From contig NZ_CP117709.1 in the NCBI RefSeq assembly GCF_028622875.1, forward strand, positions 1,054,001 through 1,118,000: DNA of 64,000 nt, in the 5' to 3' direction. The notes below the pieces were generated by a model. That model saw nothing but the letters and a program-made list of their open reading frames with translations, had not been told where the DNA came from and searched no databases. Shown in pieces: positions 1-64,000 of the stretch. Position 1 is the first letter of the stretch, and each line of letters begins with the position of its first letter. The position numbers were made by a program, and so were the translations under genes. Source of the stretch: Streptomyces sp. MMBL 11-1. Lineage in GTDB: Bacteria; Actinomycetota; Actinomycetes; Streptomycetales; Streptomycetaceae.

Positions 1-1114
1 CAGGGTCCTTGCCGTGGGCGATCAGGGCGGCGGCGATGGCGCCGATCTTGTCGACGGCCATCAGCAGGACGAGGGTGCCGCGCAGCCGGGCGATGGCCTC
101 CCAGTCGACCAGCGAACGCGGGTCCTCGGGGGCGACATGGCCGCTGACCACGGTGAACTCGTGGGCCACGCCCCGGTGGGTGACCGGGATACCGGCCGCT
201 CCGGGGACGGAGATGGTGCTGGAGATCCCGGGGACGACCGTGCAGGGGATGCCCTCGGCGGCCAGCGCCTGGGCCTCTTCCATGCCGCGGCCGAAGACGA
301 ACGGGTCGCCGCCCTTGAGGCGGACCACGGACTTGCCCGCCTTGGCGTGCTCGATGATCGCCTGGTTGATCGCCTCCTGGGCCATGAACCGCCCGTACGG
401 GATCTTCGCGGCGTCGATCACCTCGACGTGCGGCGGCAGTTCGTCGAGCAGGTCGCGCGGGCCGAGGCGGTCGGCGATGACCACGTCGGCCTCGGCGAGG
501 AGGCGGCGGCCGCGCACCGTGATCAGGTCCGGGTCGCCGGGACCGCCGCCGACGAGCGCGACGCCGGGGGCGCGGGTGCGGTGGTGCGGGGCGGCGAGGG
601 TGCCGTCGCGCAGGCCCTCGACAATGGCGTCGCGGATGGCGGCGGAGTGCCGGGGGTCGCGGCCCTGGGAGGTGGTGGTGAGGACGGCGACGGTCACGTT
701 CTCGCTGCGGCCGGTGGCCGGGGTCCAGGCGGTGGCGGCCTCGGCGTCGTCGGCCCGCACGCACCAGGTGCGGGTGCGCTCGGCCTCCGCGGAGGCGGCG
801 TCGTTGGCCGTGGTGTCGGAGGAGGCAATCAGGGCGTACCAGGTGTCGGCGAGGTCGCCGTCCTGGTAGCGGCGGCGCTCCCAGCGGATCTCCCCGGCGT
901 CCGCCATCGCCTCGACGGAGGGCGTCGCGGACGGGGAGACGAGCGTGATGACGGCCCCGGTGGCGATGAGCTGCGGCAGCCTGCGCTGGGCGACCTGTCC
1001 GCCGCCGACGACGACGACGCGGCGGCCGTGCAGGCGCAGGCCGACGGGGTACGCGGGGTGGTCGACGCGGTCGGCGTGACCTGCGTGCTCGGCGTGGTCT
1101 GCGTGCTCGGCCAT
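1..1114 (-). CDS. cobA: Siroheme synthase / uroporphyrinogen-III C-methyltransferase, CysG type (3' end cut by window edge)
   Basis: The visible 371 residues hold two domains. Residues ~25-170 form an NAD-binding precorrin-2 dehydrogenase (Met8/CysG-N; VVVVGGGQVAQRR and a downstream SSDTT segment). From ~195 there is an S-adenosylmethionine tetrapyrrole methylase (VALVGGGPGDPDLITVRG, then VVRLKGGDPFVFGRG and VVPGISS). Together they would turn uroporphyrinogen III into precorrin-2 and sirohydrochlorin, feeding siroheme and cobalamin. The ATG at 1114 is followed at once by a His-rich stretch (six His in the first 19 residues) not usual for the family, perhaps metal binding. The C-terminus lies beyond base 1. 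It points the same way as cobT and cobL. The symbol cysG would serve equally well. Confidence 0.93.
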   Translation of the reverse strand, partial: MAEHADHAEHAGHADRVDHPAYPVGLRLHGRRVVVVGGGQVAQRRLPQLIATGAVITLVSPSATPSVEAMADAGEIRWERRRYQDGDLADTWYALIASSDTTANDAASAEAERTRTWCVRADDAEAATAWTPATGRSENVTVAVLTTTSQGRDPRHSAAIRDAIVEGLRDGTLAAPHHRTRAPGVALVGGGPGDPDLITVRGRRLLAEADVVIADRLGPRDLLDELPPHVEVIDAAKIPYGRFMAQEAINQAIIEHAKAGKSVVRLKGGDPFVFGRGMEEAQALAAEGIPCTVVPGISSTISVPGAAGIPVTHRGVAHEFTVVSGHVAPEDPRSLVDWEAIARLRGTLVLLMAVDKIGAIAAALIAHGKDP

Positions 1115-1265
1115 GACGGTACGGGCTCCTCGGGCGGGTGCTGCGTAGGGGCCGCTGCGGCGGTGGAGCGGCTGTGACGTGCGGAAAGCTCAGGTCTGGG
1201 TCGGGAACACGATACGGGGTGGGGGGCGCCTGCGGCGGGCCTGTCCCCTGCCCCCGCCCTTTCCT

Positions 1266-1312
1266 GACGGGGGCTCCGCCCCGGACCCCGCTCGTCGAAC
1301 GCCGGAGGGCTG
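1266..1312. repeat. Dispersed Streptomyces intergenic hairpin element
   Basis: A GC-rich interrupted inverted repeat (GGGGCTCCGCCCC followed by GGACCCCG and a CGAACGCCGGAGGGCTGG tail) in the gap between cobT and cobA. I recognise the pattern as one scattered widely between Streptomyces genes. It may act as a transcription terminator for cobT, which ends just downstream on the other side. No coding was seen in the rest of the 1115-1396 gap. Confidence 0.5.
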
Positions 1313-1396
1313 GGAAGGCACAGTGCGGCGGGGCAGGTGAGACGGGGGCGGAGGGGCGGGCGAGGCGAGGGCGTGGGGCCCTCGCCTCGCCTCCTG

Positions 1397-4300
1397 CTAC
1401 TTCTCCGTCACGCCCGCCGAGTCGAACGTGGCCACCTCGTGCATCGCGCGTGCCGCGCTCTGCACGATCGGCAGCGCCAGCAGCGCGCCGGTTCCCTCGC
1501 CCAGCCGCAGGTCGAGGTCGACCAGCGGGCGCAGGCCCAGCTTGTTGAGCGCGGCCACGTGGCCGGGCTCCGCGCTGCGGTGGCCGGCGATGCAGGCGGC
1601 CAGCGCCTCGGGGGCGATGGCGCGGGCGACCAGGGCCGCCGCGCCCGCGCTCACGCCGTCCAGGATCACCGGCGTACGCAGGGAGGCTCCGCCCAGGAGG
1701 AAGCCGGCCATCGCCGCGTGCTCCAGGCCGCCGACGGCCGCGAGCACGCCGATCGGGTCGGCCGGGTCCGGCTGGTGCAGGTCGAGGGCGCGGCGGACGA
1801 CGTCGACCTTGCGGGCGTGCATCTCGTCGTTGATGCCGGTCCCCCGGCCGGTCACCTCGGAGGCGTCGATCCCCGTGTACACGCAGATCAGGGCAGCCGA
1901 CGCGGTGGTGTTGGCGATGCCCATCTCGCCGGTGAGCAGGGCCTTGTTGCCCGCCGCCACCAGGTCCCGGGCGGTTTCGATGCCCACCTCGATCGCGGCG
2001 AGGACCTCTTCCCGGGAGAGTGCGGGGCCCGTCGTGAAGTCCGCTGTTCCCGCGCGTACCTTGCGGGGCAGCAGGCCCGGGGTCGCCGGCAGGTCCGAGG
2101 CCACACCCACGTCCACGACACAGACCTCCGCGCCGACCTGGGCCGCGAAGGCGTTGCAGACGGCTCCGCCGCCCAGGAAGTTCGCCACCATCTGGGCGGT
2201 GACCTCCTGCGGCCAGGCGGTGACGCCCTGGGCGTGCACGCCGTGGTCACCGGCGAAGATCGCGACGGCCGCGGGCTCCGGGATCGGCGGCGGGCACATC
2301 CGGGAGAGCCCGGACAGCTGCGCGGAGATGATCTCCAGCATGCCGAGCGCGCCGGCGGGCTTCGTCATCCGCTTCTGGCGCTCCCACGCCTCGCCGAGCG
2401 CCTTCGCGTCCAGCGGGCGGATCGCGGAGATCGTCTCCTGGAGCAGGTCGTGCGGCTCGGCGCCGGGCAGCGCGCGTCGGCCGTACGTCTCCTCGTGGAC
2501 GACCCAGGACAGCGGGCGGCGCTTGGACCAGCCCGCCTGCATCAGCTCGGGCTCCTCGGGGAACTCGTCGACGTAACCGACGCAGAGGTAGGCCACGACC
2601 TCCAGGTGCTCGGGGAGGCCGAGCGCACGGACCATCTCACGCTCGTCGAAGAAGCTGACCCAGCCGACGCCGAGGCCCTCGGCGCGGGCCGCCAGCCACA
2701 GGTTCTCCACGGCCAGCGCCGAGGAGTACGGGGCCATCTGCGGCTGGGTGTGCCGGCCCAGGGTGTGGCGGCCGCCGCGGGTGGGGTCGGCGGTCACGAC
2801 GATGTTGACCGGGGTGTCGAGGATCGCCTCGATCTTCAGTTCCTTGAACTGCTTCGCCCGGCCCTTGGGCAGCGACTTGGCGTAGGCGTCGCGCTGGCTC
2901 TGGGCCAGCTCGTGCATGGAGCGACGGGTCTCCGCCGAGCGGATGACGACGAAGTCCCACGGCTGCGAGTGGCCGACGCTCGGCGCGGTGTGCGCCGCCT
3001 CCAGCACCCGGAGCAGGACCTCGTGCGGAATCGGGTCACCGCGGAAGCCGTTGCGGATGTCGCGACGCTCGCGCATGACCCGGAGCACCGCTTCCCGTTC
3101 GGCGTCGTCGTAACCGGGGGCGGGCGGGGTGAGCGGCTCGGCCTGTTCGGCGGTTTCCGCGGGTTCCGCGGGGTCGGCGGGGCTCTCAGGCCGCTGGGCC
3201 GCCTCGTCCCGCCGGGGAGCCTCGGCCGGGTGCGAGGCCTCGGTGGGCTGCGGCGCCCCGGTCGGTTCCTGCTGGTCGGCGGCCGGTGCCTGCTGGTCGG
3301 GCTCCGGGAGTTCGGGCGTCTCGATGACCTCGGGACCGGTGCCGTCCTCGGCGTCGGGCGCGGCCAGGTCGGCCGCTTCTGTCGCCGTTGCCCCGGCGGG
3401 CTCGACAGCGGGCTCGGCGGCGGGAGCCGGGGTGGCGTCCTGCCCCGTCACGGGGAGCTGCTGAGCCGTCGGCTCCTGCGCCTCCGCTCCCTCCGTCTCG
3501 GGCTCGGCGGACTCCACAGGCGCCACGGGCTCGACAGGCGCCACGGGCTCCGCCGACTCCACCGGCTCCGCGGCGACGGGCTCGGGCTGTACGGGCTCGG
3601 GTACGAGCGGCTCGGCCACCGGTTCCGCGGCGACGGCCTGGGGAGCCACGGCCTCCGGAGCGGGCACGACAGCTTCCGGCGCCGCGACGGCTGCCGGGCT
3701 CTCGGTCACCGGTGTCGCCGGGACCGGCTCGGGGGCCGGTTCGACGGGCCGCTCCTGCTCGGGCCCGACCACCGGTTCGGGCTCTACCACCGGCTCGGGC
3801 TGTACCACCGGCTCGACGACCGGCGTGTCCTGTGCCGGGGCCTGGGGTTCGGGGGTCACGGCCTCGGGTCCGGGGGTCGCGGCCTCCACCGGGACGGCCG
3901 GGGCCTCGGGCTCCTGGGCCACGGCGGCACCGTGCTGCGCCTCCACCGGCTCCGGCGTCACGGGCGCGGCCACCTCATCGGCCGGTGCCTGGGCGGGTGC
4001 TTCCGCCTGCGCTTCCGCCTGTGCCTCCGGCTGGGCCGCCTCGGGCTCCGGGATGACGACAGGGCCGGCGGGAGGCATCTCCACAGCGGCCGGCTCGGGG
4101 ACGACCGTTTCTGCCGGGACGGCCTGCGGAACCGGCTCGGGCTGCGCACCGGCAGCGGGCTGCACCGGCTCCGCGGCCGGGGTGACGGAAACCGCTGTCG
4201 GAGCCGGCACGGCCACCGGCTCGGCCGGCTGGACCGGCTCTCCCGCCTCGACCACAGCCTCACCCTCGGACTGCTCAGCCACCACGGCCTCGGCCACGGC

Positions 4301-5116
4301 CTGTTCAACCACCGGCTGTTCGGCCTCGACCGGCTGAACCTGCTCCGGCTGCTGAGCAGTCTCGGCGGGCACAGGCTCGGCGGGCTCAGGCTCGGCGGGC
4401 GCCTGCTCCGCAACGGCCTGCTCCGGCTCCGGTTGCGGCGGCTGCGCGCCCCATGGCGCGCCGGCCTGCGGCGGGATCTCGCCCAGCTGCGGGCCGGGCA
4501 GGGCCGAGGGGTCCTCGGCCGGGACTTCGACGTTCTCGGGGCCGGCCGTCGGCGGGCCGGCGTGGCGTGCGGGGGCAGCGGTCCGGGTGGCCCCGGCGGG
4601 GCCCCGGTCGGCCAGCGAGCGCACGACGCCACCCTGCGTACCGCCGTACGTCGGGGCCTCGGCGGAGGCGGGGCCCCGGTGCAGCGGGCGGCGGGCGGGG
4701 GCCGCGTGCGCGCCTGCCGGTGCGGGCGCGGCCATGCGTACGCCGTTGAGGTCCACGGAGCCGGAATCGCGGCCACCGGACTCATGGGTGCTGTGCGTCG
4801 CGGCGGCGGGGGCCGCCTGCCCCTGCGGCGCGGGGGCCTGTTGGGGCTGCTGGGGCTGCTGGACGCCGTGCTCCGGAGCGGCGGGCTGCGCCACCGCGGT
4901 CTGCGCGGCGGGCGCGCCCTGCGCGGGGGCCGGGGTGGCCTGCGGGTCGCTCCAGGCGCCCTGAGAGGTCGGCATCAGCAGAAGGTCGTCGTCCTCGGGA
5001 GTGTGCTCGGAGGGGTCGAGGAAGGTGTACGCCTCCGGGGCGGGGACGCCCGGCTGCTCCACCATGCCTGCGTTCTCCGGCAGTCCCTCGCCCGGGATCT
5101 GGCCGGTGTCAGTCAT
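1397..5116 (-). CDS. cobT: BluB-CobT fusion: DMB synthase plus nicotinate-nucleotide:DMB phosphoribosyltransferase with long disordered N-terminus
   Basis: A 1239-residue protein with three parts. Residues ~1-660 are low-complexity Pro/Ala/Glu/Val sequence without a fold signature. Residues ~667-880 are a nitroreductase-like flavin domain of the BluB kind (MRERRDIRNGFRG, then HSQPWDFVVIR and GLGVGWVSFF), which makes 5,6-dimethylbenzimidazole from FMN. Residues ~885-1239 are CobT (AIFAGDHGVHAQGVTAWPQE, MGIANTTASAAL, GRGTGI, and the catalytic-Glu tail LRLGEGTGALLALP), which activates that base to alpha-ribazole phosphate. Ordinary CobT is about 350 residues. The ATG at 5116 follows a GAGGGG box. 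The fusion would pass the lower ligand straight from synthesis to activation. The N-terminal part could tether or space the enzymes, but this is inference. Confidence 0.9.
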   Translation of the reverse strand: MTDTGQIPGEGLPENAGMVEQPGVPAPEAYTFLDPSEHTPEDDDLLLMPTSQGAWSDPQATPAPAQGAPAAQTAVAQPAAPEHGVQQPQQPQQAPAPQGQAAPAAATHSTHESGGRDSGSVDLNGVRMAAPAPAGAHAAPARRPLHRGPASAEAPTYGGTQGGVVRSLADRGPAGATRTAAPARHAGPPTAGPENVEVPAEDPSALPGPQLGEIPPQAGAPWGAQPPQPEPEQAVAEQAPAEPEPAEPVPAETAQQPEQVQPVEAEQPVVEQAVAEAVVAEQSEGEAVVEAGEPVQPAEPVAVPAPTAVSVTPAAEPVQPAAGAQPEPVPQAVPAETVVPEPAAVEMPPAGPVVIPEPEAAQPEAQAEAQAEAPAQAPADEVAAPVTPEPVEAQHGAAVAQEPEAPAVPVEAATPGPEAVTPEPQAPAQDTPVVEPVVQPEPVVEPEPVVGPEQERPVEPAPEPVPATPVTESPAAVAAPEAVVPAPEAVAPQAVAAEPVAEPLVPEPVQPEPVAAEPVESAEPVAPVEPVAPVESAEPETEGAEAQEPTAQQLPVTGQDATPAPAAEPAVEPAGATATEAADLAAPDAEDGTGPEVIETPELPEPDQQAPAADQQEPTGAPQPTEASHPAEAPRRDEAAQRPESPADPAEPAETAEQAEPLTPPAPGYDDAEREAVLRVMRERRDIRNGFRGDPIPHEVLLRVLEAAHTAPSVGHSQPWDFVVIRSAETRRSMHELAQSQRDAYAKSLPKGRAKQFKELKIEAILDTPVNIVVTADPTRGGRHTLGRHTQPQMAPYSSALAVENLWLAARAEGLGVGWVSFFDEREMVRALGLPEHLEVVAYLCVGYVDEFPEEPELMQAGWSKRRPLSWVVHEETYGRRALPGAEPHDLLQETISAIRPLDAKALGEAWERQKRMTKPAGALGMLEIISAQLSGLSRMCPPPIPEPAAVAIFAGDHGVHAQGVTAWPQEVTAQMVANFLGGGAVCNAFAAQVGAEVCVVDVGVASDLPATPGLLPRKVRAGTADFTTGPALSREEVLAAIEVGIETARDLVAAGNKALLTGEMGIANTTASAALICVYTGIDASEVTGRGTGINDEMHARKVDVVRRALDLHQPDPADPIGVLAAVGGLEHAAMAGFLLGGASLRTPVILDGVSAGAAALVARAIAPEALAACIAGHRSAEPGHVAALNKLGLRPLVDLDLRLGEGTGALLALPIVQSAARAMHEVATFDSAGVTEK

Positions 5117-5449
5117 GCGTACCCCTCGCCCATCGTCAGTGCTCCTTCGACCCTTCGCCCGGGACGCCGAACCACGGCACGCCGGTGCTCGTCATCAAGA
5201 ACGAGCGGGCTCGCCGCGCGGCACGAAACGCCCGCGGGGCTTCCTATTCTCGCGGCCGTTCGCCTCCGCGACAGGCTGTTCTGCCACGGCTCACTGTGGA
5301 CTGCGCCACGTTGCGCGTCCCCCGGGTGGTGCCGTACCACAGTGCGGACCAAAACAGTCCACTTTTCCGGACATTGACGAACGAAGCGACGAACGGCCGG
5401 GCGCGGTACAACAATCCGCCAGCCTACCTTCCGCACCGGGCCGGGCAGG
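5117..5449. other. Intergenic region between cobL and cobT, no gene seen
   Basis: This 333-base gap lies upstream of cobT and downstream of cobL. It is less GC-rich than its surroundings, so a cobT promoter is plausible here. I looked for the conserved B12-box core of a cobalamin riboswitch on the minus strand and did not find it. The open frames that cross it lack Streptomyces-like third-position bias. Confidence 0.5.
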
Positions 5450-6688
5450 TCAGGGGGCGAGGTCCGAACGGCGGCCGGACAGCAGGAACACGACCGATCT
5501 TTCGCGCTCGGTCCAGGCGGTGGTGTCCAGGTCCACGGACTGGAGCAGTGCGCACTCGACCGTGTAACCGTTGCCGGAGAGCGCCCCGCCGAGGGCCTCG
5601 GCCTCGTCCCGGGTCGAGGCGTGGGTCACGATGCGTTCGGGGCGGCGGTCGGCGACCGCGGTGGCCACCGGGGCTCCCCCGCCGCCGATCCGCACGACGT
5701 CCGGTTCGGGCAGCCGTTCCAGGACGTGCGGGGCCCGGCCGCGGACGACCTGGACGGGGACGCCGAAGGCGCGGGCGGCGGCCTCGGTGCGGGCGCAGGC
5801 GGCCGGATCGTCGTCCACGGCCAGGACGGCCGCGCCGAAGCGGGCCGCCTCGACGGCCAGGGCGCCGCTGCCGGAGCCGATGTCCCACAGCAGGTCGCCG
5901 GTGCGGGGGCCGAGGCGGGCGAGCTGGGCGGCGCGCAGGCCGGGGAACTCGCCCTCGCCGGACTCCTGCATCCGCTCGGCCCCGGCGGCCCGATAGGCCT
6001 CGGCGGGCAGGGCCCAGCCCCGTATCCCCTGGGGGTAGGCGGGCTGGCGGCCGGCGATCCAGGCGCCGGCTGCGGTGGTCTCGGGGCCGCCGCCGATGAC
6101 GATGACGACGTTGGGGTCGCGCCAGGCGTGGTCGGCCGCCTTGTCGGAGGTGAGGACGGTGACGCGCTCGCGGGTGGTGCCGACTTCCTCGCAGATCACG
6201 AAGGTGCGGTGGACACCGTCGAGGAGCAGGGCCAGTTCGGCGGGTCCGGCTCCCGGTGAGGTGAGGACGGCGACCTTGTGATGGGCCCGGCAGACGTTGA
6301 CCGCGCGGCGCAGGGTGCGGGGGTGGGCGACGACGACCTGGGCGTCGTCCCAGGGCATGCCGGCCCGGGCGAAGGCGGTGGCCACGGCGGAGACGGCGGG
6401 GACGACCTCGACCTCCAGGCCGTGTTCGCGGGCGCGCAGGGTGCGGACGACGCCGAAGAAGCCGGGGTCGCCGTCGGCGAGGACCACGGCGCTGCCGCGG
6501 TGGCCGGCGATCCTGCGGGCGGCGAGGTCGACGCTGCCGAGGCGGATGCGTTCGGCGTGCGGGGGCACTTCCGGCAGGGCGAGGTGGTGGGCGGCGCCGG
6601 CGACGAGCGTGGCGGCCGAGAGCGCGGCCGTGGCCGCTCTGGTCAGTGGCGAGCCGTCCCAGCCGATCACCGTGACCCGGTCGGCCAT
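5450..6688 (-). CDS. cobL: Precorrin-6Y C5,15-methyltransferase (decarboxylating), CbiE-CbiT fusion
   Basis: A 412-residue bifunctional corrin-ring enzyme. It methylates C5 and C15 of the precorrin-6 ring and removes the C12 acetate carboxyl group. The N-terminal half is a CbiE-type tetrapyrrole methylase (DRVTVIGWDGSPL and a VLADGDPGFFGV loop). The C-terminal ~170 residues are a CbiT-type class I methyltransferase with the SAM loop LLWDIGSGSGALAVEAARFG. The ATG at 6688 was preferred to one 13 codons upstream because AGGAGA precedes it at good spacing and the CbiE fold starts here. It lies with the other cobalamin genes on the minus strand and probably belongs to the same regulon. Confidence 0.93.
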   Translation of the reverse strand: MADRVTVIGWDGSPLTRAATAALSAATLVAGAAHHLALPEVPPHAERIRLGSVDLAARRIAGHRGSAVVLADGDPGFFGVVRTLRAREHGLEVEVVPAVSAVATAFARAGMPWDDAQVVVAHPRTLRRAVNVCRAHHKVAVLTSPGAGPAELALLLDGVHRTFVICEEVGTTRERVTVLTSDKAADHAWRDPNVVIVIGGGPETTAAGAWIAGRQPAYPQGIRGWALPAEAYRAAGAERMQESGEGEFPGLRAAQLARLGPRTGDLLWDIGSGSGALAVEAARFGAAVLAVDDDPAACARTEAAARAFGVPVQVVRGRAPHVLERLPEPDVVRIGGGGAPVATAVADRRPERIVTHASTRDEAEALGGALSGNGYTVECALLQSVDLDTTAWTERERSVVFLLSGRRSDLAP

Positions 6689-6797
6689 CGTCGTCTGTCT
6701 CCTGGGGTGTCGGGAGGAGCGGGGCATTGCCCGTGCGGTGCCGGGCAGGGGTGAGAGTACCTGGTCCGGACCTCGGTCTTCCGGGTGGCCTCGGGCT

Positions 6798-7445
6798 CTA
6801 CTTCCAGTTGTTGTACGTGCCGTAGTCGCCGGCGTCGGCGAGCTGTTCCGCGACCCCTTCGAGATCCTCGGGGAGGAGGCCCCAGACGATCAGGTCGGTG
6901 CGGATGTCGGTCCAGCCGCCGTCGGTGCCGTTCTCGGTCCGGGTGCGGGCGATGCGGGCGTTGCGCAGGACGCCCTCGCTGATGCAGCCGAGCTTCTGGG
7001 CGACCTGCTGGGAGGCGGTGTTGTCGGCGGGGGTGCGCAGCTCGATGCGTTCGAAGCCCTGGTCGCGGAAGAGCCATTCGGCTATGGCGAGCACGGATTC
7101 GGTGGCGTACCCCTCGCCGCGGGCCCAGGGGGCGGTGATGTAGCGGACCTCGGTGGAGCGGGTACGCCAGTCGGTGTTGAGGAGGCGGACGCTGCCGACG
7201 AGCCGCTGGGTGAGGAACTCGGTGACGGCGAGGGCGATGCCGTGGCCCGCGGTGCGCTCCGCGGGAGCGATTCTGCGGACCCAGCGTTCGGCGTCGACCT
7301 GGGTGTACGGGGTGGGCCCGTCCATCCACGCGGTGACCGCCTCGTCGTTCATCATCTCGATGTGCGCGGGGATGTCGGCCATCTCGAAGGGGCGCATCAC
7401 CAACCTGTCCGTGCTGATGGAGATGGACGGAAAGGTGGTAGTCAT
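6798..7445 (-). CDS. GNAT acetyltransferase, RimJ/RimL-like
   Basis: A 215-residue GCN5-related N-acetyltransferase. The start of the fold is the usual SISTDRLVMRPFEMADIPAH. The acetyl-CoA region reads YITAPWARGEGYATESV and is followed by LFRDQGFERIELRTPADNTA, the pattern of RimJ/RimL-type enzymes acting on protein N-termini or small amines. The substrate cannot be told from sequence. The ATG at 7445 has a GGAG box about ten bases upstream and matches the family start. It is separated from metQ by a strong terminator, so it is probably its own unit. Confidence 0.85.
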   Translation of the reverse strand: MTTTFPSISISTDRLVMRPFEMADIPAHIEMMNDEAVTAWMDGPTPYTQVDAERWVRRIAPAERTAGHGIALAVTEFLTQRLVGSVRLLNTDWRTRSTEVRYITAPWARGEGYATESVLAIAEWLFRDQGFERIELRTPADNTASQQVAQKLGCISEGVLRNARIARTRTENGTDGGWTDIRTDLIVWGLLPEDLEGVAEQLADAGDYGTYNNWK

Positions 7446-7522
7446 GCGCAGCTCCATGCCGAAGACCGGGTAAAAGCACAGCATGCAGCATCGGGTGCGT
7501 GGTGTGCATGGGCGGGGCCGCA

Positions 7523-7568
7523 CGACGGAGCCCCGCGCCTTCCGGGCGGAAGGTGCGGGGCTCCGTCG
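7523..7568 (-). terminator. Strong hairpin terminator downstream of metQ
   Basis: Two 21-base arms (7523-7543 and 7548-7568) pair with a single G-T mismatch around a 4-base loop, starting 19 bases past the metQ stop. There is no U-tract, as is usual for Streptomyces terminators. It closes the metNIQ operon. Confidence 0.8.
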
Positions 7569-7586
7569 GCAAGTGCCGGGCGGGTG

Positions 7587-8453
7587 TCAGGACTTGGCGG
7601 GGGTGCCGAAGGCCGGGACGATCGAGCCCTGGTAGGTGTCCTCGATGAACTTCTTGACCTCGTCGGAGTTGAGGAGTTCCGCGAGCTTCTCGACGCGCGG
7701 GTCCTTCTCGTTGCCGTCCTTGACCGCCAGGAAGTTGGCGTACGGGTTGCCCTCGGCCTTCTCCAGGGCGAGGGAGTCCTTGCCGGGCTTGAGATCGGCC
7801 TCGATGGCGTAGTTGCCGTTGATGACGGCGGCGTCCACGTCGTCCAGGGCGCGGGGCACGGTGGCGGCCTCCAGCTCCTTGAACTCCAGGCCCTTCTTGT
7901 CGGTGATGTCACTCAGCTTGGCGCTGGTGCCCACGCCGTCCTTGAGGGTGATCAGGCCGTTCTCGGCGAGCAGCTGGAGGGCTCGGCCGCCGTTGGTGGT
8001 GTCGTTGGGGACGGCGATGGTCTGGCCGCCCTTGATGTCCTTGAGGTCCTTGACCGTCTTGGAGTAGAGGCCCAGCGGCTCCAGGTGGACGTCGACCACG
8101 GGCACGATGGTGGTCTTCTGCTTCGCGTTGAAGTCGTCCAGGTAGGGCTTGTGCTGGAAGAAGTTGGCGTCGACCTGGCCGTTCTGGGTGGCGGTGTTCG
8201 GCAGGACGTAGTCCGTGAACTCCTTGACCTCCAGGTTGAGGCCCGCCTTCTTCGCCAGGTTCTTCTTGACGAAGTTCAGGATGTCGGCGTGCGGCGTCGG
8301 GGACGCGGCGACGACCAGGGCCTTGGAGGTGTCGGCGTTCGCGCCGGTCTCGCTCTTGGCGGCCGGGTCGGAGTCCGTACCGCAGGCGCTCAGGCCCAGG
8401 GCGAGGGCGGCGGCGGACGCGACGGCAGCGGTGATCTTGATGTTCTTGCGCAC
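7587..8453 (-). CDS. metQ: Methionine ABC transporter substrate-binding lipoprotein
   Basis: A 288-residue NlpA/MetQ-family periplasmic-type binding protein. It captures methionine (often the D form too) outside the membrane for MetI-MetN. A Lys/Arg start, a hydrophobic run and the lipobox LSAC put the lipidated cysteine at about residue 24. Family hallmarks include SPTPHADILNFVK, DANFFQHKPYLDDFN, HLEPLGLYS and AVPNDTTNGGRALQLL. The start is GTG at 8453, set by an AAGAGG box eight bases upstream and by the signal peptide. It is last in the metN-metI-metQ operon, 83 bases after metI. Confidence 0.95.
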   Translation of the reverse strand: MRKNIKITAAVASAAALALGLSACGTDSDPAAKSETGANADTSKALVVAASPTPHADILNFVKKNLAKKAGLNLEVKEFTDYVLPNTATQNGQVDANFFQHKPYLDDFNAKQKTTIVPVVDVHLEPLGLYSKTVKDLKDIKGGQTIAVPNDTTNGGRALQLLAENGLITLKDGVGTSAKLSDITDKKGLEFKELEAATVPRALDDVDAAVINGNYAIEADLKPGKDSLALEKAEGNPYANFLAVKDGNEKDPRVEKLAELLNSDEVKKFIEDTYQGSIVPAFGTPAKS

Positions 8454-8536
8454 GAAGAGTGCCTCTTTCTTGTGGTGGTGCGCCCGGACAAGGAGTTCGG
8501 GCTCGGTGGGACAGAAGGTTCTGGGGGCGGCCGGGC

Positions 8537-9208
8537 TCAGGAGGCGGTGCGGCCGCGGCGGGCCAGCAGCCGGACGGTGAGGTCGCCGATCAGCTGGATC
8601 ACGGTGACGATGACGATCAGCAGCGCGACGGTGATCAGCATGAACTGGTTGTCGAAGCGCTGGAATCCGTAGGTGACGGCCTTGGAGCCGAGCCCTTCGC
8701 CGCCGACGGCGCCGGCCATCGCGGAGTAGCCGATGAGCACGATGAGGGTGGTGGTGACACCCGAGACGAGCGAGGGAAGGGCCTGCGGGAGGAGCACCTT
8801 GCGGACGATCGTGGGGATGGATCCGCCCATCGACTGCACCGCTTCGACGAGCCCGTGGTCGACCTCCCGGATCGCCGTCTCGACGAGCCGGGCGAAGAAC
8901 GGGATGGCTCCGACGGCGAGCGGCACGATCATCGCGGTGGGACCGATGAAGGTGCCGACGACCCAGGTGGTGAAGGGGATGAGGGCGATCAGCAGGATGA
9001 TGAACGGCAGGGAGCGGCCGATGTTCACGATCACGCCGATGACCTTGTTCACCACGGTGTTCCGCAGCAGTCCGCCCTTGTCGGTGAGGACCAGCAGCAC
9101 GCCGAGCGGCAGGCCGCCGGCGACGGTGACGAGTGCGGACCACAGCACCATGTAGAGGGTGTCGACGGTGCCCTGGGCCAGCAGGGGCTGCATTTCGGAC
9201 CAGGTCAC
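8537..9208 (-). CDS. metI: Methionine ABC transporter permease
   Basis: A 223-residue MetI-type inner-membrane permease with about five transmembrane stretches. The coupling-helix motif for the ATPase is seen in EAVQSMGGSIPTIVRKVLLP. The GTG start at 9208 overlaps the metN stop in a GTGA junction, so translation is probably coupled. It works with MetN (ATPase) and MetQ (binding lipoprotein). Confidence 0.95.
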   Translation of the reverse strand: MTWSEMQPLLAQGTVDTLYMVLWSALVTVAGGLPLGVLLVLTDKGGLLRNTVVNKVIGVIVNIGRSLPFIILLIALIPFTTWVVGTFIGPTAMIVPLAVGAIPFFARLVETAIREVDHGLVEAVQSMGGSIPTIVRKVLLPQALPSLVSGVTTTLIVLIGYSAMAGAVGGEGLGSKAVTYGFQRFDNQFMLITVALLIVIVTVIQLIGDLTVRLLARRGRTAS

Positions 9209-10305
9209 TTGACGACCTCCTTGGTGAGCGCGGCGGACGTGAGCCCCGGTACGGCGGTGTCGGCGGTCCCGTCGACCACGGCGGAGGGCTTCGAGCCGGT
9301 CGCGTCCTCGACGACTTCGGCCTTGAGGCCCTGCTCGCGCAGGAAGCCGATGGGCACGACGTTCTCCTCGAAGCGGCCGGGCAGCTCGATGCGCATCCGG
9401 CCGATCTGCTTGCCGCCGACGGTGTCCATCGCGGCGCCGAGGATCGAGATGTCGATGTTGTACGTGCGGGAGAGCTGGGAGATGACCGGCTGGGAGGCCG
9501 ACTCCCCCTGGAAGGTGACGTCGACGACCGTGCGGTCCGGGCCGGACGCGGTTCCGCCGACCGGGAACAGCTCGTGGGCCAGTTCGGAGCCGGGGGTGGC
9601 GAGGAGTTCGCCGACCGTCCCGGACTCGACGATCCGGCCGCGCCGCATGAGCGCCGCGGAGTCGCAGATGGTCTTGACGACGTCCATCTCGTGGGTGATG
9701 AGCAGGACGGTCAGGCCGAGCTGCTGGTTGAGGTCGCGCAGCAGCTGGAGGATGGAACGGGTGGTCTCGGGGTCGAGCGCGGAGGTCGCCTCGTCCGAGA
9801 GCAGCACCTGGGGGTCGCCCGCCAGGGCGCGGGCTATGCCCACACGCTGTTTCTGACCGCCGGAGAGCTGGCCCGGGTAGGACTTCGCCTTCTCGGCGAG
9901 GCCCACCAGGTCGAGGAGGTCCTTGGCCTTGCGGGTGCGTTCCTGGCCCGAGACGCCGAGGATCTCCAGCGGCAGCTCCACGTTGTCCAGGACGGTGCGG
10001 GAGTCCAGCAGGTTGAAGTGCTGGAAGACCATGCCGATGCGGGTGCGCGCTCGGCGCAGCTCGGCGCTCGCCCGCCGGCCTCGGCCGGCGAGGGCGGTGA
10101 GGTCCTGGCCCGCCACCGTCACGGTGCCGGAGGTGGGGCGTTCCAGGAGGTTGACGCAGCGGATCAGGGAGGATTTTCCGGCGCCGCTCTGTCCGATGAC
10201 GCCGTACACCTCGCCTTCGCGGACGTGCAGGTCGACGCCGTCGAGTGCGGTGACCTCACGGTCGCGCGACTGGTAGACCTTCGTGAGGCCCGTCGTGGTG
10301 ATCAC
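9205..10305 (-). CDS. metN: Methionine ABC transporter ATP-binding protein
   Basis: A 366-residue ATPase. It has Walker A GQSGAGKSS, a Q-loop in VFQHFNLL, the signature LSGGQKQRVGIARAL, Walker B VLLSDEATSALDP and the H-loop ITHEMDVV. A C-terminal NIL/ACT-like domain (about residues 265-340, QPVISQLSRTYNIDISILGA) senses methionine and inhibits transport in characterised MetN proteins. GTG at 10305 was chosen because the family starts with ITTTGLTKVYQ. Another in-frame GTG at 10320 lacks a purine-rich box. It is first in the operon and lies behind the leader peptide at 10522-10608. Confidence 0.94.
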   Translation of the reverse strand: MITTTGLTKVYQSRDREVTALDGVDLHVREGEVYGVIGQSGAGKSSLIRCVNLLERPTSGTVTVAGQDLTALAGRGRRASAELRRARTRIGMVFQHFNLLDSRTVLDNVELPLEILGVSGQERTRKAKDLLDLVGLAEKAKSYPGQLSGGQKQRVGIARALAGDPQVLLSDEATSALDPETTRSILQLLRDLNQQLGLTVLLITHEMDVVKTICDSAALMRRGRIVESGTVGELLATPGSELAHELFPVGGTASGPDRTVVDVTFQGESASQPVISQLSRTYNIDISILGAAMDTVGGKQIGRMRIELPGRFEENVVPIGFLREQGLKAEVVEDATGSKPSAVVDGTADTAVPGLTSAALTKEVVK

Positions 10306-10487
10306 AGGGGTTTCCGTCACTGTCGAGTGCGCGGCGCGGTGTCCGCCGGGCACGGGGCATTCGTCTGAAGAGACTGTCCGGGCCGGTGGGCCGGGGTCTC
10401 GGCATGGCTGTACGCGGCGGTCGGCCGGGGGGCAGCGCATGCACGGGCGCGCTACGTTCCGCGGGGTGCGGACGGCGCAGGCTCGGT

Positions 10488-10505
10488 CTCGCTTCGGGGC
10501 GCGAG
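10488..10505 (-). promoter_or_regulatory. Candidate attenuator stem downstream of the leader peptide
   Basis: CTCGC and GCGAG pair around an 8-base loop, beginning 17 bases after the leader-peptide stop and before metN. On its own the 5-bp stem is weak. It is listed because, with a second stem inside the leader ORF (10552-10566), it could give alternative RNA folds responsive to ribosome position. This is inference. Confidence 0.35.
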
Positions 10506-10521
10506 GCTCAGGCGGGGGCCC

Positions 10522-10608
10522 TCAGAAGGCGCGCATTCGACACATACAACGAGCACCGGGCGTGCTGATCGCCTCGGTCGCAAGGGTGCGGCTGCTCGTC
10601 GTGGTCAT
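10522..10608 (-). CDS. Putative Cys/Met leader peptide (uORF) of the metNIQ operon
   Basis: A 28-codon ORF (MTTTSSRTLATEAISTPG then ARCMCRMRAF, stop TGA) with an ATG at 10608, 216 bases ahead of metN. Its end packs Cys21, Met22, Cys23 and Met25 into five codons, in a protein dialect where both are rare. A hairpin (AGCAC/GTGCT, 10552-10566) covers the codons just before Cys21, so a ribosome waiting for cysteinyl- or methionyl-tRNA would sit on it. Arg/Cys-rich leader peptides ahead of sulfur genes are known in actinobacteria. Here the target is a methionine importer. No strong Shine-Dalgarno box is visible, so translation may begin at or near the transcript's 5' end. Confidence 0.7.
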   Translation of the reverse strand: MTTTSSRTLATEAISTPGARCMCRMRAF

Positions 10609-10646
10609 GGGCCAAGTAAAACAGACGTGAGGTCTCCGCGATCCCG

Positions 10647-10667
10647 ACTGTCCGCATAGCGGACAGT
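10647..10667. promoter_or_regulatory. Perfect palindrome upstream of the metNIQ leader (probable operator)
   Basis: Arms ACTGTCCGC and GCGGACAGT (9 bp, no mismatch) flank the 3-base centre ATA, 39 bases upstream of the leader-peptide ATG. The position fits a promoter-proximal repressor site for metNIQ. I do not recognise the binding protein with confidence. The rest of the gap up to the next gene at 10905 shows no other clear signal. Confidence 0.6.
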
Positions 10668-10904
10668 GCTGGATGGTCGGACGCCTATCTTCCGATTGCG
10701 TCGGCCGTACCCCGGCACACGGCTGTGACCTGCGGTGACGGGCTGTTCGCGGGTGTGACCCCGGGGCCGGGCGGGCGCCCGGCAAGCGGAATCCTCTCCG
10801 CCGGTTGTGGCCAAGGCCACGATGCGCGCCCCGGGCCGGTGGCCGCCGCCCCGGTGGCCGGGGCCGCACGCGGCGGGGCGTTCCGTCCGTAATACCCTCG
10901 ACTC

Positions 10905-11264
10905 ATGCTTGACGCCCTGACGGTCGCGGTCGCCGTGGCCGCGCTCGCCCTCGCCGCCTGGTGCGGACACGCCGCCTACCGGGACCAGCCGACGAAGGAC
11001 TGGCATTTCATCGGGATGGCGGTCGTCTCCGTGCTGGCGCTGGCCCAGCTGGTCGTGGGCGTCGTACAGCTGGCGCGCGGGGAGCGGCCGGAGCAGGGGA
11101 TGGCGGTGTTCCTCGCCTATCTGATCGGTTCGTTCGCCGCCGTGCCCGCGGCCGGATTCCTGTCGCTGACCGAGCGGACCCGCTGGGGTTCGGTCACGGT
11201 GGCGGCGGGCGCGGTCGTGCTGGCGGTTCTGGAGGTCCGGCTCTATGACATCTGGGGAAACTGA
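10905..11264 (+). CDS. Small integral membrane protein of unknown function
   Basis: A 119-residue protein with four hydrophobic stretches (about residues 3-22, 36-57, 67-88 and 94-112), so probably a four-helix membrane protein. I do not recognise a family motif. Codon use is typical of the genome. It overlaps or abuts the next gene, also a small membrane protein, suggesting a two-gene unit whose products may act together. Confidence 0.75.
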   Translation: MLDALTVAVAVAALALAAWCGHAAYRDQPTKDWHFIGMAVVSVLALAQLVVGVVQLARGERPEQGMAVFLAYLIGSFAAVPAAGFLSLTERTRWGSVTVAAGAVVLAVLEVRLYDIWGN

Positions 11265-11706
11265 CGTGAGCGACACCGACCGCCCCGAGGTGGCCACGGC
11301 CCCGAAGCCGGCCTTCGAGCTGGGCACCGGTCCCGGCCGGGTCCTGGTCTGGTTCTACGGGGTGTTCACGGTCGCGGCGGCCTCGCGCACGATCGTCGAG
11401 ATGGCCCGGGGCTTCGACCGGGCGCCGCTGGCGTACACGCTGTCGGCCGTCGCGGCCCTGGTGTACGGCTTCATCACGTACTCGCTGGTGCGCGGCGGGG
11501 AGAAGGCCCGCCGGGCGGCCCTGGTGTGCTGCGCGGCGGAGCTGCTCGGCGTGCTGGTCGTGGGTGCGTGGACGCTGGTCGAGCCGGCCGCCTTCCCGGA
11601 CTCGACGGTCTGGTCGGACTTCGGGATGGGCTACCTCTTCATCCCGGTGATCCTGCCGGTCACGGGGATGATCTGGCTGCGCCGCGCGAGGACGGTGGCG
11701 GTCTGA
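11245..11706 (+). CDS. Small integral membrane protein of unknown function
   Basis: A protein of up to 153 residues with a polar N-terminus and about four transmembrane stretches between residues 34 and 148. Two starts are reasonable. ATG 11245 has GGAGG upstream and overlaps the preceding gene by 20 bases. GTG 11266 has GGGGA at good spacing and lies just past the preceding stop. No catalytic motif is visible. It is co-oriented and probably co-transcribed with the gene at 10905. Confidence 0.75.
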   Translation: MTSGETDVSDTDRPEVATAPKPAFELGTGPGRVLVWFYGVFTVAAASRTIVEMARGFDRAPLAYTLSAVAALVYGFITYSLVRGGEKARRAALVCCAAELLGVLVVGAWTLVEPAAFPDSTVWSDFGMGYLFIPVILPVTGMIWLRRARTVAV

Positions 11707-11770
11707 GGGCCTGACCTCATACCGCCGACGCCGTTCTTGGGGTTACGGCCCCGCCGCGCGCGGCGCACGG

Positions 11771-12274
11771 TCAGGCGCTGGCCACGTAGTCGCGGTCGGC
11801 CGCGTCCTTCTCCAGCAGGACCATCCGGACGCCGTCGGCTCCGGTGACGGCCCCGACCCGGGCGTATCCGGCCCGTCGGTAGAGGCGCAGATTGCCCTCG
11901 CTGCGGTGTCCGCTGTGCAGCCGGAACCGGGTGGCCGCCCGCTCGGCGGAGAGTGCCGACTCGGCGGCGAGCAGCAGCCGGGCTCCGAGGCCGTGGCCCT
12001 GGAGCCGGGGGTGGACGCAGAGCTTGCCGATGATGCCGGTGCCGTCCGGGTCGGTGACCCCTCTGACCGAGCCGACGACCTCGTCCCCGAGCCGGGCCAC
12101 GAACACCAGGTCGTCGGCGACCTCGGCACGCAGCGATTCGAGGGTCTGGACGAGCGGGTCGATCCGGTAGTTGTCGTACAGCTCCGCCTCGCGCTGGAAG
12201 CAGAGGTACTGAAGTCTGAAGATCTGCTCGACGTCCTGTGCCGTCGCCGCCGAGATGGTCACGCTCATGCCCAT
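11771..12274 (-). CDS. GNAT N-acetyltransferase
   Basis: A 167-residue acetyltransferase. The acetyl-CoA loop reads VHPRLQGHGLGARLLLAAE, preceded by a GIIGKLC strand and followed by FRLHSGHRSEGNLRLYRRAGY, the classic end of the GNAT fold. The substrate is unknown. ATG 12274 was chosen because GGAGG lies nine bases upstream. An ATG seven codons upstream has no such box. It begins 17 bases after the sigma-like gene ends, so the two are probably one transcript. Confidence 0.85.
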   Translation of the reverse strand: MGMSVTISAATAQDVEQIFRLQYLCFQREAELYDNYRIDPLVQTLESLRAEVADDLVFVARLGDEVVGSVRGVTDPDGTGIIGKLCVHPRLQGHGLGARLLLAAESALSAERAATRFRLHSGHRSEGNLRLYRRAGYARVGAVTGADGVRMVLLEKDAADRDYVASA

Positions 12275-12291
12275 GTGTGCACGCCTCCCGC

Positions 12292-12864
12292 TCACCTGTT
12301 CGCCGGTTGCCTACCGCTCCTTTCCCGCACGGAAGGAGCGACAACCTCCGCAGCCAGCATTCTGCGCAGACATCCAAGGCAACGGGAACGGATCGGGCCC
12401 AAGCTCCCCTGTGACATACCCAACTCCCCTGCGATTTCCCGGTAGGTCGGGTCGCTGGGGGCGAACATCGCCTCCAGCAGCCGGGGGCAGCGGCCGGGCA
12501 GCCGGGCCATCGCGGAGCGCAACGCCCGGCGTTCGGCGGCCCCGAGCGCGGCGCGTTCCGGGCAGTCGGCCGGTCCGGCGGCGGGTTCCGTTCCCGCGTA
12601 CGGGCGTTCCCGCCGGGCCGCGCGGCGTCCGCGGCGGGCCTCGCCCCGTACGGTGTCGCGCACCCAGCGGGCCGCGTCCGCGGGTGGTCCGGCGGCGGCC
12701 GGGCGCTCCAGCAGCCGCACCCAGACGCTCTGTTCGAGGTCGGCTGGGTCGAGCCCGGCGGCCGGGGCCTCGGCCCTCGCCTCCGCACGCACCAGGGGTT
12801 GTAAGGCACGGACGACGAGGGCGGTGGAAGCGGCCGGGCCGAGGTCGTGGTCGAGAGGCGTCAT
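12292..12864 (-). CDS. Sigma-70-family (ECF-like) RNA polymerase sigma factor
   Basis: A 190-residue protein. Residues ~15-55 resemble a shortened sigma region 2 (LVRAEARAEAPAAGLDPADL, then EQSVWVRLLE). Residues ~130-175 form a region-4-like helix-turn-helix (LPGRCPRLLEAMF, PTYREIAGELGMSQGSLGPI, then RSRCLGCLRRML). The ATG at 12864 sets a start consistent with the region 2 fold. No anti-sigma gene lies beside it. The next gene in the transcript is an acetyltransferase. It might be a non-sigma regulator using the same HTH. Confidence 0.75.
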   Translation of the reverse strand: MTPLDHDLGPAASTALVVRALQPLVRAEARAEAPAAGLDPADLEQSVWVRLLERPAAAGPPADAARWVRDTVRGEARRGRRAARRERPYAGTEPAAGPADCPERAALGAAERRALRSAMARLPGRCPRLLEAMFAPSDPTYREIAGELGMSQGSLGPIRSRCLGCLRRMLAAEVVAPSVRERSGRQPANR

Positions 12865-12960
12865 GTACCGGCGGACGTGCTGGTGACGGCCGCAGGTTGC
12901 CCCGGCGGCGCGGCACCACCCGACCGGGGCATACGGGGGCGGGCGGCTGACGGCGCTCCC

Positions 12961-13060
12961 CCGGTACGAGAGGCACGCCCCCGGTACGAGAGGCACGCCC
13001 CCGGTACGAGAAGTGCGCCGCGGGCGCGAGAGATGCGCCGTAGGTGCGAGAGGTGCGCCG
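12961..13060. repeat. Five-copy 20-bp tandem repeat
   Basis: Units start at 12961, 12981, 13001, 13021 and 13041. The first two are identical (CCGGTACGAGAGGCACGCCC). The third to fifth drift but keep the GCGAGAGRTGCGCCG or CGAGAAGTGCGCCG core and exact 20-base spacing. The array lies between the sigma-like gene and the phosphodiesterase gene, 97 bases upstream of the sigma-like ATG. Two helical turns per unit would place copies on one DNA face. Confidence 0.85.
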
Positions 13061-13078
13061 CGCCCGCCCCGTACCGGG

Positions 13079-14236
13079 TCAGCGCTCCGCGAAGTCCGCC
13101 GCGGCGAGCAGGGCCGTGTCCGGATGGTCGGCGAAGATGCCGTCGATGCCGGTGGCGAGGTAGGCGGCGCAGGCGCCGAACACGTCGCCGTACGCGTTGG
13201 GGTCGGTGCCGCGCCGGAAGTCGGCGGGCAGGAACCTGTTCTCGTTGCGCAGCGTGTACGGGTGCAGCCGCAGGCCCTTGGCGTGCGCGTCCCGTACGAG
13301 CGTGGTCGGGGTGGTGAGCCGCCCCGAGGCGTCCTTGGGGATGACGAGATCGAGGGTGGGGCCGATGCCCTGGGCGAAGGAGGCCATCCACTTCAGCCCG
13401 GCGGGGGTCACCAGGTCGGCGACCGTGCGCGGGTCGCCCGACTCGACGAAGTCCCAGGGGCGCTCCTTCGGCCCGGAGAGCAGGACGATGCGCGGGGTGT
13501 CGACGAGGCGCGCGAGGCGCTGGACCGAGCCGGGCTCGAAGGACTGGAGGATGAGCGCGGAGTTCCGGCGGTCGCGGCCGTAGCGGCGCAGCAGCCGGGC
13601 GAGCGGCTCCTCCAGTCCGAGGCCCAGCTCGCGGAAGTAGGTGGGGTGCTTGGTCTCCACGTACAGCCAGACCGGCTTCGAGCGCTTGCGGCCCTCCTTC
13701 TCCGCCCAGCGCAGCACCTCCTCGAAGGTGGGGATCGTCCAGCGGCCGTCGTAGAGGGTGTTGTCCGGCCGGGTGCCCGGGATGCGCTCCTGGGCCCGCA
13801 GGGTCTTCAGCTCGGCGAGGGTGAAGTCCTCGGTGAACCAGCCGGTCAGGGAGACCCCGTCCACGCTCTTGGTGGTTCTGCGGCCGGCGAACTCGGGGTG
13901 GTCGGCGACGTCGGTGGTGGCGGTGATGTCGTTCTCGTGACGGCAGACGAGGTGGCCGTCCTTGGTCGGCACGAGGTCCTGCTCGACGATGTGCGCACCC
14001 ATGTCGAGGGCCAGCTGGTAGGAGCCGAGGGTGTGCTCGGGGCGGTAGCCGCTGGCTCCTCGGTGGCCGATCACCGTCGGCACGGGCAGATCGCGCAGCG
14101 ATCCGTGGCCGCCGCCGTGGCCGCGGCCCCGCTCGGCCGCCTCGGCGGTGGCGGGCAGGCCCAGGGCCGCGGTACCGAGGACCGCGGCGCCCAGGAGGCT
14201 CCGTCGGCCAGGGCTCTTCCGCGCACGCTCCGTCAT
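13079..14236 (-). CDS. Secreted glycerophosphodiester phosphodiesterase (Tat signal)
   Basis: A 385-residue GDPD-family enzyme that hydrolyses glycerophosphodiesters to sn-glycerol-3-phosphate and an alcohol. The twin-arginine signal KSPGRRSLLGAAVLG with an AEA cleavage site points to export in folded form. Catalytic features are IGHRGASGYRPEHTLGSYQL (His-Arg and Glu), VEQDLVPTKDGHLVCRHEN (Glu-Asp metal site, His) and YVETKHP. ATG 14236 has GAGGAG seven bases upstream. It diverges from the acyltransferase gene at 14500. Phosphate control is common for such genes, but no PHO box was identified. Confidence 0.92.
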   Translation of the reverse strand: MTERARKSPGRRSLLGAAVLGTAALGLPATAEAAERGRGHGGGHGSLRDLPVPTVIGHRGASGYRPEHTLGSYQLALDMGAHIVEQDLVPTKDGHLVCRHENDITATTDVADHPEFAGRRTTKSVDGVSLTGWFTEDFTLAELKTLRAQERIPGTRPDNTLYDGRWTIPTFEEVLRWAEKEGRKRSKPVWLYVETKHPTYFRELGLGLEEPLARLLRRYGRDRRNSALILQSFEPGSVQRLARLVDTPRIVLLSGPKERPWDFVESGDPRTVADLVTPAGLKWMASFAQGIGPTLDLVIPKDASGRLTTPTTLVRDAHAKGLRLHPYTLRNENRFLPADFRRGTDPNAYGDVFGACAAYLATGIDGIFADHPDTALLAAADFAER

Positions 14237-14499
14237 GAATGCTCCTCGCTTGGTGTTGTCCGGGACCGGTCGAGCGAGGCCCGATCGTAGGCTGGGAGGT
14301 GTACGGGAAGGCGGACCGTCGGCCAACATGGCGCAAACACACGTCAACACCGCCGATCCGCTTCGTGAACCCGATGTGCGATCAGGGCATACCCGCGAGT
14401 ATCGTCCTCACCTGCACCGACCATCACCCGTCGGCACCGGCCACCGCCCGTACGACCCATTCCATCGCGGCCGGCCAGGCCACGACACCGGAGGAACCG

Positions 14500-15171
14500 T
14501 TGTCCCGTCTCACGGTCATCAAGGCAGTGCTCGGACCGATTCTGCGTCTGATGTTCCGTCCACAGGTGGAAGGCGTCGAGAACATTCCCGGGACCGGGCC
14601 GGTGATCCTGGCGGGCAACCACCTCACGTTCATCGACTCGATGATCATGCCGATCTGCTGCGACCGGCCGGTGTTCTACATCGGCAAGGACGAGTACGTC
14701 ACGGGCAAGGGCCTCAAGGGCCGGCTGATGGCCTGGTTCTTCACCGGCTGCGGCATGATCCCGGTGGACCGGGACGGCGGCCGGGGCGGGGTCGCGGCGC
14801 TGATGACGGGGCGCCGGGTGCTGGAGCAGGGACAGGCCTTCGCGATCTACCCCGAGGGCACCCGCTCCCCCGACGGCCGGCTCTACCGGGGCCGGACGGG
14901 TATCGCGCGGCTGACGCTCATGACGGGCGCTCCGGTGATCCCGTTCGCGATGATCGGGACCGACAAGCTGCAGCCGGGCGGCGCGGGCCTGCCCCGGCCG
15001 GGCAAGGTCACGGTGCGGTTCGGTGAGCCGATGGAGTTCTCGCGCTACGAGGGCATGGACCGCGACCGCTATGTGCTGCGGGCGGTGACCGACTCGGTGA
15101 TGGCCGAGGTGATGCGGCTGTCCGGCCAGGAGTACGTGGACATGTACGCGACGAAGGCGAAGGCCGCCTGA
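14500..15171 (+). CDS. 1-acyl-sn-glycerol-3-phosphate acyltransferase (PlsC-like)
   Basis: A 223-residue lysophospholipid acyltransferase, which acylates a lysophosphatidate-type substrate at the membrane. The motif I block is NHLTFIDSM (H-x4-D) and motif III is YPEGTRSPDGRL. The PVDRDGG and PVIPFAMIGTDKL segments are also typical. TTG at 14500 is preferred to upstream starts because GGAGG lies five bases before it and the family fold begins there with SRLTVIKAVLGP. The upstream extension has no conserved sequence. It diverges from a phosphodiesterase gene, so both may concern lipid turnover. Confidence 0.88.
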   Translation: MSRLTVIKAVLGPILRLMFRPQVEGVENIPGTGPVILAGNHLTFIDSMIMPICCDRPVFYIGKDEYVTGKGLKGRLMAWFFTGCGMIPVDRDGGRGGVAALMTGRRVLEQGQAFAIYPEGTRSPDGRLYRGRTGIARLTLMTGAPVIPFAMIGTDKLQPGGAGLPRPGKVTVRFGEPMEFSRYEGMDRDRYVLRAVTDSVMAEVMRLSGQEYVDMYATKAKAA

Positions 15172-15190
15172 CCGGTACGGCGGTTACGGC

Positions 15191-15226
15191 GAAGGGCCCG
15201 CGCTCCCTCCGGGGCGCGGGCCCTTC
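15191..15226. terminator. Bidirectional hairpin terminator
   Basis: A perfect 13-bp stem (GAAGGGCCCGCGC with GCGCGGGCCCTTC) with a 10-base loop. It sits between the acyltransferase (+) and the MFS gene (-), which converge here. Confidence 0.8.
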
Positions 15227-15236
15227 CTCGTACGGT

Positions 15237-16781
15237 CTACGGGTGCTCGACGCCGTCCTCCAGCTTCTGGCCCCGCAGCAGGAACCAGGCCGCGACCGCC
15301 GCCGCCAGCAGCACCGCCGCACCGACGCCCGCGGCCGACCGCAGTCCGTCGACGAACGCCTCCTGGGCGGCCGAGACCAGCGGCCCCGCCTGGGCGGCGG
15401 GCAGTGCCCCGGCGGCTTCGACCGCCCCGCCGAGCGACTCGTGGGCGGCCGATTCGACGTCGGCGGGGATGCCCGACGGGGTCGGGAAGCCCCGGTAGAC
15501 GCCGGTGACGATGGAGCCGAGCAGGGCGATGCCGAGGGCCGCGCCCAGTTCGTAGGCCGTCTCGGAGACGGCGGACGCGGAGCCCGCCTGCTCCTTCGGG
15601 ACGCTGGAGAGGATCACGTCGGCGGTGACGGTGAAGGCGAGGCCCGCGCCGACACCGACGACCAGCAGCATGGAGCCGAGCAGTGGGTACCCGGTGTGCT
15701 GGTCGAGCAGCGTCACACTGCCCAGGGCGAGACCGACCGCCGCCAGACCGCCCGAGACGACGGAGCGGACCGAGTAGCGGCGGGCGGCGAACCCGGCCAG
15801 CAGACCGGCGGTCACCGCGCCGATCGCGGCGGGCAGTTCGGCGAGCCCGGCCTCCAGCGGCCCACGGCCCTGCACCAGTTGCAGGAACTGGGAGAGGAAG
15901 AAGACCAGACCCGACAGACCGAGGATGGTCAGCAGATCGGCGAGGACGGCGCCGGAGAAGCCCCGGTGCTGGAAGAGCCGCATGTCCAGCAGGGGCGCGG
16001 GCAGCCGCAGCTGCCTGCGGACGAACCAGGTGAGTGCGGTGACGCCGCCGACGGCCGCCGCCCCGGCCCCCCAGCTCACCCCGTGCGCGGCCGCCTCCTT
16101 GATGGCGTACACGACACCGATCATGCCGACCAGGGAGAGCCCGACGCTGAGCATGTCCCACGGGCCGGGGGCCGGGTTCCTGGACTCCGGGATCAGCTTG
16201 ACGCCGACGACGACGAGGACGGCCATCACGGGCAGGTTGATGAGGAAGACCGAACCCCACCAGAAGTGTTCGAGCAGGAACCCGCCGACGACCGGGCCGA
16301 CGGCCGCGCCCGCCGAGGCCATCGCGCCCCAGATCCCGATGGCGAGGCTGCGCTCGCGCGGGTCGTGGAAGAGGTTGCGGATCAGGGCCAGCGTGGACGG
16401 CATCAGGGTGGCGCCCGCGACGCCGAGCAGCGCCCGGGCCACGATCATCATCTCGGGCGTGGTCGCGTACGCGTTGAGCACGGAGACCGCGCCGAACGCG
16501 ACGGCGCCGACCAGCAGCAGCTTCTTGCGGCCGATGCGGTCGCCGAGGCTGCCCATCGAGACGAGCAGACCGGCGATGACGAAGGAGTAGACGTCACCGA
16601 TCCAGAGCAGCTGGGTGCCGGTCGGTTCGAGGTCCTCGCTGAGGAACGGGGTGGCGAGACCGAGGACGGTCGCGTCGACGGCCACGAGCAGCACGGCGAG
16701 GACGAGGACGGCGAGCGCGATCCACCGCCCCGGGCGGCGTACGGCGTCCGGGGTGTCCGGGTTCCGGTCGGTGCTGGTCAT
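15237..16781 (-). CDS. MFS drug-efflux transporter, 14-helix EmrB/QacA type (DHA2)
   Basis: A 514-residue proton-coupled exporter. Visible features are ALAVLVLAVLLVAVDATVLG in helix 1, the motif A loop GSLGDRIGRKK and motif C in helix 5 (GAMASAGAAVGPVVGGFLLE). About 14 hydrophobic stretches follow. The ATG overlaps the stop of the upstream TetR gene by four bases, so regulator and pump are translated together. This arrangement and the operator at 17349 imply induction by a substrate of the pump. Whether that is an antibiotic, dye or metabolite is unknown. Confidence 0.92.
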   Translation of the reverse strand: MTSTDRNPDTPDAVRRPGRWIALAVLVLAVLLVAVDATVLGLATPFLSEDLEPTGTQLLWIGDVYSFVIAGLLVSMGSLGDRIGRKKLLLVGAVAFGAVSVLNAYATTPEMMIVARALLGVAGATLMPSTLALIRNLFHDPRERSLAIGIWGAMASAGAAVGPVVGGFLLEHFWWGSVFLINLPVMAVLVVVGVKLIPESRNPAPGPWDMLSVGLSLVGMIGVVYAIKEAAAHGVSWGAGAAAVGGVTALTWFVRRQLRLPAPLLDMRLFQHRGFSGAVLADLLTILGLSGLVFFLSQFLQLVQGRGPLEAGLAELPAAIGAVTAGLLAGFAARRYSVRSVVSGGLAAVGLALGSVTLLDQHTGYPLLGSMLLVVGVGAGLAFTVTADVILSSVPKEQAGSASAVSETAYELGAALGIALLGSIVTGVYRGFPTPSGIPADVESAAHESLGGAVEAAGALPAAQAGPLVSAAQEAFVDGLRSAAGVGAAVLLAAAVAAWFLLRGQKLEDGVEHP

Positions 16782-17329
16782 CGCTCCACGCTCCGGCGTG
16801 CTCCGCCGAGCAGCAGCTCGACGATCATGTGCTGGAAATCCTGTGCGGCGACCCGCCCCGCCTGGACGGCCCAGGCGCCGGTGCCGATGAGCCCGTAGAG
16901 GGCCTCCGTCAGCCAGGCGGGGGTGAGGTCGATACGGAACTCGCCGCGCTCCTGGCCCCGGCGGAAGAAGGCGGAGACGCGGGCGTCGGCCCGGTTCCAG
17001 CCCTCGTTGACCGCGTCGCCCTCGAAGAGCTGGTTCTCGTTGACGAGGAAGGACAGCAGCCCGGCGCTGGGCTCGACGGCCGCGATGAGGCGGCGCAGCC
17101 CCTCCTCGGAGGTGTCCTCGTCGAGCCGGGCGGCGTCGAGGGCCGCCTCGAACTCCTGGATGCCGAGATTCTCCAGCGCCCTCACCAGGGCGTCGCGCCC
17201 GGCGAAGTGGCGGTGGAGGGTGGCCCGGCCGATGCCCGCCGCCCTGGCGACCTCGTCCATGGTGGCGGTCGATTTGCGGGTCAGCAGGGCGGCGGCGCTG
17301 CGCAGCACCTGCTCACGGTCGAGAGTCAT
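16778..17329 (-). CDS. TetR-family repressor of the adjacent MFS pump
   Basis: A 183-residue regulator. The N-terminal HTH is TMDEVARAAGIGRATLHRHF at about residues 23-42. The rest is a divergent helical ligand-binding domain with a TetR_C-like end. ATG 17329 sits 20 bases from the operator palindrome. An in-frame ATG at 17347 is also possible and would give six more residues. First gene of a two-gene operon with the pump. Autorepression through the palindrome is the simplest model. Confidence 0.9.
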   Translation of the reverse strand: MTLDREQVLRSAAALLTRKSTATMDEVARAAGIGRATLHRHFAGRDALVRALENLGIQEFEAALDAARLDEDTSEEGLRRLIAAVEPSAGLLSFLVNENQLFEGDAVNEGWNRADARVSAFFRRGQERGEFRIDLTPAWLTEALYGLIGTGAWAVQAGRVAAQDFQHMIVELLLGGARRSVER

Positions 17330-17348
17330 GAGACAACCATAACCCATC

Positions 17349-17366
17349 TGAGACGGACTCGTCTCA
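17349..17366. promoter_or_regulatory. TetR operator palindrome
   Basis: Perfect arms TGAGACG and CGTCTCA separated by GACT, just upstream of the tetR start. The size and symmetry are those of TetR-family operators. A repressor here would block tetR-MFS transcription. Confidence 0.7.
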
Positions 17367-17513
17367 CCGTAGGGTGTGCGCGGCCTCCCCGGGGAAGCGC
17401 GGAGGAAGGGAAGGGGACGGCCGGGGAGAGAGGGCGGCCGGGGCAGGCAGGAGGGGGAACAAAAAAAGTGGCCGGAGGTGAAAGCACTCCTTGCCACTCT
17501 CAAGTTATAGCGC

Positions 17514-17542
17514 ATGGGGGGCCTTGCGGCAAGGCCCCCCAT
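17514..17542. promoter_or_regulatory. Rifamycin-associated element (RAE) upstream of helR
   Basis: A 29-bp perfect palindrome: arms of 14 bp (ATGGGGGGCCTTGC and GCAAGGCCCCCCAT) around one central G. The inner part (CTTGCGGCAAG flanked by G and C runs) is the published rifamycin-associated element, found upstream of rifamycin-inactivating genes and of helR in actinobacteria. It ends 73 bases before the helR GTG. An AT-richer stretch (17461-17513, with TTGCCACTCTCAAGTTATAG) lies directly upstream and probably holds the promoter. Without that literature it would look like a terminator for leftward transcription. Confidence 0.85.
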
Positions 17543-17615
17543 ATGCCGCAGAATCGTCCGCCGTAGCCCGGCCGGGGCGCCGCCGCCCGTACGTACCGCA
17601 GATCGGACCGATGCC

Positions 17616-19781
17616 GTGAAACCCCTGACCACCAGCGCCTTCGACCTCCCCGACCGCCTCTCACCCAAGGCCGACCCGACGCTGATCGCCGATGACGAGG
17701 AGCACTTCGCGGCCATCGCGCACTGCCTGGAACAGTCGATCGCCGAGCTGACCGACCGGCTGGCGGCCGAACGCAGGGCGCCCGGCGGGGCGAGCCGGCA
17801 GGCGATGGACCGGGATGTGGAGATCCACCGGCTGACCGCCCGGCTGCGCGCGCTGCGCCGGTTCGGCCTGGACCTGTGCCTCGGGCACATGGTCGCCGCG
17901 GACGGCTCGGGGCCGCTGTACGTGGGACGGCTCGGGCTGACCGACAGCACGGGCCGCCGACTGCTGCTCGACTGGCGCTCCCCCGCCGCCGAGCCGTTCT
18001 TCGGGGCCACCCACGCCGATCCGATGGGCCTGGCGAGCCGCCGCCGCTACCGCTGGACCGGCGGCCGGATCAGCGACTACTGGGACGAGGTGTTCACCCG
18101 GGAGGGCTTCGCCGGGCATGCCGCGCTGGATGACCAGTCCGCGTTCATCGCCAGTCTGGGCGGCCACCGGTCGGCCCGGATGCGCGATGTGCTGGGCACC
18201 ATCCAGGCCGACCAGGACGCCATCATCCGGGCCGGCTCCCGGGGCGCGCTCGTCGTCGACGGCGGGCCCGGCACCGGGAAGACCGTCGTCGCCCTGCACC
18301 GCTCGGCCTATCTCCTCCACTCCGACCCGCGCCTCGGCCACCGCCGCGGTGGCGTGCTGTTCGTCGGCCCGCACGAGCCCTACCTCGGATACGTCTCCGA
18401 TGTGCTGCCCAGCCTCGGGGAGGAGGGCGTACAGACGTGCACCCTGCGGGACCTGGTCGCCGAGGGAGCGACGGCGGTCGCCGAGACCGATCCGGAGGTG
18501 GCGCGTCTGAAGGCGTCGGCTGACCTGGTGAAGGCGGTGGAGCCGGCCGTCCGGTTCTACGAGGAGCCGCCGACCGAGGGCGTACGGGTTCAGACGCACT
18601 GGTCCGACATCTGGCTGAGCGCCGCCGACTGGGCCTCGGCGTTCGGGGCGGCGGACCCGGGTACTCCGCACAACGAGGCGCGCGAGCAGATCTGGGAGGA
18701 GCTGCTCACGATCCTCGTGGACAAGCACGACGGCGACGCCCCGGAGGAACAGCTGCGCGCCTCGCTGCGGCGCAACCGGGAGCTGTTCGCCCTCTTCGAC
18801 CGCGCCTGGCCGCTGGTCGAGGCGGCCGATCTGGTCGGCGACCTCTGGTCCGTACCCGCCTATCTGCGTAAGTGCGCCCCCTGGCTGACCTCCCATGAGG
18901 TCGGGCGGTTGCAGCGCCCGGACGCCCAGACCTGGACGGTGTCCGACCTGCCTCTCCTGGACGCGGCACGGCAGCGGCTCGGCGACCCGGAGGCGTCCCG
19001 GCGCAGACGTCGTCACGAGGCGGCGGCAGCAGCGGAACGCGAGCAGATGGACCGGGTCGTCGAGAGCCTGCTCGCCGACGAGACCCTGGCCGACGCGGAC
19101 GCGGACGGCGAGGGCGCCCTGGTGATGCTGCGCGGGGCGGATCTCCGGGAGTCCCTGGCCACCGCCGACCGGCCGGGCGGCACCGAGCCCGACGTGCTGG
19201 CCGGGCCGTTCGCGCACATCGTCGTGGACGAGGCGCAGGAACTGACCGACGCCCAGTGGCAGATGCTGATCCAGCGCTGCCCGTCCCGGAGTTTCACCGT
19301 CGTCGGGGACCGCGCGCAGGCCCGGCACGGGTTCACCGAGTCCTGGCGGGAGCGGCTGGAGCGGGTCGGGCTCGACCGGATCACCCTGGCCTCCCTGACC
19401 ATCAACTACCGGACGCCCCAGGAGATCATGGCGGCGGCGGAGCCGGTGGTCCGGGCCGTGCTCCCCGACGCCAACGTGCCGGTCTCCGTCCGCGCCAGCG
19501 GCATCCCCGTCACGTACGGCCCCGTCGGGGACCTGGACACGGTGCTGGCCGACTGGCTCGCCGCGCACGAGGACGGGGTCGCCTGTGTCATCGGCGCTCC
19601 CTCGTTCCGGGCGACGCCGCGCGTGCGGTCGCTGACCCCGGAGCTGTCGAAGGGCCTGGAGTTCGACCTGGTCGTGCTGGTCGACCCGGAGAGGTTCGGC
19701 TCGGGTGTCGAGGGGGCGGTGGACCGCTATGTCGCGATGACCCGGGCGACCCGGGAGCTCGTCGTCCTGACGAGCTCCTGA
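17616..19781 (+). CDS. helR: HelR: HelD-like RNA polymerase-associated motor ATPase, rifamycin resistance
   Basis: A 721-residue UvrD/HelD-like superfamily 1 protein. The N-terminal ~100 residues include a long charged helical arm (AMDRDVEIHRLTARLRALR) expected to reach into RNA polymerase. Walker A GGPGTGKT is at ~216, Walker B HIVVDEAQELTDAQWQML at ~533, SKGLEFDLVVLVDPERF at ~677 and MTRATRELVVL at the end. Characterised HelR proteins displace rifamycins from RNA polymerase and help recycle stalled enzyme. The GTG at 17616 was chosen because translation from further upstream would run into the RAE palindrome. The RAE predicts induction by rifamycins. No other rifamycin-resistance gene is nearby. 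Confidence 0.85.
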   Translation: MKPLTTSAFDLPDRLSPKADPTLIADDEEHFAAIAHCLEQSIAELTDRLAAERRAPGGASRQAMDRDVEIHRLTARLRALRRFGLDLCLGHMVAADGSGPLYVGRLGLTDSTGRRLLLDWRSPAAEPFFGATHADPMGLASRRRYRWTGGRISDYWDEVFTREGFAGHAALDDQSAFIASLGGHRSARMRDVLGTIQADQDAIIRAGSRGALVVDGGPGTGKTVVALHRSAYLLHSDPRLGHRRGGVLFVGPHEPYLGYVSDVLPSLGEEGVQTCTLRDLVAEGATAVAETDPEVARLKASADLVKAVEPAVRFYEEPPTEGVRVQTHWSDIWLSAADWASAFGAADPGTPHNEAREQIWEELLTILVDKHDGDAPEEQLRASLRRNRELFALFDRAWPLVEAADLVGDLWSVPAYLRKCAPWLTSHEVGRLQRPDAQTWTVSDLPLLDAARQRLGDPEASRRRRRHEAAAAAEREQMDRVVESLLADETLADADADGEGALVMLRGADLRESLATADRPGGTEPDVLAGPFAHIVVDEAQELTDAQWQMLIQRCPSRSFTVVGDRAQARHGFTESWRERLERVGLDRITLASLTINYRTPQEIMAAAEPVVRAVLPDANVPVSVRASGIPVTYGPVGDLDTVLADWLAAHEDGVACVIGAPSFRATPRVRSLTPELSKGLEFDLVVLVDPERFGSGVEGAVDRYVAMTRATRELVVLTSS

Positions 19782-19811
19782 GTCCGTCGGGGCCACGACC
19801 TCGGGCGGGCT

Positions 19812-20783
19812 TCAGTGCCAGGGCAGTGCGGCCCGGTGCCGCCAGTAGGCCTCCGGCTCCTCGACCAGCGCGTCGAGGCGGGCCCGCTGCTCGTCGTCCA
19901 GGTCGACGACGGCGGCGTGCAGATTGCCGGAGAGCTGGCCCGCCGTGGCGGCGCCGGAGAGCACGACGCCCGCCCAGGGCTGGTGCAGGACCAGCGCGAG
20001 GGCGACCGCGTCACCGCCGACGCCCGCGTCGGCGGCGATCTCCTGGAACACGGCGGGGGCCTCCTCCCCGGCGAGGCGGCCGTTGGCCATGCCCTCCTTG
20101 ACGATCACGGTGAGCCCGGCGTCGTGGGCCTCGGCCAGCGCGGACGCGGCCGAGGTCTCCAGGGCGTTGTAGGTGGCCTGGACCGTACGGAAGAGGGGTT
20201 CGCCGTCGACCGTGACGGCGAGGGCGGCCCGGATGGCGTCGGCCTGGGCGGGCCCGCTGGTGGTGAGGCCGACGGTGACGCCGTCGGCGGCCAGGGCCCC
20301 GAGGCGGCCGAGCAGTTCCTTGTCGGTGAGCACCGGGCTGTCCGGGGTGACCGAATGGACCTGGTAGAGGCTGAGCCGGTCGCCGAGAAGGGCCCGGGTC
20401 TCGGCGTACTGGCGCTCGAAGGTGGCGAGGCTGTGGTCCTTGACCTCGTGCTGCTCGGCCTCGACGGCCCAGTCGGCGGTGTAGGTGTACCCCCATTTGC
20501 TGCCGACGACGAGGTCGGTGAACGAGGGCCGGGCATCCAGCCACTCCGCGAGGAACTCCTCGGCCCGGCCGTAGGAGCGGGCGGTGTCGACGTACCGGAC
20601 GCCCTGGGCGTACGCGGCGTCCAGCAGTTCGTGCGTACGGGCGCGCAGGGCGTCGGGATCGCGGTCGGCGGGCAGGTCCCGGTCTCGGTGGAGATTGATG
20701 TAGCCGGGCCTCCCGACGGCGGCAAGGCCCAGCCCGATGTGGGCGGTCGGGGTCGTCGCGGCGGCCAGGGCGGCGAAGGGCAT
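19812..20783 (-). CDS. Aldo/keto reductase
   Basis: A 323-residue (beta/alpha)8 NADPH-dependent oxidoreductase. The catalytic Asp-Tyr pair is in VRYVDTARSYGRAEEFLAEW, the lysine in VVGSKWGYTYTADW, and the expected histidine in SLYQVHSVTP. The family is close to D-threo-aldose 1-dehydrogenase-like reductases. The substrate is unknown. ATG 20783 has GAGGAG at good spacing. It converges with helR, with only 30 bases between the stops, and is followed on its own strand by no further gene. Confidence 0.88.
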   Translation of the reverse strand: MPFAALAAATTPTAHIGLGLAAVGRPGYINLHRDRDLPADRDPDALRARTHELLDAAYAQGVRYVDTARSYGRAEEFLAEWLDARPSFTDLVVGSKWGYTYTADWAVEAEQHEVKDHSLATFERQYAETRALLGDRLSLYQVHSVTPDSPVLTDKELLGRLGALAADGVTVGLTTSGPAQADAIRAALAVTVDGEPLFRTVQATYNALETSAASALAEAHDAGLTVIVKEGMANGRLAGEEAPAVFQEIAADAGVGGDAVALALVLHQPWAGVVLSGAATAGQLSGNLHAAVVDLDDEQRARLDALVEEPEAYWRHRAALPWH

Positions 20784-20892
20784 CGCGGGCTCCTCGGGGT
20801 CGGGTTTCGGTTACTCCTACCCCGGTGAGCGCGGCCCGCGACACCCTTCGTCCATCTGGTGCGACGCGGCTCCCGCGCGCACCTGACCGGCG

Positions 20893-22437
<1,545 letters not shown>

Positions 22438-23631
22438 TCAGGCGAGGTCGCGCTTGGCCGCGATCTTGGAGGAGAGGCCGAAGATCTCGATGAAGCCCTG
22501 CGCCTTGGACTGGTCGAAGGTGTCGCCCGAGTCGTAGGTGGCGAGGTTGAAGTCGTACAGCGACTCCTCGGACTTCCGGCCGGTGACGACGGCGCGGCCG
22601 CCGTGCAGGGTCATCCGGATGTCGCCGGTGACGTGCTGGTTGGCCTCGTTGATGAAGCCGTCCAGGGCCCGCTTCAGCGGGGAGAACCACAGGCCGTCGT
22701 AGACCATCTCGCCCCAGCGCTGCTCGACCTGCCGCTTGTAGCGGGCCAGCTCGCGCTCGACGGTGACGTTCTCCAGCTCCTGGTGGGCGGTGATCAGCGC
22801 GATGGCGCCGGGCGCCTCGTACACCTCGCGGGACTTGATGCCCACGAGCCGGTCCTCGACCATGTCGATCCGGCCGATGCCCTGCGCGCCGGCCCGCTCG
22901 TTGAGCTGCTGGATCGCCTGGAGGACGGTGACGGGACGGCCGTCGATGGCTACGGGCACGCCCTCCTTGAAGGAGATGACGACCTCGTCGGCCTCGCGCT
23001 GGACGGCGGGGTTCTCGGTGTACTCGTAGATGTCCTCGATCGGCGCGTTCCAGATGTCCTCCAGGAAGCCCGTCTCGACGGCGCGCCCGAAGACGTTCTG
23101 GTCGATGGAGTACGGGGACTTCTTGGTGGTCGCGATCGGGAGGCTCTTCTCCTCGCAGAAGGCGATCGCCTTGTCCCGGGTCATCGCGTAGTCGCGGACC
23201 GGGGCGATGCACTTCAGGTCGGGGCCGAGCGCGGAGATGCCGGCCTCGAAGCGGACCTGGTCGTTGCCCTTGCCGGTGCAGCCGTGGGCGACGATCCCGG
23301 CGTTGTGCTTGTGGGCGGCGGCGACGAGGTGCTTGACGATGGTCGGCCGGGAGAGGGCCGAGACCAGCGGGTAGCGGTCCATGTAGAGGGCGTTGGCCTT
23401 GATCGCCGGGAGGCAGTACTCCTCGGCGAACTCGTCCTTGGCGTCCGCGACCTCGGCTTCGACGGCACCGCAGGCGAGCGCGCGCTTGCGGATGACGTCC
23501 AGGTCCTCGCCGCCCTGGCCGACGTCCACGGCAACGGCGATGACCTCGGCGCCCGTCTCCTCGGCGATCCAGCCGATGGCGACGGAGGTGTCCAGGCCGC
23601 CCGAGTAGGCGAGTACGACGCGCTCGGTCAC
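22438..23631 (-). CDS. argG: Argininosuccinate synthase
   Basis: A 397-residue enzyme joining citrulline and aspartate with ATP to give argininosuccinate. The N-type ATP pyrophosphatase loop is [16 protein letters not shown]. The citrulline/aspartate region reads [15 protein letters not shown], and [17 protein letters not shown] is also typical. GTG 23631 has AAGGAG six bases upstream. Its promoter is overlapped by a probable ARG box, so ArgR (24575-25111) is the expected repressor. In some streptomycetes argG is far from argH. Here they are neighbours. Confidence 0.97.
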
Positions 23632-23656
23632 GGGTTTCTCCTTACGGTGCAATCAC

Positions 23657-23696
23657 TGATGGGTATAACTATGCAGTCCACCGTATTGTTTGTCAA
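23657..23696 (-). promoter_or_regulatory. argG promoter with overlapping ARG box
   Basis: On the minus strand a consensus -35 TTGACA (23696-23691) and -10 CATAGT (23673-23668) are exactly 17 bases apart. The -10 lies in ACTGCATAGTTATACCCAT, which resembles the TGCAT-(N)-ATGCA-like half sites of ArgR boxes. Repressor bound there would cover the -10. Confidence 0.7.
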
Positions 23697-23862
23697 AGTG
23701 GCAGGTCAGAAGGGTGCACCCGGCCGTTTCACCCGATGTGGTGCGCCATCCGGGGCCGGCGCACCACGTGCGGGCGCACGGCCTCGGCGAGCCGGTGGAC
23801 AACTGGGCCGTACGGAGCAGGTCCGGTGGGGCGTGCCCGCCGGCCGCCGTACGGTCCGGAGC

Positions 23863-24564
23863 ATGCGCAGATCACTGGTGACCGCCGCCGTACTCCTCGC
23901 CCTGGCCGGCTCCCTCGGGGCCGGGCCCGCCGACGCCCCTCGCCTGCCGGACCGGATGGCGGACACGGGCGGCGGCTCCCAGCTGATCACCGCCGAGGCC
24001 CCCGACGCCGGCTCCACGACGGGGACCGTGACCTGGTGGGAGCGGCGCGGGGGCAGGTGGGCGGAGGCCGGGTCGGCGCCCGCGCGGTTCGGGGCGAACG
24101 GGCTGGTCGAGGGCGACCGCCGGGAGCAGGGCACCAGCACCACCCCCACCGGGCTGTACGACCTGCCGTACGCCTTCGGCACCGAGGACGCCCCGGCGGG
24201 GACGACGTATCCGTACCGCGAGGTCTCCGACGACTCCTGGTGGTGCCAGGACAACGAGTCGCGCGCCTACAACCGCTGGGTGGAGCCGCGCCCCGGCCAC
24301 TGCCGGGCGGCGGAGGCCGAGCACCTGGTCTCCTACGGCACGCAGTACGCCCGTGCACTGGTGATCGGCTTCAACTACGACCGTCCGGTACGGGGCAGGG
24401 GCGCGGGAATCTTCCTCCACGTGAACGGGCGCGGGGCGACGGCCGGGTGCGTCTCGGTCCCGGCGGACGCCGTGGCGGAGATCCTCGCCTGGGCGGACCC
24501 GGAGCGCGCACCGCGCATCGCGGTCGGCACCGCTTCGGGCCCGACCGCGATCACGCGCTACTGA
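23863..24564 (+). CDS. Secreted L,D-transpeptidase-like (YkuD-fold) protein
   Basis: A 233-residue exported protein: signal peptide RRSLVTAAVLLALAGSLGAG with a likely ADA cut. The catalytic region is GIFLHVNGRGATAGCVSVP, which has the His and Cys of the L,D-transpeptidase motif, with ATAGC where other members have SHGC. Known YkuD enzymes crosslink peptidoglycan stem peptides or attach proteins to them, at the outer face of the membrane. It is transcribed against the arg genes, with ends 10 bases from argR, and seems unrelated to arginine. Confidence 0.85.
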   Translation: MRRSLVTAAVLLALAGSLGAGPADAPRLPDRMADTGGGSQLITAEAPDAGSTTGTVTWWERRGGRWAEAGSAPARFGANGLVEGDRREQGTSTTPTGLYDLPYAFGTEDAPAGTTYPYREVSDDSWWCQDNESRAYNRWVEPRPGHCRAAEAEHLVSYGTQYARALVIGFNYDRPVRGRGAGIFLHVNGRGATAGCVSVPADAVAEILAWADPERAPRIAVGTASGPTAITRY

Positions 24565-24574
24565 GCGGGGCTGT

Positions 24575-25111
24575 TCAGCGGTCGTTCTGAGCGAGCCTCA
24601 GCAGGTGGTCGGCGAGCGCCTGGCCGCCGTTCGGGTCGCGGCTGATGAGCATCAGCGTGTCGTCGCCCGCGATGGTGCCGAGGATGTCGTGCAGTTCGGC
24701 CTGGTCGATGGCCGAGGCGAGGAACTGGGCGGCGCCCGGCGGGGTGCGCAGCACCACGAGGTTGGCCGAGGCCTCCGCCGAGATGAGCAGTTCGGCCGAG
24801 AGCCGCCGCATCCGCTCCTCCTTGGCCGAGCCGCCCAGCGGGGCCTGCGGGGTGCGGAAGCCGCCCTCGCTGGGCACCGCGTAGATCAGCTCGCCGCCGG
24901 TGTTGCGGATCTTCACCGCGCCCAGCTCGTCCAGGTCCCGGGAGAGCGTCGCCTGGGTGACGCTCAGCCCGTCGTCGGCGAGGAGCTTGGCCAGCTGGCT
25001 CTGCGAGCGGACCGGCTGCCGGTTCAGGATGTCCACGATCCGGCGGTGGCGGGCGGTGCGGGTCTGCGGCACGGACGGCCCGCCGTGCTCGGATTCCTGC
25101 GCCTCGGTCAT
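24575..25111 (-). CDS. argR: Arginine repressor
   Basis: A 178-residue ArgR. The N-terminal winged helix is [20 protein letters not shown] followed by [17 protein letters not shown]. The C-terminal hexamerisation and arginine-binding domain ends with [15 protein letters not shown], holding the Asp-Asp pair that contacts arginine. ATG 25111 has GAGG eight bases upstream. It is the last gene of argC-J-B-D-R, 25 bases after argD, so it is made with the pathway it represses. Its probable targets are the boxes at 23657 and 29471. Confidence 0.96.
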
Positions 25112-25136
25112 CGTCGTCGCCTCATTCTCCGGAGGG

Positions 25137-26342
25137 TCATGCTCCGGATCGTCCGTCCCCGTATGCCGCGTCGAGAGCGCTCGGCAGGATCTCCAGGAAC
25201 GCGTCCACCTCCGCGTCACCGATGATCAGCGGCGGCATGAGCCGTACGACATCGGGGGCGGGCGCGTTCACCAGGAGGCCGGCTCCCTGGGCCGCCTGCT
25301 GCACCTGCGGTGCGAGGGGTCCGGTGAGCACGATACCCAGCAGCAGGCCCGCGCCGCGGACGTGGGAGACCAGCGGGTGTCCCAGAGCCTCGACGCCGTC
25401 GCGGATCCTCTCCCCGAGCCGCTTGACGTCGGCGAGCACGCCGTCGGCCGCGAGGGTGTCGATGACGGCGAGTCCGGCGGCGCAGGCGACCGGGTTGCCG
25501 CCGAACGTGGTGCCGTGGTGCCCGGGCTTCAGCAGGTCGGCCGCCGGGCCGAAGGCGACCGTCGCGCCGATCGGCAGGCCGCCGCCGAGGCCCTTGGCGA
25601 GGGTGACGATGTCCGGCTCGACGCCCTGGTGGGCCTGGTGCTCGAACCACTGGCCGCAGCGGCCGACGCCGGTCTGGACCTCGTCCAGGACGAGCAGGGT
25701 GCCGGTCGCCCGGGTGATCTCCCGGGCGGCCTCCAGGTAGCCCGCGGGCGGGACGACGACGCCGTTCTCGCCCTGCACCGGCTCGATGACGACCAGCGCG
25801 GTGTCGGTGGTCACCGCGGCCTTCAGCGCGTCGGTGTCCCCGTACGGCACGTGGGTGACGTCGCCGGGCAGCGGGCGGAAGGGCTCCTGCTTCCCGGGCT
25901 GGCCGGTGAGGGCGAGCGCGCCCATGGTCCGGCCGTGGAAGCCGCCGTCGGTGGCGACCATGTGGGTGCGCCCGGTGAGCCGGCCCATCTTGAAGGCGGC
26001 CTCGTTGGCCTCCGCGCCGGAGTTGGCGAAGAAGACCCGCCCCTGACGGCCGAACAGCTGGAGCAGCCGCTCGGCGAGCGCGACGGGCGGCTCGGCGATG
26101 AACAGGTTCGAAACGTGGCCGAGGGAGGCGATCTGGGTGGAGACGGCCTCGACGACGGCGGGGTGGGCGTGGCCGAGGGCGTTGACCGCGATGCCCCCGA
26201 CGAAGTCGAGGTAACGGGTGCCTTCCTCGTCCCAGACGTGGGCGCCCTCGCCGCGGACGAGCGGCAGTCGGGGCGTGCCGTAGTTGTCCATCAGCGCGCC
26301 CTGCCACCGCTGAGTGAGTCCTGGCCCCTCGGTGCCGGTCAT
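25137..26342 (-). CDS. argD: Acetylornithine aminotransferase
   Basis: A 401-residue class III PLP aminotransferase converting N-acetylglutamate-5-semialdehyde to N-acetylornithine. PLP features: [29 protein letters not shown], the [14 protein letters not shown] strand with the PLP-binding Asp, and the Schiff-base Lys in [17 protein letters not shown] (about residue 250). The ATG overlaps the argB stop by four bases. Confidence 0.96.
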
Positions 26343-27264
26343 GATTCCCCCTGTTCAGGCCCTGTGTGTACGTCGATGGGGGCGTCGGGCACGACCATCG
26401 TGCCGATGCCCTCGTCGGTGAAGATCTCCAGCAGGATCGAGTGCTGGACGCGGCCGTCGATGACGCGGGCGGTCTCGACGCCGTTGCGCACCGCGTGCAG
26501 GCAGCCCCGCATCTTGGGGACCATGCCGCTGGACAGCTCGGGCAGCAGTTTCTCCAGCTGGCTCGCGGTGAGCCGGCTGATGACGTCGTCGCTGTTGGGC
26601 CAGTCCTCGTAGAGCCCCTCGACGTCGGTGAGGACCATCAGGGTCTCGGCGTTCAGGGCGGCGGCGAGCGCGGCGGCCGCGGTGTCGGCGTTGACGTTGT
26701 AGACGTGGTGGTCGTCGGCGGAGCGGGCGATGGAGGAGATGACCGGGATGCGGCCGTCGTCCAGCAGCGCCTGGATGGCCCCGGTGTCGATGGCGGTGAT
26801 CTCGCCGACCCGGCCGATGTCGACGAGCTCGCCGTCGATGGTGGGCCGGTGCTGGGTGGCGGTGATGGTGTGGGCGTCCTCGCCGGTCATGCCGACGGCG
26901 AGGGGGCCGTGCTGGTTGAGGAGCCCGACGAGCTCGCGCTGGACCTGTCCGGCGAGCACCATCCGGACGACGTCCATCGCCTCGGGGGTGGTGACCCGCA
27001 GCCCGGCCTTGAACTCGCTGACCAGGCCCTGTTTGTCGAGCTGGGCGCTGATCTGGGGGCCGCCGCCGTGCACGACGACGGGCTTGAGGCCGGCGTGCCG
27101 AAGGAAGACGACGTCCTGGGCGAAGGCGGCCTTCAGCTCCTCGTCGATCATGGCGTTGCCGCCGAACTTGATGACGACGGTCCTGCCGTGGTGCCGGGTC
27201 AGCCAGGGCAGCGCCTCGATGAGGATCTGCGCCTTCGGGAGTGCGGTGTGCTTCCGCGCGGTGC

Positions 27265-27268
<4 letters not shown>
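26339..27268 (-). CDS. argB: Acetylglutamate kinase
   Basis: A 309-residue amino-acid kinase phosphorylating N-acetylglutamate. Motifs include [12 protein letters not shown] (ATP lysine and glycines), [14 protein letters not shown] (substrate loop) and [20 protein letters not shown]. The N-terminal helix of arginine-inhibited forms is present ([20 protein letters not shown]), so feedback inhibition by arginine is likely. It overlaps both neighbours by four bases (ATGA). Confidence 0.96.
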
Positions 27269-29499
<2,231 letters not shown>

Positions 29500-29686
29500 A
29501 GAGTCGCGGGGGCGAGGGCGCACGTGACCGGGAAGCGGCGGCGAACACCCCCGCCACGGCCGGAATGTTCGCCACGTGGGCCGACCCGAGGACGACCGTG
29601 GAGTCCCGCCCGGCCGACGGAGGCGCCCGACGCGGGGGCGTGCCCGGCATGCGCGGTGGTCTTCGCGTCGGCTCCTGGGCGAAACG

Positions 29687-29727
29687 CCGCCGCCGGTGGC
29701 CCCCCGTGCGGGGGCCACCGGCGGCGG
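29687..29727 (-). terminator. 18-bp perfect hairpin terminator
   Basis: Arms 29687-29704 and 29710-29727 pair without mismatch around CGTGC. The hairpin lies 49 bases past the stop of the small secreted protein gene and upstream of the argC promoter, so it insulates the arg operon. The rest of 29500-29686 shows nothing recognisable. Confidence 0.8.
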
Positions 29728-29775
29728 TGCAAGCGGCAGTGCGTGTGGCGGCGCGTGTGCGCGTGCAGCGGTGTG

Positions 29776-30120
29776 TCAGTGGAAGATGACCGAACGCACC
29801 TTCAGCCGCTCCGAGGCCCCACCGGTGTGCGGGCGAAGCGGGAAGGAAGCGCCCTGGCAGTCGACATCCGTGAAGACCTCCGCCCAGGCGTCCGTGCGGT
29901 TCTTCGGGGAGTGTCCGGGCTCGGGGTTCTCCAGGCCGACGCCCGGGAGGTTGACACACTCGCCGCTGGGCGGGCTGTTCAGGAAGCCGGTCGCCTCGTA
30001 CCCCTCGACGGTCACGTAGTCGTAGCGGAACTGTCCCTCGGCGGCCGAAGCGGAAGTGGGAACGGCGGCGAGCAGCAGAGCGGCGCCGAGAACGGCGGGA
30101 AGGGCGGAGCGAAAGCGCAT
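29776..30120 (-). CDS. Small secreted protein of unknown function
   Basis: A 114-residue precursor: a clear signal peptide (RFRSALPAVLGAALLLAA ending in SASA) and a mature part of about 86 residues with two cysteines (SGECVNLPGV and VDCQGASF) likely to form one disulfide. It resembles the many small secreted actinobacterial proteins of unknown role. ATG 30120 has AAGGA eight bases upstream. It is monocistronic, with its own terminator. Confidence 0.75.
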   Translation of the reverse strand: MRFRSALPAVLGAALLLAAVPTSASAAEGQFRYDYVTVEGYEATGFLNSPPSGECVNLPGVGLENPEPGHSPKNRTDAWAEVFTDVDCQGASFPLRPHTGGASERLKVRSVIFH

Positions 30121-30447
30121 GGGTGTAATCCTTCTGGACGGTGGGGTGTTGCCGTGACTGCCGCACCCCTCCCCCGACAACAGGCCGGTCCGGTTCCGGG
30201 TGGGGCCACGCGCGGGAATGTGTATCCGCGAGCGCACTGACGGACGGGGCCCCGAAGCGGCAGTGGCGTGACGCTACGCATACATGGTGACACATAAAGT
30301 GACGGACCATGATCCGGGGCCGCCCCGGGACGGGGCGACGGGCGACACCGGATGGGGAATCCGACGGCGGGACCGACGCCGCGAGGCACCGCCGCCGACC
30401 GCCGGGCACGTCCGGGCCGGGCCGTCACCCGGTGCGGCGCACCGGCG
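30121..30447. other. Intergenic region with imperfect inverted repeat
   Basis: No gene is seen in this stretch. At 30283-30311 CATGGT and ACCATG flank an AT-richer centre with internal GACAC/GTGAC pairing, 163 or more bases upstream of the secreted-protein ATG. It could hold that gene's promoter and an operator. Confidence 0.4.
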
Positions 30448-30777
30448 CTACGGCACATCCCATCGGACGAGCGCCCTGGCGACCGGCGTCCCAGTGCGTC
30501 GCGCGTACGCCAGCCGCTCACGCACCTCACGCGGCGTCCGTGGACGGAATCCCGGCCCGCCGCAGCAGCTCTTGTGGAACCCCACTCCCGCGTTCAGCAG
30601 CACCGCGAGGGCCCGCCATGCCGCGACATCCCGCCTTCGCGGCGCGGCGAAGGCCGATCCCGCGTGGATCATCGGCCCCGCGCAGCGCGGACAGTTCCGC
30701 TGCCTCGCCCGGTCGTGGGGCTGCTTGAAGGAGGCCCGGCAGGGGAGGCAGACGTACGAGGTTTTCCCATGGCTCAC
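30448..30777 (-). CDS. Zinc-ribbon-like small protein
   Basis: A 109-residue basic protein. Two CxxC knuckles (YVCLPCRAS and NCPRCAGPM) about 16 residues apart form a probable zinc ribbon. A later FHKSCCGGPGFRPRTPREV adds two cysteines. I recall near-identical small proteins across Streptomyces, some with misleading automatic names (deoxyxylulose phosphate synthase). Nothing supports an enzyme role. Zinc ribbons of this kind usually bind nucleic acid or protein. Confidence 0.75.
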   Translation of the reverse strand: MSHGKTSYVCLPCRASFKQPHDRARQRNCPRCAGPMIHAGSAFAAPRRRDVAAWRALAVLLNAGVGFHKSCCGGPGFRPRTPREVRERLAYARRTGTPVARALVRWDVP

Positions 30778-30955
30778 GGGGTGAGCTTAGGGATCGCGCC
30801 GGGAGACGGCCATCGACTTCCGCGGGGCTCGACCAGGGCCGGACGGCACGGGCGGAGGCGATACTGGTCGTAGCGGTCGCCCCGCCGCCGAACCGGCTCC
30901 TGGCCGGGGCGGCCGGTGGGGCACGCCTTGCCGATGCCTCTGAGGGGAGCCGTTC

Positions 30956-31564
30956 ATGACCACGGCGAAAGACCTGTTCATCATCGCCATGGATCCGGTA
31001 CCGGAGCACACCGTGGGGCAGGGTGACCTGTCGCTCGCGCTCGCGGGAGCCGAACTGCTCGATCTCATCGGTGCGGGGGCCGTCGCCGTGGACGGCGACC
31101 TCATCGTGCCGGGCGGGTCGTCGGCGCCGGACGACCCGCTCCTCGGCTCGGCCGCCGCGCAGATCGTCCGGCAGCCGCCCTACGAGCGGATCGAGGACTG
31201 GCTGTGGCGGCGGGGCCGGGACCTCGCGGCCACCTACCAGGACGCGCTGAAGGAGGACGGCGAACTCACGCAGAAGCGAAGCGGTCGGCTGCCCTTCGGC
31301 CCCAGACGCGTGGAGCTGGTCGATACACCCGGCCGCCACCGGGCCGTCGGCCGCCGGGAGGAGGGGGAACCCGTCCTGGCCGCCCTCGCGTCGGCCGTGG
31401 GCATCGACGGCGGACGATCCGGCGACGACGAGCCCCGCCTCGACGACGAGACGGTGACGACCGTGGTCGCCACCGTCCACGAAGCGGTGATGGAGCTGGA
31501 GGCCGTACGCCAGAGGCGGACCATCGAGAACACGGCCTTCGCCAACATCTGGCGCGGACCGTGA
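30956..31564 (+). CDS. GPP34-family (GOLPH3/Vps74-like) protein
   Basis: A 202-residue helical protein. It has the family pattern: the start TAKDLFIIAMDP, then LSLALAGAELLDLIGAGAVAV, the IEDWLWRRG segment and a helical tail. Eukaryotic relatives bind phosphatidylinositol-4-phosphate and hold Golgi glycosyltransferases in place. The role of bacterial members, common in Streptomyces, is not established. ATG 30956 follows GAGGGGAG. The next gene on the opposite strand is a large membrane protein. Confidence 0.75.
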   Translation: MTTAKDLFIIAMDPVPEHTVGQGDLSLALAGAELLDLIGAGAVAVDGDLIVPGGSSAPDDPLLGSAAAQIVRQPPYERIEDWLWRRGRDLAATYQDALKEDGELTQKRSGRLPFGPRRVELVDTPGRHRAVGRREEGEPVLAALASAVGIDGGRSGDDEPRLDDETVTTVVATVHEAVMELEAVRQRRTIENTAFANIWRGP

Positions 31565-31772
31565 GCCGGAGTCCGTCACGCTTCCCCGGCTCAGCGAAGT
31601 CCGCTCCGACGGGACGCGGGCGCGGAGCCAGGCGCTGCACACGCTGTCCAAGATCGGCGACCGGCGGGCGTGGGCGGCGCTCACCCGGGCGCTTCTGACC
31701 GACGCCGACGACGAGGACCGCGCCATCGCGCTGACCGCGGCGTACCTGCTTCAGCCGCGCGACCTGGGGTGA
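31563..31772 (+). pseudogene. HEAT-like repeat protein remnant
   Basis: Directly at the GPP34 stop, a different frame reads as typical Streptomyces coding sequence for about 69 codons with no start codon: LPRLSEVRSDGTRARSQAL, then SKIGDRRAWAALTRALL and AIALTAAYLL before a TGA. The helix-turn-helix spacing and GDRRAWAAL turn resemble a HEAT or PBS-lyase repeat. It looks like the 3' end of a gene whose beginning was lost, or a frame-shifted extension of the GPP34 gene. It overlaps the 3' end of the gene on the other strand by 22 bases. Confidence 0.45.
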
Positions 31773-33289
31773 CGGACCTCGCCCGGGGTGCCGCCCACGG
31801 GGGCCACCGCGGCGTGGGCCGTCGTGGCCTCCAGCTCCTCCGGTTCCTCCGGTTCCTCCGGTTCCTCCGGTTCCTCCGGTTCCTCCGGTTCCTCCGTCCG
31901 CGCAGGGCCCCGCGCCGCGTCCCGTGACGCGGGGCCCCTCCGCGGCCGGTCCAGGAGCAGCGGAATGGCCAGTGCGGGCAGCAGCCAGACGAACACGATG
32001 AGGCGGTAGCCGAGCAGTTGGTCGAGGTTCGGGTGGCCCGCCTGGTTGAGGAGGCCTGCCGCCCCTGCCGCCAGGGCGACGGGCAGCACCACGGAGCGCC
32101 GTTTCAGCAGCGCCCAGGCCGAGAGTGCGAGCAGGACGGGGAGGACCGGGTAGGTGGCCTGGCGGCGGAGCCACGCCGACCAGAAGATCCGCTCCTGGAC
32201 GAAGAACTCGGGCCAGGGGTCGGGCAGATCGGGGCGCTGGTAGTGGTGGGTCAGCAGGTCCTGGGCGCTGTCCTGGCCCATGGGCCAGGACAGGAGGTGC
32301 GCCCCGGCGTAGACGATCGCCGCCAGCGCACCGCACAGCCCAGCCGCCCGCAGTACGGGCGCGGGCCTCCGCCGCTTCAGGCGGAGCCACCCGGACCAGG
32401 CCAGGAAGACGCCCGCGAGGGCGACCGCCAGCAGCAGGGCCTGCGAGTAGCGGACGAGGAACATCAGGGCGAGTCCGCCCGCCACGAGCGCCGCGCCCGT
32501 ACGGGGCCGGTCCCGCAGCAGCAGGACGCAGCCGAGGACGACCGCCGTGCCGAGCGCCAGGGAGAGCCCGTCGCTCAGGGGGTTCATGGCGACGGTGCCG
32601 GTGGGCAGGGCGAGGTACAGGGCCTGTCCGGCCAGACCGGCGCGCCGGGAAGCCCCCGCGGCCCGGAGGGCGAGCAGGACGCAGACGCTTCCGGCCAGCG
32701 CCACGACGAGCCCGGCGAGCCAGAGACCCCAGGTGAGGCCGAAGGCGGTCACGAAGGGGACCAGGAGCAGCGGATAGCCGGGCCTGGCCTCGAAGATGGC
32801 CATGAAGCGCTGGTTGGCGAACGGCGCGGTCATGCCCGACGTGTTGCCGTGGCCGGACCAGTACGCGACCGAGTCGTTCAGGCGGCGCACGCACTGTTCC
32901 TCCGACTCTCCCGCGGCCTTCCTGCTGGTCCAGGGGATGGTGTTCAGGGGGGCGTGCTGCCCGCTGGCACAGGAGTAGCCGATGGCCAGCCGGCCCGCCT
33001 CCCGGCGGTCCTCGCCGCTGAGGCTCAGGGCGTAGGAGAGGTAGTTCTTCGTATCGGGTGATGCCCGTCCGGTGACCGCTGTCAGCTGGAGTCCGGCGAA
33101 GGCCACGGCGATGAGGAGCATCCCGACGAGACCGAGGTGCTGGGTTCTGCGAGAGCTCGGCACCAGCCTGCGGATGTTCTGCAACGGACTGCGGATGTGC
33201 GTCATCGGCCTGCGGATATGCGGCGTCGACCTGCGGATGTGCGTCATCGGCCTGCGGATGTTCGGCATCGGACGGACACTCCCCTGCAT
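31751..33289 (-). CDS. Multi-pass membrane protein, glycosyltransferase-like, with repeat-bearing ends
   Basis: A 512-residue protein with about 10-12 transmembrane stretches between residues ~50 and ~465. An early extracytoplasmic loop holds SPDTKNYLSYALSLSGEDR, the kind of segment in which polyprenyl-phosphate glycosyltransferases (GT-C/PMT) have an acidic catalytic site. The membrane layout fits that group, but no definitive motif was identified. The N-terminus has five heptapeptide repeats of the form PMTHIRR. The C-terminus has a run of EEP triplets. A second in-frame ATG at 33268 is an equally good start. Confidence 0.7.
   Translation of the reverse strand: MQGSVRPMPNIRRPMTHIRRSTPHIRRPMTHIRSPLQNIRRLVPSSRRTQHLGLVGMLLIAVAFAGLQLTAVTGRASPDTKNYLSYALSLSGEDRREAGRLAIGYSCASGQHAPLNTIPWTSRKAAGESEEQCVRRLNDSVAYWSGHGNTSGMTAPFANQRFMAIFEARPGYPLLLVPFVTAFGLTWGLWLAGLVVALAGSVCVLLALRAAGASRRAGLAGQALYLALPTGTVAMNPLSDGLSLALGTAVVLGCVLLLRDRPRTGAALVAGGLALMFLVRYSQALLLAVALAGVFLAWSGWLRLKRRRPAPVLRAAGLCGALAAIVYAGAHLLSWPMGQDSAQDLLTHHYQRPDLPDPWPEFFVQERIFWSAWLRRQATYPVLPVLLALSAWALLKRRSVVLPVALAAGAAGLLNQAGHPNLDQLLGYRLIVFVWLLPALAIPLLLDRPRRGPASRDAARGPARTEEPEEPEEPEEPEEPEEPEELEATTAHAAVAPVGGTPGEVRHPRSRG
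31836..31896. repeat. 9-bp microsatellite coding for (EEP)n
   Basis: About seven tandem copies of TCCTCCGGT within the 3' end of the membrane-protein gene, read on the minus strand as Glu-Glu-Pro triplets. Such arrays change length by slippage without frameshift. Confidence 0.9.
33168..33272. repeat. Five 21-bp tandem repeats coding for heptapeptides
   Basis: Units begin at 33168, 33189, 33210, 33231 and 33252, each starting CTGCGGAT. On the minus strand they read PMPNIRR, PMTHIRR, STPHIRR, PMTHIRS and PLQNIRR. They form the cationic N-terminus of the membrane protein. Confidence 0.92.
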
Positions 33290-33328
33290 ACGGCGGTTGC
33301 TCCATCAACGAGACAACCGGCGTGGGGT

Positions 33329-33366
33329 GGCGTTGCGGGGCGGCTCCGGATCCGCCCCGCAACGCC
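33329..33366 (-). terminator. 15-bp hairpin terminator
   Basis: Arms 33329-33343 and 33352-33366 (core GTTGCGGGGCGG with CCGCCCCGCAAC) pair without mismatch. It lies downstream of the beta-propeller gene. A second, shorter copy (GGGGCGG/CCGCCCC, 33376-33397) with the same CGCAACGCCCAGG tail follows, so the element is duplicated. Confidence 0.7.
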
Positions 33367-33431
33367 CAGGGCCTTGGGGCGGCTTCCGAACCGCCCCGCA
33401 ACGCCCAGGTCATGAACGCCGTCGAGAAGGC

Positions 33432-34505
33432 TCAGCGAGTGGAGCGGGCGGCCCGGTCGGAGGGCCGCGCGGGGAGGGGCAGCGAGGAGACGGTGAAGGG
33501 GAGCGACTGCGGCGGCAACCCCGCGGACCAGCGGTTGAACTGACTGTTCACCACCAGCACCCGGCCGGCCGCGCCCGCCCCGTCGGCCGCCCCGTCGACC
33601 GCCCTGCTCGTGAGGGCGACCGCGCTCGGGTGCAGCAGCCCTTCCGGCGGCGCGAGTCCGTCCACCACGCGCCCGCGTGACAGGTCCTCGCTCATCTCGA
33701 CGACCGCGACACGGGACTGTGCCCCGGGCCCCTCGAAGAGGTCACCCTGCGAGACGTACAGGCGGCCGTCGCGCCAGGCCAGGCCGTCGCCGCCCGGGAG
33801 GTTCTCACCATCGAGATCCACCTCGACGACCTCTCGGGTCGCCGGGTCGATCCGCCACAGCCGCCCGGTGTTGCTCTGCACCGCGAGCAGCCGGCTTCCC
33901 ACGGCGACGATGCCGTTGAGGTTGTGCTGCCCGTGGATCCACTCGACGCCGGCCGCCTCGACGTCGAGCCAGGGACGCATCGCCCAGCGTCCGCCCGGTG
34001 CTCGCGTCACGCGGTAGATCTGGGGCTTGAACGAGTCGGTGACGTAGGCCGTGCCGTCACCGGCCAGGGCGATGTCGTTGACGAATCCGCCCGTTCTGCC
34101 CTTCAGCCGGGCGAGCAGAGCCTTGCTCCCGGTGTCGTAGATCCGCAGAGTGCCCGTCGCGCCTCCCCCGGCGAAGAGACGCCCCGCGGGGTCGATGTTC
34201 ATTCCCGAGGTGAAGGTGCGTCCGTCCTGGCCCGCGGGCGACCAGACCTCGACGGCCGGCTCGGAGAGGTGCCCCCGGTAGAGCGTGCCGTCCTCCGCGC
34301 TGCCGACGTAGAAGTGGCCGGACGTGGGGTCCATGGCGAGTCCGGTGGGGAAGGCCCGGTCACCCGGCACCACGTACCGGTCGGGCGGAGCGGCCCTCCC
34401 CGGGGCGGGTGCGGCCTCTCCGGGGGCAGGTGCGGTGTCCCCGGGGGCGAGGGCGAGCGATGCGGCGGTGAGCGCCGCGACGGTGACGGCTACGAGCAGG
34501 CGCAT
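33432..34505 (-). CDS. Secreted SMP-30/gluconolactonase-like beta-propeller protein
   Basis: A 357-residue exported protein: signal peptide RLLVAVTVAALTAASLALA, then a Pro/Ala linker, then six-bladed propeller repeats (AFPTGLAMDPTSGHFYVGS, FTSGMNIDPAGRLFAGG, FVNDIALAGDGTAYVTDS, GDGLAWRDGRLYVSQGD). The FVNDIA Asn-Asp and GDGLAW Asp are at places used for metal binding by SMP-30 lactonases. The substrate is unknown. Start ATG 34505 sets the signal peptide. Extensions upstream have no such signal. Confidence 0.8.
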   Translation of the reverse strand: MRLLVAVTVAALTAASLALAPGDTAPAPGEAAPAPGRAAPPDRYVVPGDRAFPTGLAMDPTSGHFYVGSAEDGTLYRGHLSEPAVEVWSPAGQDGRTFTSGMNIDPAGRLFAGGGATGTLRIYDTGSKALLARLKGRTGGFVNDIALAGDGTAYVTDSFKPQIYRVTRAPGGRWAMRPWLDVEAAGVEWIHGQHNLNGIVAVGSRLLAVQSNTGRLWRIDPATREVVEVDLDGENLPGGDGLAWRDGRLYVSQGDLFEGPGAQSRVAVVEMSEDLSRGRVVDGLAPPEGLLHPSAVALTSRAVDGAADGAGAAGRVLVVNSQFNRWSAGLPPQSLPFTVSSLPLPARPSDRAARSTR

Positions 34506-34719
34506 GAGGTGTGGAATCCCTCTCGATGGCGTCGGAGCCCCGACGGCCGTCGGGGCTCCGGTGTTCCCGTGCTGCTGTGCCATCGTCGGCCGGGGCGGGC
34601 CGTCCTCCCGCTGCCGTGCCGCCCCCCGGGTCCCGCTGTCCCCGGGTCGCGCCGTCCCTGGGTACGCCGCACCCACCATCGTCCGACGCGCCGCGGCGCC
34701 GGGGCCGGCTCCTCCGTCG

Positions 34720-35592
34720 TCACCGCTCGGCCAGTGCGTGCAGCACCTTCGCCTCCGGAGTGTCCGGCGGCGCCGTGTAGACGAGCAGGCTCAGCTCCGG
34801 GTCCTGGGGGAAGGAGGTGATCTCGTAGCCGAGCGCGAGCCGGCCCAGCTCCGGGTGATCGATGCGTTTGACGCCGTACGCCTTCGTCCGGACCGTGTGC
34901 GCCGCCCAGTGACGCCGGAACTCCGGGCTCGCCGCGTTCAGCTCGTCGATCAGCTCCGCGAGCAGGCGGTCCTCGGGAAAGCGGCCCGCGGCGATCCGGA
35001 GCGTGCCGACGGCCTCCCGGGCGATCGTGTCGCGCTCCGGGTAGCGGCTGCCGATCCTCTCGTCGAGGAGATGGAGGCGGCACATGTTCCGGTCCCGGGG
35101 CGGGAGCCGGGCGAAGTCGGTGATGAGGGCACAGGCAGGACGGTTCCAGGCGAGGACGTCCATTCGGCGCCCCATGGCGAGGGCGGGTGCGGCGATCCAG
35201 TCCAGCAGGTGCCGCACTTCGGGTCGTGTGGCCTCACCACCGTCCGGGGCGTGGGCCGGAGACGACCGGGCCGTACGGTCCGCGCCGGACGCGGCGCGGG
35301 CGGCCCCGTTCCGCTGCCGGCGCGCGAGCCGTACGAGGTGGTCGTGCTCGTCCCGGTCCAGTCGGAGAGCGACGGCGACGGCTCCGAGGACGGCGTCGGA
35401 CGCCCCGTGGTTGCGGCCCTGTTCCAGCCGGACGTAGTAGTCGACACTCACACCCGCCAGATGCGCCAGCTCCTCCCGCCGCAGGCCCGGCACGCGGCGT
35501 CTGCCGGAACCCGAGGCGAAGCCGACGTCCTCGGGACGTATCCGGGCCCGCCGTGAGCGTAAGAAGTCGCCCAACTCTCCCTGTGTACCCAT
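34720..35592 (-). CDS. XRE-family regulator with MmyB-like ligand-binding domain
   Basis: A 290-residue regulator. The N-terminal HTH (about residues 10-75) is RRVPGLRREELAHLAGVSVD then YYVRLEQGRN. The C-terminal MmyB-like PAS-related domain begins near residue 115 (LLDWIAAPALAMGRRMDVLA, then AWNRPACALI) and ends with the family LLVYTAPPDTPEAKVLHAL. Such proteins are thought to sense fatty-acid-like ligands and often control a neighbouring oxidoreductase. None is adjacent here. No ribosome box stands before ATG 35592, so it may be leaderless. Confidence 0.88.
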   Translation of the reverse strand: MGTQGELGDFLRSRRARIRPEDVGFASGSGRRRVPGLRREELAHLAGVSVDYYVRLEQGRNHGASDAVLGAVAVALRLDRDEHDHLVRLARRQRNGAARAASGADRTARSSPAHAPDGGEATRPEVRHLLDWIAAPALAMGRRMDVLAWNRPACALITDFARLPPRDRNMCRLHLLDERIGSRYPERDTIAREAVGTLRIAAGRFPEDRLLAELIDELNAASPEFRRHWAAHTVRTKAYGVKRIDHPELGRLALGYEITSFPQDPELSLLVYTAPPDTPEAKVLHALAER

Positions 35593-35671
35593 ACGTTCAT
35601 TGTCTCCGCACGCCCGGCCCGGAACGAAGCGGACAGGACGGCCGGTCACGGGAGCAGCGAGCCCCGGTGCG

Positions 35672-36475
35672 CTACCGGCCCCGCGGCTTTCCGCGCTTGC
35701 CGCCCTGGCCTCCGGTCCGTCCGCCCGACGAGGGCTTCCTGCCCGCCGCGGGCCTGTTCCGGGCGCCACCCGACCCGCCGCCCGCACCGGCCCGCTTGCC
35801 CTTGTCCTTCGCTTTGGCCTTGTCCTTGGCCTTGTCCTTCGCCGGGCGCGGCGGGGTGGCCGCGCGGCCACGGGTGCTGTTGACGGTGCGCCCCCGGACG
35901 ATCCCGATGAACTCCTCCACCAGGTCGGGGGTGATCTCCGCCTCGGGCCAGGACAGGGCCACGCGTGACACGGGGGCTTCCGGGACCGGACGGTAGGTGA
36001 GGTCCTTGCGGTGATGGAGGCGGGCCAGGGACTGCGGGACGAGGAGGACGCCCACGCCCGCCGCCACCAGTTCGATCGCGTCCGCCGTGGTCGCCGGGCG
36101 CTCGGCGGCGGGGCGGCCGGGCAGGGTCTCCCAGTCGAGGAGGTCGTCCAGCGGGTGCAGCACGATCTCGTCGGACAGCTCGGCGAGCGACACCTCCTCC
36201 GCGGCGGTCGCGACGTGGTCCTTGGGGATCACGACGACGGTCGTCTCGGTGTAGAGGGGGATCGCGCTCAGGACGCTCCGGTCGACCGGGAGCCGTACGA
36301 GACCGGCGTCGGCGCCGCCGCCCGCGAGCAGATCCGGCGCCTCGGCGGCGGTGGCCTGGACGAGTTCCAGGGAGGTGGCGGGCAGCCGCTCGTGCCAGAC
36401 CCTCACCCACTTGGTGGGCGTCACGCCGGGGACGTACGCGAGCCTGAAGGATGAGGGGATGTCCGAGCCTGTCAC
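35672..36475 (-). CDS. LysR-type substrate-binding domain protein lacking a DNA-binding domain, basic tail
   Basis: A 267-residue protein. Residues ~10-195 form the two-lobed LysR effector domain (FRLAYVPGVTPTKWVRVW, VVVIPKDHVATAAE, ELVAAGVGVLLVPQSLA), but the N-terminal HTH of LysR proteins is missing. The last ~70 residues are disordered and Lys/Arg/Gly-rich, with a KDKAKDKAKAKDKGK stretch. Nothing upstream encodes a lost HTH: the divergent DUF5997 gene starts 58 bases away. The basic tail might supply nucleic-acid binding, or the protein may act on the neighbour's product. Confidence 0.8.
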   Translation of the reverse strand: MTGSDIPSSFRLAYVPGVTPTKWVRVWHERLPATSLELVQATAAEAPDLLAGGGADAGLVRLPVDRSVLSAIPLYTETTVVVIPKDHVATAAEEVSLAELSDEIVLHPLDDLLDWETLPGRPAAERPATTADAIELVAAGVGVLLVPQSLARLHHRKDLTYRPVPEAPVSRVALSWPEAEITPDLVEEFIGIVRGRTVNSTRGRAATPPRPAKDKAKDKAKAKDKGKRAGAGGGSGGARNRPAAGRKPSSGGRTGGQGGKRGKPRGR

Positions 36476-36533
36476 GGAACCAGGCTACCGGCAGGTGGTC
36501 GGAGGTATGTCCCATGGTCGATACCCTGGACCC

Positions 36534-36935
36534 ATGACGTCGCACAAGACCGCCCAGACCATGAAGCCCGCCACGGCGGCGAAGAAGCTGGGTGTGTACC
36601 TCCAGGCCACCCCCGCCGAGTTCCAGGAGGGTGCCGTCTCCCGCACCGAGCTCAACGCCCTCCAGACCGACCCGCCCGCCTGGCTGGTGGAGCTGCGCCG
36701 CAGCGGCCCGCACCCCCGCCCGGTCGTCGCCGCGAAGCTCGGCGTCTCCATCGCGGGGCTCGCCCGCGGCGGGGTCACCGAGGCGCTCACCACCGAGCAG
36801 ATCGACGCGCTGAAGGACGAGATGCCCGAGTGGCTCCAGAAGGAGCGCGCCACACAGGCCGAGGTGCGCAAGGAGGCCGCTCGGATCAAGGAGCGCAACG
36901 CCGAGCGGGCCGCGCAGTCCGACGATCGGCGGTAG
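36534..36935 (+). CDS. DUF5997-family protein
   Basis: A 133-residue protein beginning TSHKTAQTMKPATAAKKLGV. It has short helical segments (QEGAVSRTELNALQTDPPAW and LTTEQIDALKDEMPEWLQ) and a charged C-terminus (ERATQAEVRKEAARIKERNA). I recall this family only as a domain of unknown function in actinobacteria, next to the same orphan LysR-like gene. The two are divergent from one short promoter region and probably belong together. Confidence 0.75.
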   Translation: MTSHKTAQTMKPATAAKKLGVYLQATPAEFQEGAVSRTELNALQTDPPAWLVELRRSGPHPRPVVAAKLGVSIAGLARGGVTEALTTEQIDALKDEMPEWLQKERATQAEVRKEAARIKERNAERAAQSDDRR

Positions 36936-36970
36936 AACGGCCGCACACGACATGCCACGGGCCCGCGGCC

Positions 36971-37008
36971 GGTCCGTTCCGCCGACGCGTACGTCGGTGG
37001 AACGGCCC
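36971..37008. terminator. Bidirectional hairpin terminator
   Basis: Two 17-base arms (36971-36987, 36992-37008) pair with two G-T mismatches around a 4-base loop. It lies between the convergent DUF5997 and cyclophilin genes and serves both. Confidence 0.85.
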
Positions 37009-37039
37009 CGCTACGGGCCCGTCTGGTTGACCGGATCGG

Positions 37040-37537
37040 TCAGAGAGTGCCGGACTCGGCGATGGTGACCTTGGCGCTGGTCTTGCCGCTGGGGGAGCCG
37101 AGCGCCTCGATCTTGCGGACCAGGGCCATGCTGTCGTCGTCGGCGACCTCGCCGAAGACCACGTGCTTGCCGTCCAGCCACGGGGTGAGCACCGTGGTGA
37201 CGAAGAACTGCGAACCGTTGGTGTTCGGTCCGGCGTTGGCCATCGAGAGCAGGCCCACACGGTCGTGCTTGAGCTTGAAGTTCTCGTCGGCGAACTTCTC
37301 GCCGTAGATGCTCTTGCCGCCGGTGCCGTCACCGCGGGTGAAGTCGCCGCCCTGGAGCATGAAGTCGGTGATGACGCGGTGGAAGGACGAGCCGGCATAG
37401 CCGAAGCCCTTCTCGCCGGTGGCGAGCGCGCGGAAGTTCTCCGCCGTCTTGGGGACGATGTCGTCGAACAGGTTGAACGTGATCCGCCCTGCGGGCGCGT
37501 CGTCGATGGTGATGTCGAAGTAGACCTTGGTTGTCAT
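37040..37537 (-). CDS. Peptidyl-prolyl cis-trans isomerase, cyclophilin type
   Basis: A 165-residue cytoplasmic cyclophilin that speeds proline isomerisation in protein folding. The active-site blocks are [20 protein letters not shown] (Arg, Phe, Gln), [18 protein letters not shown] and [14 protein letters not shown] (Trp, His). There is no signal peptide. ATG 37537 has GAGGA seven bases upstream and matches the family start. It is monocistronic. Confidence 0.96.
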
Positions 37538-37818
37538 GGTGACATCCTCACATTCCTGGGAACCACAGGTGAAACCCGGGTTGGGTCGACACACGTCGGG
37601 CGCCCTGTTCCGCCCGCCTCCCGGCGGCCCCCGCGGGCCGCTCGGGCGGGGTTCACCAGGGCCGACCCGCGCGGGACGTGGGCGAGCCGGGGGCCCATCC
37701 GGTTCATGACGTACCCGAGGGCCGTTCCGGCATCCGTGTCGGCCGGGCCGCGGGAGCCGCCCGCGCGCCACCATTGCCCACCGCACGCGGGCCGGGGCCG
37801 GGGCCGGGGCGTGGGAGC

Positions 37819-39273
37819 CTATCGGCCCTGAAGCCCGTCGAAGGCGGTACGGAGGCGGCGTACGCCCTCCGCGATCTCGGCCGCTCCGGAGACCGCGGCG
37901 AAGCTCAGGCGGACGTGGCCGGCCGGGGGTTCGGCGCAGAAGTAGGGGCGTCCGGGGGCGATGGCGACGGAGGCGCGCAGGGCGGCCGAGACGACGGCCG
38001 GCTCATCGGTGGCCGTTCCCGCGCCGCTGCCCGGGAGGCGGAGCCAGAGGCTGCCGCCGCCCGCCGGGAGATGCGGCAGCGTGAGTTCCGGCAGCTCGCC
38101 GCCGAGGGCGGCCGCCATGGCCGTACGGCGGTGTCTCAGCTCGGTCGCGACGGCGTTGAGGTGGCGGGCCCACGACGGGGAGCCGACGAGTTCCAGCGCG
38201 GCTTCCTGAAGTGGCCGGGGTACGAAGAAGCTGTCGACGACCTGGATGGCCCGCAGGCGCTCCAGCACCGGCCCGCGGGCGGCCAGGGCCCCGACCCGCA
38301 GGCTGGGCGAGGTGACCTTGGTCAGCGAGCAGACGTGCACGACGACGCCGTCGGGATCGTCGGCGGCCAGCGGCGCCGGAAGCGGTCCGGCGTCGTCGTG
38401 GACGAGCCTCCGGGCGAAGTCGTCCTCGACCACGAATGCCCCCGCCGCGCGGGCGATGCCCAGGATCTCGGGGCGACGGGCGGGTGCGAGGGTGGCCCCG
38501 GTGGGGTTCTGGAAGAGCGGCTGGGTGACGAAGACCCGGGCGCCGGTGGCCCGGAACGCGTCGGCGAGCAGCTCGGGGCGCACCCCGTCGGCGTCCATCG
38601 GCACGGGGACGGGGCGCAGCCCGGTGGCGCGGGCGGCGGCAAGCATCCCGGGGTAGGTGGGCGACTCCACGAGGACCGGGGCGCCGGGCGGGGCGAGCGC
38701 GCGCAGCGCGGTGGCCAGCGCGCTCTGTCCGCCCGCGGTGATCAGGACGTCGGTGCCGGAGACGGCGGGGCCGATCTCGCGGGCGAACCAGGACCGCAGT
38801 TCGGGCAGCCCGTCCGTCGGGGGGCGGCCCCAGGCACCCGGCCTGCGGCCCGCGCGGGCCAAGGCCGCGGAGAGCGCCCGCTCGGGCTGGAGGGAGGCGT
38901 GGAGGTAGCCGCCGTTGAACTCGATGACGCCGGGCGCGGGTGCGGCGAGGGTGACCAGCACCCCGGAGGCGTCCACGGTACGCGGCACCACCTCGGGCCC
39001 GCCGTCGCCGCTCAGCGACACCTCCTGCCAGGACGTGTCGCCCGGCGCGGGAAGTGCGCCACGGGGGTGCGCCCGGAAGGCGCCGGAGCCGGGGCGGGTG
39101 ACGACGAGCCCCTCGGCGGCGAGCTGGGCGATGGCGCGGGAGACGGTGACGGGGCTGACCCGGAACCGTTCGACGAGTGCACGACTGGACGGCAGCTTTC
39201 CACCGGCTGAGTAGCGGTTGAGCTCGCCCCGCAGGGAAGTGACCAGTTCGGCGACGCTGCTACGCTCTTGCAT
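37819..39273 (-). CDS. MocR-family PLP-dependent transcriptional regulator
   Basis: A 484-residue GntR-HTH/aminotransferase fusion. Residues ~1-70 are the winged HTH ([20 protein letters not shown], then [20 protein letters not shown]). Residues ~105-480 are a fold-type I aminotransferase domain with [30 protein letters not shown], the EDDFARRL strand and the PLP lysine in [15 protein letters not shown] (about residue 316). MocR proteins bind PLP or an amine adduct and usually control an adjacent transporter or enzyme. The start codon overlaps that of the divergent EamA exporter, its likely target. Confidence 0.92.
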
Positions 39274-39284
39274 GAGAGCAGAGA
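39261..39284. promoter_or_regulatory. Overlapping divergent promoters, leaderless pair
   Basis: The start codons of MocR (minus, 39273-39271) and EamA (plus, 39272-39274) share one CATG. Plus strand: a TACGCT -10-like hexamer at 39261-39266, five bases before ATG. Minus strand: TATTCT at 39284-39279, eight bases before its ATG, roughly the distance that makes the first base of the codon the transcript start. Each -10 sits inside the other gene. Confidence 0.6.
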
Positions 39285-40345
39285 ATAGCGCTACCCAGCC
39301 GTCATCGATAGCGGTTGCCCCGTCGGCCTCCACCTCGCAGGCCCCGGCGAGCACGCCGACGGCGGCCGAGGCACCGAATCCGGCACCGACTGCGGCTGCG
39401 GCTGCGGCTGCGGCTGCGAACGGGCCGGGAAGCAGGCCCGCGCCGGGTCCCTCCGCCGGCCGGAGCGGCACCGTGCTCGCCGGGCTCGGCGTGGTGGCGT
39501 TCTCGCTCACCTTTCCGGCCACGGCCTGGGGCCTGGAGAGTTTCGGCCCCTGGTCCCTGGTCGCCCTCCGCAGCGTGCTCGCCGCCCTGATCGCGGGCAG
39601 TGTGCTGCTGGCCGCACGCGTCCCGCTGCCCGAACGGCGGCACTGGGCCGGGCTCGCGGTCGTCGGGGGCGGGGTGGTCGTGGGCTTCCCGCTGCTGACG
39701 ACGCTGGCCCTGCAGACGTCCACCACCTCGCACGCGGCCGTGGTCGTGGGCCTGCTGCCGCTGACCACGGCGGTGCTGGGGGCCCTGCGTACCGGTGAGC
39801 GGCCCTCGCGGACGTTCTGGATCGCGGCGCTCGCCGGGGCCGCCGTGGTGATCGCCTTCACCGTGCAGCAGAGCGGCGGGGCCCTCGCATCCGGCGATCT
39901 GTATCTGTTCGGCGCGCTGCTCGTGTGCGCGGCCGGGTACACCGAGGGAGGCCGGCTGGCCCGGCTGATGCCGGGATGGCACGTGATCGGCTGGGCCCTG
40001 GTCCTGTGCCTGCCGCTCGCGGTGGCGGGCAGCCTGGTGGCCCTGCCCCTCGAACCCGTGCACCTGAACGCCCAGGGCCTCCTCGGCCTGGTGTGGGTCG
40101 CCGCCGGATCGACCTTCCTCGGGCTGTACGTCTGGTACCGGGGCATGGCGGCGATCGGTGTCGCCCGGGCCAGTCAGCTCCAGCTCGCCCAGCCGCTGCT
40201 GACGCTCGTGTGGTCCTTTCTCCTGCTCGGCGAGGAGATGTCCGCCGCGGCTCCGGTCGCGGCGGTGGCCGTGCTCGTCTGTATCGCCGCCACCCAGCGG
40301 GCCGGCCGCGGCGCAGCGGGGGCCTCCGGGCGCATACGGTCATAG
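39272..40345 (+). CDS. EamA/DMT-family transporter
   Basis: A 357-residue membrane transporter with ten transmembrane stretches in two EamA halves (one from about residue 68, SGTVLAGLGVVAFSLTFPAT; the second from about 205, ASGDLYLFGALLVCAAGYTE). The first ~65 residues are Ala/Pro-rich and include an alanine run. They do not look structured, so a later start is possible. EamA proteins beside MocR regulators commonly export amino acids or vitamin B6-like amines. The MocR gene starts on the same CATG. Confidence 0.88.
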   Translation: MRAENSATQPSSIAVAPSASTSQAPASTPTAAEAPNPAPTAAAAAAAAANGPGSRPAPGPSAGRSGTVLAGLGVVAFSLTFPATAWGLESFGPWSLVALRSVLAALIAGSVLLAARVPLPERRHWAGLAVVGGGVVVGFPLLTTLALQTSTTSHAAVVVGLLPLTTAVLGALRTGERPSRTFWIAALAGAAVVIAFTVQQSGGALASGDLYLFGALLVCAAGYTEGGRLARLMPGWHVIGWALVLCLPLAVAGSLVALPLEPVHLNAQGLLGLVWVAAGSTFLGLYVWYRGMAAIGVARASQLQLAQPLLTLVWSFLLLGEEMSAAAPVAAVAVLVCIAATQRAGRGAAGASGRIRS

Positions 40346-40392
40346 ACTTGTCGACACGGATACCGTCTCCCCCTGTGAGGAGGTCGCTCCCG

Positions 40393-40602
40393 ATGGAGGC
40401 ACACACGGGCGACCGGCTGCTGATGCACGGCAGGACCGTGGGACAGCACGACCGGGTCGCCGAGATCATCGAAGTGCTCGGCGACGGGGGCGCTCCCCCG
40501 TACCGGCTCCGCTTCGAGGACGGCCGTGAACACCTGATGTCACCGGGCCCCGACAGCGTCGTCCAGCACAGGGAGGCGCAGGAGGACGGGCAGCGGCGGT
40601 AG
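40393..40602 (+). CDS. DUF1918-family small protein
   Basis: A 69-residue protein with the family pattern GDRLLMHGRTVGQHDRVAEI, YRLRFEDGREHLMSPGPD. It is a small SH3-like beta barrel of unknown function, common in Streptomyces. ATG 40393 has GAGGAGG nine bases upstream. It follows EamA by 47 bases and could be co-transcribed. The C-rich spacer after it (40603-40775) shows nothing clear. Confidence 0.85.
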   Translation: MEAHTGDRLLMHGRTVGQHDRVAEIIEVLGDGGAPPYRLRFEDGREHLMSPGPDSVVQHREAQEDGQRR

Positions 40603-40775
40603 GAGCACGGGGCGGGGCTCGCACACCTGGGCCCCGGCTGCCGGGCACCCCCCGCCCGCCCGGGCCGGCTCCGCCCCGGCCGCCCCCTGCTCTCCGCTGC
40701 CCGCCCGCTCCCTGCCTTCCCCGCCGAACGCCGGACCCGGGTGCTACCCCGCCGAGAGCCGGACCTGGGCCCCTG

Positions 40776-42083
40776 TCACCCCACCGAGGGGCGGCCTCGG
40801 TGGGGATAGGCGCGGCCCCGGTCCGGATGGAGCCGGATCCGGTCCGTGTAGTGGTCGGCCACCACGCGTCGCATCGCGCCGATCCGGTCCGCCATCACGC
40901 TCTTCCCGGAGAAGAAGACATGGCCACTCACCTCAGCGTGGTCCCGGGCGAGAGTGAGGTGGCGGGAGAGCTCCGCCGGGTCCTGCCAGGGATCCGCCTG
41001 GGCCGGGTCACCCGCCTTGTACAGCGCCTCGCCCACGTACAGGTCGACGCCCGTGCCCCGGACGGTCCGGCTCCACCAGGCGAGGACCTTCGCGTAGTCG
41101 GCGGCGGCCTGGCCTACGTACCAGTAGATCTGCGGACAGATGTAGTCGATCCATCCTTCCTTGACCCACTTACGGGTGTCGGCGTACAGGTCGTCGTACG
41201 TCTGCACGCCCGCCCGGGTGTCCGAACCCAGGGGGTCGGTCGCCGCGTTGCGCCAGACCGCGAAGGGGCTGACGCCGAAGCGGACGTGGGGCTTGATCTG
41301 CCGGATCCGCTCCCCCGTCTCGCGCACGAGCCGGTCGATGTTGTCGCGCCGCCAGGCCGCCCGGTCGGCGAAGCCGCCGCCGTACCGCTCGAACTCCGCG
41401 TCGTCGTCGAAGACCTGACCGGCCACCGGATACGGGTAGAAGTAGTCGTCCCAGTGCACGGCGTCGACGTCGTAGCGCCGCACGGCGTCCAGCATCGCGT
41501 CCTGGACGAAGCGCCGGACCTCCGGCAGCCCTGGGTTGTAGTACAGCTTCCCGCCGTACGGCACGACCCATCCCGGGTGCCGCCGGGCCGGGTGGGAGGC
41601 GATGAGACGGGTGGGGTCGGCATGGTTCGCCACCCGGTAGGGGTTGAACCAGGCGTGCAGCTCCAGACCCCGGTCGTGTGCCGCGCGCACCGCCGTGCCG
41701 AGCGGGTCCCAGCCCGGGTCCTTTCCCTGCGTCCCGGTCAGGCAGGCGGCCCACGGCTCGTGCGGCGAGGGCCACAGAGCGTCGGCGGTCGGTCTGACCT
41801 GGAACACCACGGCGTTGAGCCGCAGCTCGACCGCCCGGTCCAGATACGCGGACAGCTCGGCCTCCTGTCGCGCCGCCGTGAGCCCCGGCTTGGACGGCCA
41901 GTCGATGTTGGCGACCGTGGCGATCCACATGCCGCGCACCTGACCGGGCGCCGCCCCGGGCCGCCCGCCTCCCCCCGGCCTCCCCGTCGGGGCGGCGACC
42001 GCGTCACCGGCCGACGTCATCGCCGCCACCAGTCCGGCCGCGCCCAGCATGAACGCCCTTCTCGCCACTCCCGTTCGCCGCAT
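40776..42083 (-). CDS. Exported glycoside-hydrolase-like protein (GHL10/YngK family)
   Basis: A 435-residue exported protein. The Tat signal is RTGVARRAFMLGAAGLVAAM. The catalytic-type (beta/alpha)8 domain carries VRGMWIATVANIDWPSKPG, LNAVVFQVRPTADALWPS, LHAWFNPYRVANHAD, DYFYPYPVAGQVFDDDAEF and YICPQIYWY, which are the marks of glycosyl-hydrolase-like 10 (DUF187, E. coli YngK type). The acidic residues near VDAVHWDDYFYPYP are possible catalytic ones. The substrate is probably a cell-wall glycan, inferred from family only. Confidence 0.88.
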   Translation of the reverse strand: MRRTGVARRAFMLGAAGLVAAMTSAGDAVAAPTGRPGGGGRPGAAPGQVRGMWIATVANIDWPSKPGLTAARQEAELSAYLDRAVELRLNAVVFQVRPTADALWPSPHEPWAACLTGTQGKDPGWDPLGTAVRAAHDRGLELHAWFNPYRVANHADPTRLIASHPARRHPGWVVPYGGKLYYNPGLPEVRRFVQDAMLDAVRRYDVDAVHWDDYFYPYPVAGQVFDDDAEFERYGGGFADRAAWRRDNIDRLVRETGERIRQIKPHVRFGVSPFAVWRNAATDPLGSDTRAGVQTYDDLYADTRKWVKEGWIDYICPQIYWYVGQAAADYAKVLAWWSRTVRGTGVDLYVGEALYKAGDPAQADPWQDPAELSRHLTLARDHAEVSGHVFFSGKSVMADRIGAMRRVVADHYTDRIRLHPDRGRAYPHRGRPSVG

Positions 42084-42272
42084 CCCGGCCCACCTCTCTC
42101 CGCCACATCCCGCATCCGACCTCGATAGCTCTACGTAACCGCATCATGCCCATCCGTAGCCTCCGTGACCCGCGGAAGGCCCGCGTCGGCATCCGGAGTA
42201 ACGTCGTGGGGTCGAGGCGGGCACCGGAACCACACGGGACCCTGCGATACGGAGAACAGCGAAAGGCACGAG

Positions 42273-43142
42273 GTGACGGACTCTATGGCCGACATTGCAC
42301 GCGTCGGAGTGGTGGGCTGTGGCCAGATGGGCGCAGGTATCGCGGAGGTGTGCGCGCGCAGCGGTCTCGAAGTGAAGGTCGCCGAGACCACCGGCGAAGC
42401 GCTGGAGATCGGCCGCACCCGACTCCACAACTCCCTGTCGAAGGCCGCCGAGCGCGGCAAGATCAGCGCGGAGGAGCGGGACGAGACCCTCGGCCGTCTG
42501 AGCTTCACGACCGACCTCGGGGAGTTCGCCGACCGCGATCTCGTCATCGAGGCCGTCGTGGAGAACGAGCAGGTCAAGACCGAGATCTTCCAGGTGCTCG
42601 ACCAGGTGGTGACCCGGCAGGACGCGATCCTGGCCTCCAACACCTCCTCGATCCCGCTGGTGAAGCTGGCCGTCGCCACCTCGCGCCCGGACCGGGTCAT
42701 CGGCATCCACTTCTTCAACCCGGCCCCGGTGCAGAAGCTCGTCGAGCTGATCCCGGCGCTGACCACCTCGGACGAGACGATCGCACGCGCCGAGGCCGTC
42801 GTGCAGGACGTGCTCGGCAAGCACCCGATCCGCGCCCAGGACCGGTCCGGGTTCGTCGTGAACGCGCTGCTGATCCCGTACCTGCTCTCCGCGATCCGGA
42901 TGTTCGAGTCGGGCATCGCCAGCCGCGAGGACATCGACAACGGCATGGAGATGGGCTGCGCCCACCCGATGGGCCCGCTCAAGCTGGCCGATCTGATCGG
43001 CCTGGACACCGTCGCCTCGGTCGCGGACTCGATGTACGCCGAGTACAAGGAGCCGCTGTACGCCGCTCCCCCGCTGCTCCAGCGCATGGTCGACGCGGGC
43101 CGGCTCGGCCGCAAGACGGGGTCGGGTTTCTACTCGTACTGA
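42273..43142 (+). CDS. 3-hydroxybutyryl-CoA dehydrogenase
   Basis: A 289-residue NAD(P)-dependent dehydrogenase interconverting acetoacetyl-CoA and 3-hydroxybutyryl-CoA. The Rossmann loop is VGVVGCGQMGAGIAEV. LASNTSSIPLVKLA and IGIHFFNPAPVQKLVELI give the catalytic Ser, Asn and His-Glu dyad. RSGFVVNALLIPYL and MGPLKLADLIGLD follow in the C-terminal domain. GTG 42273 (AAAGG at good spacing) and ATG 42285 are both possible starts. Roles include butyrate metabolism and supply of polyketide extender units. Confidence 0.94.
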   Translation: MTDSMADIARVGVVGCGQMGAGIAEVCARSGLEVKVAETTGEALEIGRTRLHNSLSKAAERGKISAEERDETLGRLSFTTDLGEFADRDLVIEAVVENEQVKTEIFQVLDQVVTRQDAILASNTSSIPLVKLAVATSRPDRVIGIHFFNPAPVQKLVELIPALTTSDETIARAEAVVQDVLGKHPIRAQDRSGFVVNALLIPYLLSAIRMFESGIASREDIDNGMEMGCAHPMGPLKLADLIGLDTVASVADSMYAEYKEPLYAAPPLLQRMVDAGRLGRKTGSGFYSY

Positions 43143-43162
43143 CCGTCCTACCGGTGGTCCCG

Positions 43163-43399
43163 TCAAGTGGTCCCGTCAAACGGACTGCTCCGTACGGCAG
43201 TCGGTGGTGGCGTTGTGCTGTCGCGGCGGAAGACGCGTGGCCGGAGGAGGTCGAATCCTGCCCGGCCGGGTGTCCGGCGCATGATCCTCTTGGTGAGCCG
43301 CAGTAGCAGCAGGACGGTGGCGGACGAGACGGGTGCGGCCGGTGACCGAGTGAGCAGGGCGGCCACCCGGCCGCACGACTCGACCAGCACATCCGTCAC
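43163..43399 (-). CDS. Possible small protein, unrecognised
   Basis: A 78-codon frame with GTG start, ending 20 bases past the dehydrogenase stop on the other strand. The product begins TDVLVESCGRVAALLTRSPA and is Arg/Pro-rich toward the end. Third-position GC bias is weaker than in the neighbours, and no motif or good ribosome box is seen. It may not be a gene. Confidence 0.25.
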   Translation of the reverse strand: MTDVLVESCGRVAALLTRSPAAPVSSATVLLLLRLTKRIMRRTPGRAGFDLLRPRVFRRDSTTPPPTAVRSSPFDGTT

Positions 43400-43597
43400 G
43401 GTCCGGCTCCGGTTTCCGTGCACCTTCCCGGTCAGCACCCCGCACCCCTGGCAGGCGACGCGACCTCCCGGGTCGGGGCCATGACCCGGATCACCTCACC
43501 TCACCGCCATCCCGTCACCGGATGCCCGACCGGCAGCCCGGTGCGAGCAGGAAAGAGGGGCCCCGGGGTCTTTCGTCGCGGCCGGGCCCCGGGGCGG

Positions 43598-44911
43598 CTA
43601 CGCCTTGCTGCCGGCCTCCCGCTCCCGCTCCGGCTCGGCCTCGACCGGGGTGGGCGGCGCGATCACGTCAGCCAGCTGATTCCTCAGCAGCCAATAGCCG
43701 ATGGCGGCCACCGCGCCGACCACCGCGCACCCGGCCCAGAGGGCATCAGCGCCGAAGCCGTCGATGAGGAAGCCGCCGAGCAGCGGTCCCGCGAAGGTCG
43801 CGCCGGACCACGACAGCGAGTAGACGCCCTGGTAACGACCGCGAGCGGTGGGCGGCGCGAGCGCGGCGGCGAACGCCATGCTGGTGGGGTTGTGCATGAT
43901 CTCGCCGAGGGTCCAGATACACACGGTCACGATGTAGACGGGGACCGCGTTGGCGAGGCCGGTGAGTCCGAAGCCGAAGCCGGTGAGCAGCGACGCCACG
44001 ATCAGTACGGTGATGGGTTTGACCCGCCGCAGCCCCCAGTTCACGGGGATCTGGCAGAGGACGACCACCAGTCCGTTCACACCGATGACCACGCCGTAGT
44101 CCGCGCTGGAGAAGCCCTCCATTCCCATCGTGACGGGGAGGGAGGTGGTGTACTGCATGAGGACCATGGCGAAGAGGAAGGACAGGCCCACGACCGCCAT
44201 GAACTTGGTGTCGCGGAGCACGGTGCCGAGGCCGATGGCGGGGTCTGTGGCCGAGTCGGCCGTCGCGGCGTCGCGCTTGCCCCCGGTCGCGTCGGCCACA
44301 CTCTTCGGCCTGGTCTCGGGGACCTTGAAGAAGATCACGACTGCGCACACCAGCACCGATACCGCATTGCCGAGGAACAGCAGCAGATATCCGTGCTCGG
44401 CGATCAGTCCGGCCGCGGCCGATGCCACGCCGAAGCCGATGTTGACCGCCCAGTAGTTGAGCGAGAACGCGCGGACCCGGTCCTCCTCCGGCACCAGGTC
44501 GGCGATGATGGCCTGGATGCAGGGCCTCGCCGCGTTGGCGGCGACCCCGAGCACGCAGACCAGCACGGCGATGACGGCGGGCTCGCGCACGAAGCCGAGT
44601 ATCGCCATCACCACCGCGGTGGCGAGCTGGGAGATCAGCAGTGTGGGGCGGCGGCCGATCCGGTCCGCCATCACACCTCCCAGCACCGCGGCAACCGCTC
44701 CGCCGGCCCCGTACAAAGCGGCGACCAGACCCGCGAAGCTCGCCGAGAGACCGCGGTCCGCAGTCAGGTAGAGCGCCATGAAGGTGGTGACGAAGCCACC
44801 GAGCCGGTTGATCAGCGTGCTCGTCCACAGCCACCAGAACTGGCTCGGCAGACCGGAAATCGCACCCTTCACGGCTCGTGACACGGATGTCGGGTTGGGC
44901 AGGGCTAACAC
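43598..44911 (-). CDS. MFS transporter, probable exporter of the adjacent ATP-grasp cluster
   Basis: A 437-residue, 12-helix major facilitator protein. Motif A is GGVMADRIGRRPTLL in loop 2-3. There is a central hydrophilic loop (residues ~195-215) and an acidic C-terminus. The GTG at 44911 has a GAGGGGG box four bases before it. The second codon is TTA, the rare leucine codon read by bldA tRNA, so synthesis should depend on development. A TAATAT hexamer on the minus strand near 44975 is a likely -10. Divergent from the PLP/ATP-grasp operon, it is a natural candidate to carry that pathway's product out. Confidence 0.85.
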   Translation of the reverse strand: MLALPNPTSVSRAVKGAISGLPSQFWWLWTSTLINRLGGFVTTFMALYLTADRGLSASFAGLVAALYGAGGAVAAVLGGVMADRIGRRPTLLISQLATAVVMAILGFVREPAVIAVLVCVLGVAANAARPCIQAIIADLVPEEDRVRAFSLNYWAVNIGFGVASAAAGLIAEHGYLLLFLGNAVSVLVCAVVIFFKVPETRPKSVADATGGKRDAATADSATDPAIGLGTVLRDTKFMAVVGLSFLFAMVLMQYTTSLPVTMGMEGFSSADYGVVIGVNGLVVVLCQIPVNWGLRRVKPITVLIVASLLTGFGFGLTGLANAVPVYIVTVCIWTLGEIMHNPTSMAFAAALAPPTARGRYQGVYSLSWSGATFAGPLLGGFLIDGFGADALWAGCAVVGAVAAIGYWLLRNQLADVIAPPTPVEAEPEREREAGSKA

Positions 44912-45516
44912 AGGACCCCCTCGAAAGTGCTGCACAGTCACCGAGACATGTAAGCAGTGAAAACCGTCACCGTATATTACTGACCCCGTCGGCCCCCGAG
45001 ACGGCGAACACGTGAAATAAGCCATCGGACATAACGGCCGTAGTCGTGATCCCCATGGCGGTGCGGGGTAGGACGGATACCCCGGGATGGGACAACCGCC
45101 CTGGACACGCCCACTTGTGACGTGCCGTCAAGGACCCGCCTGCCGCGCCGACGGCGCGCCCACCGTAGCCGTTCCAGGCCTTCGGCCGACGACCCGCCCC
45201 TCGCCGCGGCGTGCACGCGGTGCGCACATCAGACGCTGCGAAAACGAATGCCGAGAAGTCCACGACTTCCCTCTCGCACCGCACAGGTGAGAGATCAACT
45301 CGGCTCGCCGCCTCACGGTACAGACGTATATCCGCCAACGAATCGGAAGATTTGACCTAATTTTCCATGAGGTCGCTCATCTGTACGCCTGAATCAAGCC
45401 GTTCAAGCCCGTCTCAGGCCGAAAGGTGCTGCGATCGAGCGGACCCGAGTGATAGTGTCTCGCCGAGCGGTCGCAAATGTCATAGTAAACGTTTGGCCAT
45501 TCGGGGGTTTTGCTAT

Positions 45517-45690
45517 ATGACTGCACCGAGCGAAATACCTCGGACTGTCAGGATCGACTATGCTGAAAATAGCTGGTACGGGCCTCACATTCCGCTCGGC
45601 AGGCGTGGCTCCGAGAAGCTTCTGCCGACGCCACGACGGTCCACGCTATTCATGGGCACCTCCGTCTCGATGAGGTCCGCGCCCGACTGA
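45517..45690 (+). CDS. Possible 57-residue small ORF in the atypical region
   Basis: ATG 45517 is preceded by GGGGG at nine bases and by AT-rich promoter-like DNA. The peptide starts TAPSEIPRTVRIDYAENSWY and then GPHIPLGRRGSEKLLP. Its third positions are far less GC-biased than real genes here, which argues either against coding or for recent foreign origin. A precursor peptide for the nearby ligases is conceivable but unsupported by any leader/core pattern. Confidence 0.25.
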   Translation: MTAPSEIPRTVRIDYAENSWYGPHIPLGRRGSEKLLPTPRRSTLFMGTSVSMRSAPD

Positions 45691-46320
45691 TCACCACGCC
45701 GTCCCCGGCCGGACCAACGCGCATGAGCGTGAGCCCAGGGCTCCGCCTGCCGGGCCGCGGAAGACGGTGCGGAGAAGCCCGACGTCGTCGACATCGCCAT
45801 CCGCCAAGCCGGGCGGCGATGACGCAGGCACGTCCGCCGCCCTGACGCCATGCCGACGGAAAACGGCCGAGGTATTGACGGGGAAGCACGGAAGGAACTC
45901 GCAGCGCGTCCCGGCATGGGCCGTCTTCGTATTCCATCCGAGCGTCGAGCATCGTTCACTCGCCGTCCGACCAAGTGTCACCCGGCCCACATAGGCCTGT
46001 TCTGATCAACAATTCGGCGGGTAGCGCACCCGGAATTCCTGGGCGGCCGGAGTTCTCGGCCAGCCGGGACGCCATCCCGGTCGTTACGGTTGCTGACGAT
46101 TCTTCATGAATTTTCTGGGTCTTCGGCTGGTTGTGGGCAGCACCCATGACCGTCCGGAGAAGAGGCCGCGCAGGAAGATGAGGGGGTGGGTGCCGTGTTT
46201 GCGCACGGTGGAATGCGGGACCGGATCCGCGCGAAGCGTTGCTCGCCGGTCGGGGACCGTCAGGATCCAGAGACCTTCTGTTGCCCCTTGATCCCCGGAT
46301 CGCCCTCGGCCCGGCCGGCT

Positions 46321-46380
46321 TCAGGCCAGGCGCCTCAGCTCCACCACCAGCGCGGCCAGTTCCTCATGCGAGGGTCGCAC
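46321..46380 (-). mobile_element. Remnant of an IS66-like transposase N-terminus
   Basis: On the minus strand GTG at 46380 opens a frame reading VRPSHEELAALVVELRRLA before a stop. RPSYEELAALVVELR-type sequence is how I recall IS66-family transposases beginning in Streptomyces. Only this first fragment remains. It lies 121 bases upstream of the PLP gene and suggests that mobile DNA helped assemble the locus. Confidence 0.4.
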
Positions 46381-46501
46381 GGCGGCCGGAAGAAGGACGG
46401 AAGGTCAGCTTCCCTGCCCCGCGAGGCCACTTCACACCACAGCGCCACAGCTCACCGGTTATCCACAACAGCCACACTTCTGAGTCATTGGGGGATGACA
46501 A

Positions 46502-47563
46502 TTGATTTACGATTCAATCCTGGAGACCGTGGGCCGCACGCCCGTGGTCAGACTGCGCCGTCTGAGCGCATTCGGCTCGGAAATCATCGTCAAGCTCGAA
46601 TCCTTCAATCCCGGCGGAAGCATCAAGGACCGCGCGGCGATCTCGATGATCAACGGGGCGGAGCTCGACGGCCGGCTGAAGCCCCACGGCACCATCATCG
46701 AGTCGACGTCCGGGAACCTGGGCAAGTCACTTGCGCTGATCGGTGCGACGCGCGGCTACCGGGTCATCCTGGTGATCGACCCCAAGGCGCCCAGGAGCAT
46801 GGTCGACTTCGCCACAGCCCTCGGTGCCCAGATCGAGTTGGTGGACACGCCCGACGAGTCGGGCGGCTACCAGTGGCCGCGTATCGAGCGGGTCCAGCGA
46901 CTGCTGGCCGAGACCCCCGGCGCGTTCTGGCCGGATCAGTACAACAACCCTGACAACGTCAGGGCCCACTTCGAGCTCACCAGCCGTGAACTCCTGGACG
47001 ACGTACCGGTGTTCGACGCTCTGATATCCGCGGTCAGCACCGGCGGCCACATCAGCGGGCTGTCGGCGGCGGTGAAGAAGGAGTTACCCGACGTGGTCAC
47101 CGTCGGCGTGGACGCCGCAGGGTCGGCCGCGTTCGGCTACCCGTTCTCCAAGTATTCGATGCGCGGTCTCGGGCTGGCCTGGAAGCCCGGCAACCTCGAC
47201 CGCTCCATGGTGGACCGGGTCCACCTGGTCGCGGACTACGAGGGCATCGCCACCATGCGCGTCCTGGCCAGGAGCGAGGGCCTCCTGGTCGGTGAGTCCG
47301 CGGGCGCAGCCGTGTTCGCCGCCGTGCACCACGCCTACCGATACCCCGGAAGTCGCATCGTCGTCATGGCTGCCGACGGCGGCGTCAACTACCTCGGTGA
47401 GTCATTCGATTCTGACTGGCTGCGGGCCAAGGGCCTCGCCGAACAGATCGAGACCGCCGGGATCACCAACCCGGAGGGGCTCATCGCGGCCGCCTCCCAC
47501 CCGGCCAACGAGCAGGTGCCGACCGAGCTCGGGCTCAGGAACGTCACGCTCGCCAACGACTAG
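46502..47563 (+). CDS. Cysteine-synthase/SbnA-like PLP enzyme (beta-substituted alanine synthase)
   Basis: A 353-residue fold-type II PLP enzyme. Opening IYDSILETVGRTPVVRLRRL and the PLP lysine in NPGGSIKDRAA (Lys42) mark the cysteine synthase family. The substrate loop is STSGNLG (68-74), not the TSGNTG of true cysteine synthases. SGNLG is the form I associate with SbnA/VioB-type enzymes, which use phosphoserine-like donors and amine nucleophiles. The phosphate loop STGGHISG and the GESAGAA segment (about 263) also deviate. A TTG start follows GGGGA at good spacing. An in-frame TTA codon at 47084-47086 (residue 195) implies bldA dependence. First gene of the four-gene operon. No SbnB-like partner is present. 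Confidence 0.85.
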   Translation: MIYDSILETVGRTPVVRLRRLSAFGSEIIVKLESFNPGGSIKDRAAISMINGAELDGRLKPHGTIIESTSGNLGKSLALIGATRGYRVILVIDPKAPRSMVDFATALGAQIELVDTPDESGGYQWPRIERVQRLLAETPGAFWPDQYNNPDNVRAHFELTSRELLDDVPVFDALISAVSTGGHISGLSAAVKKELPDVVTVGVDAAGSAAFGYPFSKYSMRGLGLAWKPGNLDRSMVDRVHLVADYEGIATMRVLARSEGLLVGESAGAAVFAAVHHAYRYPGSRIVVMAADGGVNYLGESFDSDWLRAKGLAEQIETAGITNPEGLIAAASHPANEQVPTELGLRNVTLAND

Positions 47564-47589
47564 ACAACCAAAGGGTTTCGGGCAAGTAC

Positions 47590-48810
47590 ATGGCAATCGT
47601 TTTTCTTGAGGCGAACTCGACAGGGACCACGTCCGACGCGATCAAGCTGGCGACCGGGCGCGGTTACCGCACCGTCTTCGTCACCATGCAGCGCGGGTTC
47701 TACGAGACGCTCCCGGACAACCCGCTGGACCTGTGCGACACGGTTCTCACCTGTGACACCTACAACGTGGCCGAGATCCTGCGCGTCCTCCGCGACGAGG
47801 ACGTGGAGGCGGTCATCTCGTTCGACGACTACCACCTGGTGACAGCGGCGCTCTGCGCGATGGCACTCGGTCTTCCGCACGCCGATGTGTCCGGGCTGGT
47901 GGCGGCTCGGTACAAGGACGTCGCACGCGAGTTGACGAAGGATCTGCCCGGCGGGATCTGGACCCTGACGGTCCCCGAGGAGGAGCTCGACACCGTCGAT
48001 CTCGACTCGCTCCCTTATCCGGTCATCGTCAAGCCCGTGGACGAGAGCGGCAGCGTCTCGGTGCAACTGTGCCGGACGCCCGCCGACGTCACCTCGGTCA
48101 CCGAGCGCTACCGCAGCCATGTGGTGAACGTCCGGGAGTACCGGCCGGTCCGGGCCGTGCTGTTCGAGGAGTACATCGACGGCGACGAGTACAGCTGCGA
48201 GCTGTACTGGAAGGCCGGCCACGGATGGCATGTCGCCGGCCTCACCAAGAAGTTCTTGGGAGCCCCGCCGAACTTCGTCGAGCGCGGCCACATCTTTCCC
48301 GCGCCGCTTCCCGAGCAGCAGGCGAAGGAGGTCGGCGAACAGGTGGTCGGCTGGGTCGAGGCCACCGGACTGCGGTGCGGCGCGGCCCATGTGGAGCTGC
48401 GGATCAACGACAGCGGGCCGCACCTGATCGAGATCAATCCCCGGCTGCCCGGCGGCCACATCACGCAACTGGTCGCCTGGTGCACGGGGATCGACATGGT
48501 CGCCCACTACCTCGACTTCCACCTGCGCACAACGGAGCCGCAGCCGCCTTCGGCGCCGGAGTACGCCGCGGCCTCCAGCAGGTTCGTCCTGCCGGACGAG
48601 GTCGCGGCCGGCAAGACGCATGAGGACGTCTACGAGTCCTTCACCCGGCTGCCGACCTTCCGGCGCGGCAGGGTGCAGCCCGGTGCGCTGTCGTCCGACC
48701 GGACAGCGCAGACCAATTACGACCGCATCGGATACGTGCTGTTGGTGGGGCCCGACCCGGCCGCGCTCGACGCCGATCTCGACCTGCTCGCGCAGGACCT
48801 GCGCAGCTGA
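47590..48810 (+). CDS. ATP-grasp ligase, L-amino-acid-ligase/carboxylase-like
   Basis: A 406-residue ATP-grasp enzyme of the carbamoyl-phosphate-synthase/BacD-like group, which activates a carboxylate as acyl phosphate and joins it to an amine. ATP lysine segment PYPVIVKPVDESGSVSV (about 143-159), lid strand VLFEEYIDGDEYSCEL (about 190-205), and the metal-binding Glu-Asn in HLIEINPRLPGGHI (about 278-291) are all present. The N-terminal half is a Rossmann-like preATP-grasp domain (LEANSTGTTSDAIKLATGRG). It starts 26 bases after the PLP gene. A dipeptide or amide bond is the likely product; substrates are unknown. Confidence 0.85.
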   Translation: MAIVFLEANSTGTTSDAIKLATGRGYRTVFVTMQRGFYETLPDNPLDLCDTVLTCDTYNVAEILRVLRDEDVEAVISFDDYHLVTAALCAMALGLPHADVSGLVAARYKDVARELTKDLPGGIWTLTVPEEELDTVDLDSLPYPVIVKPVDESGSVSVQLCRTPADVTSVTERYRSHVVNVREYRPVRAVLFEEYIDGDEYSCELYWKAGHGWHVAGLTKKFLGAPPNFVERGHIFPAPLPEQQAKEVGEQVVGWVEATGLRCGAAHVELRINDSGPHLIEINPRLPGGHITQLVAWCTGIDMVAHYLDFHLRTTEPQPPSAPEYAAASSRFVLPDEVAAGKTHEDVYESFTRLPTFRRGRVQPGALSSDRTAQTNYDRIGYVLLVGPDPAALDADLDLLAQDLRS

Positions 48811-48839
48811 ACCCGTACATTCCAAAGGAGAGTTGAGCC

Positions 48840-49859
48840 GTGGGCTACAAAGTTCTGGTGTTGATATCGCACATGCAGCAGTGGCGTCTCGACAACCAGT
48901 CGATCATCCCGAACGGACTGTTCCGGGGCGGTCACGAGGTCCACGTGGCCGATATCGAGACACTGGGCATCAAAGAGGGCACCGTGGTGTGCGACATGTT
49001 CCAGGCCGACCAGGAGTACTTCGACGGCATGCCGTTCCCCCAGGAGCGGCTTGAGCAGGCCAGCTGCGAGGACTTCGATCTGGTCTGGCTGCTCACCAGC
49101 CCGCACCCGAACCTCTTCCTGGAGACCTACCAGCTGCTCTGGGTACTCAACCAGCGGGTCACCTTCGTCAACGACGCGGCCGCGGTGCTGTTCCTGAACA
49201 GCAAGACCTGCCTGCCCGGCGGCGTGCCCCGCGATCACCTGCCGACCACCTACGTCTCGAACAGCTTCACGGAGCTGGACAAGGTGGTGACCGACGATCC
49301 CGAGACCGCGTGGATCATGAAGCCGGGCAACGAGGGCTGCGGCGCCGACATCTATTACGTCAACGCCCGCGAGAAGAACTTCCGCGCCCTGCTCCAGTCG
49401 GCGACCGGCAACGAGGTGTCGCGGTACGAGAACTACGGCCGCCAGAACATCGGCCTGTCCCGCAAGTACATCACGATGCAGGAGTACGTCCCCAACGTCG
49501 TGGAGAACGAGCAGCGCGTCCTGCTCTCCGGTGGCGTGCCGGTCTGCGGATTCCGCCGGTTCCACGGCGACGACGACCACCGGGCCAACGCCACGCTGGG
49601 CAACGGGTTCGCCGACATGGAGCTCACGCCGGAGGAGGACGCGTTCTGCCGCGAGCTGGGTGAGTCCCTGATGCGCCAGGGCATCTACTTCGCCGGCATC
49701 GACCTGGCCTTCCCCTACGTCCTGGAGCTGAACCTGGAGAACCCGGGTGCGACCAAGTGGACGTTCCTCGCGACCGGCGTCGACAAGACCCCGGAGGTCG
49801 TGGAGCACCTCCTGGCGGCTCTGGTGCGCGACGGCCGTCTGAAGGCTCTGTCGGCATGA
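48840..49859 (+). CDS. ATP-grasp ligase, glutathione-synthetase (GshB)-like
   Basis: A 339-residue protein. AWIMKPGNEGCGADIYYV (about 157-174) has the ATP lysine. MQEYVPNVVENEQRVLLSGG (about 213) and DLAFPYVLELNLENPGATKW (about 288-307) match the GshB strand order, with Glu-Asn for magnesium. The N-terminal domain begins YKVLVLISHMQQWRLDNQS. It is unlike the ligase before it and the one after. The start is GTG 48840, with GGAG nine bases upstream. Streptomyces makes mycothiol rather than glutathione, so a role in a specialised pathway is more likely than thiol synthesis. Confidence 0.85.
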   Translation: MGYKVLVLISHMQQWRLDNQSIIPNGLFRGGHEVHVADIETLGIKEGTVVCDMFQADQEYFDGMPFPQERLEQASCEDFDLVWLLTSPHPNLFLETYQLLWVLNQRVTFVNDAAAVLFLNSKTCLPGGVPRDHLPTTYVSNSFTELDKVVTDDPETAWIMKPGNEGCGADIYYVNAREKNFRALLQSATGNEVSRYENYGRQNIGLSRKYITMQEYVPNVVENEQRVLLSGGVPVCGFRRFHGDDDHRANATLGNGFADMELTPEEDAFCRELGESLMRQGIYFAGIDLAFPYVLELNLENPGATKWTFLATGVDKTPEVVEHLLAALVRDGRLKALSA

Positions 49860-51229
49860 CACGCACCGGCGAGCTGTCCACGCTGCTCGCCCCGGACCTG
49901 GTGGACAGCTGGAGCGAGTACCAGGAAACCGTGGGCCCCGAGGCGGCGCGGGAGGACTCGGACGCCTTCGCCGCGGGCATCTACCGCAAGGGGTGGCCGC
50001 ACATCTTCCCACCGCCGCTCTTCTCGTCCGAGTTCGTCGACGAACTCTCCCACGCCGCCCGGACCGTGGTCGGTCTGCTGCGGGCCGTCCCGGAGCGGGT
50101 GTTCGGCGGTGACTTCGCGGCCTGGATGGAGTTCCAGGGGCTCACTCGCGAGGAGTCGGAGCTGCTGACCCGGTCGCTCAACAAGCGCAACCTCCAGATG
50201 GCCAGCCGGTTCGCCCGCCCGGACTTCGTGCTCACGACCGGCGGTCCCAAGGTGGTCGAGGTCAATGTCTCGGCGCCGCTGGGCGGGATGAACACCGTTG
50301 ATCCGTACGTGAAGCAGTTCCGCAGCTCCGGCTACTTCCGGCATCTCCAGGAGGCGGGCTACGACGTCTCCGCCCCCGAGATGCGGAGCATCTGGGGCGA
50401 GGCCTTCCAGTCGCTGGTGCGACCGCGGCAGTCCGACGGCCGGCCCGTGGTGTTCGAGGCGATCGCGGACAGCAACGACATCAACTCGGGCCGCCAGGCC
50501 TTCGAGAAGCTGGTCGGCTCCTTCGGGTTCGCCTACGCCAACGGCCTGGTGCAGGATCTCGACGTCCGGGCCGACGGCGTGTACTACGAGGGCCGGCGCG
50601 TCGACGTCGTGTTCACCATGTACACCTGGCTCGAGACCCGGAAGTTCGTCCCGGCCGAGATCACCATCGGACTGATGGAGGCGGACGCCGCGGGGCTGGT
50701 CGACTTCATCGCACCGCCGACCAGCGCGCTGTTCGACCACAAGGCCAATCTGGAGCTCCTGACCTCGGACTCCTTCGCGGAGTGCTTCACCGGGGCCGAG
50801 CGGGACTTCATCCGGCGGTACGTCCCCAGGACGTTCCGGGTGACCGAGGAAACGGCTCCCGAGGCCCTTGCCGACCAGAGCCGTATGGTGCTCAAGCCGG
50901 GCTCCGACTACGGCGGCCGGGGCATCGTCTTCGGGGACCGGGTGTCCGGCGAGGAGTGGTCCACGGCTATCGACGCCGCGGCGGCCGGTTCGGGCTTCAT
51001 CTGCCAGCAGCGACTGGAAGAGCTGTGGACCGGCCAGGGCTTCAACGGCACCGAGTACCGCGATCACTACGTCTGTCTCGGCCCGCTGGTGTTCGCGGAC
51101 AAGTACGCCGGCACCTTCGTCCGCTGGGCCGACGCGGCGAGCGGCAACGCCGTGATCAACGTGAAGCAGGGGGCGGAGTCGGGCGCGCTGCTGGCCGGCC
51201 ACGCGGCAGCCGTCCGAAGGTCCTCCTGA
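49856..51229 (+). CDS. ATP-grasp ligase, glutathionylspermidine-synthase-like
   Basis: A 457-residue protein, overlapping the gene before by ATGA. FVLTTGGPKVVEVNVSAPLG (about 125-144) has the acidic residues and Asn expected near the metal site. The ATP lysine and glycine loop come late, in SRMVLKPGSDYGGRGIVFGD (about 342-361), followed by GFICQQRLEELW. This order, with the acidic motif ahead of the ATP loop, is that of circularly permuted or glutathionylspermidine-type ATP-grasp enzymes. The third, non-homologous ligase in a row. It closes the operon, ahead of two hairpins. Confidence 0.75.
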   Translation: MTRTGELSTLLAPDLVDSWSEYQETVGPEAAREDSDAFAAGIYRKGWPHIFPPPLFSSEFVDELSHAARTVVGLLRAVPERVFGGDFAAWMEFQGLTREESELLTRSLNKRNLQMASRFARPDFVLTTGGPKVVEVNVSAPLGGMNTVDPYVKQFRSSGYFRHLQEAGYDVSAPEMRSIWGEAFQSLVRPRQSDGRPVVFEAIADSNDINSGRQAFEKLVGSFGFAYANGLVQDLDVRADGVYYEGRRVDVVFTMYTWLETRKFVPAEITIGLMEADAAGLVDFIAPPTSALFDHKANLELLTSDSFAECFTGAERDFIRRYVPRTFRVTEETAPEALADQSRMVLKPGSDYGGRGIVFGDRVSGEEWSTAIDAAAAGSGFICQQRLEELWTGQGFNGTEYRDHYVCLGPLVFADKYAGTFVRWADAASGNAVINVKQGAESGALLAGHAAAVRRSS

Positions 51230-51310
51230 CCTCTCGCTCGACCTGGTCGACGTCCTTCGAGGGCCCGGCGTCCCGATCGTACGCCCGAGCCGTCCGTGCG
51301 TCCGCCGACA

Positions 51311-51343
51311 GGAGCCGGTCCCGGTCACCCCGGGGCCGGCTCC
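51311..51343 (+). terminator. Hairpin terminator of the ATP-grasp operon
   Basis: A 14-bp stem (51311-51324 with 51330-51343, one T-G pair; core GGAGCCGG/CCGGCTCC) begins 81 bases after the last ligase stop. Confidence 0.8.
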
Positions 51344-51346
51344 TCG

Positions 51347-51375
51347 GGCCGCGTACAGGACGTTCGTACGCGGCC
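51347..51375 (-). terminator. Hairpin terminator of the NUDIX gene
   Basis: A perfect 10-bp stem (GGCCGCGTAC with GTACGCGGCC, 9-base loop) directly past the NUDIX stop on the minus strand, back to back with the terminator of the convergent ligase operon. Confidence 0.75.
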
Positions 51376-51378
51376 GGG

Positions 51379-51909
51379 TCAGCCCAGTCTCAGGTGGTGC
51401 AGCATCAGCAGGGCCGCCGCCATGTTCGCGGCGGGCACCTCGCCCCGGGCGATCATGTCCGGGACCACCTTGAGCGGTATCCACTCGCGGCGCGAGGACT
51501 CGAAGGCGTCCCGCGGGGGCCCGGTCCAGTGCGCCTCGTCGGACCAGTACAGGTGGTGGCGGGCGTCGGTGAGGCCGTTCGACGGTTCCACGGTGAGCAG
51601 CGGGCGCAGCTCGCCGGGGCGCCAGCCGGTCTCCTCCTCCATCTCACGGGCCGCCGCCACCGCGATGTCCTCGCCGTCCTCGACGACGCCCGCGGCCAGT
51701 TCCCACCCCCAGCTGTCGGTGATGAACCGGTGCCGCCAGAGCAGCAGCACCTCGTTCGCCTCGTTGACGACGGTGGCGGCCGCGACGGGCCGCAGCCGGA
51801 TGACGAAGTGGTCGAGATGACTGCCGTCGGGGAGCTGGACGTCTGCCAGATTCACCCGGAACCACGGGTTCTGATACACATTCTGTTCGCTTAAGTTCGT
51901 CCACTGCAC
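51379..51909 (-). CDS. NUDIX hydrolase
   Basis: A 176-residue pyrophosphohydrolase with a complete Nudix box, GVVEDGEDIAVAAAREMEEE followed by TGW. ADP-ribose pyrophosphatase-like features surround it (LLWRHRFITDSWGWELAAG). The usual substrate is an NDP-X compound. GTG 51909 (VQWTNLSEQNVY) was chosen for the family start and the AAAGGCGG box. An ATG at 51930 lies inside an upstream palindrome and is less likely. It stands downstream of the NsdA-like regulator and converges with the ATP-grasp operon. Confidence 0.9.
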   Translation of the reverse strand: MQWTNLSEQNVYQNPWFRVNLADVQLPDGSHLDHFVIRLRPVAAATVVNEANEVLLLWRHRFITDSWGWELAAGVVEDGEDIAVAAAREMEEETGWRPGELRPLLTVEPSNGLTDARHHLYWSDEAHWTGPPRDAFESSRREWIPLKVVPDMIARGEVPAANMAAALLMLHHLRLG

Positions 51910-51925
51910 GGTTCTGCCGCCTTTC

Positions 51926-51947
51926 GACATGTTGGGGTCAACATGTC
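51926..51947. promoter_or_regulatory. 22-bp palindrome upstream of the NUDIX gene
   Basis: Perfect 9-bp arms GACATGTTG and CAACATGTC around GGGT, 17-38 bases upstream of the GTG start. The position (promoter or early leader) and perfection suggest an operator. The binding protein is unknown. Confidence 0.6.
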
Positions 51948-51995
51948 AGCAGGCTCGGCTGCCAGGGGGACCGCTCGACGGGGCGTCGGCACAGC

Positions 51996-53345
51996 TCACA
52001 GAGGCACGCGGAGCGCCTCGTCGATGAGGGCGGTGGTCTCCACCGCGTCGGCGCAGCCGCTCGCGGCCAGCTCACGCCGGGCCTGCCGCAGCCGGTCGCG
52101 CAGCCGCTGGGACTCCATTCCCCGGGCCCTCAGCGCCATTTCGGCAGCTGTGCCGGCCGCGCGGTCGGGCTCGCCCTGGAGCAGCTCGATATGACTCAAC
52201 ATCGCAAGCCGGTGCACGCGCCCCCGGTCGTGCGCCGGGGCGCGCACGGCTGAGGCGGCGTGCTCCCGGGCGGCGGGCAGGTCCCCGAGGCCGAGCAGCG
52301 CCTCCGCCACCTGGACGTCGACCAGGCCCGGCTGCACGTACCCCGTCTCGTCCGGCTCCCGGCCGGTATGGATCCGGCCCGCCTGGGCCTCGGCCCGCCC
52401 GATGCAGGCCCGGGCGCTCGCCGCGTCGCCGAGCTGTGCGTACGCCTTGGCCTGCATGGCGTGCAGATCGGCGGCGAGGGCGGGGGTGATGTGCCCGCCG
52501 GCGGCCCGCAGCGCGGCCTCGGCGAAGGCGATGGAGCGGCGGTGGTCGCCGAGGAACAGCGACTGGGTGACCAGGAGGGCGATCACATAGCCGCCGAGAC
52601 CCCGGTCGCCGCTGGACTTGGCGAGCCGCAGCGCCTGGTGGAAGTAGCGCTGGGCGAGCCCGTGGGCGTCGGAGTCGTAGGCGCAGATGCCCGCCACCGC
52701 CACCAGTCCCGCCGTCGCCCGGTGCAGGCCCCGGCCCAGGGCGTCGCTGTAGCCGCCGCGCAGCAGCGGCGCGGCCTCCGCGTTGAGGAAGCGGACGATC
52801 CGGGGCCTGGTCGCGACGCCGCCCGTCTTGCGGTACATCTGCTCGTAGTGGTCGCGGGCCGACTTGAGCATCGCTATGTCGGCCGCGCTGACCCGGCACG
52901 GCCCCGGTCGCGAGACGTCGGCGTCCTCCGGGGGGTTCTCCCACTCCCAGACCGGCATCACCGCCGGGGTGCCGGTGACGGCGGGCACGGTGGCCAGGTG
53001 CGGGCGCCGCTGTTCGTCGGAGCGCCACAGCGCGGTGGCCCGCTCGACGAACCCGGAGAGGGAGGCGCCCTCGGCGCAGGCCTCCGTCCCCGACGCGGCG
53101 GAGGCACCCATACCGACGTCGTCGAGCCCGACGGGCCGCCCCAGCCGGCCGGCCAGCACCTCGCAGATCAGGTCGGGCACCTGCCCCCGCGGGCGCTGGC
53201 CCTTGAGCCAGCGGGCGACCGCCGTGTGTTCGTACCGCAGGCTCAGTCCACGGGTCAGACCCGCCCGGTTGACGTGGCCGGCGAGGCCCGCACGGGACAC
53301 ACCGGCCTCCTCGATCAGGGCTTCGAGCAGGACATTGGGCTCCAT
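51996..53345 (-). CDS. NsdA-like transcriptional regulator with TPR helices
   Basis: A 449-residue protein. The N-terminal ~75 residues look like a divergent helix-turn-helix (LLEALIEEAGVSRAGLAGHV, HTAVARWLKGQRPRG). The rest is helical with TPR-like repeats (YFHQALRLAKSSGDRGLGGY, AYAQLGDAASARACIGRAEA, EALLGLGDLPAAREHAASAV). I recall this layout from NsdA, a negative regulator of antibiotic production and differentiation in Streptomyces. This is a paralogue at most. ATG 53345 follows a G-rich box. A palindrome 44 bases upstream may serve autoregulation. Confidence 0.75.
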   Translation of the reverse strand: MEPNVLLEALIEEAGVSRAGLAGHVNRAGLTRGLSLRYEHTAVARWLKGQRPRGQVPDLICEVLAGRLGRPVGLDDVGMGASAASGTEACAEGASLSGFVERATALWRSDEQRRPHLATVPAVTGTPAVMPVWEWENPPEDADVSRPGPCRVSAADIAMLKSARDHYEQMYRKTGGVATRPRIVRFLNAEAAPLLRGGYSDALGRGLHRATAGLVAVAGICAYDSDAHGLAQRYFHQALRLAKSSGDRGLGGYVIALLVTQSLFLGDHRRSIAFAEAALRAAGGHITPALAADLHAMQAKAYAQLGDAASARACIGRAEAQAGRIHTGREPDETGYVQPGLVDVQVAEALLGLGDLPAAREHAASAVRAPAHDRGRVHRLAMLSHIELLQGEPDRAAGTAAEMALRARGMESQRLRDRLRQARRELAASGCADAVETTALIDEALRVPL

Positions 53346-53388
53346 CGTCCCCCCAGGTGGGTGTCGCGACGAGCCTAGTGGAGCAGGA

Positions 53389-53405
53389 TTCACACGGGGT
53401 GTGAA
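53389..53405. promoter_or_regulatory. Palindrome upstream of the NsdA-like gene
   Basis: Arms TTCACAC and GTGTGAA around GGG, starting 44 bases upstream of the regulator ATG. It is a candidate operator, possibly for the regulator itself. The remaining gap to 53707 shows no gene. Confidence 0.5.
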
Positions 53406-53707
53406 CGGAATGCCCGAACCCTCCCGCTGTGCGCTCTGCCGCGCCGGTCCCGGGCTCGGTTGAATGAACTCCCTCGCAAGAGGCGGCCCGGGTCGTCGGC
53501 TCCCCCTCGTAACGGCCCACGACCCGCACCCGCGCCGTCCGCGCTGCTGACCTGCCCGACATTCCGAGGCAGCGCGGACGGCGCCCGGACCACACGGCCC
53601 ACTGACCGACGACGAAGGAGGGTGGCTGCGGAACGAAGGCCGGAGCCGCGTTCCTCCCGGTTCCGGCCCCCGGTCCGGCGTGTGGTCCCTCCGCCCCCCG
53701 GCGGGAT

Positions 53708-53748
53708 GGAGAAGGGGCGTATCCGGTGGCCGGATACGCCCCTTCTCC
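53708..53748 (-). terminator. Strong hairpin terminator of pheS-pheT
   Basis: A perfect 19-bp stem (53708-53726 with 53730-53748) and a 3-base loop, 16 bases past the pheT stop. Confidence 0.9.
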
Positions 53749-53763
53749 TCGCTGTCGCAGGCG

Positions 53764-56276
53764 TTACGCGCCTCGCAGCACCGCGCCCGTGCGCTCGGCG
53801 GCCAGGGCCACCGCGCTGTCGCGTGCGGCCGTGGCCTCCTCGACGGTCAGGGTGCGGTCGGCGGCGCGGAAGCGCAGAGCGTACGCCAGGGACTTGTTGC
53901 CCCCGCCGATCTGCTCGCCGGTGAAGACGTCGAACAGCCGCAGGGATTCGAGGAGTTCACCCGCGCCCTCGCGCAGTGCCCGCTCCACGTCGGCGGCCGG
54001 GACGTCCCCGGCGACGACGAGCGCGACGTCCTGGGTCGCCACCGGGAAGGTGGAGATCCGGGGCGCCTGGAGCGCTCCGTCGACGGCCCGCTCCAGGACG
54101 TCCAGCTCGACCTCGGCGGCACAGGTCCGCTCGGGCAGGTGGAGCGCCTTGATCACGCGCGGGTGCAGTTCGCCCGCGTGTCCGAAGAGGGTCTCCTCGC
54201 CGTCCACGGTGACGTACAGCGCGGCGCAGCGGCCCGGGTGCCACGGGGCGTGCTGGTCGGCGCGGACGATGACCTCGACGCCTGCCTCAGCGGCGATGGA
54301 GCGGGCGGCCTCGACGGCGTCCGCCCAGGTCGCCGGGGTGCCCTTGCCCCACCAGCCGGACTGCTCGCGGGCGCCCTCGAGGACGACGGCGGCGCGGCGC
54401 GGCTGACGCGGCAGGGCCGCGTCGAGAGAGGCGATCTCCTCGTCGGTCGGGCGGCGGTCGACCGGCAGCCGGACCGCCCGCGTCTCCTGGCCCGTCGGCC
54501 TGAAGACCAGGCCGGTCTCGAAGAGCGCCAGGTCGTGGCTGCCGCGGCCGTCGTTGCGCCGCAGGGCGCCGAGGAGGCCCGGCAGCAGCGTGGTGCGCAG
54601 CGCCGGCTCCTCGTCGGAGATCGGGTTGACGAGCTTGACCGTGCGGCGGCGGGCGTCGTCCGCCTCCAGGCCGAGCTGGTCCAGGACCGCGTCGCCGATG
54701 AACGGGTAGCTCAGCGCCTCGACGTACCCGGCTCCGGCCAGCACCCGGCCGATGCGGCGGTGCAGCCGCTGGCGGTCGGTGAGACCGCGGCCGGAGGGGG
54801 GCGTCGGCAGGGTGGAGGGCAGGTTCTCGTAGCCCTCCAGCCGGATGACCTCTTCGGCGAGGTCGTTCGGCTCGTTCAGGTCGGGCCGCCAGGACGGGAC
54901 GGTGACGATCAGCTCGTCCTGCCCGTAGACGTCGCAGCCGACCTCCTGGAGGCGGCGGACGACGGTCTCGCGGCCGTACTCCACACCGGCGACCTTGTCC
55001 GGGTGGTTCGCCGGCATCGCGATGGTGCGCGGCGCCGACGGGGCGGTGATCTCGGTGACCCCGGCCTCGGCGGTGCCGCCCGCGAGCAGGACCAGCAGGT
55101 CCACCGTGCGCTGCGCGGCAGCGGCGGCGGCCTGCGGGTCGACGCCGCGCTCGAAGCGCTTGGACGCCTCGGAGGACAGCTTGTGGCGGCGCGCGGTGCG
55201 GGCGATCGAGATCGCGTCGAAGTGCGCGGCCTCGATGACGACCTCGGTGGTCAGCGCGTGCTCGCCGTCCGCGTCGGCGATCTCCGTGTTGGCGCCGCCC
55301 ATGACGCCCGCGAGACCGATGGGCCCGCGGTCGTCGGTGATGACGAGGTCCTCGGCGTCCAGCACGCGCACGGTGCCGTCCAGCGTGGTGAGCTTCTCGC
55401 CCTGCGCGGCGCGGCGCACACCGATCGGGCCCTCGACCCGGGTGCGGTCGTAGGCGTGCAGGGGCTGGCCCAGCTCCAGCATCACGTAGTTGGTGATGTC
55501 GACGGCCAGCGAGATGGGCCGCATCCCGGCCTTCTGGAGGCGACGCCGCATCCAGATCGGGGAGCGGGCCTCCGGCTGGAGACCGGTGACGGTACGCGCG
55601 GTGAAACGGTCGCAGCGCGACGGGTCGGAGATCTTGACCGGGTAGCCGTACGCGTTCGGCGCGGGCACGTCCAGGAGCGCCGGGTCGCGCAGCGGCAGCC
55701 CGTACGCGATGGCGGTCTCACGGGCGACGCCACGCATCGAGAGGCAGTAGCCGCGGTCCGGGGTGACGGCGATGTCGAGGACCTCGTCGATGAGCTGGAG
55801 CAGCTCGATCGCGTCGGTGCCGACCTCGTGCTCCGGCGGCAGCACGATGATGCCGTGCGTTCCGTCGTCGCCCATGCCGAGCTCGTCGGTGGAGCAGATC
55901 ATCCCGTGCGAGGTCTTGCCGTACGTCTTGCGGGCGGCGATCGCGAAGTCGCCGGGCAGGACCGCGCCCGGGAGGACCACGACGACCTTGTCGCCGACCG
56001 AGAAGTTACGGGCGCCGCAGACGATCTCCTGCGGTTCGCCGGTGCCGTTGGCCGTGCCGACGTCGACCGTGCAGAAGCGGATGGGCTTCTTGAAGCCCTC
56101 CAGCTCCTCGATGGTCAGGACCTGTCCGACGACCAGGGGGCCCTTCAGGCCCGCGCCGATCTGCTCGACGGTCTCGACCTCCAGCCCGACGGAGACGAGC
56201 TTGGCCTGTACGTCACGGCCGGTCTCCGTCGCCGGCAGGTCGACGTACTCCCGCAGCCAGGAAAGCGGGACGCGCA

Positions 56277-56277
<1 letters not shown>
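53764..56277 (-). CDS. pheT: Phenylalanine-tRNA ligase beta subunit
   Basis: An 837-residue bacterial-type PheT. In order: the opening [19 protein letters not shown], an EMAP-like OB fold near residues 40-155 ([20 protein letters not shown]), the B3/B4 editing domain, B5 and synthetase-like domains, and the C-terminal FDX-ACB anticodon domain ([20 protein letters not shown]). It pairs with PheS as an alpha2beta2 enzyme. Its ATG overlaps the pheS stop by one base (TGATG), the usual coupling. Confidence 0.97.
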
Positions 56278-58674
<2,397 letters not shown>

Positions 58675-58846
58675 CTTCCCGTATCCCCACCTCTCGAACC
58701 GGTGCAGTGGGCCCCCGAGTTCGTCACCCTACTAGGCGGTGGCGAACCGGCGACACCCTGTGGGGGCGCGGAGAGGAGTGCGCCGGTGGGAGGGGCTCGC
58801 GAATGGCCGGGATCGTGTGGTGACGGACCGTCGGAGCGGTGCTCCG

Positions 58847-59695
58847 TCAGCGGGCCCCGGGGGCTCGCCGGGGGCGCTGCGCGCGGGCGGAGGCGTACAG
58901 GCAGACGGCGGCGGCGGTCGCGAGGTTGAGGCTCTCCGCCCTGCCGTGGATGGGGACGCGGACGACGGCGTCGGCGAGCGCGCGGGTCTCCTCGGGGAGC
59001 CCCCAGGCCTCGTTGCCGAAGACCCACGCGGTGGGGCCGCCCATGGTGCCCGCGTCCAGTTCGTCGTCCAGGTCGTCGGCACCGGCCCCGTCGGCGGCGA
59101 GGATGCGCACCCCGGTGTCCCGGAGTCCCCGCACGGCCTGTTCGACGGGGACGCCGACGGCGACGGGCAGGTGGTAGAGCGAACCCGCCGAGGCCCGTAC
59201 GGACTTGGGGTTGTAGAGGTCGACCGACGCGTCGGTCAGGATCACCGCGTCCGCGCCCGCCGCGTCGGCGCAGCGCAGTACCGTTCCGGCGTTCCCGGGG
59301 TCCCGTACGTTGGCCAGAACGGCCACCAGTGCGGGCTTCGCGGCGAGGATCTCCTGGAACGGCGTGTCCAGGAAGCGGCAGACGCCGATGAGGCCCTGCG
59401 GGGTGACGGTCTGCGAGACGTCGGCGAGGACGTCGGCGTCGGCCAGGTGCACCCGGGCGCCCGCGGTGTGGGCGGCCTCGACGATGTCGGCGTACCGGTC
59501 GGCGGCCTCGGGGGTGGCGAACAGCTCGATGAGGGTCGGCTCGCCGTCGCCGCCCCGGTGGGCGGCCGCCTCGCGCACGGCCTGGGGCCCCTCGGCGATG
59601 AACCTGCGCTCCTTGCCGCGGAAGTTGCGGCGGGCCAGCCGGCGGGCGGCGGCGACCCGGGGGGAACGCGGGGAGATCAGTTCGGGGGTGCCCAT
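58847..59695 (-). CDS. SpoU/TrmH-family RNA 2'-O-methyltransferase
   Basis: A 282-residue SPOUT methyltransferase. The three knot motifs are ANVRDPGNAGTVLRCADAAG (motif 1), AWVFGNEAWGLPEETRALAD (motif 2) and VRVPIHGRAESLNLATAAAV (motif 3). The N-terminal substrate-binding domain has the usual RLARRNFRGKERRFIAEGPQ. It methylates ribose in rRNA or tRNA; the target base cannot be read from sequence. It follows the infC-rpmI-rplT operon after tandem terminators. Confidence 0.93.
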   Translation of the reverse strand: MGTPELISPRSPRVAAARRLARRNFRGKERRFIAEGPQAVREAAAHRGGDGEPTLIELFATPEAADRYADIVEAAHTAGARVHLADADVLADVSQTVTPQGLIGVCRFLDTPFQEILAAKPALVAVLANVRDPGNAGTVLRCADAAGADAVILTDASVDLYNPKSVRASAGSLYHLPVAVGVPVEQAVRGLRDTGVRILAADGAGADDLDDELDAGTMGGPTAWVFGNEAWGLPEETRALADAVVRVPIHGRAESLNLATAAAVCLYASARAQRPRRAPGAR

Positions 59696-59775
59696 GGTCG
59701 GCGGCGAGCCTCTCTGCGTACGGCTGTGGTGGTGTGCGGTGGCGTCGGCGGGGGGCCCGACGGCGGGTCAACGCA

Positions 59776-59810
59776 CCGGACCCGCAGGCGGCGTGCGCCT
59801 GCGGGTCCGG
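59776..59810 (-). terminator. Second tandem terminator after rplT
   Basis: A perfect 15-bp stem (CCGGACCCGCAGGCG with CGCCTGCGGGTCCGG) and 5-base loop, between rplT and the SpoU gene. Confidence 0.85.
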
Positions 59811-59848
59811 TTCGCGTACCTGGAAGGGGGTGCCTGGACTGGCGCCTC

Positions 59849-59895
59849 CCGTTTGGGACGTGCCGGGCTCGCAGACCCCGGCATGTCCCGAACGG
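59849..59895 (-). terminator. First terminator of infC-rpmI-rplT
   Basis: A 19-bp stem (59849-59867 with 59877-59895), two mismatches (one G-T), 9-base loop. It starts 7 bases past the rplT stop and works in tandem with the hairpin at 59776. Confidence 0.85.
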
Positions 59896-59901
59896 AAGAC
59901 C

Positions 59902-60285
59902 CTAGGCGGCCTTCGGGGCGTTGACGTCGCTCGGGAGGGCCTTCTGAGCGACCTCGACGAGGGCGGCGAACGCGTTGGCGTCGTTGACCGCGAGCTCGGC
60001 CAGGATCTTGCGGTCCACCTCGATGTTGGCGGCCTTCAGACCCTGGATGAGGCGGTTGTACGTCATGCCGTTCTGGCGGGCAGCGGCGTTGATGCGCTGG
60101 ATCCACAGCTGACGGAAGTCGCCCTTGCGCTTCTTGCGGTCGTTGTAGTTGTAGACCAGGGAGTGGGTGACCTGCTCCTTGGCCTTGCGGTACAGGCGCG
60201 AGCGCTGCCCGCGGTAGCCCTTGGCCGCCTCGAGGATTGCCCGGCGCTTCTTGTGGGCGTTGACTGCCCGCTTGACGCGTGCCAC
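59902..60285 (-). CDS. rplT: 50S ribosomal protein L20
   Basis: A 127-residue rRNA-binding protein needed early in 50S assembly. It has the basic N-terminal extension ([38 protein letters not shown]) and the family core ([20 protein letters not shown]). L20 represses its own operon in other bacteria by binding the leader RNA. Last gene of infC-rpmI-rplT. Confidence 0.98.
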
Positions 60286-60392
60286 TTGTTAACTCCTTGT
60301 AGCGGGGCCGTGGGTGTCGTCACACGGCCCGGAAACGAATTGGTCCCGGTGTGATCGAGGTCGTGCCTCCGGGGCGAGCCGGAGGCCGAGCC

Positions 60393-60587
60393 TCACTTGC
60401 CGAGAAGCTTCTTGATCTTCTTGGCGTCGGCCGGAGCCACGACGACCGTGCCGGTCAGCGAGCGGGTCTTCTTGGACGACTTGTGCTCGAGCAGGTGGCG
60501 CTTGCCGGCCCTCTCGCGGAGCACCTTGCCGGAGCCGGTGATCTTGAAGCGCTTGCTGGCACCGCTGTGCGTCTTGTTCTTCGGCAT
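60393..60587 (-). CDS. rpmI: 50S ribosomal protein L35
   Basis: A 64-residue basic protein opening [20 protein letters not shown] with HLLEHKS later, diagnostic of L35. It sits between infC and rplT, as in most bacteria. Confidence 0.98.
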
Positions 60588-60708
60588 CGCGCCGTTCTCT
60601 CCTCGTCAGTGGCGCCCCTCACGGTGCGGGGCACCGGACTGCAGGGGCGTCAGATCTCTATGGGATTCCGGGGGGACCCGGGGGCCGCCTGGATGGCGGC
60701 CCCTGAGG

Positions 60709-61368
60709 TCACGACTCGGAAGGTGTCTCGGCCGGAGCCTCGACTGCTTCGGCCGGAGCCTCGGCGGTGTCGCCCTCGGACGGTGCGTCGGTCGTGCCCT
60801 GACGCTCGGCCTTGCGGGCGGCCTGGGCCTCACGGGCCTCGGCCATGGCTTCGGTCTTCTTCTTGTGCGGGCCCAGAACCATGATCATGTTCCGGCCGTC
60901 CTGCTTCGGGTTGGACTCGATGAAGCCCAGGTCCTCCACGTCCGAAGCGAGACGCTGGAGCAGTCGGAAGCCCAGCTCGGGGCGGGACTGCTCGCGACCA
61001 CGGAACATGATCGTGATCTTGACCTTGTCGCCCTGCTTGAGGAACCGGACGACGTGACCCTTCTTGGTGTCATAGTCGTGCGGGTCGATCTTCGGCCGGA
61101 GCTTCATCTCCTTGATGACCGTGTGCGCCTGGTTCTTGCGCGCCTCACGGGCCTTCATGGCCGACTCGTACTTGAACTTCCCGTAGTCCATGAGCTTGCA
61201 CACGGGCGGACGGGCTGTCGCCGCCACCTCGACCAGGTCGAGGTCATACTCCTGTGCGAGTTCCAGGGCCTTGGCAAGCGGAACAATCCCGACCTGCTCG
61301 CCGCTGGGACCGACAAGTCGGACCTCGGGAACGCGAATCCGGTCGTTGATGCGGGGCTCGGCGCTGAT
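60709..61368 (-). CDS. infC: Translation initiation factor IF-3 with apparent AUC start
   Basis: A protein of about 219 residues. IF-3 N domain from [20 protein letters not shown], the linker [20 protein letters not shown] and C domain [24 protein letters not shown] sequence (here [20 protein letters not shown]), then an Ala/Glu tail longer than in E. coli. The frame has no ATG, GTG or TTG close to the conserved start. GAGGAGG stands just before ATC (61368-61366), directly followed by SAEPRIND. E. coli infC uses AUU, and IF-3 represses it because IF-3 rejects such starts. The same autocontrol is likely here. Confidence 0.92.
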
Positions 61369-61690
61369 GGATCCTCCTCGGTAGCACCACGCGGCCGCCT
61401 GGCGGACAGCCGCGTAACGTCTTATAACGTCAAGACCAACCGAGCCGGAAGCGCAAAAATGCCCCGGACGGGACACAGGCGAGGCTCCAGGAACTACCGG
61501 AGCACCGCCGCGTTCAACCGCGGGGCGCATCGGACGGCTCCATCGTCCGTACGGAACGATGGGGACCGTCTGACCGGTGACCCGCCGTCCGGTGAGGACG
61601 GTCAGGTGGGAGATCGGAGCCTCCACTTGTGGGCCGGGCACATAGATGTCCGGCCGGTCGTTACACAAGGTTAGCAGCCCGGCCCCGGGT
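61369..61690 (-). promoter_or_regulatory. Structured leader and promoter of infC-rpmI-rplT
   Basis: About 300 untranslated bases precede infC. A -10 TAACCT (61673-61668) with TTAGCG 18 bases further out is a plausible promoter, giving a 5' leader of about 290 bases. At 61533-61570 GACGG...CCGTC enclose CCATCGT/ACGATGG and a CCGTACGG core, a long hairpin. A leader this long and folded fits control by L20 or IF-3. I do not recognise a catalogued RNA family. Confidence 0.5.
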
Positions 61691-61740
61691 GCGCTAATCC
61701 CGCGTCTCCCCCGATGGCACCCTTTGCCTGCCCCCCGCAG

Positions 61741-61822
61741 TGTCGCCTCCGCGTCCGCGTCCGCCTCCATGTCCGTGCCCGTGCCCGTGTCCATGTCCGT
61801 GCCCATGTGCGTCCCGGTGCCC
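61741..61822. repeat. Degenerate hexanucleotide repeat
   Basis: About a dozen imperfect tandem copies of a 6-base unit (TCCGCG drifting to TCCATG, GTGCCC and GTGTCC) between the infC promoter and the DUF1844 gene. Frames through it are low-complexity and not believed. Confidence 0.7.
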
Positions 61823-61874
61823 CGAAGCGGCTCCCGCGCGCGGGAGGGCGGTGGCCTGCCCTTATCGTGTGGGC

Positions 61875-62237
61875 ATGAGTGACGCGACCCCCAGCAGTGA
61901 GAACCCCGGCTTCGACGCCATGGCCCGCGACATCGCGGAGGTCCCCGCGGTCGAGGTGATCGTGACGGTCGCCGTCAACCTGATGAGCGCAGCAGCCGTG
62001 AAGCTCGGCCTCACCGAGGAGGGCGAGGAGCACAAGGACCTCGACGAGGCCCGCAAACTGGTCCAGGCGCTGGCCGGACTGCTCGACGCGAGCGCCACGG
62101 AGATCAGCACCTTCCACGCCTCGCCGCTGCGCGACGGTCTGAAGTCCCTCCAGCTCGCTTTCCGCGAGGCCTCGCTGGTGCCGGACGAGCCCGGCCACGG
62201 CCCCGGCGAGAAGTACACCGGCCCGGTCTACGGCTAG
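61875..62237 (+). CDS. DUF1844-family protein
   Basis: A 120-residue helical protein with [20 protein letters not shown] and [19 protein letters not shown], the DUF1844 pattern. No function is known. ATG 61875 has no ribosome box. TATCGT ends six bases before it, so the mRNA is probably leaderless. It is often found beside infC in Streptomyces, as here, divergent from the operon. Confidence 0.85.
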
Positions 62238-62263
62238 CCGCCGCCTCCTTCCCGGTACGCCAC

Positions 62264-62298
62264 GAAGCCCGCCGTCCCCCTGTGGGGCGGCGGGCTTC
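62264..62298 (+). terminator. Hairpin terminator of the DUF1844 gene
   Basis: GAAGCCCGCCG pairs with CGGCGGGCTTC, extended by CCCC/GGGG with one bulged T, 4-base loop, 27 bases past the stop. Confidence 0.75.
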
Positions 62299-62360
62299 CG
62301 CGTGGGGCGGCTGGCTTCCGCGTGGGTGCGGGCCGGCCGGATGCCTCGGGCCCGGATCCC

Positions 62361-63074
62361 TCAGATGGCGTCCTCGGCCTCCTCGGGCGGGAGGTTGGGG
62401 CAGGGGTGGGTGAGCCGGTGGGCGTAGGCGGCGATCGCTCCGCCGACCAGGGGCGCGAGGATGAACAGCCAGAGCTGGGTAAGGGCCGCACCGCCCGCGA
62501 AGAGCGCCGGACCGAAGCTGCGCGCGGGGTTGACCGACGTGCCGGTCAGCGGGATGCCCACCAGGTGGATCGCGGCGAGCGCCAGGCCGATGGGCAGCCC
62601 GTCGAATCCGATGACCGCCACCTTGTGGGTCACCGCGAGGACGACGTAGACGAGCAGGAACGTCAGCACCACCTCGGCGAGGAACGCGCCGCCGATGTTG
62701 ATGCCGACGGCCGACCGGTCGTCGTAGCCGTTGGTGCCGAACTCGCCGCTGGTCTCCAGGCCGGGGATCTGCTTCGCCAGCAGGAACAGCAGGGCCGCGC
62801 CGACGATCGCGCCGAGGAACTGGGCCACCCAGCGCTCCACGGCCGCCCGGATGTCGATCCGGCCCGCCATATACATGCCCAGCGTCACCGCGGGATTGAC
62901 ATGGCAGCCGGAGATCGGGCCGAGCGCGTAGGCCAGGGCGAGGAGAGTGAAACCGAAGGTGAGGGCGATGCCCACCGTGCCGAGGTAGTCGACGGCGAGC
63001 ACCGCGGACCCCACGGCGAAGAACACCAGCAGCAGGGTGCCGAGGAACTCGGACGCCACGATCCGCTTCTGCAT
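62361..63074 (-). CDS. Aquaporin (MIP family), AqpZ-like
   Basis: A 237-residue, six-helix channel. Both half-helix NPA motifs are intact (HVNPAVTLG and SVNPARSFG), the second with Arg of the selectivity filter, and His and small residues nearby favour water over glycerol. ATG 63074 has GAGGTGG four bases upstream. An upstream ATG at 63128 is less likely. The C-terminus is acidic and cytoplasmic. Confidence 0.93.
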   Translation of the reverse strand: MQKRIVASEFLGTLLLVFFAVGSAVLAVDYLGTVGIALTFGFTLLALAYALGPISGCHVNPAVTLGMYMAGRIDIRAAVERWVAQFLGAIVGAALLFLLAKQIPGLETSGEFGTNGYDDRSAVGINIGGAFLAEVVLTFLLVYVVLAVTHKVAVIGFDGLPIGLALAAIHLVGIPLTGTSVNPARSFGPALFAGGAALTQLWLFILAPLVGGAIAAYAHRLTHPCPNLPPEEAEDAI

Positions 63075-63202
63075 GGAACCACCTCGCGAGCTTGATCGGT
63101 TGGTCGGATTTCTCCGGATTTCCGACAATTCTCACGGCGGCGGGCACATGGCGCGCGTCGGTGCGGGCCGGCCCCGGGTCGCCCCGGGCCGGCCCGAGGG
63201 TG

Positions 63203-63979
63203 TCAGCGGGCGAAGAGAGGCTCTCCCGGCGCGACGGCACCGGCGGGGAGAACGGCCAGATCCAGGCCGCTCACCAGCCGGGCCCGCAGCACCTCGCTGG
63301 CCGACAGCGCGCGGGCGATGCGGCGGGCCGCCTCGGCGGGCACGGCGTCCGGGGCGAGGACGAGCGCGAGGGTGCCGTCCGCGCTGCCGGGCCCGAGGTG
63401 GGCGCGGACCACGGCGGGGTCGGCGGCCACGGTCTCCCGTACGGCCTCGATGACGGCGGGGTCCTGGAGCGGGTCGGTGCTGGTGCGGTTCTCGGCGAGG
63501 GCCAGCAGCGCCTGGCCGCTCAGCTCGAAGGCGACGGGCCCGGCGAGGTCCAGCACGACGGTGTCGGCCTTCTCGTGGGCGGCGGCCTGGAGCGCCTGGT
63601 GCAGCGGTACGGCGACGGGGCGCGCCTCGGGGTCCCAGAGTGCCAGCGAGGCGGTGGAGGTGAAGGCGGGAAGCGCGCGGCGGTCGCCGGCCTGGAGGGT
63701 GGGTACGGCCATGTCGCTGGTCTTCTCGCGCCTCAGCCCGTCCCCCCGTCTCCCACCACCGCCCTTCTGAAGTGCTTCGCGCCCCTCGTGACCGTTCTCC
63801 TCGACCTCCCCCAGGACGGCGACGACGGGGACCAGGAGCCGGGCGTCGCGCAGTGCCGTGAGGACCGGGCCGACGGCGCCGCGGTCGCGGGACCAGGCGT
63901 CCAGGGCCCTGGTCAGGGCGGGGGACGCCGAGCCGTCGTCGTCGGAGAAACCGGGGTCCGGGATGTTCTTGAGCTCCAC
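63203..63979 (-). CDS. SseB-family protein
   Basis: A 258-residue protein. Residues ~90-150 carry the SseB N-terminal pattern (AVPTLQAGDRRALPAFTSTA, SLALWDPEARPVAVPLHQAL), followed by a C-terminal domain (SASEVLRARLVSGLDLAVLP). The SseB fold is known from a type III secretion-linked protein in enterobacteria, but in Streptomyces its role is not known. The start is GTG 63979 with a TACCCT -10-like hexamer six bases before it, so it may be leaderless. Confidence 0.8.
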   Translation of the reverse strand: MELKNIPDPGFSDDDGSASPALTRALDAWSRDRGAVGPVLTALRDARLLVPVVAVLGEVEENGHEGREALQKGGGGRRGDGLRREKTSDMAVPTLQAGDRRALPAFTSTASLALWDPEARPVAVPLHQALQAAAHEKADTVVLDLAGPVAFELSGQALLALAENRTSTDPLQDPAVIEAVRETVAADPAVVRAHLGPGSADGTLALVLAPDAVPAEAARRIARALSASEVLRARLVSGLDLAVLPAGAVAPGEPLFAR

Positions 63980-64000
63980 GGGACGAGGGTAGTGCCTGGC

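Follow-up and report, generated by a model that had tools for sequence, protein, structure and literature searches.

An island of about 8.2 kb (43155..51390) in the 64,000-nucleotide stretch of Streptomyces sp. MMBL 11-1 DNA analysed here (the window) encodes an SbnA-like PLP enzyme, three unlike ATP-grasp ligases (AG1, AG2 and AG3) and an MFS exporter, together with the remains of an oxygenase gene. With somewhat better than even confidence, we interpret this set as a horizontally acquired, NRPS-independent peptide pathway that operates through a cascade of ligases. The window copy appears to be a reduced version of a cassette that is found, in fuller forms, in a small number of other actinomycete genomes.

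The island lies in an 8.5 Mb, high-GC genome, between a gene that reads from its sequence as 3-hydroxyacyl-CoA-dehydrogenase-like and a NUDIX gene. The SbnA-like gene (46502..47563, + strand), AG1 (47590..48810, +), AG2 (48840..49859, +) and AG3 (49856..51229, +) form one co-directional block (46502-51229) with intergenic gaps of 26, 29 and -4 bp, the last being a 4 bp overlap of AG2 and AG3. The MFS gene (43598..44911; PF07690, 8.8e-62) lies on the minus strand; its reading frame is open to 45025, and the start near 44911 was judged from the homologs in the related loci L041 and L002. A first-pass annotation had described four packed plus-strand genes, encoding an SbnA-like PLP enzyme and ATP-grasp proteins of three unlike subfamilies, with a divergent MFS gene beside them, and the Pfam assignments and gap lengths bear out this arrangement in full. 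A search with the sigma-70 consensus alone, for which 0.5 matches are expected by chance, found no promoter-like site. Elsewhere in the window, the Streptomyces RNA Scr1601 (RF02830, 188.3 bits; 61454-61662, minus strand) is the sole gathering-level Rfam match.

The island borders are sharp, with blastn identity to the relative L061 ending at 43154 and restarting at 51391. Six relatives (L061-L066) were fetched from the 12 with a strong NsdA match, and all six carry both flanks (the left-flank gene and NUDIX-NsdA) with none of the cassette genes between them; in five, the matched flank ends are 73 to about 760 bp apart. At 67.1% GC, the island lies below the remainder of the window (72.6%). 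The four plus-strand genes are 94.3% identical at the DNA level to locus L001 (46479-51233) and 90.9% identical to L002 (46479-51219), while the MFS gene is 87% identical to that of L002 in inverted orientation. The set was thus probably gained as one island. L061 itself holds 5.8 kb of other sequence (3739-9474) exactly at the island site. The site may be a preferred point of insertion.

The cassette is rare. AG3 was found in 7 of 392 genus genomes (E up to 1e-30), and AG2 in 12 of 394 family genomes (1e-40) and 1 of 396 phylum genomes (1e-70, the own genome), with the own genome counted in each case. We mapped 17 loci, six of which we call type A and nine type B; 15 loci, including the window, hold the set together. 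Type A comprises the window, L001 (sp. H27-H1), L002 (Streptacidiphilus anmyonensis), L041, L003 (S. tailanensis) and L024 (sp. CB02923), all six of which carry the PLP gene, AG1, AG2 and AG3. In L003, the PLP gene is placed after AG3 and is merely 54% identical, and L024 holds a six-gene set with an intact oxygenase. An MFS homolog is present in five of the six and in all nine type B loci; none was seen in L001, whose contig is cut about 2 kb before the PLP gene.

The type B loci (L025-L027, L043-L048) share one gene order, in which a PLP gene, an extra ATP-grasp gene and an MFS gene are followed by AG1 and AG2 homologs, with an AG3 homolog in seven of the nine; in the remaining two, none was detected even at E 10. 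The ligase number is accordingly four in seven loci and three in two (L047, L048). Their SbnA-like protein is N-terminally divergent. L048 is assigned to a 0.56-Mb S. globosus plasmid. In the family-wide search, AG2 matched 11 genomes besides the own genome; the eight at 49% identity or above all have PLP-enzyme, AG1 and MFS homologs, and six also have AG3. Three genomes have weaker AG2 matches (40-41%), and neither of the two fetched holds PLP-enzyme, AG1, MFS or AG3 homologs. The weaker single matches L028, L049 and L050 have no partner genes. Beyond these, Micromonospora has three homologs (P0009, P0024, P0097) on contig records of equal size, and the AG2 and AG3 homologs of Ideonella bear the locus numbers 28425 and 28435.

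That six type A loci share the set, and nine type B loci a homologous PLP, MFS and ATP-grasp set, shows it to be a genuine unit. Divergence levels correlate among the five proteins (r 0.95-0.99 for all pairs, 0.67-0.99 within type A and 0.83-0.97 within type B), as expected under joint inheritance, although shared phylogeny alone gives the same result. That the ligases are unrelated housekeeping enzymes, neighbours by chance, is scarcely credible: AG2 resembles glutathione synthetase and AG3 has the GspS fold, both of which belong to thiol metabolism elsewhere, but the cassette is missing from the site in the six relatives fetched, is rare, and is held together in 15 loci. The proposal of one dedicated, operon-like unit rather than a housekeeping trio is supported by this co-occurrence and by the probable gain as a single island.

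Upstream of the PLP gene, the window retains a remnant PhyH-family Fe(II)/2-oxoglutarate oxygenase pseudogene (45517..46103, +). Five collinear tblastn pieces align with the intact L041 protein, the best at 45.4 bits compared with a maximum of 23.9 for 200 shuffles, and DNA identity is 74% over 275 columns and 72% over 299 columns. The gene is intact in L003 and L024 (PF05721) and in L041 (67.7% identical to L003), contains stops and frame breaks in L001, and survives in L002 and the window as pieces only, so that type A is evenly divided between intact (3/6) and decayed (3/6) copies. Among solved structures, those nearest to the L003 protein are annotated ‘Phytanoyl-CoA dioxygenase’ (7dzz, 7e01, 7dt0), followed by ‘Leucine hydroxylase’ (5nch). 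The oxygenase gene was a member of the ancestral set and is dead in the window. Its decay in half of the type A loci, alongside open PLP and ligase genes, is most simply read as marking a dispensable tailoring step.

In three type A loci, the cassette is followed by an NRPS gene. The distance from AG3 to its start is 97, 96 and 92 bp in L001, L002 and L041, and it encodes proteins of 2980, 3013 and 2978 residues, respectively; those of L002 and L041 are 86.5% and 90.2% identical to that of L001, in which Pfam identifies three modules with three A, three T, two C and one TE domains. Beyond the NRPS, all three loci carry HPPD-family, FMN-dehydrogenase, A-T-TE and P450 genes (domains assigned by Pfam in the L069 copies). 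The first-pass statement that no NRPS or adenylation domain is present stands for the window, where the NRPSs of the relatives find no match at E 1 and the five island proteins contain neither AMP-binding nor other NRPS domains, but it does not hold for these three relatives. In the own genome, no ortholog of the relatives' NRPS is apparent among 93 matches, the best long one being 52% identical and the highest 65% over 274 residues. As an NRPS accompanies three of the six type A loci and the own genome has no ortholog, its absence from the window may reflect either loss or an earlier state.

Because the NRPS is attached in three close relatives, the cassette there may act before or after an NRPS. 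This gives rise to a rather unlikely alternative, namely that the cassette is a sub-cluster supplying a nonribosomal peptide with an unusual building block or a tail, and that the window holds a decaying orphan stripped of NRPS and oxygenase. The near-constant NRPS position and shared downstream genes in L001, L002 and L041 favour it, as do the missing ortholog, the oxygenase pseudogene and a possible relaxation of AG3. However, no NRPS match was found in the 20 kb fetched around the six-gene set of L024, on the 9.7-kb contig of L003, or, for a multi-module enzyme, in any type B locus (20 kb each). Six of the nine type B loci (L025, L044-L048) do carry, beside the PLP gene, a divergent stand-alone adenylation-like ORF of about 590 residues, 30-32% identical to the L001 NRPS; adenylating enzymes may therefore take part there.

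A decaying orphan is further opposed by the state of the coding sequences, as all four plus-strand genes of the window are open. Pairwise dN/dS between the window and L001 (NG86, without GC-bias correction) is 0.14 for SbnA, 0.18 for AG1, 0.19 for AG2 and 0.46 for AG3. Window-only codon changes (nonsynonymous:synonymous) number 9:16, 4:13, 6:6 and 13:6 in the same order, and 30:27 in the MFS gene; the AG1 ratio in particular argues against decay. Pooled over the four genes, the window has 32:41 compared with 17:45 for L001 (Fisher p = 0.051; AG3 alone p = 0.10, the other three p = 0.27). By these counts, the window copy is mainly under constraint, with a hint of relaxation that lies mostly in AG3.

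Turning to the individual enzymes, the PLP protein is of the beta-replacement type (PF00291, 4.9e-63), with K42 in a SIKDR motif. Its top NCBIfam model is SbnA (TIGR03945) at 282 bits, below the equivalog cut-off of 349.95. Profile matches are to CBS (4ofx, 5.9e-72) and SbnA (5d84, 2.3e-70), and a six-sequence profile ranks CBS (245.5 bits) above SbnA 5d84 (240.3 bits) and the best cysteine synthase (218.7 bits). The stretches ESTSGNLG, VIDPK/VVDPK, GGY..RI..VQ and NQY/DQY..N..N...H are common to this enzyme and SbnA. An SbnA-like role is likely from these sequence features, and family membership would predict a beta-substituted alanine as the product. SbnB (TIGR03944) gave no match at a cassette in the eight genomes searched; the best match in the own genome reaches 316.6 of the required 326.9 bits at C1:6956453, about 5.9 Mb from the cassette, and in G321 and G445 weak matches (97-100 bits) share the contig with the cassette at a distance of some 25-30 kb. 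The own genome also contains a second small set on one strand (L074 3231-8761, within C1:565001-580000), which comprises an SbnA-like PLP gene (39% identical to that of the window), an L-amino-acid-ligase-type ATP-grasp gene (30% to AG1) and an MFS gene.

An SbnA-like enzyme raises the question of an aminopolycarboxylate metallophore, in which ACEGA or diaminopropionate units would be joined by the ligases and the chelator exported by the MFS protein. In its favour, staphyloferrin B contains units of this kind made by SbnA-family enzymes (PMC3179956), and an exporter is adjacent. We nevertheless consider this very unlikely: iron-box and zinc-box consensus sequences have 0 matches in the window with up to 3 mismatches, an uptake system is absent among the island ORFs, SbnB is missing at the cassette in the genomes searched, and the ligases would use up the carboxylates.

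ATP-grasp ligases form an acyl phosphate and then pass it to an amine. AG1 appears to be of the L-amino acid ligase type (ATP-grasp_4, 4.9e-25; 88.5 bits, cut-off 27), matching PDB entry 3vot (BL00235) at 3.2e-16 and the N-terminal part of PRK02186 at 9.6e-72; the C-terminal LAL_C2 domain scores 21.5 bits, below its cut-off of 29.4. As a DdaF equivalog it was rejected (25.7 bits, cut-off 840). AG2 is of the bacterial GshB type (PF02955, 1.1e-21), with a GSH-S_ATP domain at 77.6 bits (cut-off 23) and a profile match to 1gsa at 3.2e-23. Aligned to 1gsa, its K122, K161, R226, D288, E296 and N298 are kept in the 12 loci compared and correspond to ATP- and Mg-binding residues of GshB. AG2 was likewise rejected as a glutathione synthase equivalog, at 104.1 of 272 bits. 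AG3 has, over its whole chain, the circularly permuted ATP-grasp fold of eukaryotic-type GS, GspS, YgiC and Cp1B, and its alignment to GspS is limited to the synthetase part. Conserved ATP-grasp residues were found in both AG2 and AG3.

The AG2 and AG3 genes are adjacent or overlapping in all six type A and in seven of the nine type B loci. GshB adds a residue at the C-terminus of a peptide, and GspS caps the product of GshB with a polyamine. Together with the adjacency of the pair, and the close locus numbers of its homologs in Ideonella, this chemistry makes tandem C-terminal extension the most economical reading. Separately, AG2 homologs at 52-53% identity occur in Dickeya dadantii and D. 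poaceiphila (P0044, P0046). The own genome also holds a cluster (L072 18984 to L073 9823; C1 ~7.724-7.735 Mb) with two distant AG3 relatives, an MFS gene, an acetaldehyde-dehydrogenase/aldolase pair, and aminotransferase-like and ornithine-cyclodeaminase-like genes, several of which have orthologs next to the cassette and its NRPS in L067 and L069.

For the ligase cascade, we propose the following scheme, in which substrates, step order and product are all inferred. In the SbnA-like enzyme, an amine would take the place of the leaving group on O-phosphoserine or O-acetylserine, either being an activated serine, to give the beta-substituted alanine. With L-glutamate as the amine, this would be ACEGA, the SbnA product, and the absence of SbnB from the cluster suggests that it would be kept as such or processed in trans. 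AG1 would convert an amino-acid carboxylate to an acyl phosphate and join the PLP product to an amino acid, forming a first dipeptide; AG2 would activate the dipeptide C-terminus and add a residue, and AG3, acting as GspS, YgiC or Cp1B do, would add a final amine or amino acid. The MFS protein would export the product. In complete versions of the cassette, the PhyH oxygenase may hydroxylate a residue, and some versions may couple the cassette to an NRPS. Several observations weigh against the scheme: the NRPS behind AG3 in three relatives, the adenylation-like ORFs of type B, the dead oxygenase and the hint of AG3 relaxation in the window copy, a PLP enzyme that falls short of the SbnA cut-off and whose profile scores a CBS slightly higher, and the missing promoter-like site. 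The earlier interpretation thus holds as regards a dedicated unit with three ligase subfamilies, and is amended for a dead oxygenase, an NRPS in three relatives and a reduced window copy.

That the set could not be matched to a known pathway is borne out, as the sources searched (MIBiG excluded) gave no characterised cluster collinear with it, and literature and database searches found no paper or family describing this gene set. The closest kind, judging from excerpts of PMC12568646, is the NRPS-independent dapdiamide/E-64 type of pathway; in dapdiamide biosynthesis (DdaA-I, Pantoea), these describe NRPS-independent amide bonds, the ATP-grasp ligase DdaF and the Fe/2OG enzyme DdaC. Membership of the dapdiamide family fails on the DdaF score (25.7 vs 840), on SbnB at the cassette and on an adenylating DdaG in the island. 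The dapdiamide pathway also has an SbnA-type diaminopropionate enzyme and an MFS exporter, to which the window adds two ATP-grasp ligases of other subfamilies. E-64 biosynthesis is unlike the window set in using trans-epoxysuccinate and one ATP-grasp ligase with an adenylating enzyme, and its fungal ligase Cp1B shares 15% identity with AG3 in a structural alignment. As in the GshB plus GspS route, a GshB-type ligase is followed by a GspS-fold ligase, here from overlapping genes; unlike that route, an SbnA-like enzyme and AG1 occupy the place of GshA, and AG2 scores below the glutathione synthase cut-off. Phosphonoalamide-type pathways of Streptomyces reportedly use ATP-grasp ligases to extend a small amino acid to a tripeptide (PMC11867202) and differ in their phosphonate chemistry.

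More broadly, we tentatively suggest, with confidence a little short of even, that these loci represent an undescribed NRPS-free peptide family in which a tandem GshB-type and GspS-fold pair extends an L-amino-acid-ligase peptide containing an SbnA-derived amino acid. The family would occur in three-ligase-plus-oxygenase and four-ligase forms in Streptomyces, Streptacidiphilus and Micromonospora, with the ligase pair also in Ideonella, and would serve as an NRPS-plugged module in some lineages. With intact-oxygenase (L003, L024, L041), NRPS-linked (L001, L002, L041) and reduced (window) versions at hand, what the oxygenase and the NRPS contribute can be tested directly. ATP-grasp ligases are of use as catalysts that form amide bonds on their own. 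The conservation of three to four unlike ligases beside a PLP enzyme that makes an amino acid points to a class of compounds that may escape genome mining focused on NRPS and PKS genes.
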